DNA from: an uncultured Sphingorhabdus sp.
Lineage (GTDB): Bacteria > Pseudomonadota > Alphaproteobacteria > Sphingomonadales > Sphingomonadaceae
NCBI GenBank assembly: GCA_947492905.1
Contig: CANLOL010000002.1
Span: forward strand, 124,001 to 188,000
Direction: 5' to 3'
Length of the DNA stretch: 64,000 nt
Positions within the stretch are counted from its first letter, which is position 1. The number at the start of each line of letters is the position of its first letter. Positions 1-64,000 of the stretch are shown here, piece by piece. The translations under genes were made by a program, and so were the position numbers. The notes below the pieces were generated by a model. It saw nothing but the letters and a program-made list of their open reading frames with translations, did no database searches and was not told the DNA's origin.

Positions 1-1
1 T

Positions 2-826
2 GTAGATGGCATTATGGCGGGGCTGGAAAATGTTCGCGATATAACCATTATCGGCGGCGGTTATATTGGTTTGGAGTCGGCTGCTGTACTGCGAAAATTT
101 GATAAAAATATCACGCTCATTGAGGCGCAGGATAGATTATTGTCGCGCGTTGCAGGGGAGGAAATCTCTGAATTTTATCTGCAGCAGCATCGCATGCAAG
201 GCGTTGATGTGCGCTTGGGTGCGCAAGTGGAATCGATTGAGGGTGAGGATAAAGTAACCGGCGTTAAATTATCGAGCGGAGAAGTAATCCCATCAGATTT
301 GGTGATAATTGGTATCGGCATAGTACCATGCATTAATGCCTTGCGCGATGCAGGTGCTATATGTGCGAATGGGGTTGATGTGGACGAGCTATGCCGCACG
401 TCATTGCCCGATATTTTTGCCATTGGGGATTGCGCATCGCATGCGAATAAATATGCATCGGGGGCAGTGCTGCGCGTTGAATCGGTTCAAAATGCGAATG
501 ATATGGCAAGCGCGGTCGCTAAGACGATTGCGGGCATAGAAACCCCTTATAATGCTGTTCCGTGGTTTTGGTCGAACCAATATGATTTGCGTTTGCAAAC
601 GGTTGGAATTTCTTCCGATTATGATGCGACGGTGTTGCGCGGTAATCCGGCTGATAATAGTTTTTCACTGGTCTATCTGCGGCAAGGTAAGATTATTGCT
701 CTTGATTGTGTCAATGCCACCAAAGATTATGTCCAAGGGCGTAAACTGGTGTTGAATGGAGAAAAAATCGATGCGGCCTTATTAGCGGATAGCAATATTC
801 AGCTCAAAGAAATGCAAGTCGGGTAA
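2..826 (+). CDS. FAD/NAD(P)-dependent ferredoxin (rubredoxin)-type reductase, 5' partial
   Basis: The frame is open through the left edge, so the N-terminal FAD-binding part is missing; the first internal ATG at 14 is not the start. What remains begins at the second Rossmann fold (GGGYIGLE), which binds NAD(P)H. It then has the second FAD-contact motif (IFAIGDCA) and a C-terminal reductase domain with the [12 protein letters not shown] stretch typical of ferredoxin reductases that serve Rieske oxygenases and P450s. The likely role is passing electrons from NAD(P)H to a [2Fe-2S] ferredoxin or rubredoxin. No partner ferredoxin or oxygenase lies in the window (fdxA at 4.2 kb is a different type), so the electron acceptor is unknown. 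The family is secure, the substrate is not. Confidence 0.85.
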
Positions 827-843
827 TTTTAATTAAGGCTAAT

Positions 844-3714
844 ATGATGGACCAAGCTGCTATCACTGCTGTGCTAGGCCCTACTAATACGGGTAAAACC
901 CATTTGGCCGTAGAAAGAATGTGCGCCCATAGCAGCGGTATGATGGGCTTTCCGCTCAGATTATTAGCGCGCGAGGTTTATGATCGCATAGTGGCGATTA
1001 AGGGCATGTCCCAAGTGGCGCTGATAACGGGCGAGGAACGCATAGAGCCTGCACATGCGCAATATTATTGTTGCACCGTTGAATCCATGCCTATCGGACA
1101 AATGGGGGGCAGTGACAGCCGTGATTTTGCTTTTGTTGCCATTGATGAAGCGCAAAATGCTATTGATCCAGAGCGTGGCCATATATTCACCGATAGATTG
1201 CTGAACGCACGAGGCCGCGAGGAAACAATGATTTTGGGTAGTGAGAGCCTGCGCCCTATCATCAAAAAATTACTGCCAGAGGCCGAGATTATTAATCGCC
1301 CGCGTTTTTCAACCTTAAGCTATGGCGGCGTTAAAAAAATATCACGCCTTCCCAAACGTTCAGCGATAGTCGCATTTTCGGTGGAACAAGTGTATGAAAT
1401 AGCAGAAATGTTACGCCGTTTTCGCGGTGGTTCAGCCGTTGTAATGGGCAATTTAAGCCCGCGCACGCGCAATGCTCAGGTTGAGATGTATCAGTCTGGC
1501 GAGGTTGATTATTTGGTCGCTACCGATGCGATTGGTATGGGGCTGAATTTGGATGTGAAGCATGTTGCCTTTGCTAAATTGCGTAAATTTGATGGCAAAC
1601 GCCGCCGCCGTTTGAACACTTCGGAAATGGCACAAATTGCAGGGCGTGCGGGACGTCACCATAGCGATGGCAGCTTTGGAACATTGGTCGATGATGCTTT
1701 TACGCCAGAGGAAATCTCAGCCATCGAAGAGCATGATTTTCCAGCATTGCCCTATTTATACTGGCGCAACAGCGATGTGCGCATGGATAGCCTAGATACA
1801 TTATTGGCGGATTTGTCGCAAAGGTCACCTGATAAAATATTGCGCCCCGCACCAGAATCGCTGGATTTAGCAGTGCTAAAACGGCTGTGTGAAATGGATG
1901 AAATCCGCCAAAGCGTTACCCGTCCTTATCTGGTATCACGGCTTTGGGCGGCAGCCTGTTTGCCCGATTTTCAAAATATGGGTGCTGAACATCATGCCCG
2001 TTATATAGCATCATTATGGCAATATTTGGGGCATGGTAATGGCACTATTCGCCATAGCTATGCAGCGTCTCAGATTGCGCGATTGGATAATATTCAAGGC
2101 GATATTGATACATTATCCGCCCGCATTTCAGCCGTTAGAAGTTGGTCTTATATCGCGCAGCGCGCCGATTGGCTGGAAAACCCAATTGATATTAGCCAGC
2201 GTGCCAAGGCGCTAGAAGAGAAATTATCCGATGCTATGCACAGCAATTTGCGGATGCGATTTGTCGACAGAAGGGCATCGCTATTAATGAAGGCTGCGGG
2301 CAAGGATGCGGCACTATTGCCCGTTGAAGTCGATGAAAATAATATGGTTTTGGTTGACGGCGAGACATTAGGAAGCTTGAATGGATTTCAATTTGAGGTT
2401 AGCAGCGATGCGCGCCACCAAGATAAGAAGATTTTATTAGCAGCGGCAGAACGTCATTTGAGCGTAACATTGAGTAATAAAGCAAAGGAAGTAGCCATGT
2501 CTGGCGACGATAAATTCACACTAGGCCAAAATAGCGAAGGCAAAGCAGCTATATTATGGAATGATAATCTGCTTGGGTTGATTGCCTCTGGCCGTGATTT
2601 GCTCAACCCTATATTTAAGCCTAGCGCAGCAGTCGCAGGGTTAGAAGGCGATGCGCTGCGTGATGTTACCGATAGGGCGCTGCAATGGATGAACGATCAA
2701 ATTGCGAAACATTTGGGCGGTGTAAAAGCCTTAATCGAATTGTCGCAAAATCCGCATGTTGATGGCTCTGTTCGCGCATTAGCCGTGCAATTGGCAGATG
2801 ATGGCGGGGTAGCAAGCCGTGTTCGTTTATCCTCTGCGCTGAAAAATTTAGCCAAAGAATCGCGCGGGGCTGCGCGCAATGGCGGCATTATATTTGGTGC
2901 ATTGGACATTTTCCATCATGCCGCGCTCAAACCTGGTGCAGCGAAATGGCGCGCTGCATTAATGGCGGTGCGCAATGATAAGCCCGTTTTGCCACTACCC
3001 CCCGAAAGCGCCGTGCATTTGAAAGATTGGAAATTCTTAAACGCTATGCATTGTTATGCAGCGGGCTATCGCCGCATTGGCAAAGAATATTTGCGCATAG
3101 ATTTGGTCGAGAGAATTATCAAAAAAGCCCATGAAGCGCGCGGCAAGGAATTAAGCTTTGCATTTGATATGGCTTTTGTGACGTCTTTGGGTGTTAGTGA
3201 TGAGGCTTTTAGAGCGCTAATGATGGATGCAGGTTTCAAAAAGGCTCAAGATCCAGCGCTTACAGAAAAAGCAAAAGAGAGCGAGGCTGTGGATAAACTT
3301 GCTGATAAGTCTGATGATAAATCAGATAAAATTGCTCCTGAAGCCCGAAAAGAGGTCCAAACAGAGACCCCATTAGACACCTTACAAAAGACTCCAATAG
3401 ATGCCTCAGTGCATGATGCTGCGCCAGAAGCTTCACAAATAGCTACTCCAGAGTCTGCTACTCCAGAGACTGTCGCATCAGAATCTGCTCCATCGGATTC
3501 AAAAGAAAAGGCTGCAGAAGATAGCAAAGCTGAAGCAGGCGCTGCACAATCAACGGATACGGATAAATCTAAGGAAGCAGCAAAAATAGATCATCAACAG
3601 GCTGTGGTCTATACCTATTGGAAATGGAAGGGCATTAGGCGTCCTAAAAAGAAAGTCGAAAATGTACCGCAAACCGCTCTCGGCGCTCAATTGGCAGCCC
3701 TAACGCGCCAGTAA
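844..3714 (+). CDS. Suv3-like superfamily 2 RNA helicase
   Basis: This 956-residue protein resembles the mitochondrial RNA degradosome helicase Suv3 and its alphaproteobacterial relatives. Visible helicase motifs are Walker A GPTNTGKT (12-19), DEAQ (101-104), the SAT-like region near 200-230 and motif VI QIAGRAGR (264-271). Residues about 280-790 match the helical C-terminal part of the family. From about 800 to 915 the protein is low-complexity, rich in Lys, Glu, Asp, Ala and Ser, and probably disordered. It ends in a short basic patch (WKWKGIRRPKKK). The start at 844 has AAGG a few bases upstream; ATG 847 is also possible. The S4-domain gene follows after 12 bp and fdxA after that, a conserved alphaproteobacterial order. 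The role in RNA unwinding or decay is inferred from the family. Confidence 0.88.
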   Translation: MMDQAAITAVLGPTNTGKTHLAVERMCAHSSGMMGFPLRLLAREVYDRIVAIKGMSQVALITGEERIEPAHAQYYCCTVESMPIGQMGGSDSRDFAFVAIDEAQNAIDPERGHIFTDRLLNARGREETMILGSESLRPIIKKLLPEAEIINRPRFSTLSYGGVKKISRLPKRSAIVAFSVEQVYEIAEMLRRFRGGSAVVMGNLSPRTRNAQVEMYQSGEVDYLVATDAIGMGLNLDVKHVAFAKLRKFDGKRRRRLNTSEMAQIAGRAGRHHSDGSFGTLVDDAFTPEEISAIEEHDFPALPYLYWRNSDVRMDSLDTLLADLSQRSPDKILRPAPESLDLAVLKRLCEMDEIRQSVTRPYLVSRLWAAACLPDFQNMGAEHHARYIASLWQYLGHGNGTIRHSYAASQIARLDNIQGDIDTLSARISAVRSWSYIAQRADWLENPIDISQRAKALEEKLSDAMHSNLRMRFVDRRASLLMKAAGKDAALLPVEVDENNMVLVDGETLGSLNGFQFEVSSDARHQDKKILLAAAERHLSVTLSNKAKEVAMSGDDKFTLGQNSEGKAAILWNDNLLGLIASGRDLLNPIFKPSAAVAGLEGDALRDVTDRALQWMNDQIAKHLGGVKALIELSQNPHVDGSVRALAVQLADDGGVASRVRLSSALKNLAKESRGAARNGGIIFGALDIFHHAALKPGAAKWRAALMAVRNDKPVLPLPPESAVHLKDWKFLNAMHCYAAGYRRIGKEYLRIDLVERIIKKAHEARGKELSFAFDMAFVTSLGVSDEAFRALMMDAGFKKAQDPALTEKAKESEAVDKLADKSDDKSDKIAPEARKEVQTETPLDTLQKTPIDASVHDAAPEASQIATPESATPETVASESAPSDSKEKAAEDSKAEAGAAQSTDTDKSKEAAKIDHQQAVVYTYWKWKGIRRPKKKVENVPQTALGAQLAALTRQ

Positions 3715-3726
3715 CAGCCGCGCTAT

Positions 3727-4002
3727 ATGGTAGATATACAAGAAATAGAAATTATCAGAATTGATAAACTACTCTATTATCTGCGTTTTGCCAAAAGCCG
3801 GTCAATATCTCAAAAAATATGCGAAACGGGCCATGTCCGCATGGATGGAAAACGCATAATTTCGGGCCATGAAAAGGTGCAAATAGGATCAACCATCACT
3901 ATGCCGCGCGGCGATGCTATTTTAATATTCATAGTCGACAATATTCCCAAAAGACGTGGGAGTGCAACAGAGGCGCAATCCCATTACCATATCATAAATT
4001 AA
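3727..4002 (+). CDS. S4-domain RNA-binding protein (Hsp15/HslR-like)
   Basis: This 91-residue protein is almost entirely an S4 domain. The core RIDKLLYYLRFAKSRSISQKICETGHVRMDGKRI is the S4 alpha-L RNA-binding fold (about residues 10-45), followed by a short tail. Relatives include Hsp15, which binds 50S subunits with stalled nascent chains. It starts 12 bp after the helicase and is probably cotranscribed with it, which suggests a shared RNA-related task. The ATG at 3727 has no strong ribosome binding site, consistent with translational coupling. The family is clear; the exact RNA target is unknown. Confidence 0.82.
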   Translation: MVDIQEIEIIRIDKLLYYLRFAKSRSISQKICETGHVRMDGKRIISGHEKVQIGSTITMPRGDAILIFIVDNIPKRRGSATEAQSHYHIIN

Positions 4003-4129
4003 CCCCCTTTAATCGAACGTAAAAGCTCTGTTTTGCCTTGTCGCTATTGCGGGTCATTCGCGTTAGGCTGTATCGCTGCTTTATTGCGCTTTTTTTGATG
4101 AAAAAGACGAAAAAACATGCATCAAATGG

Positions 4130-4158
4130 TTGACTTATGACCCAATAAAACAATAGGA
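4130..4158 (+). promoter_or_regulatory. Possible sigma-70-type promoter of fdxA
   Basis: TTGACT at 4130-4135 is followed after 17 bp by an A/T-rich hexamer that is a poor match to a -10 box. It lies about 33 bp upstream of the fdxA start. The -35 match is good and the -10 weak. The 188-bp gap after the S4 gene would allow fdxA to have its own promoter. Confidence 0.35.
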
Positions 4159-4190
4159 ATTTTATAGAAATAAAATGGAGAACGCCAACA

Positions 4191-4526
4191 ATGACCTATG
4201 TTGTCACAGACGCTTGTATTAAATGTAAATATATGGATTGCGTTGAAGTATGTCCCGTGGACTGCTTTTACGAAGGCGAAAATATGTTGGTCATCAATCC
4301 TAGCGAATGTATCGATTGCGGTGTGTGTGAACCTGAATGTCCTGCAGAAGCGATTTTACCCGATACCGAAGATGGTTTGGAAAAATGGCTAGAGGTTAAT
4401 ACAAAATATAGCGAATTATGGCCCAATATTACGGTCGCCAAAGATGCGCCTGCGGATGCCGATGATTATAAAGGCAAAGAAGGCAAAGAAGAATTATTCT
4501 CTGAAGCGCCCGGTGAAGGCGATTAA
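4191..4526 (+). CDS. fdxA: Ferredoxin FdxA, 7Fe type
   Basis: This 111-residue ferredoxin matches Azotobacter FdI-type 7Fe ferredoxins. Cys9, Cys17 and Cys50 are placed to bind the [3Fe-4S] cluster. Cys21, Cys40, Cys43 and Cys46 are placed to bind the [4Fe-4S] cluster; Cys12 and Cys25 are extra. The C-terminal half is acidic, as usual. It is a small soluble electron carrier; in alphaproteobacteria it often sits next to the helicase/S4 pair, as here. In many relatives a CarD-family gene follows, but here the next gene is on the other strand. The start has GGAG nine bases upstream, and a strong terminator follows. Confidence 0.95.
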
Positions 4527-4585
4527 GTGTGAAGACGATTAATTACGTGGGCGGTTAAGTGAGCCCATATATTGGATAAAATAAG

Positions 4586-4612
4586 AAGGCGCCCAATGCA
4601 GGCGCCTTTTTT
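4586..4612 (+). terminator. Intrinsic terminator after fdxA
   Basis: A perfect stem (AAGGCGCC paired with GGCGCCTT, 7-nt loop CAATGCA) runs into a run of six T. It lies 60 bp after the fdxA stop and before the convergent HD-domain gene. Confidence 0.9.
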
Positions 4613-4644
4613 ATTGCATAAATTATAACTGCTTAGAGCGATGC

Positions 4645-5259
4645 TTATGCAGCATCAGCTTCATCAATTGCACCCGCATAGAGGCTTTGCAGAGGGCGGG
4701 CCATTACACGGCGAACCATAGGTTCAAAAAATTCTAATGTTTCGCTCTCATATTCAGCGTCAAAAGCAGCTTGGTCATATTTTTCACAAAATTCTGCGCA
4801 AGCATCATAATATTTATGATCCTTAAATTGATCGCGAACATTGCGGTCCATGCCCAGATAATGGAAATAATAATAGCCTTGGAAAACACCATGGTTTTGG
4901 CAAATCCAATGATTTTCTTCTGACACAAATGGCTTAATTATAGCAGCAGCAACATCAGGATGGTTAAAGCTGCCCAATGTATCGCCAATATCATGCAATA
5001 ATGCCATCACAACATATTGCTCATCACGGCCATCTCGGTGCGCTCGTGTTGCAGTTTGCAAGCAATGCGACAGACGATCAATAGGAAAGCCGCCAAAATC
5101 CCCGTCGAGTAATTTCAAATGCTCTAAAACGCGATCTGCAACTTTAGAGGCGAAAGGAAGAAATTCGCCAGCAATGGCTTGCCAATCTTCGGCAGTGCCT
5201 TCTGTCATTTCAGAAAATTGTGCTCTATTTTGATCGGATGATCCATTGTGATGGTCCAT
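4645..5259 (-). CDS. HD-domain protein, possible MIOX/PhnZ-like diiron oxygenase or phosphohydrolase
   Basis: The 204-residue protein carries an HD motif (LLHDIGD, H89-D90). Upstream H65 lies in SHCLQTATRAHRDG and downstream histidines include H100, H117, H123 and H133 around NHWICQNHGVFQGYYYFHYLG. This pattern fits HD-fold enzymes that use two metals, including the mixed-valent diiron oxygenases of the MIOX/PhnZ group as well as hydrolases. The start was set at 5259 because AAGGAGAATAT precedes that ATG; the frame stays open upstream to 5424, but that extension would overlap the divergent kinase gene. It is transcribed away from the LytS/LytTR pair across a 96-bp gap, which hints at shared control. 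The substrate is not known. Confidence 0.75.
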   Translation of the reverse strand: MDHHNGSSDQNRAQFSEMTEGTAEDWQAIAGEFLPFASKVADRVLEHLKLLDGDFGGFPIDRLSHCLQTATRAHRDGRDEQYVVMALLHDIGDTLGSFNHPDVAAAIIKPFVSEENHWICQNHGVFQGYYYFHYLGMDRNVRDQFKDHKYYDACAEFCEKYDQAAFDAEYESETLEFFEPMVRRVMARPLQSLYAGAIDEADAA

Positions 5260-5355
5260 AATATTCTCCTTAATCACTTGATTAACCTTGCTGGCATAAA
5301 AAATAACTGTTCGCAAGGGGTTCAAGAGAGAGAAAAATAGCGTTAGAGAAAGAAT

Positions 5356-6492
5356 ATGGCTGTTATAGAAATTAACGCGCAACCATTTTTCTCGAATAAA
5401 AATCGAGCATTTTGGAATTTGCAATCGGCAGGATGGGCAGGGGCATTGGCGTTTCGCAGTGCTACTGGTTTTGCCAATGAACAGCCGATAGAATTTTTCC
5501 TATTGCTGTTAATTTCGGCGATTACTGGATATTCTATCACATTGATATTATCGGTAATATATGGATTGGTGATTGATAAAAAACCTATTATCACGTGGGG
5601 AACGACCACTATAGTGGTGATTATAGCATCGATCATTTACGCCTATATTGATGTTTGGTCTTTGCAAACGATTAGGCCCGAATTTCTGGCCAATAGTACG
5701 ACCCAGCTTATCATTGGTTCGCTCTATATTGATGCCGTTTTATTGGGGGCTTGGTCAGCGCTATATTATGCGATAAACTTTTTTGTGCGAACCGAGGAAC
5801 AATCGGGGCAATTGCTGCGATTAGAAGCGCAAGCGACTTCGGCCCAGCTTACCATGTTGCGCTATCAGCTTAATCCGCATTTTTTATTCAATACGCTTAA
5901 CAGTATATCGACTTTGGTGCTGCTTCAACAAACAGAGCAAGCCAATGCGATGCTCTCACGACTGTCGTCCTTCTTGCGCTTTACCCTGATTAATGAAGCC
6001 GAGGCTAAGGTGCAGCTATCGCAGGAGATTGAAACATTAAAACTTTATCTTGATATTGAAAAAATGCGTTTTGAGGATAGGCTGCGCGTTGATTTCCGCA
6101 TATCACCGAGCGCAGAAGAGGCACTAGTGCCCTCATTGCTTTTGCAACCTTTGGTGGAAAATGCCATTAAATATGCCGTTACCCCCAAAGAAGAAGGAGC
6201 AGATATTATCGTGAGCGCTAATATTGCCGATGATATTTTAATATTGAAAGTTTCCGACACGGGGCCGGGCATTGACCCCAGAATGCAAAATCAACAATTA
6301 TCAACGGGTGTTGGTATGGCCAATACCAAAGAACGTCTCTCTCAAGCTTATGGAGAGGATCATAGTTTTACCTCTTATGTGAGGCCGCAAGGCGGGTTTG
6401 AAGTGGTGATTGAACTTCCTTTGCAAAGCCGAGCCGATGAAATAGAATTTGAACGTAAGCAAACAGAACAATTAAATATGGTGAAATCATGA
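5356..6492 (+). CDS. LytS/YehU-type sensor histidine kinase
   Basis: This 378-residue kinase has four predicted membrane segments in the first 145 residues, then a His_kinase domain. The phosphoacceptor is H175 in QLNPHFLFNTLNS, the signature of the LytS group. A HATPase module follows with N (LVENAIKYAV) and G (DTGPGIDPR, GVGMANTKERL) boxes. It shares a 4-bp ATGA overlap with the response regulator at 6489, so the two are translationally coupled. There is no recognised sensory domain beyond the membrane segments, so it may sense a membrane or cell-wall signal. The cognate regulator is clear from the overlap; the signal is unknown. Confidence 0.9.
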   Translation: MAVIEINAQPFFSNKNRAFWNLQSAGWAGALAFRSATGFANEQPIEFFLLLLISAITGYSITLILSVIYGLVIDKKPIITWGTTTIVVIIASIIYAYIDVWSLQTIRPEFLANSTTQLIIGSLYIDAVLLGAWSALYYAINFFVRTEEQSGQLLRLEAQATSAQLTMLRYQLNPHFLFNTLNSISTLVLLQQTEQANAMLSRLSSFLRFTLINEAEAKVQLSQEIETLKLYLDIEKMRFEDRLRVDFRISPSAEEALVPSLLLQPLVENAIKYAVTPKEEGADIIVSANIADDILILKVSDTGPGIDPRMQNQQLSTGVGMANTKERLSQAYGEDHSFTSYVRPQGGFEVVIELPLQSRADEIEFERKQTEQLNMVKS

Positions 6493-7286
6493 CAATTAGA
6501 ACGATCCTAGTAGATGATGAAAAATTGGCAATTCAAGGTTTGCAGCTTCGATTAGAGAAATTTGACGATATAGAGATTATCGCAACGTGTAATAATGGCC
6601 GAGATGCCATTAGGCGTATTAAAACGCTAAAGCCTGATTTGGTGTTTTTGGATATTCAAATGCCCGGTTTTGATGGCTTTTCAGTCGTAGAAGGCGTGAT
6701 GGATATCGAGCCGCCTCTGTTTGTTTTTGCGACGGCTTATTCGGAACATGCTATTCGTGCATTTGATGCGCAGGCGGTTGATTATCTTATGAAGCCTATC
6801 GAGGAAGATCGTCTAGCCGATACATTAGATCGGGTGCGCGCCCGATTAGAAGATAAAAAGGTGAGCGAAGAAGTAGAGAAATTGCGCAATGTTCTTATCA
6901 GCATGGACCCCGATGCTGCGGATAGAATGAATGAAAAAACCGATGAACAAAGCAATTCGCGCTATGAAAAATTAATCAATGTAAAAGACAGAGGCCAGAT
7001 ATTCAGAGTCGATGTTGATACGATAGAACGTATTGATGCAGCGGGTGATTATATGTGCATTTATACGGCTGATAATAGCCTTATCTTGCGCGAAACTATG
7101 AAGGATTTGGAAAAGCGGCTGGATCCGCGCATATTTAAGCGAGTGCACCGCAGCGCCATTGTTAATTTAGATCAAGTCAGAGAGATTAAACCGCATACCA
7201 ATGGCGAATGTTTTCTAATCTTGGAATCGGGTGCGCAGGTAAAGGTGAGCCGTTCCTATCGTGATGTGGTGGCGCGTTTTATATAA
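6489..7286 (+). CDS. LytTR-family response regulator
   Basis: The 265-residue protein has an N-terminal receiver domain with acidic D9/D10 and phosphoacceptor D55 (LVFLDIQMPG), the conserved K in DYLMKPIEED, and a C-terminal LytTR DNA-binding domain (about 160-262, from INVKDRGQIFRVDVDTIERIDA to VKVSRSYRDVV). LytTR proteins bind direct repeats and are activated by phosphorylation from LytS-type kinases such as the overlapping upstream gene. The nearest likely target is the divergent HD-domain gene, but no repeat I can assign as a LytTR site was evident in the 96-bp gap. Confidence 0.92.
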   Translation: MTIRTILVDDEKLAIQGLQLRLEKFDDIEIIATCNNGRDAIRRIKTLKPDLVFLDIQMPGFDGFSVVEGVMDIEPPLFVFATAYSEHAIRAFDAQAVDYLMKPIEEDRLADTLDRVRARLEDKKVSEEVEKLRNVLISMDPDAADRMNEKTDEQSNSRYEKLINVKDRGQIFRVDVDTIERIDAAGDYMCIYTADNSLILRETMKDLEKRLDPRIFKRVHRSAIVNLDQVREIKPHTNGECFLILESGAQVKVSRSYRDVVARFI

Positions 7287-7347
7287 AATAAGCTTATAAA
7301 ATAGAGGCTTAAAATTACGGGCTTATATAATATCGGGCTATTTATAT

Positions 7348-7806
7348 TCAGCGCTGCTTTTGGAAAAATTCGCGCAATAATAATGCCGATTCTTCTGCGC
7401 GAAATCCGCTATAAATTTCGGGCCTATGATGGATAGTGTTTTGCGAGAATAGCAATGGGCCATGCTCTACTCCGCCGCCTTTGGGATCGCTGCTCCCATA
7501 ATAGAGCCTATCGAGCCGCGCATGTGCTATGGCGCCAGCACACATGGCGCATGGCTCTAATGTAACCCATAAATCGCAACCCAATAGCCTCTCGCTGCCC
7601 AATTGCTGCGCAGCATCGCGAATGGCCAAAATTTCTGCATGCGCGCAGGGGTCTTTATCCACCAAAGTGCGATTATGCGCTTGGCTGATTATTATATCAT
7701 CTTTTATGATGAGCGCACCAACAGGAACTTCCCCCATTGCGGCGGCTTGATTCGCAAGGGATAGGGCTTTATCCATCCATTTTAAGGCGGTATCCATAGG
7801 CATCAT
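7348..7806 (-). CDS. tadA: tRNA-specific adenosine deaminase TadA
   Basis: This 152-residue enzyme has the cytidine/deoxycytidylate deaminase zinc site: H57-A-E59 (HAEILAI) and PCAMC with C86 and C89. TadA converts the wobble adenosine A34 of tRNA-Arg(ACG) to inosine and is usually essential. Length is typical. Three ATG codons (7806, 7803, 7797) could start translation and none has a strong ribosome binding site. It converges on the LytTR regulator gene and is divergent from rpmB. Confidence 0.92.
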   Translation of the reverse strand: MMPMDTALKWMDKALSLANQAAAMGEVPVGALIIKDDIIISQAHNRTLVDKDPCAHAEILAIRDAAQQLGSERLLGCDLWVTLEPCAMCAGAIAHARLDRLYYGSSDPKGGGVEHGPLLFSQNTIHHRPEIYSGFRAEESALLLREFFQKQR

Positions 7807-7914
7807 ATCGCTATAGTTTAGTTATCAGCTTTGCGCTATCCTTTAACTAAGCCATTATTTATCGCCTAATTTCCCGTTTTTAGGAAATAAAGCGCTAAAA
7901 TGAAGATGAGGTTC

Positions 7915-7943
7915 TTGACCTTTTGATGAAACAAGGTTAGTTG
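7915..7943 (+). promoter_or_regulatory. Candidate promoter of rpmB
   Basis: CTTGACC with TTGACC at 7915-7920 is followed at 16-17 bp by TTAGTT/TAGTTG, a fair -10. It is about 60 bp upstream of the rpmB start. The same CTTGACC -35 is seen before rpsL. Confidence 0.45.
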
Positions 7944-8000
7944 CACGCTTCATTTGGCATTTAATGTCACTTCACTCGTTTGAATTCAGGAATTTATATC

Positions 8001-8285
8001 ATGTCGCGGATTTGCGAACTGACCGGTAAAGGTCGTTTAGTTGGAAATAATGTAAGCCACGCTAAGAATAGAACGCGTCGGACTTTTTTGCCTAACCTTC
8101 AAAAAGTAACTTTAATGTCTGAAGCATTAGAGCAAAGCTTTAAATTCCGTGTTTCTACACAGGGTTTGCGTTCTGTTGAGCATGTTGGTGGTCTTGATAA
8201 TTGGCTTATCAAAACTGCGGATAGCAAGTTGAGCGACAATGCACGCAAAGTGAAAAAAGAAATTGCTAAAAAAGCGGCTGCTTAA
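8001..8285 (+). CDS. rpmB: 50S ribosomal protein L28
   Basis: The 94-residue product starts [27 protein letters not shown], the family signature, with the conserved FLPNLQKV segment. The start was set at 8001 because the protein aligns from MSRIC and AGGAA lies just upstream; the frame stays open to 7980. L28 binds near the E site of the 50S subunit. It stands alone here with its own promoter and a strong terminator and is not paired with rpmG as in some bacteria. Confidence 0.96.
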
Positions 8286-8301
8286 AAGTAATTTTCTAAA
8301 A

Positions 8302-9348
8302 TTATAGAGTTTCGAAACCGGGTGAAATATCTTCATCCGGTTTTTTCTTATCCTTATCGCGCGTTTCGATTAGAGAAAATTTCATCAATATAGTGCGCTG
8401 AAATATATTGAAATTATTATCTGAAATCATCCAGACAATAGTTTTTCCATCTTCTTCCGATAGGGTAATACCCTCTAAATTATCGACCAATAAGGGCGGC
8501 GCTAGGGATGCAATCACTTTGCCCTTAACGCTCTCTCCCGCTATGATTTTATTGGGATCTAATAATCCTAATTTCACGGTAAAGCCGGTCGGAAAAGAAA
8601 TACGCCGATGTAATATCAGCAAATTACCATCGGGCAATTGCACCGCATCGGTGACTTTATAACCATCGGGTGGATTATATCCAAAGCTTGCTGCGGCGCT
8701 GCCATCCAAAGTAGGATCACCAGAAAATAGCACGGCTCCATAGCTGCCATCGGGTAAGTCATAGCCCTCTGAGAATATGATGAAACGGCCATCATTTAGA
8801 CGCACAATAGCTTCAGCACCGCTGTTAGCAGACCAATCTTTCATAAGCGGCGGTTTTACGAAACGCTCAGTTCGCGCAAAAGAACGGCTGAAACGGCGCA
8901 CGGCGTTGCGAAATTCATAGGCCACCCAAAATCGCCCGCTATCCGCATCATAAGCAATAGCCTCGGAATCTTTATCGCGAAAGGTTAGCTCCTCGCCATT
9001 TGCACCAGGCAGAGGCGCCAGAAAAGGACGATCCGCCGTATCATCGCCTTTCAATCCAAATCCTATCAAAGTGCCAGCATCGCTGACACCGATAAAACGT
9101 CCGTCTTCAAGCCTGTTAAGCGCAGAAATACCGCCAAAATTTGGGTTAACGCTGGTCAATTCCCAAGCATTTTCAAACAATAATTGCCCTACTTTTTTTT
9201 GATCTGGATTTTCAGGGTTTAATTGCAGCGGTATCAATGTGATCGTTGGGTCAAAATTAGGGCGCGTGATGCGCGTACCAACAACCGTGATAAGGGCAAT
9301 CACGGCTAAGATTATTGAAATTTTTCCGACCTTAATAATGCGGGCCAT
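8302..9348 (-). CDS. Phytase-like esterase domain protein, membrane-anchored
   Basis: The 348-residue protein starts with a hydrophobic signal or anchor segment (about residues 8-25, ISIILAVIALITVVGT). It continues as a beta-propeller of the 'esterase-like activity of phytase' family. Recognisable parts include FGGISALNRLEDGRFIGVSDAG, DSEAIAYDADSGRFWVAYE, GAEAIVRLNDGRFIIFSEG and NLEGITLSEEDGKTIVWMISDNNF. It is probably periplasmic. ATG 9348 is chosen over an upstream TTG at 9360. It begins 2 bp after the dehydrogenase upstream, so it is probably the last gene of the cysS operon. Its 3' end contains the rpmB terminator. Substrate unknown. Confidence 0.82.
   Translation of the reverse strand: MARIIKVGKISIILAVIALITVVGTRITRPNFDPTITLIPLQLNPENPDQKKVGQLLFENAWELTSVNPNFGGISALNRLEDGRFIGVSDAGTLIGFGLKGDDTADRPFLAPLPGANGEELTFRDKDSEAIAYDADSGRFWVAYEFRNAVRRFSRSFARTERFVKPPLMKDWSANSGAEAIVRLNDGRFIIFSEGYDLPDGSYGAVLFSGDPTLDGSAAASFGYNPPDGYKVTDAVQLPDGNLLILHRRISFPTGFTVKLGLLDPNKIIAGESVKGKVIASLAPPLLVDNLEGITLSEEDGKTIVWMISDNNFNIFQRTILMKFSLIETRDKDKKKPDEDISPGFETL
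8315..8346 (+). terminator. Intrinsic terminator of rpmB
   Basis: A 12-bp stem (AAACCGGGTGAA paired with TTCATCCGGTTT, one G-U, 5-nt loop) runs into six T. It starts 30 bp after the rpmB stop and lies inside the last codons of the convergent esterase-like gene. Confidence 0.88.
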
Positions 9349-9349
9349 A

Positions 9350-10297
9350 TTAATATCCAAGGTCGAGATTAACCTGTGGTTCCAATGGTTCGCCTTTGTG
9401 ATAGCGATCCAAATTTTCCAAAAAGCGATTGGCCGAACGGATGAACATTAAATTTTGCGCCCGTCCTGATAAATGCATGGAAATATGCGCATTATCGAGC
9501 GTCCATAATATATTATCTTCGGGCAGAGGTTCGGGCGTGGTAACGTCTAAATGTGCTGCGTGAATGGTACGTTTTTGCAGAGCCTCAACCAATGCATCTT
9601 GGTCTATCACGCTGCCGCGCGCAATATTGACAAGGCAGGCGCTATTTTTCATCGCATCAAGTTCGGCCTTGCCAATCATCGCATCGGTTTCATCGGTGGC
9701 AGGAACGGCCAATATCACCCAATCATAATCGCCCAATTTTGCACGCCATGCATCGGGGCCGATTGCATGAGCTGACTTTGGTGTGCGGCGAACAATATCC
9801 ACCTCCATCCCAAAGGCCTTAAGACGCGGTTCGATCAATTGGCCAATCGCACCATAGCCAAGCAGCAAGGCTTTACCGCCGAACAATTCCATTTTACCGG
9901 GCGAATCTTGCAGCCATTGATGCTTTTGCGCGGCTTCAATCACCTTGCGATATTCTTTGGCAATGTTGAGCATCGCCATCACCACATATTCGGCGATGGT
10001 AATTGCATTTATGCCAGCACCATTGGTGACAATAGTATTGCGTTCTTTGAGCGCATCTAGCGGCATACCATCCACGCCAGCATAGATGCTATTGAGCCAT
10101 TTGATGTTGGTCGCATGCGAAATAACTTCAAACATTTCTTGCTTGTCATAGAGATCAACCCAAGCAATCTCTGCTTGCGGGGCTAGCTCTAATGCTTCGT
10201 CTTTGGTCATAAACCAATGCGGCTCTATCCAATCGGGCAGACGGCTCTCGAGCAATGGCTTAATAAGGTTCGATAATAGAGCAGGGGTTTTGGTCAT
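9350..10297 (-). CDS. D-2-hydroxyacid dehydrogenase family protein
   Basis: The protein has the NAD-binding fold of the D-isomer-specific 2-hydroxyacid dehydrogenases: a glycine motif near GGKALLLGYGAIGQ, the conserved NIARGSVIDQDALVEAL segment carrying the catalytic Arg, the Glu near TTPEPLPEDNILW, and the catalytic His in ISMHLSG. These enzymes reduce 2-oxoacids such as glyoxylate, hydroxypyruvate or phenylpyruvate with NAD(P)H. Substrate cannot be told from sequence. Start 10297 gives a 4-bp ATGA overlap with the cysS stop; ATG 10306 is an alternative and the TTG at 10312 is unlikely. Confidence 0.87.
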   Translation of the reverse strand: MTKTPALLSNLIKPLLESRLPDWIEPHWFMTKDEALELAPQAEIAWVDLYDKQEMFEVISHATNIKWLNSIYAGVDGMPLDALKERNTIVTNGAGINAITIAEYVVMAMLNIAKEYRKVIEAAQKHQWLQDSPGKMELFGGKALLLGYGAIGQLIEPRLKAFGMEVDIVRRTPKSAHAIGPDAWRAKLGDYDWVILAVPATDETDAMIGKAELDAMKNSACLVNIARGSVIDQDALVEALQKRTIHAAHLDVTTPEPLPEDNILWTLDNAHISMHLSGRAQNLMFIRSANRFLENLDRYHKGEPLEPQVNLDLGY

Positions 10298-11757
10298 ATT
10301 TTCCATTCCCAACCAAGCGGATCGCCATCCATTAGCTCTATGCCTTTATCATTTAGCATATCACGAATTGCATCGGATGTAGGAAAATCTTTATTGGCTT
10401 TGGCTTCTTTACGCAGTGATAATTGCGCTTCGACTTCTTCTTCACTTAGCTGCGCATCTTTTGGACGCACGCGCAAATCGGTGCGCGATAATGCCATAAG
10501 ATTTAATCCCAATACATCGTCCATGACTTTGATCGCACCTAGCTTTTGCGCAGCATCAATTTTCTTCATTGATACCACTTCATCTAGCGCTGTTAAGGCT
10601 ATGGATGTATTAAGATCATCGCAAATGGCCGCATCAAATTTTTGCATAGGTGCGGTCAGTTTTTGATGTGATGGTTCAGCGGCCTCGATACTGCGATCCA
10701 TGCGCTCCATCATCATCACTAGACGCTTTAGGCGGGTAAATGCTGCAACAAGATTATCCCAACTAAATTCTAGCTCGCTTCGGTAATGGGCCTGCAAACA
10801 CATCATGCGATAGGCCAGCGGGTGAAAACCCTTATCTATCAGCAATTGAACGCGCAAAAATTCACCCGATGACTTGCTCATCTTGCCAGCCCTGTCGATT
10901 AGAAAATTATTATGCATCCAGATTTTTGCACCGCTATTTTCAGCACAGCCGCTTAATCCGCCGCATCCTTCAATCGCTTGATTTTGGGCAATCTCATTGG
11001 CGTGATGAATTTCGCGATGGTCAATCCCGCCAGTGTGAATATCAAATGGAAAGCCGAGCAATTCCTTGCTCATGACGCTGCATTCCAGATGCCAACCCGG
11101 TGCGCCTTTGCCCCATGGGCTGTCCCATTCCATTTGCCGTTTTTCGCCTTCTGGGGTTTTGCGCCAAATAGCAAAATCAGCGGCATTGCGTTTATCGGTG
11201 ACAGCATCAATGCGCCCTTCGGCTTCATTATCGCTAGCCGCGCGCGCTAATCGGCCATAATCTTCGACGGTCGAGACATCAAAATAAAGCCCTGTTTCGC
11301 ATAGATAACAATGTTTATCGGCAATAGATTTGGCAAATTCGATCATGGCAGGAACATAGTCCGTCGCAATAGACCATTTGGCGGGCTGGCGAATATTAAG
11401 CGCCTTTATATCGTCCCAATAAGCATGGGTATAATGTTTTGCTATATCCCAAATATCCTGCGATTTTTCGCTGGCCATTTTCTCTAATTTATCTTCGCCT
11501 TCATCGCCATCATCGGTCAAATGACCAACATCGGTAATGTTGATGACATGTTTTAAGGCATAGCCTTTATAGGATAGAGCCCGTCCCAAAGTATCAGCAA
11601 AAACATAAGCGCGCATATTGCCAATATGGGGGTAATTATAAACCGTTGGCCCGCAAGTATAGACGCGCGCTTCACCATCATGAATGGGCGTATAAGTTTC
11701 CAAAGAACGTGTCAGGCTGTTGAATAATTTTAATGGATTTTCGTCATTGCTTGTCAT
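10294..11757 (-). CDS. cysS: Cysteinyl-tRNA synthetase
   Basis: The 487-residue class I synthetase has Cys35 in CGPTVYNYPHIGN (zinc and HIGH region), GAPGWHLECSVMS with a second zinc Cys, GGIDHREIHHANEIAQ, and the KMSKS loop (AGKMSKSSGEF). It charges tRNA-Cys with cysteine. The start is set at ATG 11757 (MTSNDENP); the frame stays open to 11793 but that stretch has no family similarity. It overlaps the downstream dehydrogenase by 4 bp. Confidence 0.96.
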   Translation of the reverse strand: MTSNDENPLKLFNSLTRSLETYTPIHDGEARVYTCGPTVYNYPHIGNMRAYVFADTLGRALSYKGYALKHVINITDVGHLTDDGDEGEDKLEKMASEKSQDIWDIAKHYTHAYWDDIKALNIRQPAKWSIATDYVPAMIEFAKSIADKHCYLCETGLYFDVSTVEDYGRLARAASDNEAEGRIDAVTDKRNAADFAIWRKTPEGEKRQMEWDSPWGKGAPGWHLECSVMSKELLGFPFDIHTGGIDHREIHHANEIAQNQAIEGCGGLSGCAENSGAKIWMHNNFLIDRAGKMSKSSGEFLRVQLLIDKGFHPLAYRMMCLQAHYRSELEFSWDNLVAAFTRLKRLVMMMERMDRSIEAAEPSHQKLTAPMQKFDAAICDDLNTSIALTALDEVVSMKKIDAAQKLGAIKVMDDVLGLNLMALSRTDLRVRPKDAQLSEEEVEAQLSLRKEAKANKDFPTSDAIRDMLNDKGIELMDGDPLGWEWKI

Positions 11758-11802
11758 GGTATAAGCGATGCTGCAAAAAATGCCATTGGTCAAGTTTAGA
11801 TG

Positions 11803-12474
11803 CTAAAATCCGCGCCATTCTATGGCATCGTCGATACTTACGCGCGGTACGGTGAAATTGTTAATCACCGCATCTGCATCGCGATATCCAATCGCCATGC
11901 CGCAAAAGAAAATATGATCATCATCAATGCCGAGTAGCTCACGCATATAAGTACCATACATGGCCCATATTTCTTGCGCGCAGCTATCCAGTCCCTCTTC
12001 GCGCAGCATCAGCATAACCGTTTGCAGCCACATGCCCATATCGCTCCATTGGGGAGGCCCCATATATTTGGGGCAATAGGTGAACATTTGCACAGGCGCA
12101 TCAAAGCTATCCCAATTTTTCATCATCTGCATCATGCGGCCCATTTGATCGTCGCGTTTCAAATCAAGCGCATCAAACATGGCCTTGCCAACGCCGCGCC
12201 GTTGATCTTCGTAGCGGCCTTCTAAACCCTTGGGGTAGATGTCATATTCATGGCCTTCGCCCATGGGAGCGGTTTTGGATTTTTCTTTGATTTTCGCGGT
12301 GAGTTCAGCCAGTGGCTCGCCCGTTAATATAATCGCATTCCAAGGCTGGGTGTTGCCGCCCGATGGGCTGCGCTGCGCGATTTCTAGCACACGGCGCAAT
12401 TTATCTGACTCGACAGGTTTATCGATAAATTGGCGAATAGAACGGCGCGATGTTATGGCTTCACTTGTTTTCAT
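11803..12474 (-). CDS. Nitroreductase family flavoprotein
   Basis: The 223-residue protein has the FMN-binding start of the nitroreductase family (SRRSIRQFIDKPV, RSPSGGNTQPWNAIIL) and a C-terminal FFCGMAIGYRD segment. Enzymes of this fold use FMN and NAD(P)H to reduce nitro groups, quinones or enones; BluB, a relative, makes the B12 ligand dimethylbenzimidazole. It begins 3 bp after the cobT stop, so cotranscription with cobT is likely. That context raises a cobalamin-related role, but the sequence looks like a general nitroreductase rather than BluB. Confidence 0.88.
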   Translation of the reverse strand: MKTSEAITSRRSIRQFIDKPVESDKLRRVLEIAQRSPSGGNTQPWNAIILTGEPLAELTAKIKEKSKTAPMGEGHEYDIYPKGLEGRYEDQRRGVGKAMFDALDLKRDDQMGRMMQMMKNWDSFDAPVQMFTYCPKYMGPPQWSDMGMWLQTVMLMLREEGLDSCAQEIWAMYGTYMRELLGIDDDHIFFCGMAIGYRDADAVINNFTVPRVSIDDAIEWRGF

Positions 12475-12477
12475 GTT

Positions 12478-14298
12478 TCATTCCTCGTCAAATAATCCAG
12501 CCAATTGCTCCATCATAGTGCCGCCCAATTGTTCCGCATCCATAATCGTTACCGCGCGTTTATAATAGCGCGTCACATCATGGCCGATGCCAATGGCGAT
12601 TAATTGCACCGGAGAGCGTTTTTCAATCCATTCAATCGTCTCACGCAGATGCTGCTCCAAATAAGCACCATTATTGACCGACAAGGTGCTATCATCGACG
12701 GGCGCACCATCGGATATCACCATCATGATACGGCGTTCTTCGGGGCGATTTATGATGCGGTTATGCGCCCATAACAATGCTTCGCCATCGATATTTTCTT
12801 TCAGCAAACCCTCGCGCATCATCAGGCCCAAATTACGCTTGGCGCGGCGCCAAGGTTCATCAGCTTTTTTGTAGATGATATGGCGTAAATCGTTGAGCCG
12901 TCCAGGGTTTTGCGGACGACCTGCCTCTAACCAGCTTTCACGTGATTGACCGCCTTTCCATGCACGGGTGGTAAAGCCCAAAATCTCGGTCTTAACGCCG
13001 CAGCGTTCCAATGTACGCGCCATAATCTCAGCGCTAATCGCAGCGATGGATATAGGCCGTCCGCGCATAGAGCCGCTATTATCGATCAGCAATGTGACCA
13101 CCGTATCGCGGAAATCGGTGTCGCGCTCGACTTTATAGGATAGCGATTGGCCCGGCGCAGTGACAATGCGCGATAGGCGCGCTGCATCGAGTATACCTTC
13201 TTCTTGATCGAAATCCCAGCTGCGGTTTTGTTGCGCCATCAATCGGCGCTGCAAACGGTTGGCAAGTTTTGTCACCGTGCCTTGTAGGCTCTCGATTTGC
13301 GTATCAAGATATTTGCGCAACCGTTCTAATTCATCCGGATCGGCCAATTCCGCTGCTTCGATAATTTCATCATGGTCATTGGTCCAAAATTTATATTCGC
13401 TCGGCGGCAGACCATCCCAATTGCGGCGCTTAGGGGAAACGGGCTGCATGCCTTCATCGCCCATATCGCCCTCGCTAGCATCGCCATCGTCCATGTCGGT
13501 TTCTTCGATGTCGCCTTGGCTTTCCTCGCCTTCGCCTTCTTGTTGTTCGGCGCGGGCATCGCTGTCCGATGCATCACCCGATGCGTCTTGATCGCTCTCG
13601 CCTTCATCTTCATCTTGCTCATCGCTGCTATCATCTTGATCGTCGCTATCGCTCTCATCGGGATTAGCATCGCCTTCGGTAAGCTCAAGATGCTCCAACA
13701 TGACTTGCGCTAATTGTGCAAAACCCTCTTGATCGTCCATCACATCGCCAAGCGCATCAAGATCATCGCCCGCTTTTTCCTCTATCCAGCTGCGCAGCAT
13801 ATCAACGCCATCGGCGGCTTTTTCTGGAACAGGGGCCCCTGTGAGCCGCTCGCGGGCTATTAATTGCAATGCGGTTGATAGCGGCACTTCATCGCGGTTA
13901 ATCGCACGGGTGATAGGATCAGCGAGCAATTTATTTTTGAGCGCCGTCGTTAGATTATCGGATACGCCGGCCATATCATTGCTGCCCAAAGCCTCAATAC
14001 GGGCAGTTTCCAAGGCATCAAATACGGCTGCTGCAACGGCCTCGCTAGGCCGCGCGGAAAAATGCGTGACTTCATCATGATGTCTAAGGCGCAATGAAAA
14101 TCCATCGGCATATCCGCGCGCTAATGCTACTTGATCGGCGGGCAGGTCGCGCTGCGGCATCGGTATTTTGAAATGATTACCAGCCTTAGCGGGTGTATCG
14201 GCGCTATAGGCCAACTCCACTTCGGCATCGTCGGATAATGCGCGCGATGCGCCCGTGAGAACGGATTTGAAATCATCTAAGGTTGAACGATCTGCCAT
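12478..14298 (-). CDS. cobT: Aerobic cobaltochelatase subunit CobT
   Basis: This 606-residue protein has the CobT N-terminal domain (about 1-205), an extended acidic linker of Asp/Glu/Ser (about 208-283), and a C-terminal VWA domain with the MIDAS motif DNSGSM (406-411). CobT works with the AAA+ protein CobS and the large subunit CobN to insert cobalt into hydrogenobyrinate diamide. A CobT-like pair can also have non-B12 roles. Neither cobS nor cobN is in the window, although cobS is often adjacent. The start is ATG 14298; the upstream TTG at 14304 is unlikely. Confidence 0.92.
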
Positions 14299-14392
14299 AA
14301 TCAATGCAATAGCGGGGCAGCGCTCTATAAATCAATGAATAATGTGAATTAATCTTCCATAAGCAGCAGATAATTGTGTCTTGCGCCTTACC

Positions 14393-15529
14393 CTATAGGG
14401 CTTTGATTTTTGCAATATGATCGGCAATTCCATTTTCGATAGAATAAACCCGCGCTGCATCGCGCTTTTCCTCTGATGGTTGATAAGAAAGCTGCAATGC
14501 TTCATACATCATCTTACCAATAGAAACAGGGTCTTCCTGCTCTAAAATTGCGCAGCCCGTAATGGGTTCGAGAATTTCACGTGCTGCCACAAAACAATCC
14601 GTTGAGAGAATAGGGCAATTGCTCGCAAGCGCTTCTAATATGACGGCGGGTAATCCCTCATAACGCGATGTCATCATATATAGATCAGCCGCTTTCAAAT
14701 AGTCGCTAACATTGGGAACAAAACCCGGCATAGAAACATGATCTTCTATTCCCAATATATGCACTAATTTTTCGCAATCCCCCTTTAACGCGCCATCGCC
14801 CAATATGATTAAATGACAATTTTTAGACGATAATTTGGCAAAGGATTGGAATTTTGCAAAAGATTGAATCAGCAATTCCATATTTTTTTGCGGTTCAAAA
14901 CGGCCTATGCTCAATATGATTTTATGGCCTTTGGGAACATTAGGGATGATTGGTTTGTGCGCGCAGATGGCAAGCATTTGCTCGGTAACATAGGGGTTGA
15001 TGACACTCTGAAATTTATCCGCTGCGCTTGGAAAGGCCAGTTGTAATTCACGGCTTTCTGCCTCGCTCAAAGTCAGGGTTAAATCCGCTTTTTCAAATGC
15101 TTTTTTATAGCCCCATTTGCGCAATAGTGCATATAGGCCTGTATCGCTATTTCGGATAATCGGATTGGTGGTTTTGAATATGACCTTGGCGTTGCTTTTG
15201 GCGCGTTTAGCAGCAAGCAGGCTAATCCAATTCATATTATTACACGTCGATAGCAAAAGATCATTAGGATTATCTCTCAGCCATTGTATCGCCTTAGGCA
15301 GCAGACATATTAAGTCTTTGGTGCGCGTAGATTGGCTCTCACCCAGATGAATGATTTTGACATTTTCATGCATCTGTTCACGATAAATATGCTCTGCGCT
15401 GCCACCTTTGCAAAAAAGCAAGAGCGTCACATCATATCCAGCCTCAGCAAAGCCGCTAGCCAATAATGTGGCAACGCGATCAATCCCGCCATTATCGAGC
15501 TTATAATGTAAGAGGGTGATGCGTTTCAT
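14393..15529 (-). CDS. Glycosyltransferase family 4
   Basis: The 378-residue protein has two Rossmann-like halves of the GT-B fold. The donor-binding half begins HKIILSIGRFEPQKNMELLIQSF and includes LIILGDGALK, VSMPGFVPNVSDYLKAADLYMMTSRYEGLPAVILEALASN, with the family E-x7-E motif. It probably adds a sugar from a nucleotide donor to a lipid-linked acceptor in the cytoplasm. Start 15529 (MKRITLLHY) was chosen because the glycine-rich first half (DNGGIDRVATLLASGFAEAG) follows; the open extension to 15634 overlaps the PAP2 gene. It is the last gene of a leftward operon with PAP2 and a CDP-glycerol transferase-like gene. Confidence 0.88.
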   Translation of the reverse strand: MKRITLLHYKLDNGGIDRVATLLASGFAEAGYDVTLLLFCKGGSAEHIYREQMHENVKIIHLGESQSTRTKDLICLLPKAIQWLRDNPNDLLLSTCNNMNWISLLAAKRAKSNAKVIFKTTNPIIRNSDTGLYALLRKWGYKKAFEKADLTLTLSEAESRELQLAFPSAADKFQSVINPYVTEQMLAICAHKPIIPNVPKGHKIILSIGRFEPQKNMELLIQSFAKFQSFAKLSSKNCHLIILGDGALKGDCEKLVHILGIEDHVSMPGFVPNVSDYLKAADLYMMTSRYEGLPAVILEALASNCPILSTDCFVAAREILEPITGCAILEQEDPVSIGKMMYEALQLSYQPSEEKRDAARVYSIENGIADHIAKIKAL

Positions 15530-15549
15530 ATAATCATCGCATGCGCTAT

Positions 15550-16170
15550 TTATAACAGGGGAAGGTGGATAACATAAATGCTCAATAACAATATTAAGCC
15601 AGCGATGAGGCCCGCTATAACATCGGAAGGCCAATGCACCGCAAGATAGAGGCGGCTAAAGGCTATGGCTCCGATGAGCAGAGCGCATAATATTTGCAGA
15701 AGTATATGGGGCGTTAGGCCCATAAATTGCGGCATTAAAAACCCGAGCCATCCAAAGGTCGCCATCGCCATCATGCTATGCACGCTTGGAAAGCTAGTGG
15801 TAAACATAAGCGGCGCATCGCTGCGCACATTTGGACGCTTTCTATTGACGACTTTCTTTAGAATATAGCCGAGCAATCGTGCTGATAATGTAGTGATTAA
15901 AAAGCTGTGTAAAAATAATCTATTGCCCAATTGTTCAGAGACGCCAATCACCAATAGAGTCATTATAACCAAAAATGTATCCCCGCCCAAAGCCGTTGTA
16001 TCAAGCATTAATCGGCGGATTTTAGGTTTTTGTGGCTTTGTTGCGCCATCGATTTGATGAAAAGATTGCATGAAACGTAAATCAAAATCGTCGCATTTCC
16101 CGCGACTAACCAAAAACATGATGATGCTATAAATGATGACCAATAGGGCTAGAGGATATAGCATGGTCAT
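15550..16170 (-). CDS. PAP2-superfamily membrane phosphatase
   Basis: The 206-residue membrane protein has several hydrophobic segments and the three PAP2 motifs: KKVVNRKRPN, FPSVHSMMA and SRLYLAVHWPSDVIAG. Family members hydrolyse lipid phosphates such as undecaprenyl pyrophosphate or phosphatidic acid. Between a CDP-glycerol transferase-like gene and a glycosyltransferase, recycling of a polyprenyl carrier or processing of a lipid-linked product is a reasonable inference. ATG 16170 or 16164 may be the start; neither has a clear ribosome binding site. Confidence 0.88.
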   Translation of the reverse strand: MTMLYPLALLVIIYSIIMFLVSRGKCDDFDLRFMQSFHQIDGATKPQKPKIRRLMLDTTALGGDTFLVIMTLLVIGVSEQLGNRLFLHSFLITTLSARLLGYILKKVVNRKRPNVRSDAPLMFTTSFPSVHSMMAMATFGWLGFLMPQFMGLTPHILLQILCALLIGAIAFSRLYLAVHWPSDVIAGLIAGLILLLSIYVIHLPLL

Positions 16171-16180
16171 GGGTTATAAT

Positions 16181-17482
16181 TTATGCTTTCTTGCGGTGTA
16201 AATCCATTGGGATGACATTCCCATAAGCAGGACGAACAAGCTGTTCTTCCTCTATGTGGGTAATATCAGCTTCCATAAATTCTGCAATAGCCAATGCCGC
16301 ACGGTGTGATGAAGAGCGTTCGGGATCAAAATCAAAACTGTCTAAAAATGTTTCATTTTGGACTTTTGCATAGTGCGGGTTCAATGTCTCAGCGCGCAGC
16401 AAGGCCTGATCCAAACCATCAAGACCCTCTATGACTTCGCCAAAATTCCAAAATTTATAATAATCATTATTTTCCCATTCGGCTTCGTGCGAATTGATGA
16501 AAATGGCAGAGCGTGGACGTTCGATAAATTCATAAATTTGGCTGCTGACATCCCCCATATAAATATCGGCGGCCCGCGTATAGGACATATCAACCGAGTT
16601 CATACTGCCCGTATCAATATGGATATGCGGCAAGCCCTTAAAACGCTGCGGCAATGTGCGGCGCAATTTCATAGTCCGATGTTCAACCGAGCCCAGAAAT
16701 GTGCGTTGGAACAGCATGACATGCGGTGCAAAGATTAAATTATAACGATCTTGATTGGCAAAATAATCTAGGATTTTTTCGCCATATTCGAACCATGAAG
16801 ATAATTTAGGATCAAAATGCGGATTATATAAAACAATAGGTTTATCATTATCGAAGAATTTCTTGCGCGATCCCAATGTTGGCGAGTCAAATTTGGGATA
16901 ACCAACTATCTTATTCGCGTCGGGCCGAATAACGTCCGCTTTCAGCATCTGTGTTTGGGTTTTTTTACCGGGAAGCAAAACCAAATCAAAATGCCGATTG
17001 CTAGGAGAGAATGAAATTTGACGATCGCCTGCGCCATGCGGCATCAAAATTAATTTCACCTTATCGACTTTTAGATGGGTGCGCAGTACTGTGCTGGTGG
17101 TTTCGGGAACAACCAAAGCATCATATTGTGCCAATAATTTCCTATTGCTGAGCAAATCACTAATACGGCGGATGGGCATGATACCGCCAAATAATTTTTC
17201 AACAATATGCCAAAATTTATTCTGCTGTAATGCATGAAAAGGAGGACGCTTGAGGCTTGGGTCAAGATGCGATGAAACTGCTTCGGTTTGCGCTTGGCTT
17301 GATGTTAAAATCTCTATCTGTGCATCGGGTGCAACGCGTTGCAGCCATGGAATGATAGGAGCGCTATGTGCGATTTGGTGTAAGCCATCATGGTTGAACA
17401 AAAACCCAATGCGCAAATCCTTCTTGCCTGTTAGGGCTTGCAGATTGATTGATTGATTTTGTTCCATGACAATATTATCCAT
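16181..17482 (-). CDS. CDP-glycerol glycerophosphotransferase-like protein
   Basis: The roughly 433-residue protein matches the C-terminal domain of CDP-glycerol:poly(glycerophosphate) transferases. Conserved parts are LMPHGAGDRQ, PIVLYNPHFDPKLSSWFEYG, YNLIFAPHVM and ADIYMGDVSSQIYEFIERPRSAIFINSHE. In Gram-positives these enzymes build teichoic acid; in Gram-negatives relatives add glycerol- or ribitol-phosphate-like groups to surface glycans. It leads a leftward operon with PAP2 and a GT4 and is divergent from a flippase. ATG 17482 or 17467 could be the start; no strong ribosome binding site decides. Confidence 0.75.
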   Translation of the reverse strand: MDNIVMEQNQSINLQALTGKKDLRIGFLFNHDGLHQIAHSAPIIPWLQRVAPDAQIEILTSSQAQTEAVSSHLDPSLKRPPFHALQQNKFWHIVEKLFGGIMPIRRISDLLSNRKLLAQYDALVVPETTSTVLRTHLKVDKVKLILMPHGAGDRQISFSPSNRHFDLVLLPGKKTQTQMLKADVIRPDANKIVGYPKFDSPTLGSRKKFFDNDKPIVLYNPHFDPKLSSWFEYGEKILDYFANQDRYNLIFAPHVMLFQRTFLGSVEHRTMKLRRTLPQRFKGLPHIHIDTGSMNSVDMSYTRAADIYMGDVSSQIYEFIERPRSAIFINSHEAEWENNDYYKFWNFGEVIEGLDGLDQALLRAETLNPHYAKVQNETFLDSFDFDPERSSSHRAALAIAEFMEADITHIEEEQLVRPAYGNVIPMDLHRKKA

Positions 17483-17574
17483 TCGTATAAGATGGTATAT
17501 TCTGACCAATTGGGGCTGAAATATGTCAATAGATGGTTGAAATATAGAAATTTGCACATTGGCGATTCAAAATT

Positions 17575-19062
17575 ATGAGTGATAGAGACAATATCTCTAA
17601 GGAAGATAGCAATAGCGCGCGCGATTTTGCAGACTTGCGGCGTGCTGTTATTGCTACTTTTTCTAGCTCGCTTGCACGTTCTGTTGCGCGTGTTTTGCTA
17701 ATAATTTTTGTTGTTGATCTCTATGGTATCGGCAGTTTTGGATATTTGGGGGAAGTCGCTGCCACGGTTGAATTATTGGCGGCTTTGGCCTGCCTCGGTT
17801 TGCCCAAAACGATTATGGCCTATTTTGACCGCGATAAAGATAGCCCTGAAAATAGCGCCAATTTGGTTGCTAATGCTTTGGGCCTTACGATGCTAATTGG
17901 GGCGAGTTTGAGCTTGTTCATGCTATTGCTATGGCCGATATTATTTCCGATTAAAGCCAATATTCCTGCTTATGCTGCGCTGGCTATATTCATCATTTCT
18001 ATTACCGAAATGATGCTGACCTTAACCCGGTCTCGCCGCATCATAAAGTGGGAGTCTATTGTAAAAGGCCTTGTTAAACCTTGGGGCTTTTTCATTCTCG
18101 CAATGGGCGGTTATTTTTTCATAGTGCAACGCTATGATAGCGAGCCGATGATGGTGTTAATCGCTGCTTATTTCCTATCGCTTATAATATCAGCATTATT
18201 CGCCGGCGCTGGCATGATGCAAATCATGCGTGATGGACAAATCTCACTTGGCAAAGTCAGCATAAAAGCTATGGGGAAATTGGCCAAAGAGAGCGCGCCC
18301 ATCGCAATTGTTGATGCTGGCAGTTTCGCATTTCGCCGATTAGACATTATAATTTTGGGCATAATGACAGGATCTAGCGTCACTGGTATTTATTATCTTG
18401 GACAACAATTGGCCACAGTCGTTGAAAAAATGCGGCATTTATTCGAACCAATGGCTGCCCCCATATTGGCGCAAACACAATCCACCAAGACAATTGGAGA
18501 ATATTTGCAAAAAACATGCCGATGGGTATTTGCCGCAAGCCTAGGCAGCGCCATTTGTTTCGCATTATATGCCCAGCCCCTAATGGCGCTGTTCGATGTA
18601 TATTTTGCGGCTGCTCTCATATTTATGAGCATATTATTATGGGGCGAAATAGCCGATGGCTCGAGCGGGTTAATCGAACTTCCGATTATATTTAGAAACC
18701 CTTTAATTGCATCGCGCAATGTGGTTATCGCACTGTGCATAGAGGCGCTTAGCGTAGCAATTGGTGCTTATCATTTTGGTATATTGGGAGCAGCTGCTGG
18801 TTTCTCTATTGGCATGATGGCGCTATGTGCTTTGCGGCTCTATAGCGCCAGAAAACTCTATGATATGCATATAGTTGATAGCAGTTATCTCAAGCCCATT
18901 GGCGCTGCTATAGTGAGCATTATAATCACGCTTTTGATCCGTGATTATCTGTTATTAATCCCATATATTGGGCTATTGATTGGCATAATAATATGCGGCG
19001 GAATATTTTTAATTGCGATAAAATTTATGGGCGTATCTATGAAAATTTCTGACAATAGTTAG
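17575..19062 (+). CDS. Polysaccharide flippase-like membrane protein (MOP superfamily, first copy)
   Basis: The 495-residue protein is very hydrophobic with about 12-14 predicted membrane helices. It has the Wzx-like pattern SSLARSVARVLLIIFVVDLYGIGSFGYLGEVAATVELLAALACLGLPKTIMAYF, and later DIIILGIMTGSSVTGIYYLGQQLATVVEKMRHLFEPMAAPI. Such proteins flip undecaprenyl-linked oligosaccharides across the inner membrane. It is divergent from the CDP-glycerol transferase-like operon and precedes a hybrid kinase. A second MOP-family flippase lies at 23.3 kb, so the locus may make two polymers. Confidence 0.85.
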   Translation: MSDRDNISKEDSNSARDFADLRRAVIATFSSSLARSVARVLLIIFVVDLYGIGSFGYLGEVAATVELLAALACLGLPKTIMAYFDRDKDSPENSANLVANALGLTMLIGASLSLFMLLLWPILFPIKANIPAYAALAIFIISITEMMLTLTRSRRIIKWESIVKGLVKPWGFFILAMGGYFFIVQRYDSEPMMVLIAAYFLSLIISALFAGAGMMQIMRDGQISLGKVSIKAMGKLAKESAPIAIVDAGSFAFRRLDIIILGIMTGSSVTGIYYLGQQLATVVEKMRHLFEPMAAPILAQTQSTKTIGEYLQKTCRWVFAASLGSAICFALYAQPLMALFDVYFAAALIFMSILLWGEIADGSSGLIELPIIFRNPLIASRNVVIALCIEALSVAIGAYHFGILGAAAGFSIGMMALCALRLYSARKLYDMHIVDSSYLKPIGAAIVSIIITLLIRDYLLLIPYIGLLIGIIICGGIFLIAIKFMGVSMKISDNS

Positions 19063-19067
19063 TCAAT

Positions 19068-19109
19068 CATTTTGATGTTGAACGCCATGCAATAATGATC
19101 ATCAAAATG
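19068..19109. terminator. Inverted repeat after the first flippase
   Basis: CATTTTGATG at 19068-19077 and CATCAAAATG at 19100-19109 form a perfect 10-bp stem with a 22-nt loop. There is no T run, so termination is uncertain; it could also be a binding site upstream of the hybrid kinase gene. Confidence 0.35.
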
Positions 19110-19155
19110 GGGCATATATTTACGCGATAGTAACCAACTATGGTTATGTTAACCT

Positions 19156-21486
19156 ATGGATCGGAATTTCTCTCTAAATGATGCGCAGCATAGCTCTGTT
19201 CAGAACAGCTTTTCTCAAGATAGTGGTTTTGATGAGGAAAATGCCCTAGATATTTCTGAGGAAATTGATAGCGCAGAGGAAATTGCCCTATTAAAGCGCC
19301 GATTAAAACGCAGTGAAATCGCTAGAGAAGAAGCTGAAGCCTTATTAGAGAGTAAGAGCAGACGCCTATCCAAATTAGACGATCAGTTGCGGCAAAAAGA
19401 AGAAGAGCTGATCCGCAAAGTGGATCAAACACAGCAATATTTGGTGAATGCTCAGCGATTGGCTAATGTGGCCACTTTTCATATTGATAATGAAGTGCGT
19501 TTTGTTGGCTCGCTTAACTTTTCTAAAATTGTTGGTTCAAAATCTGAAATCAGCAATATCAGACAATTGCGATCTATGGTTCATCAGCGCGATATAGATG
19601 ATATTGATGCGATTATTAAAAACGCTATGTCAGGCGGATTAATTGGTAATGCGTTGGAACATGATGTCCGCGTGCTAGATGATTATGGCCGCATGCGCTG
19701 GCTGCGTTGGTCTGCCGAGCAGATTATCAACAAAGATAATGGCAGGATTGATTGCTATGGCGCGGTTCGCGATATTACTGTGGAAAGGCGCGCCGAACGT
19801 CATGAAAAAACTCTGCTAGCACTGAGCGAGCGGCGCTATAAACAATTACAAAAAATGTCTGCCCAATTGACCGATCGGGTAAAGGCTATGGAAATGCTTA
19901 GTAATGCTCTGCGCGATGCGCGCGCGGTTGCTATTCGCGCGAATAAATCCAAATCCCGTTTCTTAGCGATGATGAGCCATGATATTCGCACGCCAATGAA
20001 TGCTATTTTGGCAACATTGGAGCTGCTGGGTCTTTCTGAGTTGGATGAGGTTCAAAAACGGCAATTAAAATTGGCGCAAAATAGCGGCGATCAATTATTA
20101 TTCTTGCTCGCCGACATAATTGAATATGCAAGGTCAGATGGTTGGTTGATTGAAATAGAAGCGCAGCCCGTTGCAATAGATAGCACCATTACAAATACCG
20201 CCGATACTTGGCGGCAATTGGCGCGTAAAAAAGATTTGGAAATTGAAACCGATATTGAAATGATCGGTGAAAATTATATCAAAACCGATCCAACCCGTTT
20301 GAGGCAGTTGCTTGATAATTTAATCAGCAATGCCATTAAATATACCGATAATGGTGTTATCACGATTAGCTCTAAGATTAAGTCTGAAAAAAATGAGGAT
20401 AGCCTGCGTATTACAGTGACGGATACTGGAAATGGCATTAGCGAATCTGTGCAAAAAATGTTGTTCGAAGATTTAGAACGTGGTGAGCATCAAGATGATT
20501 TGAATATTCAAGGCAGCGGATTAGGTTTGTCAATTTGCCGCCGCATTGTCTATGCGATGAATGGTGATATTGGGGTTGAAAGCAAATTAAATCAGGGCAG
20601 CATGTTCTGGTTTGAAATCCCAGTAAAAGTCATGAGCGAAGATGATTATGTTTATATGCAGGATGATGAAAAAATCATCCAGACATTGAGCGTAAATGAT
20701 CAGCGCCCCAAATTATTAGTAGCAGAAGATGTAGCCGCAAACCGCATGGTACTGACCTCTATGTTGGAGAAATTAGGCTGTGATTATGAAGTTGCAATGG
20801 ATGGACGCCAAGCGGTTGAAATAACGCAATTGCATAAATTTGATGCCATTTTGATGGACGTTTCTATGCCGCGTATGAACGGTATGGAGGCGACCAAAGA
20901 AATACGCTCCCAAGGCAAGAAAACCCCTATTATCGCCGTTACTGCATTTGCTGCGGATGATGAAAAAGAAGCGATAATGGCCGCAGGTATGGATGGGTTA
21001 ATTTCTAAACCGATAAGCATTTCATCCCTGCATCAATCATTGGAAAAAATATTCTGCGCTAAAGAAGATAATGATCTGCATAGATATTTGGGGCATGATA
21101 AAGATAGAAATCGTGCTTCTGTTCCTGATTTTGACGTGGTGGATTATATCGATACCGATAAATTACGGCACCAGATTATATCTGTACCGCCCGAAATGCG
21201 GATTAAATTACAGGATGCAATTGTTGATGATTTGGGCAGTTGGTTCAGACGGTTTCAAACCGCATGGCGGGAGTCGGATAGCCAAGAAATATCGGCAACT
21301 AGCCATGCCCTAAAAGGTATATGCAATGGTTTTGGCGCGCATAAATTAATAGCATCTATTGAGAATTTGCGCAGCCAATCGGAAATGGGCGACATAAAGG
21401 CTTTGTCGCAAGTGATAGATATTTATGATCATACAACGGCGTCCTTTAAAAATGCAGCTGATATAATGGACAGGCGCAGCTCATAA
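19156..21486 (+). CDS. Soluble hybrid histidine kinase (coiled coil-PAS-HisKA-HATPase-REC-Hpt)
   Basis: The 776-residue protein has no membrane segment. In order it shows a charged coiled coil (about 35-105), a PAS-like domain (about 105-212, ending in AVRDITVERRA), a HisKA domain with H275 (FLAMMSHDIRTPMN), a HATPase with LDNLISNAIKY, DTGNGI and GSGLGLSI, a receiver with D568 (AILMDVSMPRMNG), and a C-terminal Hpt domain with H717 (ATSHALKGICNGFGAHKL). It can therefore run a full internal phosphorelay and pass phosphate to a separate response regulator. No such partner is adjacent; the NtrC-type regulator at 32.5 kb is the only other regulator in the locus. Hybrid kinases of this form are typical partners of H-NOX proteins. 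Confidence 0.93.
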   Translation: MDRNFSLNDAQHSSVQNSFSQDSGFDEENALDISEEIDSAEEIALLKRRLKRSEIAREEAEALLESKSRRLSKLDDQLRQKEEELIRKVDQTQQYLVNAQRLANVATFHIDNEVRFVGSLNFSKIVGSKSEISNIRQLRSMVHQRDIDDIDAIIKNAMSGGLIGNALEHDVRVLDDYGRMRWLRWSAEQIINKDNGRIDCYGAVRDITVERRAERHEKTLLALSERRYKQLQKMSAQLTDRVKAMEMLSNALRDARAVAIRANKSKSRFLAMMSHDIRTPMNAILATLELLGLSELDEVQKRQLKLAQNSGDQLLFLLADIIEYARSDGWLIEIEAQPVAIDSTITNTADTWRQLARKKDLEIETDIEMIGENYIKTDPTRLRQLLDNLISNAIKYTDNGVITISSKIKSEKNEDSLRITVTDTGNGISESVQKMLFEDLERGEHQDDLNIQGSGLGLSICRRIVYAMNGDIGVESKLNQGSMFWFEIPVKVMSEDDYVYMQDDEKIIQTLSVNDQRPKLLVAEDVAANRMVLTSMLEKLGCDYEVAMDGRQAVEITQLHKFDAILMDVSMPRMNGMEATKEIRSQGKKTPIIAVTAFAADDEKEAIMAAGMDGLISKPISISSLHQSLEKIFCAKEDNDLHRYLGHDKDRNRASVPDFDVVDYIDTDKLRHQIISVPPEMRIKLQDAIVDDLGSWFRRFQTAWRESDSQEISATSHALKGICNGFGAHKLIASIENLRSQSEMGDIKALSQVIDIYDHTTASFKNAADIMDRRSS

Positions 21487-21501
21487 TCCCATCATTATTG
21501 C

Positions 21502-21538
21502 AAAAAAATGCTAGAATAGCGGCGCTATCCTAGCATTT
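21502..21538 (-). terminator. Intrinsic terminator of the GT26-PGT fusion gene
   Basis: A long hairpin (AAATGCTAG-A-ATAGC / GCTAT-C-CTAGCATTT, 3-nt loop) is followed on the minus strand by a run of seven T. It lies 23 bp after the stop of the leftward gene and could also slow transcription from the kinase side. Confidence 0.85.
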
Positions 21539-21560
21539 CATATTTGGGTGTTAATTATGA

Positions 21561-23033
21561 TTAATATGCGCCTTTGCCAGATATAACGGCTGGGATGGTG
21601 CGGAATATTAATTTAATATCCTGCCATAGAGATTTTTTCTCAAGATATTCTACGTCTAAATCCACTTGTTGCTCAAACGGAATATCGGCGCGGCCAGAAA
21701 CTTGCCATGTACAGGTGATGCCCGGTTTTCCATCCAATCTTTTGCGCTCCTTATCGCCATAAGAAATTACTTCATTGGGCAGCGCAGGTCTTGGTCCAAC
21801 AATCGACATTTCACCGGTTAATACATTCACAATTTGCGGCAATTCATCAATTGATGCACGGCGAATAAATTTGCCAACGCGGGTTACTCTGGGGTCTTCC
21901 TTCATTTTGAAACAGACGGAATCGCGTTCATTCATTTCGCTTAATTCGGCTTTGCGGGCTTCTGCATCGCTATACATGGAACGAAATTTCCATATTTTAA
22001 AAGGTTTGCCATCTTTGCCGATACGTGTTTGTTTGAAAAATGGAGACCCTTTATCCTCTATAGTGATGAGCAAGCATAGGGCTGCTGCTATCGGGCCGAG
22101 CAAAAGCAATGCAACTAAGGCAATCGACATATCTAATGTGCGTTTGGTGGCATTTTTATATTTTTCTTTATAGCCTCTGCTTTCAAATGCGTAGATGATA
22201 GCGCGGGTTAAAAATTCGATATTACCGGTAATATAACGTCCTGCGAGCCGCGTTGGTTCGCACATTAATCGCCATACCCATTCCATATGCATTTTGCGCA
22301 CTAATTTAGGGGCTCTGGGTATTCTACCTGAATAATAATCAAACAAACCGCCAACGCCAATGACGATGGCTGCGTTTAATTTGTCACGATTTTTATGGAT
22401 CCAAATCTCTTGATGCGGAACGCCCATACCCACCAAAACAATAGAAGCACCAGATGCATTTATCGCTGCGATAACATCGGCTTCTTCTGTTTCTTTATCA
22501 TAATATCCATGCTGCGTTCCCGCGAATTTTAATCCCGGATATGTGTTGCGCATATTTTTACTAGCAGCGGAGGCAACACCCTCTAAACCGCCCAATAAGA
22601 AAATGGATTGTCCTGCGGCGCAAGCTTTTTCGCATAATAGCGGAAATAAATCAGTGCCATTCAGATTGTTGATATAGTCTGTGCCAGCCATCTTTCCAGC
22701 CAATTTCACACCAGCACCATCGGGCAAGATGGCATCGGCATCTTTAAGCGCTTCTTTATAGGCAGCATTTTTACGGAAAATATTGACGCAATGGGCATTG
22801 ATGAAATTTAATGTATTTTTCTCACCTAAGGCGGCGGCTCTAACGATAGCGCCTGCGGTATCCTCTAGGGATGCATTGACCAAAGGTATTTGGAAAAGAG
22901 GAATTGATTTCTTGCGATTGAGATGCAAACCCAAATTAGTAGTATCGGCATTGATTTTTGAAATAGTCTGTTCGCTGTTTAATGCTTCTAATTTCAATTG
23001 TGTAAATTGATTGTTGATATCAATATAGCTCAT
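21561..23033 (-). CDS. Fusion of WecG/TagA/CpsF glycosyltransferase and polyprenyl glycosylphosphotransferase
   Basis: The 490-residue protein joins two enzymes that act one after the other. Residues about 45-275 are a GT26 WecG/TagA/CpsF domain with NAHCVNIFRKNAAY, the catalytic-region Asp in LPDGAGV (D105) and the GVGGLFDYYSGRIPRAPK segment. Residues about 296-490 are a monotopic phosphoglycosyl transferase with one membrane helix (about 301-323), PFFKQTRIGKDGKPFKIWKFRSM, the catalytic D396-E397 (ASIDELPQ), GEMSIVGPRPALP and GITCTWQVSGR. It would transfer a sugar-phosphate to undecaprenyl phosphate and then add the second sugar. Start 23033 has GGAG 8 bases upstream. A sigma-54-like promoter lies about 33 bp upstream. 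Confidence 0.9.
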   Translation of the reverse strand: MSYIDINNQFTQLKLEALNSEQTISKINADTTNLGLHLNRKKSIPLFQIPLVNASLEDTAGAIVRAAALGEKNTLNFINAHCVNIFRKNAAYKEALKDADAILPDGAGVKLAGKMAGTDYINNLNGTDLFPLLCEKACAAGQSIFLLGGLEGVASAASKNMRNTYPGLKFAGTQHGYYDKETEEADVIAAINASGASIVLVGMGVPHQEIWIHKNRDKLNAAIVIGVGGLFDYYSGRIPRAPKLVRKMHMEWVWRLMCEPTRLAGRYITGNIEFLTRAIIYAFESRGYKEKYKNATKRTLDMSIALVALLLLGPIAAALCLLITIEDKGSPFFKQTRIGKDGKPFKIWKFRSMYSDAEARKAELSEMNERDSVCFKMKEDPRVTRVGKFIRRASIDELPQIVNVLTGEMSIVGPRPALPNEVISYGDKERKRLDGKPGITCTWQVSGRADIPFEQQVDLDVEYLEKKSLWQDIKLIFRTIPAVISGKGAY

Positions 23034-23065
23034 GATGCGTCTCCATTTAAACATGGTCAGATAAG

Positions 23066-23083
23066 AGCATTTTATGTGCCAAA
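23066..23083 (-). promoter_or_regulatory. Candidate sigma-54 promoter of the GT26-PGT fusion gene
   Basis: On the minus strand the site reads TTGGCACATAAAATGCT: the -24 GG (complement of 23079-23080) and -12 GC (complement of 23067-23068) are exactly 10 bp apart. Consensus is TTGGCACG-N4-TTGCW; two positions differ (A for G after TTGGCAC and A for T at the start of the TTGC element). It ends 33 bp before the ATG at 23033. Confidence 0.65.
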
Positions 23084-23165
23084 TATGATAATCAACATAG
23101 TTTCAAACCTTTATATGGTTAATGCGTTATAAACTTATATACCACTGAAAAATATAGATAAATTG

Positions 23166-23233
23166 ATTCTCAATATGCAAATAGCATGATGCAAAATGCG
23201 AATATTAGCGCTTCATATTTGCGCTTTGAGAAT
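23166..23233. promoter_or_regulatory. 68-bp dyad between divergent sigma-54-like promoters (possible enhancer)
   Basis: ATTCTCAA-N3-GCAAAT at 23166-23182 is mirrored by ATTTGC-N3-TTGAGAAT at 23217-23233, matching at 14 of 17 positions. Inside is an ATAGCA-TGA-TGCAAA element centred at 23188, related to the TTGCA-N3-TGCAA repeats near 31.8 kb. It lies midway between the two outward-facing sigma-54-like promoters, a natural place for an activator site. Confidence 0.45.
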
Positions 23234-23282
23234 ATATGCATTTAGATATTATCTAACGCATTGTAATATTAAATTTTATTTT

Positions 23283-23299
23283 CTGGCACGGCTTTTGAA
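23283..23299 (+). promoter_or_regulatory. Near-consensus sigma-54 promoter of the flippase-glycosyltransferase operon
   Basis: CTGGCACGGCTTTTGAA has a perfect -24 element (TGGCACG, GG at 23285-23286) and correct 10-bp spacing, but the -12 is GA (23297-23298) instead of GC. The flippase start lies 30 bp downstream with AGGATATAGT before it. The -12 mismatch could weaken it. Confidence 0.55.
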
Positions 23300-23329
23300 T
23301 ATAATCCTGACTAAAGATTAGGATATAGT

Positions 23330-24616
23330 ATGAAAACCATAGCGATGAAATTGAAAAGCAGCTTTGCCGAGGGCGGAAGCTTGCCAATCATAAATGCACT
23401 CATGGCTTATGGGTCCGCGCAATTGGCTATTCGTCTGGTGCGATTGGTGGTGGTGATAATCATTGCACGCCAATTGGTGCCAGAATTGGTGGGCGTTGCG
23501 GCCCTTACACTGACGATATTCGAACTGACCCGCGTTCTAGCCAATATTGGCGTAGGTCAAAAAATTATATCCTCTAGTGATGCTGAGTTTGAAAGAACAT
23601 GCAATAGTGCGCATAGAATATTTTGGATTTGGTGTCCTGCGGTTGCGGCCGTGCAATTGATAATGGCGGCTGGGCTTTATACTATATTTGATCAACATTT
23701 ATCAGCGATGATGCTAGCGACACTATGCTTGGTATATTTCTTTATGCCAGGGGGATTGGTGCAATGTTTCCGCCTGATGCGTGCTAAAAAATTATCAACC
23801 TGCGCCAAGATTGATGCCATACAAACGATTAGCGATCATATCTTAACATGCGCAATGTTGTTGGTATGGATTAGCCCATGGTCGATCGTGCTGCCCAAAT
23901 TGCTCACCGCTCCACTTTGGCTTATCATGATGCGCCGCAGTGAAAAATGGAAACCAGATGCGTCTCTAGGCTTTATCGAATATCGCTCTATGGTAAGATT
24001 TGGATTGTCCGTTTTAATCACCGACAGTTTAATCGCAATTCGCAGCCAAGCCGATAAATTGATTATCGGAGCTATGTTAGGCGTGAGCGCCTTAGGCACT
24101 TATTATTTCGCCTTTAATGCAGGCATTGGCATAGTGTCGGCTTTGGTCACAGCATTTGGCACAGTCATATATCCGCATTTATGCAATACAGAATCCGCAT
24201 CTCAACAGCGCGATAAAATGAAATTAGCGATAATGGCCGGCCTTGCCATTTTTGGAAGCGCCGCCGCTGCGCAATATATATTAGCGCCCTATTATGTGCC
24301 GATCATCTTTGGTGAAAAATGGGTTCACGCAATCGCGCTCATTCAAATATTGGCATTGGCATCTATCCCTATGATTTGCTTGGCCTTAACCACCGCTTGG
24401 CTGCGCGCTAATGATCGCGCCAATGTGGATGCGTGGGCGGGATTATTGGCCAGTATATGCGCATTGGGTGCGATGTCTATTGGCGCTCAATATGGTTTGG
24501 TCTCGGCGGCTATGGCTTGGGTCACAGGCACTGTGATAATCGCCATTCCTTTTGCAATTGCAATATTCACCCCATTGTTTCGTCTTAACACCCTTAAATT
24601 TCAACCAGGAGTATGA
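23330..24616 (+). CDS. Polysaccharide flippase-like membrane protein (second copy)
   Basis: The 428-residue protein has about 12 predicted membrane helices and the MOP/Wzx-type N-terminus AYGSAQLAIRLVRLVVVIIIARQLVPELVGVAALTLTIFELTRVLANIGVGQKII, with FGLSVLITDSLIAIRSQADKLIIGAMLGVSALGTYYF in the middle. It is expected to move lipid-linked oligosaccharide to the periplasmic side. It leads an operon with two GT2 enzymes and a GT4, the glycosyltransferase next door being joined by overlap. AGGATATAGT precedes the start and a near-consensus sigma-54 promoter lies upstream. Confidence 0.85.
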   Translation: MKTIAMKLKSSFAEGGSLPIINALMAYGSAQLAIRLVRLVVVIIIARQLVPELVGVAALTLTIFELTRVLANIGVGQKIISSSDAEFERTCNSAHRIFWIWCPAVAAVQLIMAAGLYTIFDQHLSAMMLATLCLVYFFMPGGLVQCFRLMRAKKLSTCAKIDAIQTISDHILTCAMLLVWISPWSIVLPKLLTAPLWLIMMRRSEKWKPDASLGFIEYRSMVRFGLSVLITDSLIAIRSQADKLIIGAMLGVSALGTYYFAFNAGIGIVSALVTAFGTVIYPHLCNTESASQQRDKMKLAIMAGLAIFGSAAAAQYILAPYYVPIIFGEKWVHAIALIQILALASIPMICLALTTAWLRANDRANVDAWAGLLASICALGAMSIGAQYGLVSAAMAWVTGTVIIAIPFAIAIFTPLFRLNTLKFQPGV

Positions 24617-24618
24617 AC

Positions 24619-25542
24619 ATGCCATCCCCTTATTTTTCCGTCATAATGCCCGTCTATAATGCGCAAGACCATCTAAGAGAAACCGTGCAATCTGTGCTCG
24701 ATCAGAGCTTTACAGATTTTGAGATGATTATGATTGATGATGGCTCAAGCGACAATAGCCTAGCTATTCTATTAGAGCTAGCAAATCATGATGATCGCTT
24801 GAAAGTCATTTCAAAAAATAATCAAGGGGTTTCGGTCACCCGCAACATGGCAGCAGAAATAGCAAGTGGCAAATTTTTGGCATTTTTGGATGCTGATGAT
24901 ATTTGGTTGCCCGAAAAATTGGCAACCCATTATGCGCTGCATCATCGCAATGCCGCCATCAGTGTAAGTTATGCAAAAATCGCATTTGTAGAGCCCGATT
25001 ATTTAAATAGCCCTAGAACCTATTCCACCGTGTTGGAGCATCCGCTGACGATCAATGAAATTATCTCAGAAAACCCAGTTTGCACCACGTCTAATTTGGT
25101 GGTCTCGCGTATATTATTTATCGCATCGGGTGGTTTTGATGAGAGCATGACGCACGCCGAAGACCAAGAATGGTTGGCCAGAATAGTATATGATGGGCAT
25201 ATTATATGCGGTATTGATAAATATTTGGTCGATTATCGCCTAAGTCCAGATGGCCTCTCGATTAATTTACCCGCCATGTATGATGGTTGGAAATTAATTG
25301 CGCATCAATATAGCGCGTCGGAAGATTTCAAATATTCAGAAGCGATTTTTTTGCGCTATTTATCGCGCCGCGCATTGCGCTCTGGCGCGCCATCAAAGAT
25401 AGCTCTGAAATATGCCATCAAAGGCTTATCATCCGACAGCCAAGGGTTTTTCAATGATAAAAAACGCGGCTGGTTAACCTTGATAAGTGCAGGGGTTGCT
25501 ATGGTTCTGCCGCGTTCCACGCGCCTGCATATTTTTGCTTAA
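24619..25542 (+). CDS. Glycosyltransferase family 2
   Basis: The 307-residue protein has a GT-A fold: FSVIMPVYNAQDHLRETVQSVLDQSFTDFEMIMIDDGSSD at the N-terminus, the metal-binding FLDADDIW (DXD-like), and the acceptor-side DEWLARI-like segment EDQEWLARIVYDG. It probably adds one sugar to the lipid-linked repeat unit. The start is set at ATG 24619 because AGGAG lies 7 bases before it; ATG 24613, overlapping the flippase stop, is the alternative. Confidence 0.9.
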   Translation: MPSPYFSVIMPVYNAQDHLRETVQSVLDQSFTDFEMIMIDDGSSDNSLAILLELANHDDRLKVISKNNQGVSVTRNMAAEIASGKFLAFLDADDIWLPEKLATHYALHHRNAAISVSYAKIAFVEPDYLNSPRTYSTVLEHPLTINEIISENPVCTTSNLVVSRILFIASGGFDESMTHAEDQEWLARIVYDGHIICGIDKYLVDYRLSPDGLSINLPAMYDGWKLIAHQYSASEDFKYSEAIFLRYLSRRALRSGAPSKIALKYAIKGLSSDSQGFFNDKKRGWLTLISAGVAMVLPRSTRLHIFA

Positions 25543-25556
25543 ATATTCCAATTAAC

Positions 25557-26564
25557 ATGAAAGACTTAACGATGAACGATGTTCTAATTTCGGTGGTAAT
25601 GCCGGTTTATAATGTAGAAAAATATGTAGCAGAATCGATTCAATCGGTTTTGAATCAAAGCTATGAAAATTTTGAACTTATCATTGTGGATGATGGCGGT
25701 CAGGATAAAAGCATTGATATTTGTCATGGATTTAATGACCCGCGCATTAAAATAATCTCGCAAAAAAACAGAGGATTGGCGGGCGCTCGTAATACGGGTA
25801 TCAATGCAGCATCTGGTTCTTATATCGCATTTTTGGATAGTGATGATCTATGGCATAAAGATAAATTATCGCTGCATAAAATTCATTTGGATAGCAACAG
25901 ACGCATAGGTGTAAGCTATAGCGGCTCGCGCTTTATTGATGAAAATAGCGCGCCATTAAAGCAGGCTCAAACTCCAAAATTATTGAATATCACAGCCCAA
26001 CATGTCTTTAAGCGCAACCCTATTGGCAATGGTTCAGCGCCTATCATTCGCCGTGATGTGCTGAATTTAATTGCATTTAGACATCCAAAAGAAAGCGATA
26101 GAATCTGTTATTTTGATGAGAGCTTTCGCCAGTCCGAAGATATTGAATTATGGGTTCGTATTGCATTAACCAGCCCCTTTATATTTGAAGGGATAGACGG
26201 TTTGTTGACGCGTTATCGCATCATTAGCGGCGGATTATCCGCCAATATTGTGGCGCAATATCAAAGTTGGGATAGAATGCATGACAAGGTTAAAGCGCGT
26301 TTCCCCGAATTTATTAGCGATCATGGGCCAGAGGCGAGAGCCTATCAATTGCGCTATTTATCGCGTCGTGCCGTTCAATTGGGCGATGGAGCATTTGCAT
26401 TAATTTTGATAAAAGAAGCGCTGCAAATTAGCATTACACCGCTTTATAAAGAACCTATCAAAACGCTCTCAACTATAGCAGCGGCCTATATATCGCGCTA
26501 TTTACCATCCTCTATTGTAAAGTCTCTGATAACAGGCTGGACAGGGCGAAAGTCAATCGCATGA
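25557..26564 (+). CDS. Glycosyltransferase family 2 (second in operon)
   Basis: The 335-residue protein has the same fold as its upstream neighbour: ISVVMPVYNVEKYVAESIQSVLNQSYENFELIIVDDGGQD, RNTGINAASGSYIAFLDSDDLW (DSDD metal site) and SEDIELWVRIALTSPF. The two GT2 proteins also share a C-terminal FLRYLSRRA / LRYLSRRAVQLGDG segment, so they probably arose by duplication and then diverged in acceptor or donor. ATG 25557 is used; ATG 25572 is possible. It overlaps the next gene by 4 bp. Confidence 0.9.
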   Translation: MKDLTMNDVLISVVMPVYNVEKYVAESIQSVLNQSYENFELIIVDDGGQDKSIDICHGFNDPRIKIISQKNRGLAGARNTGINAASGSYIAFLDSDDLWHKDKLSLHKIHLDSNRRIGVSYSGSRFIDENSAPLKQAQTPKLLNITAQHVFKRNPIGNGSAPIIRRDVLNLIAFRHPKESDRICYFDESFRQSEDIELWVRIALTSPFIFEGIDGLLTRYRIISGGLSANIVAQYQSWDRMHDKVKARFPEFISDHGPEARAYQLRYLSRRAVQLGDGAFALILIKEALQISITPLYKEPIKTLSTIAAAYISRYLPSSIVKSLITGWTGRKSIA

Positions 26565-27589
26565 TAGCTTTACCCAAAATTGTTCATTTATTATCGGATT
26601 TATCGGTAGGCGGCGTCACCAATAATTTAAAAATTTTTGATGATGATATATTACAATCCAAATTTGCATCTTCTATTGTGCCGATTAAAACACAATGGAA
26701 GATAGCTCCAATTTATGATGCCGATATAATCATTACGCATTTTTCGCCGAGCTGGGCCAATCTGCCCTTTTTATTCTCGCTGCGCAAACGCAATGCGCAT
26801 GCAAAAATTATCCATGTTGAACATAGCTATTCCCCTGAATGGGAAAAATACAGCGTCCCAGAGCCGCATCGTTTTCACGCTATGCTGAAATTTAGCTATG
26901 CTCTTTTTGATAGGGTGGTTTGTGTGTCCAGAACGCAGTCCAAATGGATTGAGACAATAAAGGCGGCGCATCATAATAAATTGAAAATCATAAACCCTTG
27001 GTCCGATATTGAACCTTTAATGTCGATCGCTGCGCCCAAATTTGGCCAAGATAGGCCATTGGTAATTGGTAGTTTTGGTCGATTGGTGAAAGAAAAAGGG
27101 TTTGAAGATTTAATTCAATCTTTTTTGAAAATGCCAGAGGGAGATGATATCACTTTGTTGATTGGCGGCTATGGCCCCGCAGAGGAATATCTTAAAAATA
27201 TAGCCGGCGATGACCCACGGATAAAATTTTATGGCATGGTGCATAATCCTGCTGAATTTATGAAGCATTGCGATATTATTGCTGTGCCATCTTATTTTGA
27301 GACATTTGGATTGGTAGCGACCGAGGCTAAAGCAGCGGCTAGGCCCGTGTTGGTTAGTCCTGTTGGGGCATTGGTTGAACAAATTGGCAATGCAGGTTTG
27401 GTGATTGATTTCACCAAATATGATCAAGCCGGACGGAGTTTATCGTCCTTAAAATCATGGCCATTGCAAAGAATGTCTTATGAAGCACGACAATCCTGTG
27501 ACAATCTGTCTATGGTGAAGACCAGAGAATGGTCGCAATTATTGCACGAAATATTGATGGAAAATAGTATCGTATCTAAGGCCGCTTAA
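26561..27589 (+). CDS. Glycosyltransferase family 4 (third in operon)
   Basis: The 342-residue GT-B protein begins IVHLLSDLSVGGVTNNLKIFDDDI. Its donor half has LVIGSFGRLVKEKGFEDLIQSFLK, LLIGGYGPAEEYLK, IKFYGMVHNPAEFMKHCDIIAVPSYFETFGLVATEAKAAARPVL with the E-x7-E motif. It completes the set of transferases for a repeat unit. It overlaps the upstream GT2 gene by 4 bp (ATGA). The next 208 bp to the convergent polymerase gene show no gene and no clear terminator. Confidence 0.9.
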   Translation: MIALPKIVHLLSDLSVGGVTNNLKIFDDDILQSKFASSIVPIKTQWKIAPIYDADIIITHFSPSWANLPFLFSLRKRNAHAKIIHVEHSYSPEWEKYSVPEPHRFHAMLKFSYALFDRVVCVSRTQSKWIETIKAAHHNKLKIINPWSDIEPLMSIAAPKFGQDRPLVIGSFGRLVKEKGFEDLIQSFLKMPEGDDITLLIGGYGPAEEYLKNIAGDDPRIKFYGMVHNPAEFMKHCDIIAVPSYFETFGLVATEAKAAARPVLVSPVGALVEQIGNAGLVIDFTKYDQAGRSLSSLKSWPLQRMSYEARQSCDNLSMVKTREWSQLLHEILMENSIVSKAA

Positions 27590-27797
27590 TGGTCGGCTTA
27601 GTGAGGAATTTGCACAGTAATATATAGAATAATCGCAAATATAAGCTCAATTTCAATAGACTGTTATCGCATGATTTGTGGGTATATTCTGCTTATCTAA
27701 ATAGCTATTATTCGCATAAATTTTGTGGATTAATTTCAGCAATTATCACAACCTTATAGCCGCTATCATTGGCATTTGGCCTCAAGGCTTTGGTGCT

Positions 27798-29093
27798 TTA
27801 TGACTTTTGAGCTTCATGGTTATTGGCCTCATGGCCTTCGGGCATTAATCCCTTACCAATAAGGATGAGAGCGGGCCAATAGAGATAGGCTAATATCTCT
27901 AAATTCTCACCAAAACTATAGAGTATCAGCAATGTCACCATAGATAATGCGAGGCGTGATGCACGATATTTATGCGCATTATAGATTAAGAATAAAAAGG
28001 ATATGGCTAGGGGTATAGCGAGCGCAAAAAAGCCGCTTAAGCCTTTTACAAATAATAGCCCATACCAGCTATGATGGCTGCCGATTGGCATATATTCAAC
28101 CAAATGCGGGCCACGCTCTACAACGGCATGGCCAAACCAATAGGCTTCATTCTGCCATCGCTCTACCGCTATTCGGCCAAGCGCTGCGCGGACGCGCGAT
28201 GAATCGGCGCGTGCTCCTGAAAAGCTCTGAATAGCGCTATCAATTAAATTGATAATGTCGACGGCAAACCATCCCAAGAGCAATAAAATAGGCATGGCCA
28301 TAAACCATAGATATGGCCTGTTGATTTGTGATGCCGCAAAAGCAAAGGGCCATATGATGACAAGCGCGACCAAGGCTAAACGTGATTGCGATAAAAGCAT
28401 GATAGCGAGCGAAGCTATCAAACCGATGGTTTTCCATTTCACATCTTTTTCTTCAAGCGCGCATAAAAAATGCACTAAGGCTATCATACCAGCAGCGGGC
28501 GACCATGGGGCAAAAAATTGCCAGCGCGCTGTGCCGACCCCAGGTTCGATTGTATAGAGGGTTGCGGCAAAATATTCGCTGCCAGAGCCGCCCAAAACTT
28601 TGAGCGGTGAAACCCATAATGTTTGCGGTAATCCGACATAAGGGGCGATCAAAAATAGCGGTAATATGATCAGGCTATATTTGCCCAAACGGCATATTGC
28701 GCGGTGAATAAGTTCGCTGCGTATTGGCAGCACTGCGCCAGCCAAAATGAACATAGCCAATAAAGCCCAGCCTTTGGCCCATCCAATAGAAGATTTAATC
28801 GTTGCGCCCGTGCCTAGGCTATAATCGATATGGCCGATCCATAAAATGACTAGAAGCGCGAACATGCCCAAAATCCATAGCCATATGAATATATTGGGGG
28901 CTTTTATGCGTTTTTCTTTGGTCAAGCCAGGAGCGATAAAATATGTTGATATTACAATAGCAGTTAGCGCGACCCCAAGAACGGGGCCGGCTATATATAA
29001 TCCGCCAACCAACCATAAACCCCAAGTGCTTATAATGGCATAGAAAATTATTTGCTCTTGAATATTTTGCGGATGATCCGCTGACGTAACCAT
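27798..29093 (-). CDS. O-antigen ligase/polymerase-like membrane protein (Wzy-type)
   Basis: The 431-residue protein has about 10-12 hydrophobic segments and the loop pattern of the Wzy/WaaL family, with a large periplasmic loop around YWFGHAVVERGPHLVEYMPIGSHHSWYGLLFVKG (the conserved His/Gly-rich stretch). In this context (next to the chain-length and export genes) it is most likely the polymerase that joins repeat units. The only ATG, at 29093, lies 46 bp inside the upstream gene; no internal ATG serves as a better start. It is the last gene of the Wza operon. Confidence 0.83.
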   Translation of the reverse strand: MVTSADHPQNIQEQIIFYAIISTWGLWLVGGLYIAGPVLGVALTAIVISTYFIAPGLTKEKRIKAPNIFIWLWILGMFALLVILWIGHIDYSLGTGATIKSSIGWAKGWALLAMFILAGAVLPIRSELIHRAICRLGKYSLIILPLFLIAPYVGLPQTLWVSPLKVLGGSGSEYFAATLYTIEPGVGTARWQFFAPWSPAAGMIALVHFLCALEEKDVKWKTIGLIASLAIMLLSQSRLALVALVIIWPFAFAASQINRPYLWFMAMPILLLLGWFAVDIINLIDSAIQSFSGARADSSRVRAALGRIAVERWQNEAYWFGHAVVERGPHLVEYMPIGSHHSWYGLLFVKGLSGFFALAIPLAISFLFLIYNAHKYRASRLALSMVTLLILYSFGENLEILAYLYWPALILIGKGLMPEGHEANNHEAQKS

Positions 29094-30475
29094 AATAATG
29101 TCAATCCAATGATAAGGAAAAATGTTGCCGCAAGTGCGCCGGCGATTGCTAGCATTTTTGATGGGCTAGAGGGGCCATTGGGCAGGGAGGGAGCTTCCAA
29201 AACTTGTACCAAAGGATAAGAAGCAAATGGGTCTTGTTTATTGGTGTCTAGGCGCGCCAATGCTGATGAAAATACAGCCTCTGCCACGCGGTGATCACGA
29301 ATAAGATCCGCAAGCTGCGAAGCGCTCGTAACCAGTTCGCTGCGATTGGCGGATAATCTGCTAATATCGCGGCGAATTTCGGACAGGCTAGCATTGATAC
29401 CAGAGCGCTGCGATTCTGCTAATGCCATGCCTTGCATCAAATTGGAGCGCCCAGCGGACACTGTTATATCAACGCTATTGAGGATGGATTTATTACCAAG
29501 GCCCGTGAGCTCGCGCCCGCGTCTAAGCAGGGCATTGCGCAAACTATCGCGTTCATCTTTGCTGACAATTAAAGAACCATGATTATCACCCAAGGTCGCA
29601 GATTTTTCTTCGGCTATGACAGAGGCTTTGGCATATTTATCAGCCAGTCCTTGGAATATTGGATCAGAGCGTAATTTTAGTGCTTTGTTTGCGCCATTAA
29701 CGCCCGTTCCCAATATAGAGGAAAACCGTTGGGTTTCGGCCGCTTTGCTGCGAAGCTTTGTGCGTTCATCGCGCTCTTTTTCTTGCAGGGCATCCAAATT
29801 GGCAATGCGGTTATTGAATTGATCTAAGGATACCAAACCATTTTTCGCTTGAAAGGCGAGCAATTTCTTTTGCGTGGATTGCACTTTTTTCTCTAGCTCT
29901 ACCAAATATTTGGAATCGACAATCTCGCGCTGCGCCGCTTCATCTTTGCGCAAAGATTGTAGCTGAATTAAAAATTGATCTTTAATGGCTGCTGCCCTTT
30001 TTTCGGCTTGCTCGGCGCTACCACCCGATATTTTGACGATAATCAAATTGGTTTGATCGATAAGCTCGATTTTGGGTGCAGGAAACTCATCTGGATCTTC
30101 ACCAATGCTAAGCGCTGCGCTGCGTAAGGTACGATTGGTGCTGAGCAATCTTTTATAATTTTCCGTCGGGCTTAATGTTGCACTCGCAAAAGCGGATGAA
30201 GAAGAGGATTGTGCCTGTCCAATGCTCTCAACATTGAGCGAACCACCAGCACCGCTGCCGGGTAATATTAGCGAAAATTCGCTCTGATATTTCGCTGGAG
30301 TAAAGAGCAAATAGGCTGTGGTTAAAGACCAAATAGCCATTAAAATTAATAGCGAGGTGATAAGATAACGGCGTTCACGCCAGTGCAGATTTTTCCATGA
30401 TAATTTGCGTTGTTTGATAACATCCTTAAAGAATATTACAGCATGATCATAATCTAATTTTTCTATAATCGACAT
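29048..30475 (-). CDS. Polysaccharide co-polymerase/chain-length determinant protein
   Basis: The 475-residue protein has two membrane helices (about 38-58 and 445-465) flanking a long periplasmic alpha-helical domain rich in coiled coil (EKKVQSTQKKLLAFQAKNG and LDALQEKERDERTKLRSKAAETQ). This is the Wzz/KpsE-type architecture without a tyrosine-kinase domain. It would set chain length and link polymerase to exporter. It begins 3 bp after the Wza-like gene and overlaps the polymerase gene by 46 bp. No separate Wzc-like kinase is visible. Confidence 0.88.
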   Translation of the reverse strand: MSIIEKLDYDHAVIFFKDVIKQRKLSWKNLHWRERRYLITSLLILMAIWSLTTAYLLFTPAKYQSEFSLILPGSGAGGSLNVESIGQAQSSSSSAFASATLSPTENYKRLLSTNRTLRSAALSIGEDPDEFPAPKIELIDQTNLIIVKISGGSAEQAEKRAAAIKDQFLIQLQSLRKDEAAQREIVDSKYLVELEKKVQSTQKKLLAFQAKNGLVSLDQFNNRIANLDALQEKERDERTKLRSKAAETQRFSSILGTGVNGANKALKLRSDPIFQGLADKYAKASVIAEEKSATLGDNHGSLIVSKDERDSLRNALLRRGRELTGLGNKSILNSVDITVSAGRSNLMQGMALAESQRSGINASLSEIRRDISRLSANRSELVTSASQLADLIRDHRVAEAVFSSALARLDTNKQDPFASYPLVQVLEAPSLPNGPSSPSKMLAIAGALAATFFLIIGLTLLWLRQRIIRKIFKSK

Positions 30476-30478
30476 GAT

Positions 30479-31657
30479 TTAATCCAAATTATTAAAGAGA
30501 ATGAGGGGCGTAATCGTCTCGCTAAATACGCTCACCACATCGCGCAAATTCATGGCGAGACTGTCGTAACAGGCAATGCCATCGCCGGGCATCAGATAGG
30601 GGTCTTTAGTGTCTCGATCTGAATTTCTGACCAATTTCTCAACCGCGCGAGAGATAACGACCGATTGACCTGTGACGGGATTGCGCGACATTAGAACCAC
30701 TTGCCGCCCAGCATTCATAGACGAACCACCAACGCAATTGGCCGCGACCATGGCTTGTGATAAGCGCGTGCCATATGGCAATTTTGTTGTATCCACATTG
30801 ATTGATGAAGATGCATTATTATTGGCAGGGCGCGATAGATTTGACATATAGACGCGTATGCCCGGCTGAGTGATTGTTGTTGGGCGCACCAATGCTTCTT
30901 GTAAGCAACCAATGGACGGCACGATTACCCTATCGCCAGAGCGCATAGGAATATCCTTAATAGGCTGCCCAGTAATAGCGCCGCGCAAATCAAGCTGTGT
31001 CCATTGATTGCCGCGCACTAGGAATATTGTTCTAATCTCAGCATCAGGACGCACGCCACCCGCAGCGCGCAATGCTGTTGATAGATTACGGCCCGGATTG
31101 GCATCGCCAAATTCAATATTGCTAAAATTCACATTGCGCGTTTCAGGAGATTTATCACCTAATCGGACTTGTCCTTGGGCAAAAACCGCGCCCTTAACCG
31201 CAATATTGACACCATTTAATTCGGCAATGTTGAGCGCAACACCAGAATTTTTGCGGCGAATAAACCCTTTGTTATAGAGCATGGCAGCAACATTATTTTT
31301 TGCCTCTATCGCGCTCTTTCCCGCAACGAATATAGAATGGCCCAATAATGTAATCTCGCCATTATCGGCGACAATATAGGTGCCGCTTAATTGATCTTCA
31401 TCGCCAGCAACATTTATTTTAATGCTGTCACCTGTATTTAATGTATCGGCGCTCGATGATAATATTTCAGGCTCTACAAATTGCAGCCCCTCTATTTCAT
31501 GCGGAGCTTGCGCGGATTGGCAATGCAGATACTTTTCTTTCTCGCCAATAGGTTGCTGCCAAGCATAGAAGCTTCCATGCTCATTTGACGGACGGCGCAT
31601 AGTAGCACAGCCCGATAGCAATGACGTAATAGTAAGCGCGATAATATATTTTTTCAT
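30479..31657 (-). CDS. Polysaccharide export lipoprotein (Wza-type, poly_export/SLBB)
   Basis: The 392-residue protein has a lipoprotein signal peptide ending in LLSGC (C17). A poly-export domain follows (LNTGDSIKINVAGDEDQLSGTYIVADNGEITLLG) and then SLBB-like repeats (AVFAQGQVRLG, GVRPDAEIRTIFLVRG, MRSGDRVIVP). It is the outer-membrane channel for exopolysaccharide. Start 31657 is chosen because AGGA lies 9 bases upstream and it places the signal peptide correctly; ATG 31666 is too close to that site. A perfect sigma-54 promoter lies about 75 bp upstream. Confidence 0.93.
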   Translation of the reverse strand: MKKYIIALTITSLLSGCATMRRPSNEHGSFYAWQQPIGEKEKYLHCQSAQAPHEIEGLQFVEPEILSSSADTLNTGDSIKINVAGDEDQLSGTYIVADNGEITLLGHSIFVAGKSAIEAKNNVAAMLYNKGFIRRKNSGVALNIAELNGVNIAVKGAVFAQGQVRLGDKSPETRNVNFSNIEFGDANPGRNLSTALRAAGGVRPDAEIRTIFLVRGNQWTQLDLRGAITGQPIKDIPMRSGDRVIVPSIGCLQEALVRPTTITQPGIRVYMSNLSRPANNNASSSINVDTTKLPYGTRLSQAMVAANCVGGSSMNAGRQVVLMSRNPVTGQSVVISRAVEKLVRNSDRDTKDPYLMPGDGIACYDSLAMNLRDVVSVFSETITPLILFNNLD

Positions 31658-31730
31658 TATACCCATTCCTAATATGAGAAACTCTCTCATCTAATACGGC
31701 TGCGAAGCCATTTGCATTTTTGGAATTTTA

Positions 31731-31750
31731 ATTTGCAACGGCCGTGCCAA
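31731..31750 (-). promoter_or_regulatory. Consensus sigma-54 promoter of the Wza operon
   Basis: On the minus strand the site reads TTGGCACGGCCGTTGCAAAT, a full match to TTGGCACG-N4-TTGCW. The -24 GG is the complement of 31747-31748 and the -12 GC of 31735-31736, 10 bp apart. The start codon of the Wza-type gene lies about 74 bp downstream. Confidence 0.88.
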
Positions 31751-31810
31751 CTGCATTTTTGGTTCAAAATGGTCGAAAATCAGGATTTTCAGGCAATTTT
31801 TTTTGAAATC

Positions 31811-31869
31811 TTTGCAATTTGCAAATCTTTTTGTTGCATATTGCAATCAAGATTTTTGCATTTTGCAAA
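31811..31869. promoter_or_regulatory. Triple TTGCA-N3-TGCAA enhancer array between divergent sigma-54 promoters
   Basis: Three inverted repeats are centred at 31818, 31840 and 31862: TTTGCAATTTGCAAA, TTGCATATTGCAA and TTTGCATTTTGCAAA. They are spaced exactly 22 bp, about two helical turns. They sit between the outward-facing Wza and H-NOX sigma-54 promoters, at distances typical for NtrC-family activators. Confidence 0.75.
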
Positions 31870-31910
31870 GCGCTTATGGCCAAAATCGCTAAATTTATAG
31901 CATTTTGATA

Positions 31911-31929
31911 TTGGCACGAGCATTGCTTT
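31911..31929 (+). promoter_or_regulatory. Consensus sigma-54 promoter of the H-NOX/NtrC operon
   Basis: TTGGCACGAGCATTGCTTT is a full match to TTGGCACG-N4-TTGCW. GG at 31913-31914 and GC at 31925-31926 are 10 bp apart. The H-NOX ATG is 43 bp downstream with AAGGACAGAGT before it. Confidence 0.9.
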
Positions 31930-31971
31930 ACCATTTTGCATATTATTAAAAATTATAAGTAAGGACAGAGT

Positions 31972-32514
31972 ATGAAGGGTATAATATTTACAGAGCTTGT
32001 TCGCTTTATGGAGCAAGTGAAATCAGCAAAATTTGTTGATGATGTGATAACCGCTGCGCAATTGCCCAATGATGGGGCCTTTACCTCTGTGGGCAATTAT
32101 CCATCGGAATATGCGCTTTCTATGGTTGCCGAGGCTTCGAAAACATCGGGCATTGATGCCGCAGAATTATGCCGCCTCTTTGGACATTATCTCTATAATA
32201 GATTTTTGATCCTCTATCCCGATATTATCGAAGCTTATACCAATGCCGAAGATTTATTGGCGCATGTAGGCAGCCATATTCATGGCGAAGTGCGCATATT
32301 ATATCCCGATGCTCGTCCCCCGCACATTGAGAGCAAGACAAGCGATGAGGGGTTTGAATTAAGCTATCAATCACATCGTCCTATGGCGGCTATTGCCTGC
32401 GGATTGGTGCAGGGTTGTATGGAACATTTTAACGATGAGCGCGAACTCAAATGGCGTTTTTCAGACGGCGGAAAATCAGCAAGCTTCACAATTAAGGATA
32501 AAGCACATGCCTAA
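31972..32514 (+). CDS. H-NOX (haem nitric oxide/oxygen-binding) sensor protein
   Basis: The 180-residue protein is a stand-alone H-NOX domain. It has the proximal haem ligand region SHIHGEVRILYPDARPP (H104 most likely the ligand; P117 the conserved proline 13 residues later) and the YxSxR motif YQSHR (Y132, S134, R136) that binds the haem propionates. The N-terminal MKGIIFTELVRFMEQ is also typical. H-NOX proteins bind NO and sometimes O2 and control a partner kinase or cyclic-di-GMP enzyme. Here the partner gene is an NtrC-type response regulator, overlapping by 8 bp, with no kinase adjacent. It is preceded by a consensus sigma-54 promoter, which suggests self-regulation. Confidence 0.94.
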   Translation: MKGIIFTELVRFMEQVKSAKFVDDVITAAQLPNDGAFTSVGNYPSEYALSMVAEASKTSGIDAAELCRLFGHYLYNRFLILYPDIIEAYTNAEDLLAHVGSHIHGEVRILYPDARPPHIESKTSDEGFELSYQSHRPMAAIACGLVQGCMEHFNDERELKWRFSDGGKSASFTIKDKAHA

Positions 32515-34009
32515 ACCAACCATATTGATAATAGAGGATATTGCATCGCTATCATTGGCTTATGCAGGTGATTTAGAGAGCGCTGGCTTTCAATCCGTCA
32601 TTGTTGACAGCCTTGCAAGTGCCAATGAACAAATCAAAAGCAATAAGCAGGGTTTTGATGCCATATTGTTGGATTTGCAATTGCCCGATGGCAATGGATT
32701 AGATTGGCTGAAAGAGAATGAAGAATTTGTTGCCAATAATGCGATCATTGTGGCCACAGCCGATGGTTCGATAAACCGTGCTATTGATGCTATGCGCCTT
32801 GGGGCTTATGATTTCATGGTAAAGCCGCTTGCGCCTGCTCGTTTGGTTGCTGCGGTGGAAAGCGCTCTAAAAAACAATATTAAATTAGATGATATTGCTC
32901 CTGATATTATTGCACCATCGCATAGAAATGGTTTCGCCGGCTTTGTTGGCAACAGCCCATCTATGCGCAATATTTATAAACAAATAGAGAATATCAGCCG
33001 ATCAAAAGCGACCATATTTATTACAGGTGAGAGCGGCACAGGCAAAGAAGTATGCGCCGATGCAATCCATAGCAGCGGCCCGCGTGCAAAAAAGCCTTTT
33101 GTTGCGATTAACTGTGGTGCGATACCCGAAGATTTGATGGAGTCTGAACTTTTCGGGCATTTGAAAGGGTCTTTTACGGGCGCAATTTCAGACCGCGTTG
33201 GGGCAGTGCAAGCTGCGCATGGAGGTACATTATTTCTGGATGAAATTTGCGAGATGGAGCTTAAACTCCAAGTGAAATTATTGCGCTTCATTCAAACGGG
33301 AACGGTTCAGCGCGTTGGTGCGACCAAAACAGAGAATGTTGATGTTCGTATCATTTGCGCGACCAATCGTGATCCGCAAGCCGAGGTAAGAGCAGGGCGT
33401 TTCAGAGAAGATCTTTATTATCGCCTAGCCGTTGTGCCGATGGAATTACCGCCATTGCGTTCGCGCGGTGATGATATTGTGTTGCTCGCCAATGAATTTT
33501 TGAACCGATATGCCGAAGAAGAGGGCAAGAAATTCTCAACAATGGAACCATCATTGGTGCAAGCATTGCAAATGCACCAATGGCCGGGGAATGTGCGTGA
33601 ATTGCAAAATTTGATGCGCCGAGCTGCGGTTATGTATGATGGCCCTATCTTAGGAACAGAAATATTACCCGAATTTATTCCGCCGCAAGAGATAGAACGG
33701 ATTCAATCAGAGCCATTACAGATTAATCCCGCAAATTTAGAAGCTGCGGCGATGCAGGCTATTGAGTCTGCCAATCAAATGGCAGCACTGACCAATATGG
33801 ATTGGATGGATGGCCGCACTTTGGATCAGATCGAACAAATGGTTGTTGAACAAGCCATCGCCAAATGCGGCGGCAGCGTTACGAAGGCGGCGAAGGTTTT
33901 GGACGTCAGCCCATCGACCCTTTATCGCAAAAGGGAAAAATGGATGGCCGATGAAGAGGCTATGGATGATGCGGCGGATATTGCGCATCTTTCAAAATTA
34001 AGACTCTAA
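32507..34009 (+). CDS. NtrC-family sigma-54 response regulator
   Basis: The 500-residue protein has a receiver domain with D56 (DAILLDLQLPDGNG) and conserved K107. Its AAA+ sigma-54 interaction domain has Walker A GESGTGKE (174-181), GSFTGA (221-226, the GAFTGA loop with Ser in place of Ala) and Walker B TLFLDEI (241-247). A C-terminal Fis-type helix-turn-helix follows (about 457-478, VTKAAKVLDVSPSTLYRKR). Phosphorylated activators of this type drive sigma-54 promoters from distant enhancers; the perfect sigma-54 promoters and the TTGCA repeats upstream are likely targets. Start 32507 (MPKPTILIIED) is used; the longer open frame from 32393 would overlap H-NOX by 122 bp and lacks family similarity. 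It may be the hub of polysaccharide control. Confidence 0.95.
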   Translation: MPKPTILIIEDIASLSLAYAGDLESAGFQSVIVDSLASANEQIKSNKQGFDAILLDLQLPDGNGLDWLKENEEFVANNAIIVATADGSINRAIDAMRLGAYDFMVKPLAPARLVAAVESALKNNIKLDDIAPDIIAPSHRNGFAGFVGNSPSMRNIYKQIENISRSKATIFITGESGTGKEVCADAIHSSGPRAKKPFVAINCGAIPEDLMESELFGHLKGSFTGAISDRVGAVQAAHGGTLFLDEICEMELKLQVKLLRFIQTGTVQRVGATKTENVDVRIICATNRDPQAEVRAGRFREDLYYRLAVVPMELPPLRSRGDDIVLLANEFLNRYAEEEGKKFSTMEPSLVQALQMHQWPGNVRELQNLMRRAAVMYDGPILGTEILPEFIPPQEIERIQSEPLQINPANLEAAAMQAIESANQMAALTNMDWMDGRTLDQIEQMVVEQAIAKCGGSVTKAAKVLDVSPSTLYRKREKWMADEEAMDDAADIAHLSKLRL

Positions 34010-34016
34010 AATATAT

Positions 34017-36008
34017 TTAGTCAGCAGCAATCACCGCGATTTGTGCGCTGGCTAAATTTTCTTGTCCTATGATATAATTACCGCCCTGCCATGGCCCATG
34101 AATATTGCCCAGATCAATCATTTTACAGCCATAGTTGAATATATAATGAAACCCGTCTTTACGGCGAATGCGCAATTCTTGCGGTAAAATTATCGGTTTC
34201 AAATCGGTCAATTTTAACAAGTCCATCAGCATATTATGCAGCAGAGCATCATCGGGCCAAGCGCTGCAATAATAGATATTATTATGGCGGCTTAATATAG
34301 CAGTGCCATTATGACATTGCTCCACCACTTCGGCGGTACCGACAACATGCTCTATCCAATGATCGATGCGAAAATCATCACCATGACGCGAAGTGCCAAA
34401 ATGATGTAATCCCTCTCGCATGCTTTCAACGCGCGTGACTTTGACATCAATTAATTGCTGCAATGGGCCGGGTGCTAGATTATCTGGAATAGAAAAATCT
34501 TTAGTTTTGCTGCCGCTTCTTGGTCCAAACATCACAGGCACATTTAGGGCTTTAACCTTAGCGATAAAATCATCATTTATGATCGGCATAGAGGGAATGA
34601 TGACCATCGCATAACCCTCTAAATCATCATCCTGTGATACAATATCAATATTCAGCCCCATTCGGCGTAATGCACTATAATGTTCAAACACGAGCCATAA
34701 ATATTGAAAGCTCTGACCTTGTGGTTGGGTTTCAAATAGCCATTGTGCTTCATAGGAAAAATGCAGCGCGATGGTTTGCGCTTTTGGGTTTTGCGCATTT
34801 TGGTTAGTAGCAGTTTCATGAAGCGTAGCAGTTTCACGGAGCGCAGCAATATCTGCGGCAGCTTGGCGAGCCTCAAGCGCACCTTGCGCCTCTACGCCAT
34901 CGGGCCGCAGCAAACCAGCGTGCATTTGTTCCTGCGCAAAGGGTATTTGTCGCCATCTGAAATAGGAACAAAAATCAGCTTCATGCGCCATCGCCTCTAT
35001 CGTCCAAAGCCGCACCATGCCATCAAGCGGAGCAGGGTTATGATGCGCCCAATTTACAGGGCCAGGCTGTTGCTCCATCACGCCCCATTTATTTGAACAA
35101 CCGCGATATAGATCATGATGAAAAGCCGCTATGTCGGGATGGCCTTGCCGCGCAAATTTCTCTTTCTCTTCATCGCTGAACGGAAACATTTCCAAAAACC
35201 CCAGCGGATAGCTATCCCATGTTGCGATATCCAAATCTGCGCCAACTTTGTGATGATCAAAATCTGTATAAAAACCCATAAAGTTGTGCATGATTATACG
35301 ATCGGGTGAATATTTTTTGATGATCTCGGTTTGGATTTTATTGAATGAAACAACTTCATCCGATGCAAATCTTCGATAATCCAACACATGAGCAGGATTG
35401 GCTTCTGTGACGGTTAGATAGGGTAAATCAATCGCATCGAAGCTCTGATATTCCATGCTCCAAAAAACATTGCCCCAAGCGGCATTTAATGCAGATATTT
35501 TGTCATATTTATTCGACAACCAGTCACGAAAACGGGACGCAGCGGCGACAGAATAGCTGAGCACTGTATCATGACAGCCATATTCATTATCGGTTTGCCA
35601 ACCCATAATCGCATCATGATTTCCATAGCGCATCGCCATAATTTGTGTAATGCGCGCGCATTCTTGGCGATAGGGCATGTGCGAAAAACAATATTGCCGG
35701 CGAGAACCAAATTTGCGCGGATTGCCCTTTTCATCAATAGCAATCATATCGGGCATGCTATCAACCAGCCATTTTGGCGGGGTTGCAGTGGGTGTGCCTA
35801 ATATGATTTTGAGCCCTCCTTTGGCAAGACTTTCAATAGCGCGATCTAGCCAATCCCAATCATATTGGCCTTGCTGTGGTTCCATACGGCTCCAAGCAAA
35901 TTCACCAATACGCACCAGCTCTAAACCCATTTCGCGCATGTGCGCAGCGTTATTATCCCAATCAGTTTCGGGCCAATGTTCGGGGTAATAACAACATCCT
36001 AATTTCAT
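34017..36008 (-). CDS. Beta-galactosidase, GH42 family
   Basis: The 663-residue enzyme starts KLGCCYYPEHWPETDWDNNAAHMREMGLELVRIGEFAWSRMEP, the GH42 signature. The acid/base is E142 (TDNEYG) and the nucleophile E312 (VMEQQPG). A trimerisation domain with SMPIINDDFIAKVK follows. It hydrolyses terminal beta-galactosides. It has no signal peptide, so is cytoplasmic and would need an imported oligosaccharide. Converges on the NtrC-type regulator (7 bp gap). A small tandem 18-bp duplication is visible in the middle, encoding a repeated ETAT motif in a low-complexity linker. No transporter or other sugar gene is adjacent. Confidence 0.94.
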   Translation of the reverse strand: MKLGCCYYPEHWPETDWDNNAAHMREMGLELVRIGEFAWSRMEPQQGQYDWDWLDRAIESLAKGGLKIILGTPTATPPKWLVDSMPDMIAIDEKGNPRKFGSRRQYCFSHMPYRQECARITQIMAMRYGNHDAIMGWQTDNEYGCHDTVLSYSVAAASRFRDWLSNKYDKISALNAAWGNVFWSMEYQSFDAIDLPYLTVTEANPAHVLDYRRFASDEVVSFNKIQTEIIKKYSPDRIIMHNFMGFYTDFDHHKVGADLDIATWDSYPLGFLEMFPFSDEEKEKFARQGHPDIAAFHHDLYRGCSNKWGVMEQQPGPVNWAHHNPAPLDGMVRLWTIEAMAHEADFCSYFRWRQIPFAQEQMHAGLLRPDGVEAQGALEARQAAADIAALRETATLHETATNQNAQNPKAQTIALHFSYEAQWLFETQPQGQSFQYLWLVFEHYSALRRMGLNIDIVSQDDDLEGYAMVIIPSMPIINDDFIAKVKALNVPVMFGPRSGSKTKDFSIPDNLAPGPLQQLIDVKVTRVESMREGLHHFGTSRHGDDFRIDHWIEHVVGTAEVVEQCHNGTAILSRHNNIYYCSAWPDDALLHNMLMDLLKLTDLKPIILPQELRIRRKDGFHYIFNYGCKMIDLGNIHGPWQGGNYIIGQENLASAQIAVIAAD

Positions 36009-36055
36009 ATAGTAAGAGACTTTCTATGATTTAAGATGGTGATATATTGCTGATG

Positions 36056-37573
36056 CTAAATGTCAAATGATACCCCTTGGGCTAGCGGTAAATCAGAGGA
36101 ATAATTAATGGTATTGGTGGCACGGCGCATATAAGCTTTCCATGCATCGCTACCAGATTCGCGGCCTCCGCCCGTTTCTTTTTCACCGCCAAAAGCACCG
36201 CCAATTTCTGCGCCTGATGTGCCTATATTGACATTGGCTATGCCGCAGTCGCTGCCCATAGCGCTTAAAAATGTCTCAGCTTCACGCAGGTTCAGAGTGA
36301 AAATAGCAGAGGATAATCCAGCGCCCACGGCGTTTTGGGCGGCTATTGCATCGCTTAGATCCGTATAGCGCATGATATAGAGTATCGGCGCAAAAGTCTC
36401 CTGCATCACAATGCCGCTTTGTTCATCCATCTCGGCCAAGGCAGGGCGCACATAATAAGCATTTTCGTGCGGCGTTTCAAAGCGTTCGCCGCCAATGATT
36501 TTGGCGCCTTGCTCTTTCGCTTTGTTAAGAGATTTTTGCATATTATCAAAAGCTTCTTTATCGATAAGCGGCCCAACCAACGCATCGCTAGCGAGTGGGT
36601 CACCAATGCTAATGCTTTGATATGCGCTCTTAAGGCGCGGGACAATTTGATCATAAATATCATCATGAACGAACAGGCGGCGCGTCGAAGTACAGCGCTG
36701 TCCCGCCGTTCCCATAGCGCCAAATGCGGCAGCATGAGTCGCCATTTCCAGATCAGCAGAAGGCGCAATTATCATCGCATTATTACCGCCTAATTCTAAT
36801 ATACTCTTGCCAAAACGTGCCGCCACTTTTGGGCCTACTTCACGGCCCATACGCGTTGAGCCTGTGGCTGAAATCAGCGCGACATCATGATGTTCGACCA
36901 TCGCATTGCCAATATCGCCCCCGCCGATAATAAGCTGCGATAATCCTTGCGGTGCAGCTTCGCCTGATGCTGCAAATTTTTCCAAAGCGCGGTCGAATAT
37001 CGCATGACAGGCCATGGCAGTGAGCGGTGTTTTTTCGGATGGTTTCCAAATGATGCTATTGCCTGTGACTAGGGCCAATGCGCTGTTCCACGACCATACG
37101 GCAACAGGAAAGTTAAAGGCTGATATGATGCCCACAACGCCAAGCGGATGCCAATTTTCCATCATGCGATGGCCGGGCCGTTCTGATACAATGGTGAGGC
37201 CATATAATTGCCGCGATAGACCAACCGCAAAATCGCAAATATCAATCATTTCCTGCACTTCGCCAAGGCCCTCGGATGGGATTTTACCCGCCTCTATACT
37301 GACCAAACGGCCCAATACTTCCTTGTGCGTGCGTAATTCTTCGCCTAATAAACGCAGCAATTCACCGCGTCTTGGCGCAGGAATATTGCGCCAATTTTGC
37401 GATGCGCTTTTGGAGTTTGCAACGATATTATCCATATCATTCAATGGGGTTTGATGGACAGTTGCTAACACCTCTCCATTGAGCGGGGATGAAACATTTA
37501 GATCACCATTTTGCAGATCATAATTTGCGCCGATAGCTTTGAAAATATCGGTAACCTCTTGGGCATATGTCAT
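36056..37573 (-). CDS. ALDH7-type aldehyde dehydrogenase (aminoadipate semialdehyde/antiquitin-like)
   Basis: The 505-residue enzyme matches the ALDH7 group (AmaB, antiquitin): PLGVVGIISAFNFPVAVWSWNSALALVTGNSIIWKPSEKTPLTA, ELGGNNAMIIAPSADL and the catalytic Cys in AGQRCTSTRRLFVHD. The group oxidises alpha-aminoadipate semialdehyde or related aldehydes in lysine catabolism with NAD. AAGGACGAATT precedes the start at 37573. No lysine-degradation partner (amaA, lysine 6-dehydrogenase) is adjacent, so the substrate is inferred. Confidence 0.9.
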   Translation of the reverse strand: MTYAQEVTDIFKAIGANYDLQNGDLNVSSPLNGEVLATVHQTPLNDMDNIVANSKSASQNWRNIPAPRRGELLRLLGEELRTHKEVLGRLVSIEAGKIPSEGLGEVQEMIDICDFAVGLSRQLYGLTIVSERPGHRMMENWHPLGVVGIISAFNFPVAVWSWNSALALVTGNSIIWKPSEKTPLTAMACHAIFDRALEKFAASGEAAPQGLSQLIIGGGDIGNAMVEHHDVALISATGSTRMGREVGPKVAARFGKSILELGGNNAMIIAPSADLEMATHAAAFGAMGTAGQRCTSTRRLFVHDDIYDQIVPRLKSAYQSISIGDPLASDALVGPLIDKEAFDNMQKSLNKAKEQGAKIIGGERFETPHENAYYVRPALAEMDEQSGIVMQETFAPILYIMRYTDLSDAIAAQNAVGAGLSSAIFTLNLREAETFLSAMGSDCGIANVNIGTSGAEIGGAFGGEKETGGGRESGSDAWKAYMRRATNTINYSSDLPLAQGVSFDI

Positions 37574-37617
37574 AATTCGTCCTTACTATAATCTCTAATC
37601 GAGATATTCATGCAAAT

Positions 37618-37680
37618 TTACTTGTTTAACCGCCCTTCGATTAACCCATCGACCAATGATGGATCGGCTAATGTTGATAA
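37618..37680 (-). pseudogene. Displaced remnant of the acs 3' end
   Basis: Read on the minus strand this stretch encodes [20 protein letters not shown] and ends in TAA. The run [18 protein letters not shown] is identical to the C-terminus of the acs gene at 38575, but the codons differ at several synonymous positions (TCA/TCC, ACA/ACG, TTA/TTG, GAT/GAC, GGG/GGT, AAC/AAT). The frame stops just upstream. It is therefore a fragment of a diverged acs allele, not a recent duplication. Together with the intact acs end it brackets the inserted segment with the lipoprotein gene. Confidence 0.85.
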
Positions 37681-37744
37681 TTAATTAATATGGTACCATT
37701 AAATCAATATAATTGAGAGAGGTTTATTTGAGGTAAGATTGCTT

Positions 37745-38380
37745 ATGAAATTTAAAATAATTATAATACCAATCATGGCTCTATCATTGACGGGGTGTGA
37801 TTTACTGTTCCCAGGTAATCCACCTCCAAAATTATGCAAAGAGGAGAATAGAATATTGAGTGAAACCGAATTGGTGCATGCCACACTTGATTTTTTTTAT
37901 GATGATCCCTTGGGTAAACTTCCAACCGTTGTACCAGAAGGACGTAGCTCCTTTTCTTACAAAAAAAAGCATAATCCAATGATTCATTTTGCACATTTTA
38001 AAGATGCATACATTAGAAATAATAATAATGCTAAGCGCGACGATATAATAGCCGATTATTATAAGCAATTCCCGAATTGTTGTCTGGTAAAATATCCAGC
38101 CGATTATTATATTGATCCGGCTGTAGATTGGATGCTTATCGGGGGGTATAAGGAAAATGATAAAGCAAATGGATTTAACACACATTATTGGACTTATGAT
38201 GTGTTTTTATTCCCAGATACAGCTCCAGATGCAAGCTTTACGGTTCAAAAAAAATATTTTTTGAACCGTATGGCAAAAGCAAAGCAAGAAAAACCAGAAT
38301 ATCTACCTAAAAAATGGCCTTTTACGGTTAAAGGACTCTCTGCGTGTGGTATCGTAGGGATTATAAATTACACAAGATGA
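37745..38380 (+). CDS. Lipoprotein of unknown function, in an inserted segment
   Basis: The 211-residue protein has a signal peptide ending in a lipobox LTGC (C18), so it is a predicted lipoprotein. The mature part has several Trp, Tyr and aromatic-rich stretches (ADYYIDPAVDWMLIGGY, THYWTYDVFLFP) and three further Cys. No family was recognised. Start 37745 (ATG) follows GAGGTAAGA; the open frame reaches back to TTG 37739. Codon use leans more to A/T than the neighbours. It lies between two acs ends, so it is probably acquired. A small immunity or surface role is possible but not supported by a motif. Confidence 0.72.
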   Translation: MKFKIIIIPIMALSLTGCDLLFPGNPPPKLCKEENRILSETELVHATLDFFYDDPLGKLPTVVPEGRSSFSYKKKHNPMIHFAHFKDAYIRNNNNAKRDDIIADYYKQFPNCCLVKYPADYYIDPAVDWMLIGGYKENDKANGFNTHYWTYDVFLFPDTAPDASFTVQKKYFLNRMAKAKQEKPEYLPKKWPFTVKGLSACGIVGIINYTR

Positions 38381-38469
38381 TGCCTGTTAATACTTATGGA
38401 CTTTCTCTCATGGAAAACTTGCCTACAGAAACCATTGCATAAAAATTAAAGGATATAGTAAGGGATAAA

Positions 38470-38571
38470 ATGACAAGTCAATCAACAAGTCAAGACTTTA
38501 CGGATCGCGTAATATCGCTATTTTTATATGGCGAAGATAAAGCACCTGAGATTGATGTGATGGTCTACTAA
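38470..38571 (+). CDS. Short ORF, probable truncated gene start in the inserted segment
   Basis: This 33-codon frame begins ATG after AGGGATAAA, a good ribosome binding site, and ends in TAA just before the acs stop on the other strand. The peptide begins MTSQSTSQDFTDRVISLFLYG. It looks like the start of a longer protein cut off where the segment meets acs, rather than a complete gene. It was not recognised. It lies after the lipoprotein gene on the same strand. Confidence 0.45.
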   Translation: MTSQSTSQDFTDRVISLFLYGEDKAPEIDVMVY

Positions 38572-38574
38572 GCG

Positions 38575-40521
38575 CTATCGATTTAACCGCCCTTCGATTA
38601 AACCGTCGACCAATGATGGATCGGCCAACGTGGAAGTATCGCCCAATGTTCCATAATCATTTTCCGCAATTTTCCGCAAGATTCTGCGCATGATTTTGCC
38701 CGAACGCGTTTTGGGTAGAGCAGGGGTGAAATGCAGATGGTCTGGGCTTGCTATTGGGCCGATTTCTTTGCGAACATGATTGCGCAAAGTGGTGGATAAT
38801 TTATCATCACTATCCACACCAGCATTGAGTGTGACATAGCAATAAATACCTTGACCTTTTATGTCATGCGGATAGCCGACCACAGCGGCTTCGGCGACTA
38901 AGGGGTGCGATACCAATGCGCTCTCGACCTCAGCAGTGCCCATGCGGTGACCCGATACATTTATTACATCATCAATACGTCCCGTGATCCAATAATAATC
39001 ATCTTCATCGCGGCGGCATCCATCGCCTGTGAAATATTTGCCTTTATAGGTTGAAAAATAGGTCTGCACGAAACGTTCATGATCGCCATAGACGGTGCGC
39101 GCTTGACCGGGCCAGCTAGCGGTAATGCAGAGGTTCCCATCGGTTGCGCCTTCCAATACTATGCCATCATTATCGACCAATTGGGGCTGGATGCCAAAAA
39201 ATGCTCTGCCTGCGCTGCCCGGTTTCATGTCATGCGCATTGGGCAGGGTGGTAATCATCACGCCGCCAGTTTCGGTTTGCCACCATGTATCAATGATGGG
39301 TGATTGTGCATCACCAACCACGTCATAATACCAGCGCCATGCTTCGGGGTTGATGGGCTCTCCCACTGTGCCAAGCAGTCGAATGGAGCTTCTATCATGG
39401 GCTTTTACCGGTGCATCGCCTTCGCGCATGAGAGCGCGGATAGCAGTGGGGGCAGTGTAGAAAATATTGACTTTATGTTTGGCAACAACTTCCCAAAAGC
39501 GCCCATGATCGGGATAGTTAGGAACGCCCTCAAACATAATCTCGGTCGCTCCATTGAGCAGCGGCCCATACACAATATAGCTATGACCTGTGACCCAGCC
39601 AATATCGGCGCTACACCAGAAAATCTCACCGGGCTGATAATCAAAAACATAGTTAAATGTGGTCGCCGCCCAAACCGCATAACCGCCAGTCGTATGCAAT
39701 ACTCCCTTTGGTTTGCCCGTTGACCCAGAGGTGTATAAAATGAACAGAGGGTCTTCTGCATTCATCGGTTCGCATGGGCATTCATCCGATACACTTGCCC
39801 CTAATGTATGATAATCATGATCACGGCCAGACACCATATTCACATCATCACCAGAATGTTTGATTACTAAAACGCCGCTAACATCGCAGCCCTCTTTTTC
39901 GAGTGCAGCATCAACATTTGATTTTAATGGAACGGTTTTGCCGCCGCGATAGCCGCCATCTGCTGTTACGACAAATTTGCTATCGCAATCGATGATACGG
40001 CCCGATAAGGCCTCGGGAGAAAAGCCGCCAAAGACAACGCTATGGATTGCGCCGATGCGCGCACAAGCGAGCATAGAGATAGCGCCCTCGACTATCATCG
40101 GCATATATATCGTTACGCGATCGCCCTTTTTAACGCCCATAGATTTTAGGCAATTGGCCATTTTAATGACTTCGGCTAGCAGCTCATTATAGCTTAATGT
40201 GCGGCCTTGTGCTTCGGGGCTATCCGGTTCCCAGATTAGGGCGGCTATAGCGCCTTTGCCGTCTTTCACATGCCTATCCACAGCATTATGACATATGTTG
40301 AGAACGCCATCCTCATACCATTTAATCGATACAGGGTCATAGCTATAATTGGATATAATATTGGGTTCTTTGATCCAATTTATACGAGCGGATTGCTCTT
40401 TCCAAAATTCATCAGGATTAGAGATGCTGTGCGCATAAAGACGTTTGTAATCCTCTGCATTGCAATGGGTGTTTTCCATATGAGTAGGCGATTTAATAAT
40501 CTTCATATCTGCAGCGTTCAT
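38575..40521 (-). CDS. acs: Acetyl-CoA synthetase
   Basis: The 648-residue enzyme has the AMP-forming ligase motifs [68 protein letters not shown] and the acetylatable Lys in [17 protein letters not shown] near the C-terminus. It makes acetyl-CoA from acetate, ATP and CoA. Start 40521 has AGGATGAGAGAA upstream; ATG 40530 is possible but too close to that site. The C-terminal Lys motif lets a GNAT acetylase and deacetylase control it. A second fragment of its 3' end lies at 37618. Confidence 0.96.
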
Positions 40522-40657
40522 TTCTCTCATCCTAAATATTTTAGAAACTCAACCATATATGGATTATTGTTTCAACTCTATTGTGGACTTTTAAGCAAGA
40601 ATCACTTATTGTTTCATTTGAAACTAATTTATCATATTTAATTTAGAGGAAATTGCG

Positions 40658-41737
40658 GTGGCTGACTTGTTTGAGAATCCAGCAGGATTAGACGGTTTTG
40701 AATTTGTTGAATTTTGCGCTCCTAAAGAGGGTGTATTAGAACCTGTACTAACTATGGCTGGCTTTACCCATGTCGCAACCCATCGCAGCAAAAATGTTCG
40801 TCTTTGGAGACAGGGCGGCATTAATCTGATTATAAATTATGAACCAAAATCTGCTGCGTGGTATTTTGCGCGTGAGCATGGACCATCAGCTTGCGGTATG
40901 GCATTTCGGGTAAAGGATGCTCGTAAAGCTTATGAATATTTACTAGAGCGCGGTGCAGAACCTGTGCAAGTTGAAACAGGGCCTATGGAGCTTCATATTC
41001 CTGCTATTCGCGGCATTGGTGGTGCGATATTATATTTGGTTGACCGCTATGGCGATGATTTATCAATCTACGATATTGATTTTGAATATTTGGATGGTGT
41101 TGAGCGCAATCCAGTTGGAGCAGGTTTCCAAATTATCGATCATTTGACGCACAATGTATATGGTGGCCGTATGGCCTATTGGGCGGATTATTATGAAACT
41201 TTGTTCAATTTTCGTGAAATTCGATTTTTTGACATTAAAGGCGAATATACAGGATTAACATCAAAAGCTCTGACTGCTCCCGATGGCAAAATTAAAATCC
41301 CATTGAACGAAGAGGGCGAAGGCGGCAAAGGTCAGATTGAAGAATTTTTGCGAGAATTTAATGGCGAAGGCATTCAGCACATCGCCTTTATCTGTGATGA
41401 TTTGGTGGCATGTTGGGATCGCCTGAAATCATTGGGTGTTCCGTTTATGACGGCTCCGCCTGAGACCTATTATTCTATGCTGGATGAGCGTTTGCCGGGG
41501 CATGGTGAAGATGTTGATGCGCTCAAATCGCGCGGCATATTATTGGATGGCACGACTGAGGACGGTGAGCCTAGATTGCTCTTGCAAATTTTTGCTGAGG
41601 CGCAAGTTGGTCCAGTATTTTTTGAATTCATTCAGCGCAAAGGCGATGATGGTTTTGGCGAAGGCAATTTCAAAGCATTGTTTGAGAGCATTGAACGCGA
41701 TCAAATAGCGCGCGGTGTGCTAAACCAACCTGCCTGA
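40658..41737 (+). CDS. hppD: 4-hydroxyphenylpyruvate dioxygenase
   Basis: The 359-residue Fe(II) enzyme has the three metal ligands H162 ([12 protein letters not shown]), H241 ([11 protein letters not shown]) and E323 ([18 protein letters not shown]), at the positions known for the family. It converts 4-hydroxyphenylpyruvate to homogentisate in tyrosine breakdown and as a precursor of pigment. The start is GTG 40658 after AGAGGAAATTGCG. It stands alone; hmgA and fahA are not in the window. Confidence 0.96.
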
Positions 41738-41754
41738 TTCCATCCATATATTTT

Positions 41755-41777
41755 GCTAGAGAATGAGATTTTCTAGC
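41755..41777 (+). terminator. Weak hairpin after hppD
   Basis: GCTAGAGAA and TTTTCTAGC form a 9-bp stem (one G-U) with a 5-nt loop 18 bp after the hppD stop. There is no T run, so its role as terminator is doubtful. The remaining 260 bp to edd hold only the palindrome described below. Confidence 0.3.
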
Positions 41778-41907
41778 TTATGCCAAAATTTGTTAGCGAT
41801 ACCATCCGAAAACAAGATATTATTTTATAGAATGTTTTTGCCGATAACTCATGGGTTTCTGGGGTAAATTCAGAAAATTATATGAAATGTTGATGGTTTT
41901 ACTGGAT

Positions 41908-41925
41908 TATGACAAGCTTGTCATA
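41908..41925. promoter_or_regulatory. 18-bp perfect palindrome upstream of edd (possible operator)
   Basis: TATGACAAGCTTGTCATA is its own reverse complement. It lies 114 bp before the edd ATG in an otherwise gene-free gap. A dimeric repressor such as a GntR-, LacI- or RpiR-type sugar regulator could bind here; no such gene is adjacent. Confidence 0.5.
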
Positions 41926-42038
41926 TAGGTGAATGCATTAGGTGAATCGTTTGAATCCATTATTGCTGTTAAAGTTATTATAAAAATCTATACAGCGATA
42001 ATGTGTGAACGGCATTACCCTTTGGGTGGGAGCATAAG

Positions 42039-43859
42039 ATGGAATTAAATCCTGTTGTAAAAACAGTGACGGATCGTATTGTCGAAAGATCAAGCGCTAC
42101 GCGTGCAGACTATCTGGACTTAATCAACCGTCAGCGTGACGAAGGCGTTCATAGGCCTACAATGTCTTGCGGTAATTTGGCGCATGGATTTGCTGCTAGC
42201 GGAGACGATAAAAGCGCGATTAAATCTGGCAAAGCTATGAATATTGGCATTGTAACAGCCTATAATGATATGCTTTCTGCGCACCAACCTTATGGACGAT
42301 ATCCAGAACAGATTAAAATATTTGCTCGCGAAAAAGGAGCAACAGCACAAATTGCTGGTGGTGTTCCTGCTATGTGCGATGGCGTTACCCAAGGCCAAGC
42401 AGGGATGGAGCTGTCTCTATTCAGCCGCGATGTCATTGCTATGTCAACGGCTGTAGCGCTTAGCCATGGTATGTTTGAAGGGGCTTTACTGCTTGGGATT
42501 TGCGACAAAATCGTACCAGGTTTGCTAATCGGAGCTTTGCGTTTTGGGCATTTACCGACAATTTTAGTGCCTGCTGGCCCAATGCCATCGGGTCTTGCCA
42601 ATAAAGAAAAAGTGCGTGTTCGCCAATTATTCGCAGAAGGCAAAGCGACCAAAGAAGAATTATTAGAAGCCGAATCCGCTAGCTATCATGGCGCTGGAAC
42701 CTGTACTTTTTTTGGTACTGCAAATAGCAATCAAATGATGATGGAGATGATGGGGCTTCATGTTCCCGGCAGCAGCTTTGTTAATCCGGGCAATAAATTG
42801 CGCCAAGAACTTACGCGCAATGCCGTACATCAAGTCACGCAAAATGGTTGGGATGGAGAGCAATATAAACCGCTTGGTCATTGTGTTGATGAAAAAGCTA
42901 TTGTGAATGCCGTTGTGGGGCTGCTCGCAACGGGCGGTTCTACCAATCATGTTATCCATTTGCCGGCGATTGCGCGCGCGGCTGGAATCATATTGAATTG
43001 GGATGATATTGATGATTTATCTTCTGTTGTTCCTTTAATTGCTAGCATCTACCCCAATGGAATGGGCGATGTGAATCATTTTGCTGCTGCTGGCGGTATG
43101 CCTTATGTGATTAAAGAATTGGTTCAAGCGGGCTTAGCGCATAATGATATTATGACCATATATGGCGGTTCATTGCTGGAAGGCGCACGTGAGCCAAAAA
43201 TGAATGGTGATGCTTTGGTGTTTGAAGAAGCCCCAGAGAATAGTGCAGACGATAAAATGTTGCGTCCTGTGTCAAATCCATTTCAGCCCGATGGCGGCAT
43301 GAAATTATTGCAAGGCAATTTGGGCCGCAGCACGATGAAGATTAGCGCGGTTGATAAAAGCCGCCGAACGATAGAGGCACCAGCGCGTATTTTTCATGAT
43401 CAAAATGATGTTGTCACGGCATTCAAAGCAGGCGAACTCGATCAAGATACGGTCGTGGTATGTCGTTTCCAAGGGCCAGCAGCCAATGGCATGCCAGAGC
43501 TGCACAAGCTAACGGCATCCTTGGGTGTGCTGCAAGATCGCGGCCATAAAATTGCATTTGTCACCGACGGACGTATGTCAGGGGCCAGCGGCAAAGTCCC
43601 CGCAGCTATTCATATCAGTCCAGAAGCCTATCATGGTGGGCCATTGGCAAAGCTGCGTGATGGCGACATAGTGCGCGTTTGTGCGCAGACAGGAACATTA
43701 TCGGCCTTGGTCGAAGAAGCGGAATGGGAAGCAAGGCCATTAGAAAAATGTCCAGCACCATCCGTTGGAACAGGAAGAGAATTATTTGCGATGCTGCGCC
43801 GTTATAGCGACCCTGCTGAAAAAGGTGGTAGCGCAATGTTACAAGAGGCAGGTTTATAA
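42039..43859 (+). CDS. edd: Phosphogluconate dehydratase (Entner-Doudoroff)
   Basis: The 606-residue enzyme of the IlvD/Edd family has the Fe-S cluster cysteines ([22 protein letters not shown], and [13 protein letters not shown]) and the [16 protein letters not shown] substrate segment. It dehydrates 6-phosphogluconate to KDPG. It is followed within 2 bp by glk and then eda. The upstream zwf and pgl genes common in relatives are not in this window. Confidence 0.97.
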
Positions 43860-43861
43860 AT

Positions 43862-44839
43862 ATGGAAGTTGTAGTAGCGGATATTGGCGGCACGCATGCA
43901 CGGTTTGCCATTGCAAAATTTGATAATGGTAAAATCAAATCCCTATCGCATGAAGCGAAATTAAAAACAGCAGATTATGCCACTTTGGCGCTTGCGTGGC
44001 ATGCTTATGCAAATCAAATTAAAGAAGCATCAGCATGTGAAATGCCCAGAAGAACAGCCATTGCTATTGCTGGGCCAGTTGATCAAGAGAATATCAAATT
44101 CACCAATAATAGCTGGATAATTAATCGTTCAAATCTGGCCAAAGAAATAAATGTTGATGATTTTATTTTGCTCAACGATTTCGAAGCCGTGGCCCATACT
44201 GTTGCGGTACTAGATGATGATAGTTTCAGCCATGTTTGCGGGCCTAAAAAGGCTGCTGAATATGGCGTCACAACAGTTATTGGACCAGGCACAGGATTGG
44301 GCGTTGCGCATTTGAGCGTAACAGAAGATGGCTATTTCGTTGGTGAAACCGAGGGCGGCCATGTGGATTTTGCACCCCTTGATAGCTGGGAAGATAATCT
44401 ATTAAAAGGATTGCGAACGCATCATGGCAGAGTGTCGGTTGAACGTGTTTTGAGCGGCCCTGCACTGCGTTCATTATATAATGCTCTGACCAAAGAAGGT
44501 GAGCGATTAGATGTTGATGACAAGGGTTTATGGACTTTGGCATTAGAGGGAAAAGACGAACGTGCGGTGGCGGCATTAAATCGTTTCTTATTATCCTATG
44601 GGGCTATTGCTGGAGATTTAGCTTTAGCGCATGGGGCAAATAAAGTGATATTGACGGGCGGACTGGGTATTCGTTTGGTTGATCATATTCCGTCCTCTGG
44701 CTTTTGTGGTCGGTTTTCTGCCAAGGGGCGTTTCCAATCTAAAATGGAACAAATTACTGTTCAACAATTGCGTTATGATGAGCCTGGGTTATATGGAGCA
44801 GCAGCGGCTTATCTTAAGTCACTGGAAAATGTTAAATAA
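43862..44839 (+). CDS. glk: Glucokinase
   Basis: The 325-residue ROK-independent bacterial glucokinase begins VVADIGGTHARFAIAK (phosphate loop) and has TVIGPGTGLGVAHL and EGGHVDFAPLD. It phosphorylates glucose. It starts 2 bp after the edd stop and 15 bp before eda, so the three form one operon for glucose breakdown through the Entner-Doudoroff pathway. Confidence 0.95.
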   Translation: MEVVVADIGGTHARFAIAKFDNGKIKSLSHEAKLKTADYATLALAWHAYANQIKEASACEMPRRTAIAIAGPVDQENIKFTNNSWIINRSNLAKEINVDDFILLNDFEAVAHTVAVLDDDSFSHVCGPKKAAEYGVTTVIGPGTGLGVAHLSVTEDGYFVGETEGGHVDFAPLDSWEDNLLKGLRTHHGRVSVERVLSGPALRSLYNALTKEGERLDVDDKGLWTLALEGKDERAVAALNRFLLSYGAIAGDLALAHGANKVILTGGLGIRLVDHIPSSGFCGRFSAKGRFQSKMEQITVQQLRYDEPGLYGAAAAYLKSLENVK

Positions 44840-44854
44840 TAAGGAATCCCCAGA

Positions 44855-45466
44855 ATGAACAAAATTGGCACTATCATGCGCACTGCTCCCGTTATACCAG
44901 TATTGGTAATTGAAAATGTGGACCATGCTATTCCAATTGCTCAAGCTCTGGTTGCTGGCGGTTTACGCGTATTAGAAGTTACTTTGCGCACCGAATGCGC
45001 AATAGATGCTATTAAAGCCATGAAAACTGTCGAAGGTGCTATTGTTGGTGCAGGAACAGTATTAAATCCTGATCAGCTAAAACAATCAATTGATGCTGGT
45101 TCTGAATTTATTGTTTCGCCCGGTCTGACAGAAAATTTGGGCAAAGCGGCCCTAGATGCGGATATTCCATTCCTTCCTGGCACAGCTAATGCAGGGGATA
45201 TTATGCTTGGTATGGATTTGGGTCTGAAACATTTCAAATTTTTCCCAGCAGAAGCAGCCGGTGGCCGCAGCGCCTTAAAAGCTATTGCCGCTCCATTTGG
45301 CGATGCATTATTCTGTCCAACGGGCGGTATTAATGTTCAAACAGCGCCAGATTGGCTCGCACTTGATCCTGTATTGTGCGTTGGTGGTTCTTGGGTTGTT
45401 CCAAAAGGCGAGCCTGATACCGATCTAATTACAGCAAATGCTAAGGCTGCTGTTGCTCTAGGCTGA
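44855..45466 (+). CDS. eda: KDPG aldolase
   Basis: The 203-residue aldolase has the general base E41 (LEVTLRT) and Schiff-base Lys K128 (KFFPAEA). It splits 2-keto-3-deoxy-6-phosphogluconate to pyruvate and glyceraldehyde-3-phosphate, the last step of the pathway. AAGGAATCCCCAGA precedes the ATG. It ends the edd-glk-eda operon. Confidence 0.96.
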
Positions 45467-45588
45467 CAAATCATAGTTGCATTTCAAATTTAACTGCGCC
45501 ATTAATTTGAGCGGAGAGATGAAGTGCATGCAAAAGATTCATATCTTATGTGCTTCTAATATGGGCTAAGGCCCAAGGGGAGTATGAT

Positions 45589-47484
45589 ATGAAAAAATTG
45601 ATGATGAGTGCTGCGATAGTGGCATTGCTTGCTGGATGCAATCAAACAGCAAGTGATGATAGCGCAGAATCGGGCGCATTAGCGGGAAGCAATGAGCAGC
45701 CCAATGCTGACCGTAATGCTTATTTTGGCGATTTGCATATCCACACCCGCAACAGTTTTGATGCTTATATTTTTAATGTTCGCACTACCCCTGATGATGC
45801 ATATAAATTTGCCAAAGGTGAGACAATATCGCATCCTTCGGGCTATGATATAAAATTAGAAGGCCCTAAATTAGACTTTATGGCGGTTACCGACCATGCG
45901 GCCTATTTGGGGCATCTTCCTGCAATGGATACTCCCGGCACTGAAATTTCTAAAAATGAAATAGCCAAGGATATGTTCAGCACTGACCCTGATAAAATAA
46001 TTCAGGCATTTTCCATTATCGGTGGCGCTATTCGTAATGGTAAAAAAATAGCAGGTGTTTTTGATGAAAATATTACCGCTGATGTTTGGAAACAGACTAT
46101 AGAGGCGGCTGATAAATATAATAAACCGGGCGAATTTACGACTTTCTCAGCCTATGAATATACTGCAACCCGCGTTACGCGCGGTCAAGGCGGCGGCTTT
46201 GCGGGGGGGAATTTGCACCGCAATGTGGTATTTAAGGGCAGCGCACCAAGGCTTCCCTTTTCAACATTGGATTCCACTAATCCAGAAGATTTGTGGACTT
46301 GGATGGACGAACAGCGCGATGCGGGTAATGATGTTTTATCGATTCCGCACAATAGCAATGTCTCTGATGGCGAGATGTTTAAGCTGGAAACCTATGATGG
46401 CGCCCCGCTCACCAAGGCTTATGCGGATAAGCGTTTGCGCAATGAACCTATTGTAGAGATTACCCAAGTAAAGGGTACATCAGAGACTCATCCAACATTA
46501 TCACCCAATGATGAATGGGCAGATTTTGGCATTTATGAATATTTATTATCATCGCAAATCAAATCCAAAGTAAATGGCAGCTATGTTCGCGAAGCATTGG
46601 CCAATGGATTAGCGATTGAAGAAGAAACGGGCAGCAACCCCTATAAATTTGGTTTGATTGGCTCGACCGATAGCCATGTTGCTGGCGGTTCTTTTGATGA
46701 GAAAAATTTCTGGTCTAAAGTTGGTATTGTCGATGGCACGGCGGAGCGAAGAGGATCTGTGCCGCCTGATGGCAAGAAAAGCTGGGAAGGCGTGATATTG
46801 GACGCGAATGCCGATAATTGGTTCTCGCGTTGGGGTGCATCGGGTTTTGCTGCGGTATGGGCCGAGGAAAATACGCGCGAGAGCATATTTGATGCTATGC
46901 GCCGTAAAGAGGTTTTTGCTACTACGGGAACGCGCATCAAAGTTCGCTTCTTTGCCGGTTTTGATTATGACAATGCTCTATTGGATGATCCTGAAATGGT
47001 CTCAAAAGCCTATAAGGGCGGCGTACCTATGGGCGGTGATTTAATTGGCGAAAGCAAAGCGCCTAATTTCTTAGTTTGGGCGATGCGTGATCCGCTCAGT
47101 GCGCCATTACAGAGATTACAAATTGTGAAAGTTTGGGTCGAAGGCGGCAAAACCAATGAAAAAGTCTTTGATGTCGCTTGCAGCGATAATGGCACGCCCG
47201 ATGCAAATTACAGATGCCCCGATAATGGAGCGAGCGTCAATCTTAAGGACTGTTCCATTTCATCGGACAGCGGCGCGCCAGAGCTAAAAACCTATTGGCG
47301 TGATCCAGAGCATAAGAGCGATCAACGGGCGTCTTATTATGTGCGCGTGCTGGAGAATCCAGTATGTCGTTGGTCAACATGGGATGCCATCAGAGCAGGC
47401 GTGCAGCCCAATCCGAAATTACAAGCGACGATTCAAGAACGGGCATGGTCTTCGCCTATTTGGTATACGCCATCTAACGGCTGA
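45589..47484 (+). CDS. DUF3604 lipoprotein, PHP-like metal site
   Basis: The 631-residue lipoprotein has a signal peptide ending LLAGC (C17). The mature part begins with a PHP-like metal motif GDLHIHTRNSFDAYIF, then DFMAVTDHAAYLG, SIPHNSNVSDGEMF and GSTDSHVAGGSF. DUF3604 proteins have a phosphoesterase-like fold, but the reaction is not known. Start 45589 has GGGGAG upstream; the frame is open to 45550. It is the first of three closely spaced genes with a parvulin and a HupE/UreJ protein (14 bp and 4-bp overlap), which suggests one envelope-located function. Confidence 0.88.
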   Translation: MKKLMMSAAIVALLAGCNQTASDDSAESGALAGSNEQPNADRNAYFGDLHIHTRNSFDAYIFNVRTTPDDAYKFAKGETISHPSGYDIKLEGPKLDFMAVTDHAAYLGHLPAMDTPGTEISKNEIAKDMFSTDPDKIIQAFSIIGGAIRNGKKIAGVFDENITADVWKQTIEAADKYNKPGEFTTFSAYEYTATRVTRGQGGGFAGGNLHRNVVFKGSAPRLPFSTLDSTNPEDLWTWMDEQRDAGNDVLSIPHNSNVSDGEMFKLETYDGAPLTKAYADKRLRNEPIVEITQVKGTSETHPTLSPNDEWADFGIYEYLLSSQIKSKVNGSYVREALANGLAIEEETGSNPYKFGLIGSTDSHVAGGSFDEKNFWSKVGIVDGTAERRGSVPPDGKKSWEGVILDANADNWFSRWGASGFAAVWAEENTRESIFDAMRRKEVFATTGTRIKVRFFAGFDYDNALLDDPEMVSKAYKGGVPMGGDLIGESKAPNFLVWAMRDPLSAPLQRLQIVKVWVEGGKTNEKVFDVACSDNGTPDANYRCPDNGASVNLKDCSISSDSGAPELKTYWRDPEHKSDQRASYYVRVLENPVCRWSTWDAIRAGVQPNPKLQATIQERAWSSPIWYTPSNG

Positions 47485-47498
47485 TTGGCTCTAAAAAT

Positions 47499-48329
47499 AT
47501 GAAGCGATATTTCCGCGAACCAATAGTCCATTTTGTCATTTTGGGCGCATTGCTAGTTTTCATCCACTCATTGTGGAATGTTTGGCAGGGCGTCCAAGGG
47601 CGCACTATCACTGTAAGCGCATCTGAAATTGAACGATTAAGCCAAGCTTGGTCAAACACTTCGGGACGTGCCCCTAATGATAAAGATATTGATTATATTA
47701 TCGATCAATATGTCAAAGAAGAAGTTTTGGTGCGCGAAGCGCAGCGGCTTGGATTAGAGGAAGGCGATGTGATTATGCGCCGCCGATTGGCGCAAAAAAT
47801 GGACTTTCTTATCAGCGCAGAAGGTGAAGCAGAAGACGCTAGCGATAGAGAATTACGAGCTTTTTATGATGAGAATAAAGCGCAATTTGCAAGCAGTGAG
47901 CGGCGCAGTTTTAATCATATCTATTTAAGCCCTGAAAAATATGGCGATGGAATAGAAAGCCAAGCGCAGCAAATATTAGAGCAGTTAAAATCGGGTGCTG
48001 ACTGGAAAGGGTTGGGTGATCCTTTTATTCAAAAACGTTCCTATGCAGTTATACCCCAAGCCGAGGTAGGGCGTTTATTTGGCCCTGATTTTGCGACCGC
48101 AATATTTACGCTTAACCAAGGGCAATGGAGCGGCCCAATTGGCAGCGCTTTTGGTTTGCATTTGGTTAGAATTGAAACCGTTGATGATGCTTTGCAGGCA
48201 GATTTTGAATCTGTGAAACCCCAAGTGAGGGACGCATGGCGCGCGCAGCAACAATTGGAATTTAAAGCGCAAAAGGTTGATGATCTCGTATCGGGCTATA
48301 CTATTCTCATCGAAGATATTGATAAATGA
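47499..48329 (+). CDS. Membrane-anchored parvulin-type peptidyl-prolyl isomerase
   Basis: The 276-residue protein has one N-terminal membrane helix (about 8-27), a SurA/PpiD-like helical region (about 35-115) and a PpiC rotamase domain (about 120-245) with SSERRSFNHIYLSPEKYGDG and PQAEVGRLFGPDFATAIFTLNQGQWSGPIGSAFGLHLVRI. It is probably a periplasm-facing foldase. It overlaps the next gene by 4 bp. In this operon it may fold the DUF3604 lipoprotein or the HupE/UreJ protein. Confidence 0.88.
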   Translation: MKRYFREPIVHFVILGALLVFIHSLWNVWQGVQGRTITVSASEIERLSQAWSNTSGRAPNDKDIDYIIDQYVKEEVLVREAQRLGLEEGDVIMRRRLAQKMDFLISAEGEAEDASDRELRAFYDENKAQFASSERRSFNHIYLSPEKYGDGIESQAQQILEQLKSGADWKGLGDPFIQKRSYAVIPQAEVGRLFGPDFATAIFTLNQGQWSGPIGSAFGLHLVRIETVDDALQADFESVKPQVRDAWRAQQQLEFKAQKVDDLVSGYTILIEDIDK

Positions 48330-49288
48330 TCTGGCGGTTTTTGTGCATCTTAATTGCATGTTTCGCGGCGCAAAATGCCTATGCCCATGAAGTACGGCCC
48401 GCAGCATTAGAGATTGAGCAAAGCGCCGATAAGCAAATTAATGTCACTTGGAAGCTGCCTATTACCAATGGTAAGAAGCTTAAATTATTTCCAAAATTCC
48501 CAGATGAATGCCAGCTACCCGATGATAGTCAGCAAAAAATTATCGATGGTATCATCGTTGAAAGCTGGCAGATGCAGTGCGCGCTCGACACAGGCAGCAT
48601 AAGCATAGAGGGCCTTGAAAATGTCCTTACTGATGTATTTGTGCGCATAAAACGCATTGGGCAGGATGAGCAAATTTCTTTGTTGCGCCCTTCGGATAAT
48701 CTGTTGGATTTATCCAAACCAGAGGGAGCAGCTTATAGCGAATATATCGGCATCGGTGTTGAACATATGATCTTTGGTTGGGATCATTTATTATTCGTAT
48801 TGGCGTTACTTTTGATCGTATCGCGCAGACAAATATTATGGGTCATCACTGCTTTTACATTGGGTCATAGCATCACATTAGGGCTAACGGCTCTGGGGTT
48901 ATTGTCTCTGCCCAGCGGGCCAATAGAATTGCTGATTGCGCTTTCCATATTCTTTTTGGCGATAGAGGCGATGCGCAAATTAAAAAATGGCACTAGCATT
49001 ACGATAGAATATCCGTGGATTATCGCCATAGCTTTTGGATTGCTGCACGGCCTTGGTTTTGCAGGTGCTTTATCAGAGATAGGACTGCCCAAAGGCAATG
49101 AATTATGGGCTTTGGCCATGTTCAATATTGGCATTGAACTGGGGCAGATATTGTTCATAATTATCGCCGCTTCGCTCTATGCATTCAACAGGCATATGGC
49201 ATGGTTTAGTGAATATAAGATCAAAATAATTTTAATCTATATGCTTGGCACAATGGGAGCTTATTTCACGCTAACGCGGATATTTTAA
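48326..49288 (+). CDS. HupE/UreJ-family membrane protein
   Basis: The 320-residue protein has a signal peptide (cut after about AYA, residue 20) and an N-terminal periplasmic domain of about 120 residues. A C-terminal HupE/UreJ_2 membrane domain with about six helices follows, carrying conserved EHMIFGWDHLLFVLALL, TLGHSITLGLTALG and LLHGLGFAGALSEIGLP. The buried His and Asp resemble those of HupE/UreJ nickel permeases, so a metal-transport role is possible. No urease or hydrogenase is in the window. It overlaps the parvulin gene by 4 bp. Confidence 0.88.
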   Translation: MIWRFLCILIACFAAQNAYAHEVRPAALEIEQSADKQINVTWKLPITNGKKLKLFPKFPDECQLPDDSQQKIIDGIIVESWQMQCALDTGSISIEGLENVLTDVFVRIKRIGQDEQISLLRPSDNLLDLSKPEGAAYSEYIGIGVEHMIFGWDHLLFVLALLLIVSRRQILWVITAFTLGHSITLGLTALGLLSLPSGPIELLIALSIFFLAIEAMRKLKNGTSITIEYPWIIAIAFGLLHGLGFAGALSEIGLPKGNELWALAMFNIGIELGQILFIIIAASLYAFNRHMAWFSEYKIKIILIYMLGTMGAYFTLTRIF

Positions 49289-49318
49289 TCCATACAGACT
49301 ATCATATCGCTATGGATT
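49287..49318. terminator. Inverted repeat between convergent genes
   Basis: AATCCATA at 49287-49294 and TATGGATT at 49311-49318 form a perfect 8-bp stem with a 16-nt loop, exactly filling the gap between the HupE/UreJ-family gene and gltX. There is no T run on either side; a bidirectional stop is possible. Confidence 0.35.
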
Positions 49319-50800
49319 TCAGAGTAATTCTTCCCAAGCTTTCGCTTCCTTCTTGGTCGGTGCGCCCAATAATTCAATCGCATGACGCAGACGTTGACGC
49401 ATAATATCACGCCCCAAATGGGTTATGGCATCAAATAATGGAACAGATTGCATGGAACCTGTCGTTGCAACATACATGGCTTGAATTAAGAATTTTAGCT
49501 TAATGTCGAGTTTTTCCGCTGTATTGCGTAAAATCCCTTCTATGGTTTCTTTGTCCCATACAGCTGCTGCATCGAATTGCATCAACACAAGATGATAGAT
49601 TTGGCGCTGTGTTAATTCCTCTAGCTTGACTTGGCGCAGATTTTCTTGGGTTTGCCCCTCGATACGGTTCATGAAGAAAAAGCTGAGCAAATCTCCAAGG
49701 TCGGATAATTTGGTAATCCGGGTTTGCGCCATTTGCGCAATTGGTTTTAGATATTCATCATTGAGCGCCCATGTTTTTACTTTGTCTAAAAACTCTTCGC
49801 TATCCATATTTTCGCGCAGATAACGTCCATTCAGCCAATCCAATTTATCCATGTCAAACACAGGGCCGCCCAAGGATATATTGTTGGCATCAAAATCTTT
49901 GACCATATCATCAATGGTCATCATTTCCTCGCCCTCTGAAGAAGCACGTGCAAATAGACCTAAGAAATTTATAAGCGCTTCGGGCAAATATCCTGCGCGT
50001 TCAAAATATAATATGCTGGTTGGGTTTTTGCGTTTAGAGAGTTTTGATTTATCCAAATTCCGCAACAATGGTAGATGCGTTAGTACCGGAGCTTCCCAAC
50101 CAAAATATTGATAAAGCAATAGATGTTTGGGGGCAGAGCTAATCCATTCCTCGCCGCGCATCACATGCGTAATGCCCATCAAATGATCGTCCACCACATT
50201 GGCAAGGTGATAGGTAGGCAGGCCATCAGATTTCATCAACACTTGCATGTCAACTTCGGGCCATTCAAATTCAATATCGCCTCTGATAGTATCATGGACA
50301 ATGCATTTACCCTCGACTGGGATTTTCAGGCGTACCACAAAGGGCGTATTTTCTGCTTCATGTTTGGCATGGTCTTCGGGATTGAGGCGCAAACATGTGC
50401 CATCATAGCGCGGCGGCATACCAGATTTCATCTGAGCTTTGCGCATATTGGTTAAGCGTTCAGCATCACAATAACATTTAAATGCATTGCCATCATCGAG
50501 CAGCTTTTGTGCATGCTCAGTATAAATTTCACTACGCTCGCTTTGACGATAGGGGCCATTAGGGCCGCCAACATCGGGGCCTTCATCCCATTCAAAACCA
50601 AGCCAACGCAGGGATTTGATAATCATATCTTCGGACGCACGCGTAGAGCGAACTTGGTCTGTATCCTCAATGCGCAAGATAGATTTGCCACCATGTTTTT
50701 TCGTAAAACAATGGTTCATAAGTGCGATATAAGCCGTTCCAACATGCGGATCACCGGTTGGGCTAGGGGCTATACGGGTTTTAATCATTCTATCGCTCAT
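49319..50800 (-). CDS. gltX: Glutamyl-tRNA synthetase
   Basis: The 493-residue class I synthetase has the HIGH-like RIAPSPTGDPHVGTAY, and the KMSKS-like KLSKRKNPTS. The anticodon-binding domain fills the C-terminal part. It charges tRNA-Glu (and in many alphaproteobacteria tRNA-Gln, then amidated by GatCAB). GAGATAAAT precedes the ATG at 50800. The protein is normal length; a second gltX elsewhere is common in relatives. Confidence 0.95.
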   Translation of the reverse strand: MSDRMIKTRIAPSPTGDPHVGTAYIALMNHCFTKKHGGKSILRIEDTDQVRSTRASEDMIIKSLRWLGFEWDEGPDVGGPNGPYRQSERSEIYTEHAQKLLDDGNAFKCYCDAERLTNMRKAQMKSGMPPRYDGTCLRLNPEDHAKHEAENTPFVVRLKIPVEGKCIVHDTIRGDIEFEWPEVDMQVLMKSDGLPTYHLANVVDDHLMGITHVMRGEEWISSAPKHLLLYQYFGWEAPVLTHLPLLRNLDKSKLSKRKNPTSILYFERAGYLPEALINFLGLFARASSEGEEMMTIDDMVKDFDANNISLGGPVFDMDKLDWLNGRYLRENMDSEEFLDKVKTWALNDEYLKPIAQMAQTRITKLSDLGDLLSFFFMNRIEGQTQENLRQVKLEELTQRQIYHLVLMQFDAAAVWDKETIEGILRNTAEKLDIKLKFLIQAMYVATTGSMQSVPLFDAITHLGRDIMRQRLRHAIELLGAPTKKEAKAWEELL

Positions 50801-50995
50801 ATTTATCTCGCATATTTAAAACTTGCGCTTTTCAGCACTTTGGTGATGCCATTAACAGCCAATACGCCATTGGCCAAGCCGCTACTGTCCTAATCACCAT
50901 ATTTATTTGCGCATTATGGTTTTGCTGAGATCATATATATGTCATAAAGCTAGGGTAGAGAATGCATAATCAAACATATTGACGGGATGCTAGCT

Positions 50996-52366
50996 ATGAA
51001 AATCAACAGAAGGCAATTGGGCACAGGTGTTGGCGCCGCCGCTATAGCAGCCTTATCAGCGCGCAGTTTTGCGGAGATGCCGGCTGGCGGTGCTAGCGAA
51101 GTGCCCGGATATGGTGCATTGATAAAAGACCCCAATGCTTTGCTCGATTTGCCAGAAGGGTTTTCATATAGGGTCATTTCGCGGCTTGGTAATGTGATGA
51201 GCGATGGCAATGTTGTGCCCAATGCTGCCGATGGTATGGGATGCCTTGATTTAGGAAATGGCAAGGTTGCATTGGTGCGCAATCATGAACTGCGACCAAG
51301 CCAAATTAGAGAAGGGGCATTGCGCGAGCCACCTAAAGCAGGTTTCAAAAGCTATGATACACATAAAGAGCGCGGTTATCCTTTGCCGGGTGGCACTACG
51401 ACGCTAATTTATGATATAAAAACGCAAAAATTAGAGAGCGAGTGGCTCTCGCTAAATGGCACTATAAGAAATTGTTCGGGCGGAATAACGCCGTGGGGCA
51501 GTTGGTTATCTTGCGAAGAAACAACCGAAAAAGCAGGTGGTGATGCCAATAAGGATCATGGCTATGTTTTTGAAGTGCCTATAGAGCAGGGCAAAATGGC
51601 GGACCCAACCCCGCTTAAGGATATGGGGCGATTTAATCATGAAGCCGTCTGTGTCGATCCGCGCACAGGCATTGTCTATTTAACCGAAGATAGCAATGAC
51701 AGCCTATTTTATCGTTTCATACCCAAGGTTAAGGGCAAATTAGCCGAAGGCGGAAAATTACAGGCTTTGGCCTATGAAGCCACGCCATCGGTTGACACGC
51801 GCAATTGGGACCAATTGGCAATAAAAATTGGTGATGAGCATGGTGTTCGCTGGATTGATATGGATGATGTAGAGAGCCCTAATGATGATCTGCGCAAACG
51901 CGGTCACAAAGCTGGAGCGGCGATTTTTGCGCGCGGTGAGGGCGTTATATGGGACGGCGATCAACTTTATTTTGCATCAACGAGCGGCGGGAAAGCTAAA
52001 TATGGGCAAATCTTCCGCTATACGCCAAACCCGCTTGATGATGGCCGTGATGCGGCTGTGCCATCGGGTACATTATCGCTATTTTTGGAATCGAATGATC
52101 CAGCATTTTATAATTATGGCGATAATTTATGCGTTATGCCCAACGGTCATTTGATGGTATGCGAAGATCAATATACAGCGATAGTGAATAATCATCTGCG
52201 CGGCGTTAATAAAGAAGGTAAGACTTATATTTTTGGCCGCAGCCAGGTACAGACTGAATTTGCAGGAGCATGTTTCTCTCCCGATGGGCAGACTATGTTT
52301 GTCAATCTTTATGCACCGACTTATACTTTTGCGATTACAGGGCCATGGGATAGCGTAAGGGCGTAA
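50996..52366 (+). CDS. PhoX-like (DUF839) protein, Tat-exported
   Basis: The 456-residue protein begins with a twin-arginine signal (INRRQLGTGVGAAAIAALSARSFA). It has the PhoX/DUF839 motifs: LVRNHELRP, GGTTTLIYD, SGGITPWGSWLSCEETTE, GRFNHEAVCVDPRTGIVYLTEDSNDSLFYRFIP and CFSPDGQTMFVNL. PhoX is a Ca/Fe alkaline phosphatase that frees phosphate from organic esters. This copy is shorter than classic PhoX (about 650-700 residues), so the activity should be taken as provisional. ATG 50996 is set by GGGATG upstream; ATG 50987 is possible. No pho box was identified. Confidence 0.8.
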   Translation: MKINRRQLGTGVGAAAIAALSARSFAEMPAGGASEVPGYGALIKDPNALLDLPEGFSYRVISRLGNVMSDGNVVPNAADGMGCLDLGNGKVALVRNHELRPSQIREGALREPPKAGFKSYDTHKERGYPLPGGTTTLIYDIKTQKLESEWLSLNGTIRNCSGGITPWGSWLSCEETTEKAGGDANKDHGYVFEVPIEQGKMADPTPLKDMGRFNHEAVCVDPRTGIVYLTEDSNDSLFYRFIPKVKGKLAEGGKLQALAYEATPSVDTRNWDQLAIKIGDEHGVRWIDMDDVESPNDDLRKRGHKAGAAIFARGEGVIWDGDQLYFASTSGGKAKYGQIFRYTPNPLDDGRDAAVPSGTLSLFLESNDPAFYNYGDNLCVMPNGHLMVCEDQYTAIVNNHLRGVNKEGKTYIFGRSQVQTEFAGACFSPDGQTMFVNLYAPTYTFAITGPWDSVRA

Positions 52367-52447
52367 TAGCGATACCGATTTTATGACCAATGATTAGCTT
52401 TTATATATCGGCTTGCTTTTTTGATTGTGCCTATTCAAAGGTAAATT

Positions 52448-53503
52448 ATGAACGAAAATATAGCCTGTATAGAGCAAGCAAAAAAAGACATGGTTTCAAA
52501 TTGTCTGAATTGCGGTCAGTCACTATCTCAAGATTATTGCGCTAATTGTGGGCAATCTCGGCACATACATCGTTCCTTTGCGGCGGTGTGGCATGATTTC
52601 TCTCATGGCGTGCTGCATTTTGATGGTAAATTTTGGCGCACATTGCCAATGCTCATGTTCAAACCAGGTGTATTGACGCGCGAATATATCGCAGGGAAAA
52701 GAGCGCAATATATATCGCCAATGGCTCTATTCCTATTTTCTATATTCCTAATGTTTGCGGTTTTTTCATTTGTTGGATCGCCAATAACAGAATTTAATGA
52801 GCAAAGTGTTGAGAGTATAAAAGAGGTAGCTTCTGAAACTAAAGAAGGATTGTTGGTTGCAAGAGAACAGATAGAAAATGACATAGCATCTGGGAAACTA
52901 GTAGATGAGAATGGCTCCTCCAACGTTGACAAGCTGAAGGGAATTGAGATTGCTCTCGGGGCGCTAGGTGATGAAGAACAATTAGGTGATGAAGAACAAT
53001 CAAGTGAAGGTAGAGAAGATTTTGTGCAAGTTGATGGCCTTGATGAAGTTTTAGAAGGTAAAAAAGAACTGAAAAAGCAAGTTGAGAGTTGGATTGATTT
53101 GATTAACAACAATTCTGAATTGCTTCTGTATAAGATGAAATCTAGCGGTTATAAATTTTCATGGTTATTAATCCCCATATCTTTGCCCTTTGTCTGGCTT
53201 GCCATGTTGGGCGTGCGCGGTCATCATTTTTACGATCATGCGATATTTACCATTTATTCCATGAGTTTTGTCACATTATTATTCATAACTTTGGCTATCA
53301 TGGGAAGCATTGGATTTTTAAGCGGCTGGTTGATTCCAGCGGGCGCAATCATTCCTTTCATTCATTTATACAAACAGATACGGCACGCTTATCAACTCTC
53401 ACGTAGGCAAACATTTTTGCGTCTAATCATCTTGTGCATTGGAATAATTTTTAGCCTATTGATTTTCTTTGCCATACTACTACTTTTGGGCATATTGGGG
53501 TAA
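52448..53503 (+). CDS. DUF3667 membrane protein with zinc ribbon
   Basis: The 351-residue protein has an N-terminal zinc ribbon (CLNCGQSLSQDYCANCGQ), a DUF3667 segment (HRSFAAVWHDFSHGVLHFDGKFWRTLPMLMFKPGVLTREYIAGKR), one membrane helix, a charged region and three C-terminal membrane helices. The charged region contains a perfect 18-bp tandem duplication giving LGDEEQLGDEEQ. Function is unknown. It lies 51 bp upstream of the polyketide synthase on the same strand, but no link was evident. Confidence 0.82.
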   Translation: MNENIACIEQAKKDMVSNCLNCGQSLSQDYCANCGQSRHIHRSFAAVWHDFSHGVLHFDGKFWRTLPMLMFKPGVLTREYIAGKRAQYISPMALFLFSIFLMFAVFSFVGSPITEFNEQSVESIKEVASETKEGLLVAREQIENDIASGKLVDENGSSNVDKLKGIEIALGALGDEEQLGDEEQSSEGREDFVQVDGLDEVLEGKKELKKQVESWIDLINNNSELLLYKMKSSGYKFSWLLIPISLPFVWLAMLGVRGHHFYDHAIFTIYSMSFVTLLFITLAIMGSIGFLSGWLIPAGAIIPFIHLYKQIRHAYQLSRRQTFLRLIILCIGIIFSLLIFFAILLLLGILG

Positions 53504-53553
53504 GCTAATATCCTTGCAACGATAAGTCCGTTGCAATTAACCGAAAGCAACTT

Positions 53554-54612
53554 GTGTCCTATATTAAATCCATTGCCCCCGCATTGCCCGATTATCAAGT
53601 CAGTCAAGAAGAAGTCTTAGCTATATTAGCGAGAGCTAGAGGTGCAGAATTACCGCCGCGTCTCAAGCAGATATTGGGCAATAGCGGTATCGATAAACGT
53701 TATTTAGCAAAGCCCGCTGAATATTATTTGCAAGGACGCAGCTGGACAGAGCGCAGTGCCATTTATGCACAAACGGGCATGTCTATGGCAAAGAGCGCAT
53801 CTGAAAAAGCGCTGGATGAAGCTTCGTTAAAGGCAAGTGATATTGATGTAATCATATTTGTTTCAACGACGGGAACAGTCACGCCATCGATACCTACGGC
53901 CATGATAAAAGAATTGGGATTTCGGGATAATATTCAGACCGTCCCTGTTTTTGGATATGGTTGTGCGGGCGGATTATTGGGTCTACGGCTGGCCGATCAA
54001 ATGGCGGATGCAGGAGATAGTGGCCAGAATGTCTTGATGGTTGCATTGGAATTGTGCAGCCTATCCTATGATTATAGTCAATTTGATAAAAAGAATATGA
54101 TTGCCACAGCTCTTTTTGCAGATGGATGCGCAGCAGCGGTAATTAAAGGAAGCAAAGAGCAGGGTGATAAGCCTAAGTTCAGAAGCTTTGATCAAAAAAC
54201 ATGGCCCGATACGCGCGATATGATGGGATGGGATATAGGAGAAACAGGTTTTGATCTGGTGCTCGCACGCGACATACCGGCCTTTGTTGGTAATGACTTT
54301 GCGCCATTTTGCGATAGATTTTTAGAGAATGAAGGCTTGTCTCGTGCTGATATGGGCGAACCAGCCTGTCACCCGGGCGGTGGGCGCGTCGTAGATGCTT
54401 TGGATGATTATTTTGGTGATGAGGTTGGCAATATTGATACAACGCGTAATATATTGCGTCATCATGGTAATATGTCTTCACCGACGATATTATTTGTCCT
54501 TAAAGATTTATTGGCAGTTAATCCGACGAAGCCTATTGTGATGACAGCACTTGGCCCAGGTTTTACTGCGGCTGTCGGTATATTGGATCCAAAAGGAGCA
54601 GTGCATGGCTGA
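53554..54612 (+). CDS. Type III polyketide synthase
   Basis: The 352-residue enzyme has the catalytic triad of chalcone/stilbene synthase-like enzymes: C137 (VPVFGYGCAGGLLG), H273 (PACHPGGGRVVDAL) and N306 (RHHGNMSSPTIL). Bacterial members make alkylpyrones, alkylresorcinols or phloroglucinols from fatty acyl-CoA and malonyl-CoA. The start is GTG 53554, with a weak ribosome binding site. It overlaps by 8 bp an ICMT-like methyltransferase, an arrangement known from BpsA-BpsB and SrsA-SrsB, which make methylated phenolic lipids or pyrones. The product is inferred. Confidence 0.92.
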   Translation: MSYIKSIAPALPDYQVSQEEVLAILARARGAELPPRLKQILGNSGIDKRYLAKPAEYYLQGRSWTERSAIYAQTGMSMAKSASEKALDEASLKASDIDVIIFVSTTGTVTPSIPTAMIKELGFRDNIQTVPVFGYGCAGGLLGLRLADQMADAGDSGQNVLMVALELCSLSYDYSQFDKKNMIATALFADGCAAAVIKGSKEQGDKPKFRSFDQKTWPDTRDMMGWDIGETGFDLVLARDIPAFVGNDFAPFCDRFLENEGLSRADMGEPACHPGGGRVVDALDDYFGDEVGNIDTTRNILRHHGNMSSPTILFVLKDLLAVNPTKPIVMTALGPGFTAAVGILDPKGAVHG

Positions 54613-55132
54613 TATTTTTGCAATATTAAATGGGCCACCAACATGGGTTTTCTGGGTGCTTGCTTATTTGCTGGCGCAACGTTTGGGTGAGCTGGTATAT
54701 GCAAAGCGCAATACAGCGCGCCTTATATCCGAGGGCGCAAAAGAATATGGCGCAGATCATTATCATTATTTTATTTTACTGCATGGCAGCTGGATAATTG
54801 TGATGGTGATGCTGGCAAAGCCTGATCATGAGCTGAACCCTTATATATTGAATGCTTTTTTCCTCTCGCAAATATTACGATTTTGGACATTAGCATCAAT
54901 TGGCCGTTGGTGGACAACGCGCATTATTAGCGCACCGCATTTCCCGCGTGTGAAAAAAGGGCCTTATAAATTTCTGTCACATCCCAATTATACAGTGGTA
55001 GTTCTTGAAATTGCTATAGTGCCTCTACTGCTAGGGCTTTGGTGGGCAGCAATCCTATTTTCTGTGCTGAATGCAATTTTGTTGCGGCACCGCATTGGCA
55101 TAGAAGAGACTGTGCTTAGAGAGCGTGGTTGA
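54605..55132 (+). CDS. Isoprenylcysteine carboxyl methyltransferase-like membrane enzyme
   Basis: The 175-residue protein has about four membrane helices and the family C-terminal motif HFPRVKKGPYKFLSHPNYTVVVLEIAIVPLLLG...RIGIEETVL (SAM- and substrate-binding). Start 54605 overlaps the polyketide synthase stop. BpsB/SrsB, of this family, O-methylate alkylpyrones or phenolic lipids made by the neighbouring synthase, so it probably caps the same product. True isoprenylcysteine methylation is unlikely in bacteria. Confidence 0.88.
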   Translation: MADIFAILNGPPTWVFWVLAYLLAQRLGELVYAKRNTARLISEGAKEYGADHYHYFILLHGSWIIVMVMLAKPDHELNPYILNAFFLSQILRFWTLASIGRWWTTRIISAPHFPRVKKGPYKFLSHPNYTVVVLEIAIVPLLLGLWWAAILFSVLNAILLRHRIGIEETVLRERG

Positions 55133-55258
55133 ACGTTAATAATATTAAAAATTTATAGATTAACCAATATCTCGATATTATTTTAACGCTAATATTTAGC
55201 TTAACTTTATATTAAACAACTATACATAAAATCTTACTGTTTATTTTATGGGGGATTT

Positions 55259-55666
55259 ATGGAGTTAAGTAATATAGCTTTGGTTGGGTTGCCAGTAATT
55301 GTCTTTGCTAGCGTTTTCGACTGGTCAGAAGATGAAGTTGAACCCATAAACAGAGCAGAAGAATTTGTAGAAATTGTTAAGGGTGTAATTCCGACAGTCG
55401 ATGAGCAAGGCAATCATATGTCTATCAGTGCAGAAGGCAATACTATTATATTGAAGATGCAATTTGCAAATAATGAAATTTTTGATACTTTCTCACAAAC
55501 TCAAATTCAGAGGACTATGAAAAATGCTTTTTGTGTCGGTCATAGGCGCTCTACTAATAAAGGTATGAGGTTTAACAGTTACTTTAAGGAGGGTGTTAAA
55601 GTTCGTTTAGACTATGTGAATAATTATGGCTCCTTAGTTAAAGGCAACGCTATTAGTAAGTGCTAA
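55259..55666 (+). CDS. Hypothetical protein
   Basis: The 135-residue protein starts after GGGGGAT, a strong ribosome binding site. It has a short hydrophobic N-terminus (about 5-18, IALVGLPVIVFASV), perhaps a membrane anchor or signal, then a soluble part with a MSISAEGNTIILKMQFAN segment and a basic C-terminal half. I did not recognise it. It lies between the methyltransferase and the str operon on the same strand. Confidence 0.6.
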   Translation: MELSNIALVGLPVIVFASVFDWSEDEVEPINRAEEFVEIVKGVIPTVDEQGNHMSISAEGNTIILKMQFANNEIFDTFSQTQIQRTMKNAFCVGHRRSTNKGMRFNSYFKEGVKVRLDYVNNYGSLVKGNAISKC

Positions 55667-55774
55667 AGCATAGAATGTTGAGAACTCTGATTAAGAGGAT
55701 TGGTTTGAGATAGTATTTGCATGTTGATGCGGTAATCTTTCAATTTAATTGTGTTTGGGTATGTTCTTTCTAAC

Positions 55775-55803
55775 TTGACCTAAACCCGAATCCTCGTTAA
55801 AGG
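55775..55803 (+). promoter_or_regulatory. Candidate promoter of the str operon
   Basis: CTTGACC (TTGACC at 55775-55780) is followed at 17 bp by TAAAGG. It would give a leader of about 125 nt before rpsL. The -35 equals that before rpmB; the -10 is weak. The rest of the 270-bp gap holds no gene. Confidence 0.45.
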
Positions 55804-55936
55804 CCGCGCTTCTGTTTCAAAGTAATGGGCATGTCCTGTTTCTGTGTTTCCGAAATAATCACATTAGGCAAAACAATGGTGGTGGTTCGCATCATCAGAG
55901 TAACCCTAGAATTTCTAGATATAAGGTGAAGACTTT

Positions 55937-56308
55937 ATGCCAACAATTAATCAGCTGGTCCGCAAAGGCCGGGTGCCACAAAAGGTAAAATCAAAAGTAC
56001 CTGCTATGGAACAAAATCCGCAAAAGCGCGGTGTTTGCACAAGAGTTTATACAACGACCCCGAAAAAGCCTAATTCCGCATTGCGTAAGGTTGCCAAAGT
56101 GCGTCTTACAAACCAACGCGAAGTTATTAGCTATATTCCTGGTGAAGGCCATAACCTGCAAGAGCATAGTGTTGTTCTTATTCGTGGTGGCCGTGTTCGC
56201 GATCTTCCCGGTGTACGTTATCACGTGCTTCGCGGTGTTTTGGATACCCAAGGCGTTAAAGACCGTAAACAATCCCGTTCCAAATATGGCGCTAAGCGTC
56301 CTAAATAA
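55937..56308 (+). CDS. rpsL: 30S ribosomal protein S12
   Basis: The 123-residue protein has the S12 signature [18 protein letters not shown] and the [13 protein letters not shown] segment. The lysine of PKKPNS linked to streptomycin resistance is wild type. S12 lines the decoding centre. First gene of the str operon. Confidence 0.98.
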
Positions 56309-56323
56309 TCAGGAGAATAGAAA

Positions 56324-56794
56324 ATGGCACGTCGTCGTCGTCCGGAGAAACGGATAGTCCTTCCTGATCCTAAATTTGGAGATCAGGTTCTTTCAAAATT
56401 CATGAACAATTTGATGGTAGATGGTAAGAAATCTACTGCTGAGCGTATTGTATATGGTGCATTGGATGCTGTTGAAGCAAAAGCAAAAACAGAACCGTTG
56501 GCATTATTCCACGATGCTTTGAACAATATCAAACCTCAAGTAGAAGTTCGCTCTCGCCGTGTTGGTGGTGCAACTTATCAGGTGCCTGTTGATGTTCGTC
56601 CAGAGCGTGCGCAAGCCCTAGCCATTCGTTGGTTGGTTGGTGCGGCCCGTGGCCGCAGCGAAACAACCATGGCCGCTCGTCTATCAGGTGAGCTTATGGA
56701 TGCCGCTAATAACCGTGGTAACGCGGTTAAGAAGCGCGAAGACACCCACCGTATGGCAGATGCTAACCGTGCATTTGCGCATTACCGCTGGTAA
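56324..56794 (+). CDS. rpsG: 30S ribosomal protein S7
   Basis: The 156-residue protein starts [40 protein letters not shown], typical S7, and ends in RAFAHYRW. It nucleates assembly of the 30S head. It follows rpsL by 15 bp with AGGAGAATAG as ribosome binding site. Confidence 0.98.
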
Positions 56795-56860
56795 TCATTT
56801 TGATATTCAGGCGACTGATAAATTCGGCTGTTTGAAAATAATTTGATAAATGAACTATTG

Positions 56861-56885
56861 GGGGCTGGCATTATCCGGCCCCTTT
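56861..56885 (+). terminator. Attenuator-like hairpin between rpsG and fusA
   Basis: GGGGCTGG and CCGGCCCC form an 8-bp GC-rich stem (one G-U) with a 6-nt loop and a short TTT tail. It may partly stop or regulate read-through to fusA. Confidence 0.4.
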
Positions 56886-56959
56886 CATTATAGGGCCTAT
56901 GAAATTGAGGTCGAACGCAACTTGATGGCATGAGCCATCGTATATACGGAGTATTTATC

Positions 56960-59053
56960 ATGGCACGCAGCCATCCACTGGAAAAATATCGTAATATTGG
57001 CATTATGGCGCATATTGACGCGGGTAAAACCACAACAACAGAGCGTATTCTTTATTATACAGGTAAATCCTATAAAATTGGCGAAGTGCATGATGGCGCA
57101 GCGACAATGGATTGGATGGAGCAAGAGCAAGAGCGCGGAATTACAATTACTTCTGCTGCTACCACTTGTTTTTGGACAGCTGACGATGGCAAAGGTGAAG
57201 AGCACCGCATTAACATTATTGATACGCCAGGACACGTTGATTTCACAATTGAAGTAGAGCGTTCTTTGCGTGTGCTTGATGGTGCTGTTGCTTGTTTTGA
57301 TGGTGTTGCAGGTGTTGAGCCGCAATCTGAGACAGTATGGCGTCAGGCTGATAAATATGGTGTGCCGCGTATGTGCTTCATCAACAAGCTTGATCGCACG
57401 GGCGCTGATTTCAAATATTGCGTTCAATCGATTATTGATCGTTTGGGCTCGACGCCTGCGGTTCTTTATTTGCCAATCGGCATAGAGGCGGATTTGATTG
57501 GCCTAGTTGATTTGGTGAACCAACGTTCAATCGTATGGAAAAATGATGGTCTAGGCGCTGAATTTGAATATGGCGACATTCCAGCTGATATGGCTGATGA
57601 AGCCGCACAATATCGCGAGCAGCTTATTGAACTTGCTGTTGAGCAAGATGATGATGTGATGGAGCAATATCTTGAGGGCAATGAGCCAGATGTTCCAACT
57701 TTGAAATCATTGATCCGCAAAGGCACATTGAACCAAAGCTTCGTTCCTGTTTGCTGCGGTAGTGCCTTTAAAAACAAAGGTGTTCAGCCATTGCTAGACG
57801 CAGTGATTGATTATCTGCCTAGCCCGCTTGACGTTCCAGCGATTGAAGGTGTGCTCTTGGATGGTGAAACTGCTGCAAATCGTCCCTCTAGTGATGATGA
57901 GCCATTTTCTGCGCTCGCATTTAAAGTGATGAACGATCCATTCGTAGGCTCGCTAACATTCTGCCGTATCTATTCAGGCAAGCTAGAAAAAGGCACAATC
58001 CTAAATTCTGTGAAGGATAAAAAGGAAAAAGTGGGCCGCATATTAGAGATGCACTCTAATGATCGTAAAGATATTGATGAAGCAATGGCGGGCGATATTG
58101 TTGCGCTTGCTGGTATGAAGGCGACCACCACAGGTGATACGCTTTGTGCATCTTCTGATCCGATTATTTTGGAGCGTATGGAATTTCCGGAGCCTGTTAT
58201 CGAGCTTTCTGTTGAACCAAAAACTAAAGCTGACCAAGAGAAGATGGGCGTTGCTCTAAATCGTTTGGCTGCCGAAGATCCATCATTCCGTGTGACCACC
58301 GATCATGAATCAGGTCAAACGATCATTAAGGGTATGGGTGAGCTTCACCTTGATATTCTTGTCGATCGTATGAAGCGCGAATTTAAAGTGGAAGCCAATG
58401 TTGGTGCTCCGCAGGTTGCTTATCGTGAATCGCTAAGCCGTGCAGTTGAAATTGATTATACCCACAAAAAACAATCTGGTGGTTCTGGTCAATTTGCGCG
58501 CGTTAAATTTGAAGTCACGCCTGGTGAGCGCGGTGCTGGTATTACCTTTAACGATGAAATTAAAGGCGGTAATATTCCTAAAGAATATATTCCATCTGTT
58601 GAAAAAGGTATGCGCGAAACCGCAGAGACAGGTTCTCTAATCGGTTTCCCAATTATCGATTTTGATATTCGTCTTTATGATGGTGCTTACCATGATGTTG
58701 ACTCCTCAGCATTGGCATTTGAGATTGCGGGCCGTGCAGCGATGCGTGAAGCCGCTCAAAAATCTGGCATTCAATTGTTAGAGCCTGTGATGAAGGTTGA
58801 AGTTGTGACACCTGAAGAATATTTGGGTGATGTTATTGGTGATATGAACAGTCGCCGTGGTCAAATCCAAGGCACAGATAGCCGCGGTAATGCGCAGGTG
58901 GTTGATTCAATGGTGCCATTGGCCAACATGTTTGGTTATGTGAATGAGCTGCGTTCATTCACGCAAGGCCGCGCACAATATAGCATGCAATTCTCTCATT
59001 ATGAGCCTGTACCAAATAATGTTGCAGAAGAATTAAGAGAGAAGATGGCTTAA
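56960..59053 (+). CDS. fusA: Elongation factor G
   Basis: The 697-residue GTPase has [14 protein letters not shown] (G1), DTPGHVDF (G3) and NKLDRTGA (G4) and the five usual domains. It drives translocation. Start 56960 ([20 protein letters not shown]) follows ACGGAG; the open frame reaches back to 56930. Confidence 0.97.
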
Positions 59054-59177
59054 GCAATAGGGTTACGAGAATATCGTAATCTATAATTGGATAGCGGTAT
59101 CCCAAGGATGCCAATATCAACAGGTCTCATGATTGTTACAAATCATCATTTATTGATGGTAAATTGCACTCTAAGGC

Positions 59178-59206
59178 TTGACAATCGCTCCTAATCGCGC
59201 CAATGC
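59178..59206 (+). promoter_or_regulatory. Weak candidate promoter of tuf
   Basis: CTTGACA (TTGACA at 59178-59183) is a perfect -35, but the hexamer at 17 bp (CAATGC) is a poor -10. The 197-bp fusA-tuf gap would allow separate control. Confidence 0.35.
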
Positions 59207-59250
59207 GCGCGTCACGAGCTAATATAGTTTGAATATAAAGGTAGGATATA

Positions 59251-60441
59251 ATGGCAAAAGCAAAGTTTGAACGGAACAAGCCGCACTGTAACATTGGCAC
59301 CATTGGTCACGTTGACCACGGTAAAACCACACTTACAGCGGCAATTACAAAAGTACTTGCTGAATCAACCGGCGGTGAAGCTGTTGATTTTGCAAACATC
59401 GATAAAGCTCCTGAAGAGCGTGAGCGCGGTATCACTATTTCAACGGCGCACGTTGAATATGAAACAGAAGGCCGTCACTATGCGCACGTTGATTGCCCAG
59501 GACACGCTGACTATGTGAAAAACATGATCACTGGTGCTGCTCAAATGGATGGTGCTATCTTGGTGGTTAACGCTGCTGATGGTCCAATGCCACAAACAAA
59601 AGAGCACATCTTGCTTGCTCGCCAAGTTGGTGTTCCAGCTATGGTTGTTTTCATGAACAAAGTTGACCAAGTTGACGATGAAGAATTGCTTGAGTTGGTT
59701 GAGATGGAAATTCGTGAACTTCTATCTGAATATGATTTCCCAGGTGATGATATTCCTATCGTTTCTGGTTCAGCACTTGCTGCTCTTGAAGGTCGCGACG
59801 ACAATATTGGTAAAGAAAAAATTCTTGAGCTTATGAAAGCTGTTGATGATTTCATTCCACAGCCTGATCGTCCAGTTGATAAAGATTTCTTGATGCCAGT
59901 GGAAGACGTGTTCTCAATCTCTGGTCGTGGTACTGTTGTTACAGGCCGCGTAGAAACCGGTATTGTGAATGTTGGTGACGAAGTTGAAATCGTTGGTATC
60001 AAAGATACAACAAAAACAACCGTTACTGGTGTTGAAATGTTCCGTAAATTGCTAGATTCAGGTGAGGCTGGCGATAACATTGGTGCATTGGTTCGCGGTA
60101 TTGCTCGTGAAGACGTTGAGCGTGGTCAGGTTCTATGTAAGCCTGGTAGCGTTACACCGCACACAGAATTCTCTGCAGAAGTTTATGTACTTTCTAAAGA
60201 TGAAGGTGGTCGTCACACACCATTCTTCGCTAACTATCGTCCACAATTCTACTTCCGTACAACGGACGTTACTGGCGAAGTTATTCTTCCAGAAGGTACC
60301 GAGATGGTAATGCCTGGTGATAATGTAACAATCAGCGTTAAACTGATTGCTCCAATCGCGATGGACCAAGGATTGCGTTTCGCTATCCGTGAAGGTGGTC
60401 GTACTGTTGGTTCAGGGGTTGTCGGATCGATAACTAAGTAA
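59251..60441 (+). CDS. tuf: Elongation factor Tu
   Basis: The 396-residue GTPase has [10 protein letters not shown] (G1), DCPGHADY (G3) and NKVD (G4) and three domains. It brings aminoacyl-tRNA to the ribosome. AGGATATA precedes the ATG. It is the last gene of the str operon; a terminator follows. Confidence 0.98.
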
Positions 60442-60449
60442 TATAGAAG

Positions 60450-60493
60450 CTCACACCGACTGATTCGCTTGAATTGGTCGGTTTGAGATTTTT
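60450..60493 (+). terminator. Hairpin with T run after tuf
   Basis: CTCACACCGAC and GTCGGTTTGAG pair at 10 of 11 positions, with a 16-nt loop and five T after one A. It starts 9 bp after the tuf stop. Confidence 0.7.
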
Positions 60494-60496
60494 GGG

Positions 60497-60536
60497 TTCA
60501 CCTCCTATTTTACCTGATGGCAGGATATGGGGTGAA
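60497..60536 (+). promoter_or_regulatory. Nested hairpin in the rpsJ leader
   Basis: TTCACCTC pairs with GGGGTGAA around an inner CCTG-ATGG-CAGG hairpin, 38 bp before the rpsJ start. It may be part of the S10 operon leader that answers to a ribosomal protein, but no known leader was matched. Confidence 0.4.
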
Positions 60537-60573
60537 TTTATTTTTTGGCTCTTTGATATTGGTATAATTGACT

Positions 60574-60885
60574 ATGGAAACGCAGAATATTCGTATTCGT
60601 CTTAAGGCATTTGATCATCGTGTGCTTGATCAAGCAACGCAAGAAATCGCCGAAACAGCGCGCCGCACTGGCGCATTAATCCGTGGTCCTATACCATTGC
60701 CGACCCGCATTGAAAAATTCACGGTTAACCGTGGACCTCACGTTAACAAAAAATCACGTGAGCAATTTGAGGTACGGACATATAAAAGGTTGCTCGATAT
60801 TGTGCAGCCTACACCAGAAACAGTTGATGCTTTGATGAAGCTTGATCTGGCTGCTGGTGTAAATGTTGAAATTAAGCTTGCTTAA
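60574..60885 (+). CDS. rpsJ: 30S ribosomal protein S10
   Basis: The 103-residue protein begins [34 protein letters not shown], the S10 signature. Start 60574 (ATG); TTG 60568 is in frame just upstream. First gene of the S10 operon; also the antitermination factor NusE. Confidence 0.97.
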
Positions 60886-60906
60886 TTCGTAAGAATTGCG
60901 CAAGAG

Positions 60907-61047
60907 GCATCGCAAGATGCGCGGTATGACATTTTCATACCCGACGACATAGGAATACCGCCGGTTCTTCCGCAAGGAATCGACCGGGCTGCGTTCCCCG
61001 TCTCGCTTATTACTCACCTGGGTAATCGGCACCTAGCCCGGACGGGG
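60907..61047 (+). ncRNA. Candidate structured leader with pseudoknot between rpsJ and rplC
   Basis: The 246-nt gap before rplC holds a dense set of paired elements. GCATC-GCAA-GATGC at 60907-60920 and TTCC-GCAA-GGAA at 60968-60979 have GNRA tetraloops. GGTATG/CATACC pair at 60923-60941. CCGGGCT (60984-60990) pairs with AGCCCGG (61035-61041), and CCCCGTC (60996-61002) with GACGGGG (61041-61047); the two cross, forming a pseudoknot, with an ATTAC/GTAAT hairpin inside. It is likely a cis-acting RNA that senses a ribosomal protein (for example L3 or L4). The rplC ribosome binding site lies 70 nt downstream. Confidence 0.6.
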
Positions 61048-61131
61048 CTCAGCATAAATTTGGGTTAGACGAATTTTAATCACGCCCGTGGAGCAATGGT
61101 GCTGCATGGGCCTCTGTGAAGGAGAAAGGTC

Positions 61132-61914
61132 ATGCGCACTGGCGTGATCGCGAAAAAAATGGGTATGATGCGCATCTTCCAAGAAGATGGTCAGCATGTT
61201 CCTGTTACCGTATTGGCTCTTGAGGGATGCCAAGTGGTCGGAAACCGCAGCAACGAAACGGACGGTTATTTAGCTGTTCGTGTAGGTTCTGGGGTCCGTA
61301 AAGCGAAAAATATTAATAAACCTCAACGCGAAGAGCTTGCAAAAGCATCAGTAGAGCCAAAAGCTCGTATCGCTGAATTCCGTGTTGATAGCGAAGAAGC
61401 TCTATTACCAGTTGGTGCTGTTTTATCAGCCGATCATTTTGTTGATGGTCAAATGGTTGATGTAACTGGCCACACGCAAGGTAAAGGCTTTGCTGGCGCT
61501 ATGAAGCGTTGGAACTTTGGTGGTCTTCGTGCAACGCACGGTGTGTCATTGTCTCACCGTTCGCATGGTTCAACGGGTAACCGTCAAGATCCTGGTAAAG
61601 TGTTTAAGGGTAAGAAAATGGCTGGTCACATGGGTGATCGTCAACGTACCCAACAAAATCTTGAAATTGTTCGTACCGACTCAGAGCGCGGTTTGATCTT
61701 TGTAAAAGGATCAGTACCTGGTGCTAAAAATGGTTGGTTGATGGTTCGCGATTCTGTGAAACTTCCTTCACCAGAAGGTGCGCCATTCCCCGCTTCTTTG
61801 AAAGCGGATAATGATGCAGCAGAAAAGCCCGTTGATACAGCAGTTGAGGCAGGTGCAGATACATCAGCTGAAGCTCCTGCAGCTGAAGAAACAAAAACGG
61901 AAGGGGAGGGCTAA
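61132..61914 (+). CDS. rplC: 50S ribosomal protein L3
   Basis: The 260-residue protein has [36 protein letters not shown] and the central loop [37 protein letters not shown] of L3. It ends in an acidic low-complexity tail (about 222-260) seen in alphaproteobacterial L3. GAAGGAG precedes the start. A structured leader lies upstream. Confidence 0.97.
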
Positions 61915-61917
61915 GAC

Positions 61918-62544
61918 ATGAAATTAAAAGTACAAACCCTCGAAGCAAAAGCAAAAGGCGATATTGAATTGTCTGATGATGTGTTTGGCCTAGAGCCTCG
62001 CGCTGACATTTTGCACCGTGTCGTTAATTGGCAGCGTGAAAAAGCACGTGCTACTGCGCGTCCAACGCGTGAACGTAGTGATGTTGCGCGCACTGGTAAG
62101 AAGTTCGGCAAGCAAAAAGGTGGCGGTACTGCCCGTCACGGTGATCGCCGTGCTCCTATCTTTATCGGTGGTGGTAAAGCGCATGGTGCACGTCTTCGTG
62201 ATTTTAATCCATCATTGAACAAGAAAATTCGTGCCTTAGGTCTAAAAATGGCTCTTTCTGCAAAAGCAAAAGCTGGCACATTAATCATTGTTGATAATTT
62301 GGATGTGAAAGCACCCAAAACACAGGCTCTTAAATCTCAGTTGGATAAATTGGGTTTTGGACGCACAGCATTGGTTATTGATGGCGAAGCGGTAAATGAT
62401 AATTTCCGTAAAGCGTCATCTAATTTGATTGGTCTTGATGTAATGGCTGCTTCTGGTGCAAATGTTTATGACATTTTGAACCATGAAACTTTGGTTTTGA
62501 CAAAAGCAGGCGTCGAAAAATTGGAGGCGCGTTTCAATGGCTAA
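61918..62544 (+). CDS. rplD: 50S ribosomal protein L4
   Basis: The 208-residue protein has [33 protein letters not shown], the L4 loop. In E. coli L4 represses the S10 operon by binding its leader; the structured gap before rplC is a candidate for such control here. It overlaps rplW by 8 bp. Confidence 0.97.
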
Positions 62545-62845
62545 AAAAGATACCATAGATAATCGTCATTATGATGTGATTGTGTCGCCTCATATTACAG
62601 AAAAATCGACATTACTCAGCGAGAATAATGCGGTAGTTTTCAAGGTTTCTGGTGATAGCACGAAACCACAAATTAAAGCTGCTGTTGAAGCATTGTTCGA
62701 CGTTAAAGTGCTTCGCGTAAACACTCTGATCCAAAAGGGTAAGGTTAAGCGCTGGCGCGGACGTCCGTATCGCCGTAATGACATTAAAAAAGCAGTTGTG
62801 ACTTTGGCTGAAGGCCAAACAATCGACGTAACCACGGGGGTTTAA
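62537..62845 (+). CDS. rplW: 50S ribosomal protein L23
   Basis: The 102-residue protein has [25 protein letters not shown] and [26 protein letters not shown], the L23 signature. L23 forms the docking site for SRP and trigger factor at the tunnel exit. It overlaps rplD by 8 bp. Confidence 0.97.
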
Positions 62846-62855
62846 GGCTTAAATC

Positions 62856-63692
62856 ATGGCATTAAAAAGTTATAAACCAACCAGCCCAGCTCGTCGCGGT
62901 CTTGTTCTAGTAGACAAATCATCTTTGTTTAAAGGCAAGCCTGTTAAAGCTCTGGTCCATGGTAAGAATAAAACGGGTGGCCGTAACAATAAAGGTCATG
63001 TGACAGCGCGCGGTATTGGCGGCGGTCATAAGCAAAAATATCGTATTATCGACTTTAAGCGTCGTAAATTTGATGTTCCTGCTACTGTTGAGCGTCTTGA
63101 GTATGATCCAAATCGCAGTGCATTCATTGCGCTCATCAAATATGAAGATGGTGAGCAAAGCTATATTATTGCACCGCAACGCTTAGCAGTAGGTGATACT
63201 GTTGTGGCTGGTGAGAAAACAGATGTGAAGCCTGGTAATGCGATGTTATTGTCGCAAATGCCAGTTGGTACCATTTGTCACAATATCGAGATGAAGCCTA
63301 ACAAAGGTGGTCAGATTGCACGCGCAGCTGGTACTTATGTACAATTGGTTGGTCGTGATCGCGGTATGGTGATTGTGCGTTTGAATAGCGGTGAGCAACG
63401 TTATGTTCGCGGTGATTGCATGGGGACAGTTGGTGCTGTTTCTAATCCAGATAATTCAAACCAAACATTGGCTAAAGCAGGCCGTAATCGTTGGGCAGGC
63501 AAACGTCCGCTTACACGTGGTGTTGCTAAAAACCCTGTTGATCACCCTCATGGTGGTGGTGAAGGTCGTACTTCGGGTGGTCGTCACCCAGTTACACCTT
63601 GGGGCAAGCCAACTAAAGGTGCTCGCACTCGTAAGAATAAGCAGACAGATCGTATGATTATTCGTTCTCGTCACGCGAAGAAGAAGAGGTAA
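62856..63692 (+). CDS. rplB: 50S ribosomal protein L2
   Basis: The 278-residue protein has [17 protein letters not shown] and the C-terminal [30 protein letters not shown] segment of L2, near the peptidyl transferase centre. Normal length. Confidence 0.98.
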
Positions 63693-63695
63693 ATA

Positions 63696-63971
63696 ATGGC
63701 TCGTTCTGTTTGGAAAGGTCCTTTTGTAGACCTATATTTGCTTAAGAAAGCCGAAGACGCACAAGAAAGCGGAGCCCGCGCTCCGATCAAAACTTGGTCA
63801 CGTCGTTCAACGGTTCTTCCGCAATTCGTTGGTTTGACCTTCAATGTTTATAATGGCCAGAAATTTATTCCTGTGTCTGTAAACGAAGATATGGTTGGCC
63901 ATAAGCTTGGTGAATTTGCTCCTACCCGTAATTATTACGGTCATGGCGCAGACAAGAAGGGTAAACGCTAA
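63696..63971 (+). CDS. rpsS: 30S ribosomal protein S19
   Basis: The 91-residue protein starts [20 protein letters not shown] and ends in the S19 motif [22 protein letters not shown]. Three bases separate it from rplB; its stop overlaps the rplV start by 1 bp. Confidence 0.98.
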
Positions 63972-64000
63972 TGGGCAAGGCAAAATCTCCTCGCCGTGTA
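63971..64000 (+). CDS. rplV: 50S ribosomal protein L22, 3' partial
   Basis: Ten codons ([10 protein letters not shown]) run off the right edge. Position directly after rpsS and the start fit L22. Confidence 0.85.
   Translation, partial: MGKAKSPRRV

Follow-up and report, generated by a model that had tools for sequence, protein, structure and literature searches.

H-NOX, a coiled-coil hybrid kinase and a LuxO/SypG-like sigma-54 activator as a candidate NO-to-exopolysaccharide switch in Sphingorhabdus

Among the closest described relatives of the system considered here is that of Vibrio fischeri in which, according to the portions of two reports consulted, the H-NOX protein HnoX controls the kinase HahK, the phosphotransfer domain SypF-Hpt, the sigma-54 activator SypG and the syp polysaccharide genes (PMC8738867, PMC12369376). 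The same portions describe repression by NO via HnoX (PMC12369376, PMC8738867) and place HnoX in one operon with HahK (PMC12369376). For the activator LuxO, the consulted portions of two other papers give the enhancer consensus TTGCAWWWTGCAA (PMC10162802, PMC11443567), which is also that of the boxes reported below. We describe a gene cluster (Table 1) in a 64 kb stretch of DNA from an uncultured Sphingorhabdus species, called the window in what follows, which probably encodes a self-contained switch from NO to exopolysaccharide, running from H-NOX through a hybrid kinase, its Hpt domain and an activator to sigma-54 operons.

The sensor and activator genes

The H-NOX protein matches the Pfam HNOB profile at 104.1 bits (cut-off 25.5) and has no match in an NCBIfam profile search; its AlphaFold2 model (mean pLDDT 93.2) retrieves solved H-NOX structures as top Foldseek matches, with a TM score of 0.91 to 6bde, the H-NOX of K. 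algicida. Both the proximal histidine and the YxSxR motif are in place: over the 30 rows of alignment A8, H104, Y132 and S134 are invariant and R136 is nearly so. The protein is predicted from these features to bind haem and NO. H-NOX proteins as a family bind NO and CO, and some of them also bind O2, which counts in favour of O2 as the ligand, or of redox state as the signal, as do two cysteines, C149 (invariant in eight close relatives) and C67 (invariant in the four congeners). O2-binding H-NOX proteins, such as those of thermophiles, carry a tyrosine at the O2-stabilising position; the place that we take to correspond to it, transferred via the YxSxR register, is held by I141 in the window and by I or V in 10 of the 12 rows of alignment A5 (L and F in two congeners of other H-NOX type), with tyrosine in none, which makes an O2 or redox sensor very unlikely in our judgement. 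A plasmid search with the H-NOX protein returned 21 records, the best identity among the matches listed (15 of 21) being 39.4%. Other H-NOX types of the genus (20 places in 18 genomes, some of the 20 neighbourhoods being short contigs) were set aside as a different system, no activator match being listed near them.

The activator has every part of a sigma-54 enhancer-binding response regulator: all phosphorylation residues of the receiver (E10, D11, D56, T84, K106), an AAA+ domain with the motifs GESGTGKE and GSFTGA, the latter being a sigma-54 loop that reads GSFTGA instead of GAFTGA, and the HTH domain; rpoN is present in the genome. Its best NCBIfam match is LuxO (NF041946) at 534.7 bits, under the equivalog cut-off of 800, and it is therefore named LuxO-like only; among PDB sequences the best match is LuxO 5ep0 (391 bits), the first non-LuxO entry scoring 293. 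The H-NOX and activator genes overlap by 8 bp (32507-32514). A preliminary description of this DNA had named an H-NOX protein with H104 and YxSxR, an NtrC-type activator and the 8-bp overlap of their genes, and all three hold.

Table 1. Features of the cluster (positions in the window; a point marks features given without a strand)
Feature	Position	Strand	Basis or detail
Hybrid histidine kinase, proposed H-NOX partner	19156..21486	+	coiled coil, PAS, HisKA, HATPase, receiver, Hpt
Coiled-coil segment, kinase residues about 39-85, proposed H-NOX docking element	19270..19410	+	profile A4
Initiating transferase, WecG domain fused to Bac_transf	21561..23054	-	Pfam
Second-pair sigma-54 promoter, toward initiating transferase	23066..23081	-	1 mismatch
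Degenerate enhancer box	23182..23194	.	two mismatches to TTGCAWWWTGCAA
Second-pair sigma-54 promoter, toward flippase and glycosyltransferases	23284..23299	+	1 mismatch
Wzx-type flippase	23330..24616	+	Polysacc_synt_3 (Pfam)
Three glycosyltransferases (24613-25542, 25557-26564, 26561-27589)	24613..27589	+	open frames; synteny; first two named by eye, third by Pfam
Wzy-type polymerase/ligase	27798..29093	-	Wzy_C under cut-off; synteny
Chain-length determinant (Wzz/EpsF-like)	29048..30475	-	no Pfam match; weak sub-cut-off NCBIfam matches; synteny
Wza-type outer-membrane polysaccharide export lipoprotein	30479..31657	-	Poly_export and SLBB_2 just under cut-off; EpsE weak; synteny
Sigma-54 promoter, Wza/Wzz/Wzy operon	31734..31749	-	perfect match; conserved
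LuxO-type enhancer box 1 (TTGCAATTTGCAA)	31812..31824	.	LuxO consensus (PMC10162802, PMC11443567, consulted in part)
LuxO-type enhancer box 2 (TTGCATATTGCAA)	31834..31846	.	same consensus
LuxO-type enhancer box 3 (TTGCATTTTGCAA)	31856..31868	.	same consensus
Sigma-54 promoter, H-NOX/activator operon	31912..31927	+	perfect match; conserved
H-NOX haem gas sensor	31972..32514	+	180 aa; H104 proximal ligand, Y132/S134/R136, I141
LuxO/SypG-like sigma-54 activator	32507..34009	+	500 aa; receiver, AAA+, Fis-type HTH (Pfam)

Divergent promoters and enhancer boxes

Scanned with the pattern TGGCAC-N5-TTGCW, the 64 kb window holds only two perfect sites, those facing the Wza and H-NOX genes; the genome has seven in 2.59 Mb, these two included, and none for the reversed control pattern. 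Between 12 and 45 kb of the window there are exactly four sites with at most one mismatch, all at two divergent pairs, the second of which sits between the initiating transferase and flippase genes; beyond the cluster the window has two further such sites, at positions 45178 and 47190. At up to two mismatches the window's 56 sites are no excess over a shuffled mean of 49, and weight is accordingly placed only on near-perfect sites. The arrangement is conserved in the 26 of 32 loci that have a divergent pair (window included; the remaining six have none): their Wza/H-NOX intergenic DNA contains 13 perfect sites in 7.4 kb, against none in the other 544 kb, which cannot be put down to chance, and all 26 regions have a site with at most one mismatch and an outward-facing pair with at most two. 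The two perfect, opposed promoters of the preliminary description hold for the window, and outward-facing pairs with up to two mismatches recur across loci, as does the H-NOX/NtrC/Wza synteny for which it had proposed a search. At the level of sequence, the comparison supports reading the gas sensor, sigma-54 activator and export operon as a single unit that is conserved together with its divergent sigma-54 promoters.

Between these promoters, upstream of the sigma-54 sites, lie three perfect TTGCAWWWTGCAA boxes at 22 bp spacing, which are predicted binding sites for regulation of the LuxO/SypG type. Three fall within 57 bp, where shuffles average 0.20 and none of 100 reaches three; the looser pattern TTGCANNNTGCAA occurs eight times in the genome, with an AT-only centre solely in these three. 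Over the 26 divergent loci, 22 perfect boxes were counted in the 7.4 kb of Wza/H-NOX intergenic DNA and four in the 544 kb elsewhere; a perfect box is present in 12 of the 26 regions, and one with at most one mismatch in 22. Of three congeners compared, two have a perfect box between initiating transferase and flippase; the window's box in that region is degenerate. A perfect SypG-type box (TTCTCANNNTGMDW) at 23167 was dropped, since chance alone would yield 0.63 such matches and the three congeners do not share it.

The probable partner of H-NOX

With the two genes overlapping by 8 bp, H-NOX might act directly on the cotranscribed activator, for example by masking its receiver or AAA+ ring, such that gas gating needs no kinase. 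Of the 28 f1 loci (L155-L182), 25 have the activator gene directly after H-NOX; in a tree of 88 H-NOX rows the 41 activator-adjacent proteins make up one side of a branch (100/98), and in L241, L256 and L263 an NtrC-type homologue (33-40% identity) lies directly upstream of H-NOX. All of this fits direct action, but the activator's receiver keeps every phosphorylation residue; all 20 extended regions (three congeners and 17 of the 25 f1 loci that have the adjacent pair) retain within the cluster a homologue of the kinase, its gene converging on that of the initiating transferase, and in 18 of them the coiled coil was detected; and in L180-L182, the f1 loci lacking the adjacency, and in eight f5 loci H-NOX and the kinase are side by side and the activator is a further gene. 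We regard direct action without a kinase as quite improbable. The tree comprises the window, L040-L042, L056, L060, L066, all 40 of L155-L194 and 41 of 80 named loci (the best 80 of at least 550 confirmed matches), hand-picked for spread with five duplicates excluded, and leaves out 17 of the 20 other-type H-NOX of the genus; in it, L185 and L186 (f5) stand apart from the other ten f5 rows. Gene neighbourhoods were retrieved for 39 of the 43 further genomes in which H-NOX matched, and three activator candidates were scored per genome.

Rather than the activator, the direct partner of H-NOX is most likely the coiled-coil hybrid kinase encoded at the far edge of the cluster, as the kinase's sequence relationships suggest. 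Profile A4, built from the coiled coils of 13 H-NOX-adjacent kinases, none from the window's genus, has one genome match at E up to 10, and this lies inside the kinase (E 5.6e-10). Among the best 80 of at least 550 loci, A4 matches the gene after H-NOX in all 64 that have no activator in that slot; 63 of these are independent, because L245 is presumably the same record as a training row (that of G063, whose kinase, L181, is a row of A4; L216, L217, L224 and L225 are presumably the same records as in G357, G382, G344 and G248). Five of the 64 have an NtrC-type homologue elsewhere: L241, L256, L263, L244 (9 kb from H-NOX) and L245 (3.2 kb downstream, 55%). The N-terminal coiled coil, which this analysis itself defined as a mark of H-NOX-associated kinases, is thus present in the window, although gene adjacency is found in L180-L182 and not here. 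From this association we infer that H-NOX docks on the coiled coil. As in SypF-like hybrid kinases, HisKA, HATPase and receiver are recognised by Pfam, and Hpt through relatives: the window's C-terminal Hpt scores 19.2 bits (cut-off 24.6), and 12 of 16 tails, the window's included, match Pfam Hpt at E<=0.01, with the histidine invariant.

Because 10.5 kb separate H-NOX from the kinase and the latter itself carries a PAS domain (25.2 bits, cut-off 25.6), both could belong to one regulon while H-NOX serves as a co-regulated NO/O2 scavenger or acts elsewhere, the kinase sensing another signal through PAS. Set against this are the sole genome match of the H-NOX-partner profile, which is this very kinase, and the agreement of the H-NOX and kinase trees, and we consider it unlikely. 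In a kinase-core tree of 28 rows, the cluster-edge kinases fall beside the f1 H-NOX-adjacent ones (88/94), with the others outside (98/96); its rows are eight cluster-edge kinases with HATPase (window, L195-L199, L201, L207), the 13 H-NOX-adjacent kinases and seven others, one of them a partial sequence from the window's genome, and L200, L179 and proteins lacking HATPase were left out. In a sister part of the family, no HATPase was detected in the coiled-coil protein, so the mechanism cannot be identical everywhere. Of two cultured relatives that carry the cluster, Aurantiacibacter marinus KCTC 23554 (L224/L165, L207) has a coiled-coil protein with HATPase, as in the window, and Altericroceibacterium indicum DSM 18604 (L225/L168, L210) has the HATPase-less form.

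H-NOX could also have moved from a kinase to the sigma-54 activator as its operon partner and touch both a coiled-coil phosphotransfer hub and the activator, which would make the latter a directly gas-gated enhancer-binding protein; such a dual contact seems rather improbable. The hub of the sister lineage in that reading is HisKA-receiver-Hpt, with no detectable ATPase domain.

The proposed circuit and known systems

Sequence evidence, as far as it can go, establishes which parts are present, that they are conserved, how promoters and enhancers are laid out and that the kinase and H-NOX trees agree; phosphotransfer and the sign of the NO effect we infer. In the circuit that we favour, apo H-NOX would leave the kinase active, and autophosphorylation would send phosphate via its own receiver to its own Hpt domain, which would phosphorylate D56 of the activator. 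On the three shared boxes the activator would drive RNA polymerase-sigma-54 in both directions, toward the export and polymerase genes and toward its own H-NOX/activator operon, and it would likewise activate the second pair of promoters, which face the initiating transferase on one side and the flippase and glycosyltransferases on the other, the product presumably being an exopolysaccharide. NO on H-NOX would inhibit the kinase and turn the cluster down. Counted against this circuit are the distance between H-NOX and kinase, with no visible common promoter; the sub-cut-off Hpt and LuxO matches and the GSFTGA loop; the degenerate second enhancer box in the window; the HATPase-less sister lineage; the two of 20 regions in which the coiled-coil profile fails; and the genome's lack of a Cu nitrite reductase as local NO source. 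The preliminary description had gas binding control phosphorylation of the activator and, through it, export and the activator's own operon. The conserved unit and divergent promoters support this in part, while the coiled-coil kinase and the trees speak against direct action of H-NOX on the activator.

Such a complete candidate gas-to-biofilm circuit, contained in one conserved cluster that cultured environmental type strains also carry, would link H-NOX to LuxO-type sigma-54 control beyond Vibrio. The coiled-coil signature offers a simple route to kinase partners of H-NOX genes with no neighbouring kinase, and makes the question of H-NOX/kinase contact testable. In the literature searched, partly by title, we found no described Sphingomonadales case of H-NOX with sigma-54 and exopolysaccharide, and for H-NOX with an enhancer-binding protein only a c-di-GMP review matched. 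The view that an H-NOX/NtrC pairing with a polysaccharide target is little described has nonetheless to be given up, HnoX-syp being known from the consulted portions of the V. fischeri reports (PMC8738867, PMC12369376).

Like the window, the HnoX-HahK-SypF-SypG-syp pathway, as far as those portions describe it, comprises an H-NOX, a hybrid kinase, an Hpt, a LuxO/SypG-type sigma-54 activator and genes for a polysaccharide. Its Hpt is on a separate kinase, SypF, or on LuxU, whereas the window joins kinase and Hpt in one protein. HnoX of V. fischeri is located apart from syp; in the window the whole circuit is in one cluster, and H-NOX overlaps the activator gene instead of sharing the kinase operon. 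The Shewanella HnoX-HnoK-HnoC system is alike, in the parts of the sources consulted, in its H-NOX-controlled kinase, phosphorylated transcription factor and feedback on its own regulon (PMC8738867, PMC6335343); there, however, HnoC is reported to be a repressor relieved by phosphorylation, with a parallel c-di-GMP enzyme branch, in place of a sigma-54 activator of polysaccharide genes. With LuxO/qrr, likewise consulted in part, the window shares the activator's best match and the identical enhancer consensus (PMC10162802, PMC11443567); it differs in that its activator falls under the equivalog cut-off and targets polysaccharide operons rather than quorum sRNAs, and in that its boxes are common to two divergent promoters. 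Novel in the window are its compact arrangement, the enhancer boxes of LuxO type and the cotranscription of H-NOX with the activator.

The H-NOX–activator pair and its divergent promoters

The preliminary description of this stretch had named an H-NOX gene with H104 and a YxSxR motif, an 8-bp overlap of that gene with one for an NtrC-type activator, and two perfect sigma-54 promoters, and all three claims are borne out (see the table). The H-NOX scores 104.1 bits against Pfam HNOB, carries H104 and Y132-x-S134-x-R136, and folds as an H-NOX in its predicted structure (pLDDT 93.2; TM 0.91 to 6bde); haem binding and NO sensing are predicted. LuxO is both the top NCBIfam match and the top PDB match of the activator, with a score below the LuxO equivalog cut-off.

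Features of the window and their coordinates
Feature	Position	Location or architecture	Remark
Hybrid kinase	19156-21486(+)	PAS_3 (just below cut-off), HisKA, HATPase, receiver by Pfam; C-terminal Hpt
Initiating transferase	21561-23054	WecG-type glycosyltransferase fused to Bac_transf domain
Second-pair sigma-54 sites	23066(-), 23284(+)	between initiating transferase and flippase	one mismatch each
Perfect sigma-54 sites	31734(-), 31912(+)	between Wza-type export operon and H-NOX
Perfect TTGCAWWWTGCAA boxes	31812, 31834, 31856	between the two perfect sigma-54 promoters	spacing exactly 22 bp
H-NOX	31972-32514(+)		8-bp overlap with activator
LuxO/SypG-like activator	32507-34009(+)	NtrC-type
GH42 beta-galactosidase and aldehyde dehydrogenase	34017-37573	after activator
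Further TTGCANNNTGCAA	5049-5061	within HD-domain frame 4645-5424	centre GTT
Kinase/regulator pair	5356-7286	near HD-domain frame	LytT-like by eye

The two perfect sigma-54 sites are the only perfect ones in the window and two of seven in the genome, in which rpoN is present. The three perfect boxes compare with a mean of 0.20 in shuffled sequence (0 of 100 shuffles reached three), and among eight genome-wide occurrences of TTGCANNNTGCAA an AT-only centre is confined to these three. The box consensus is the LuxO upstream activating sequence, and genetic data suggest overlapping sites for SypG at qrr1 (PMC10162802, PMC11443567).

Between 12 and 45 kb of the window, sigma-54 sites with at most one mismatch occur solely in this divergent pair and a second one. 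Outward-facing sites between transferase and flippase (at most two mismatches) recur in 21 of 23 other regions listed, each genome counted once and L180 left out as too widely spaced; the loci L199 and L194 have a single site there. A perfect box is found in this region in two of three congeners compared, the window's box is degenerate, and L208 has no box with up to two mismatches. With the second divergent pair included, the activator seems to control four transcription units.

Conservation in the genus and order

An activator orthologue (at least 81% identity; next match by score 39%) is present in four of 45 genus genomes, the same four that carry an H-NOX of the window's type and the cluster. 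In these four congeners the GH42 and aldehyde dehydrogenase genes follow the activator; no GH42 is among the matches listed in 40 wider neighbourhoods. Other genus members (L047-L066) have a different H-NOX type, starting MYGMIH; in at least 12 of 20 loci the next gene (about 520 aa) is weakly similar to the window kinase and does not match the coiled-coil profile described below.

Among 396 genomes of the order, 45 hold a relative of the H-NOX (E ≤1e-15) and 83 one of the activator (E ≤1e-100), and comparison of the two lists places both in 42 of the 45; a further 41, mostly from other families of the order, have the LuxO-like activator without an H-NOX relative at these thresholds. The synteny of H-NOX, NtrC-type gene and Wza for which a homologue search had been proposed is conserved: the activator directly follows H-NOX in 25 of 28 f1 loci (L155-L182), and the divergent Wza/H-NOX region occurs in 26 of 32 loci. 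Among the named loci with the H-NOX–activator order are those of Aurantiacibacter marinus, Altericroceibacterium indicum, Erythrobacter litoralis and Novosphingobium sp. PC22D. All 26 divergent regions contain a sigma-54 site with at most one mismatch, and boxes are perfect in 12, within one mismatch in 22 and within two in 26. Perfect boxes number 22 in 7.4 kb of divergent-region DNA versus 4 in 544 kb elsewhere; with up to two mismatches, the counts are 80 versus 97.

The hybrid kinase and its coiled coil

The window kinase keeps its HATPase and motifs; its own Hpt match (E 0.0015) is below the Pfam cut-off, and 12 of 16 homologous kinase tails match Hpt (E ≤0.01), with the histidine invariant. 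In all 20 extended regions of relatives, a homologue lies convergent to the initiating transferase. The kinase frame at L200:11970-14327 shows an early interruption, with similarity continuing beyond.

H-NOX-adjacent kinases share an N-terminal coiled coil, whether PAS, GAF-like or HisKA (names assigned partly by eye) comes next. A profile built from 13 of these segments, all from outside the window's genus, matches the whole genome at a single place at E up to 10, which is residues ~39-85 of the kinase at 19156-21486 (E 5.6e-10). Among the best 80 of 550 H-NOX matches, the frame directly after H-NOX matches this profile in 64 of 64 loci without an activator there (63 when the record of a profile-training row is set aside), spanning Bacteroidota, Planctomycetota, Verrucomicrobiota, Chloroflexota and Pseudomonadota. 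Where the activator occupies that slot (16 loci), no downstream gene matches; a match lies upstream of H-NOX by 0.1-0.2 kb in two, 1.4 kb in a third and 7.5-9 kb in a fourth, and the other 12 have none within the DNA covered. Of the 20 extended regions, 18 have a profile match in the cluster-edge homologue of the window kinase, weak in two cases (E 0.01, 0.05); L206 and L212 have none. The coiled coil is a putative H-NOX docking element.

L241, L256 and L263 (Bacteroidia, delta-proteobacterial and Crocinitomicaceae records) have an NtrC-type homologue (33-40% identity) directly upstream of H-NOX and a coiled-coil gene downstream, possibly independent H-NOX/activator pairings.

Twelve of the cluster's coiled-coil proteins, chosen for missing or weak similarity to the window HATPase (L202-L205, L208-L211, L213, L214, L174 and L175), all lack a detectable HATPase; HisKA and receiver are kept, and Hpt and PAS are each matched by 11 of the 12, in some cases with scores under the cut-off. 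The L207 protein keeps its HATPase. In L202 and L205, the two loci in which the neighbouring gene was scanned, that gene encodes a separate kinase immediately next to the HATPase-less protein. Such a protein looks like a kinase turned phosphotransfer hub, and in these lineages H-NOX would govern that hub, not a kinase.

History of the partnership and a proposed circuit

Both trees were midpoint-rooted, and polarity is inferred. In the H-NOX tree, the 41 activator-adjacent proteins group together (100/98), beside f1 H-NOX whose neighbouring gene is still a kinase (98/86); 10 of 12 rows of the outgroup f5 come next (100/92), the other two elsewhere. The kinase-core tree agrees with this: cluster-edge kinases stand beside f1 H-NOX-adjacent kinases (88/94), with other kinases outside (98/96), two of them on long branches. 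In outgroups the kinase homologue is the neighbour of H-NOX: the order H-NOX, kinase, activator is found in eight of 12 f5 loci, and L182 runs H-NOX, kinase, initiating transferase, flippase, glycosyltransferases, export genes, activator. Our reading is that the kinase is the old partner of H-NOX, that the activator was added during the ancestry of the order, and that one lineage brought H-NOX next to the activator, leaving the kinase behind at the edge of the cluster. The L182 H-NOX (L182:2163-2606) has Asn at the expected proximal haem His, with a His one residue earlier, and may not bind haem in the usual way.

Judged from sequence, on which the whole case is based, this is a real, conserved, multi-part regulatory locus, with docking and phosphotransfer as predicted steps. 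In Vibrio fischeri, HnoX inhibits HahK, and the lowering of biofilm formation by NO depends on HnoX (PMC12369376); by analogy, NO would switch the circuit off here too. In the proposed autoregulatory loop, the activator and its gas brake, H-NOX, would increase together. The window locus is a variant on the known circuit of H-NOX, phosphorelay, sigma-54 activator and polysaccharide.
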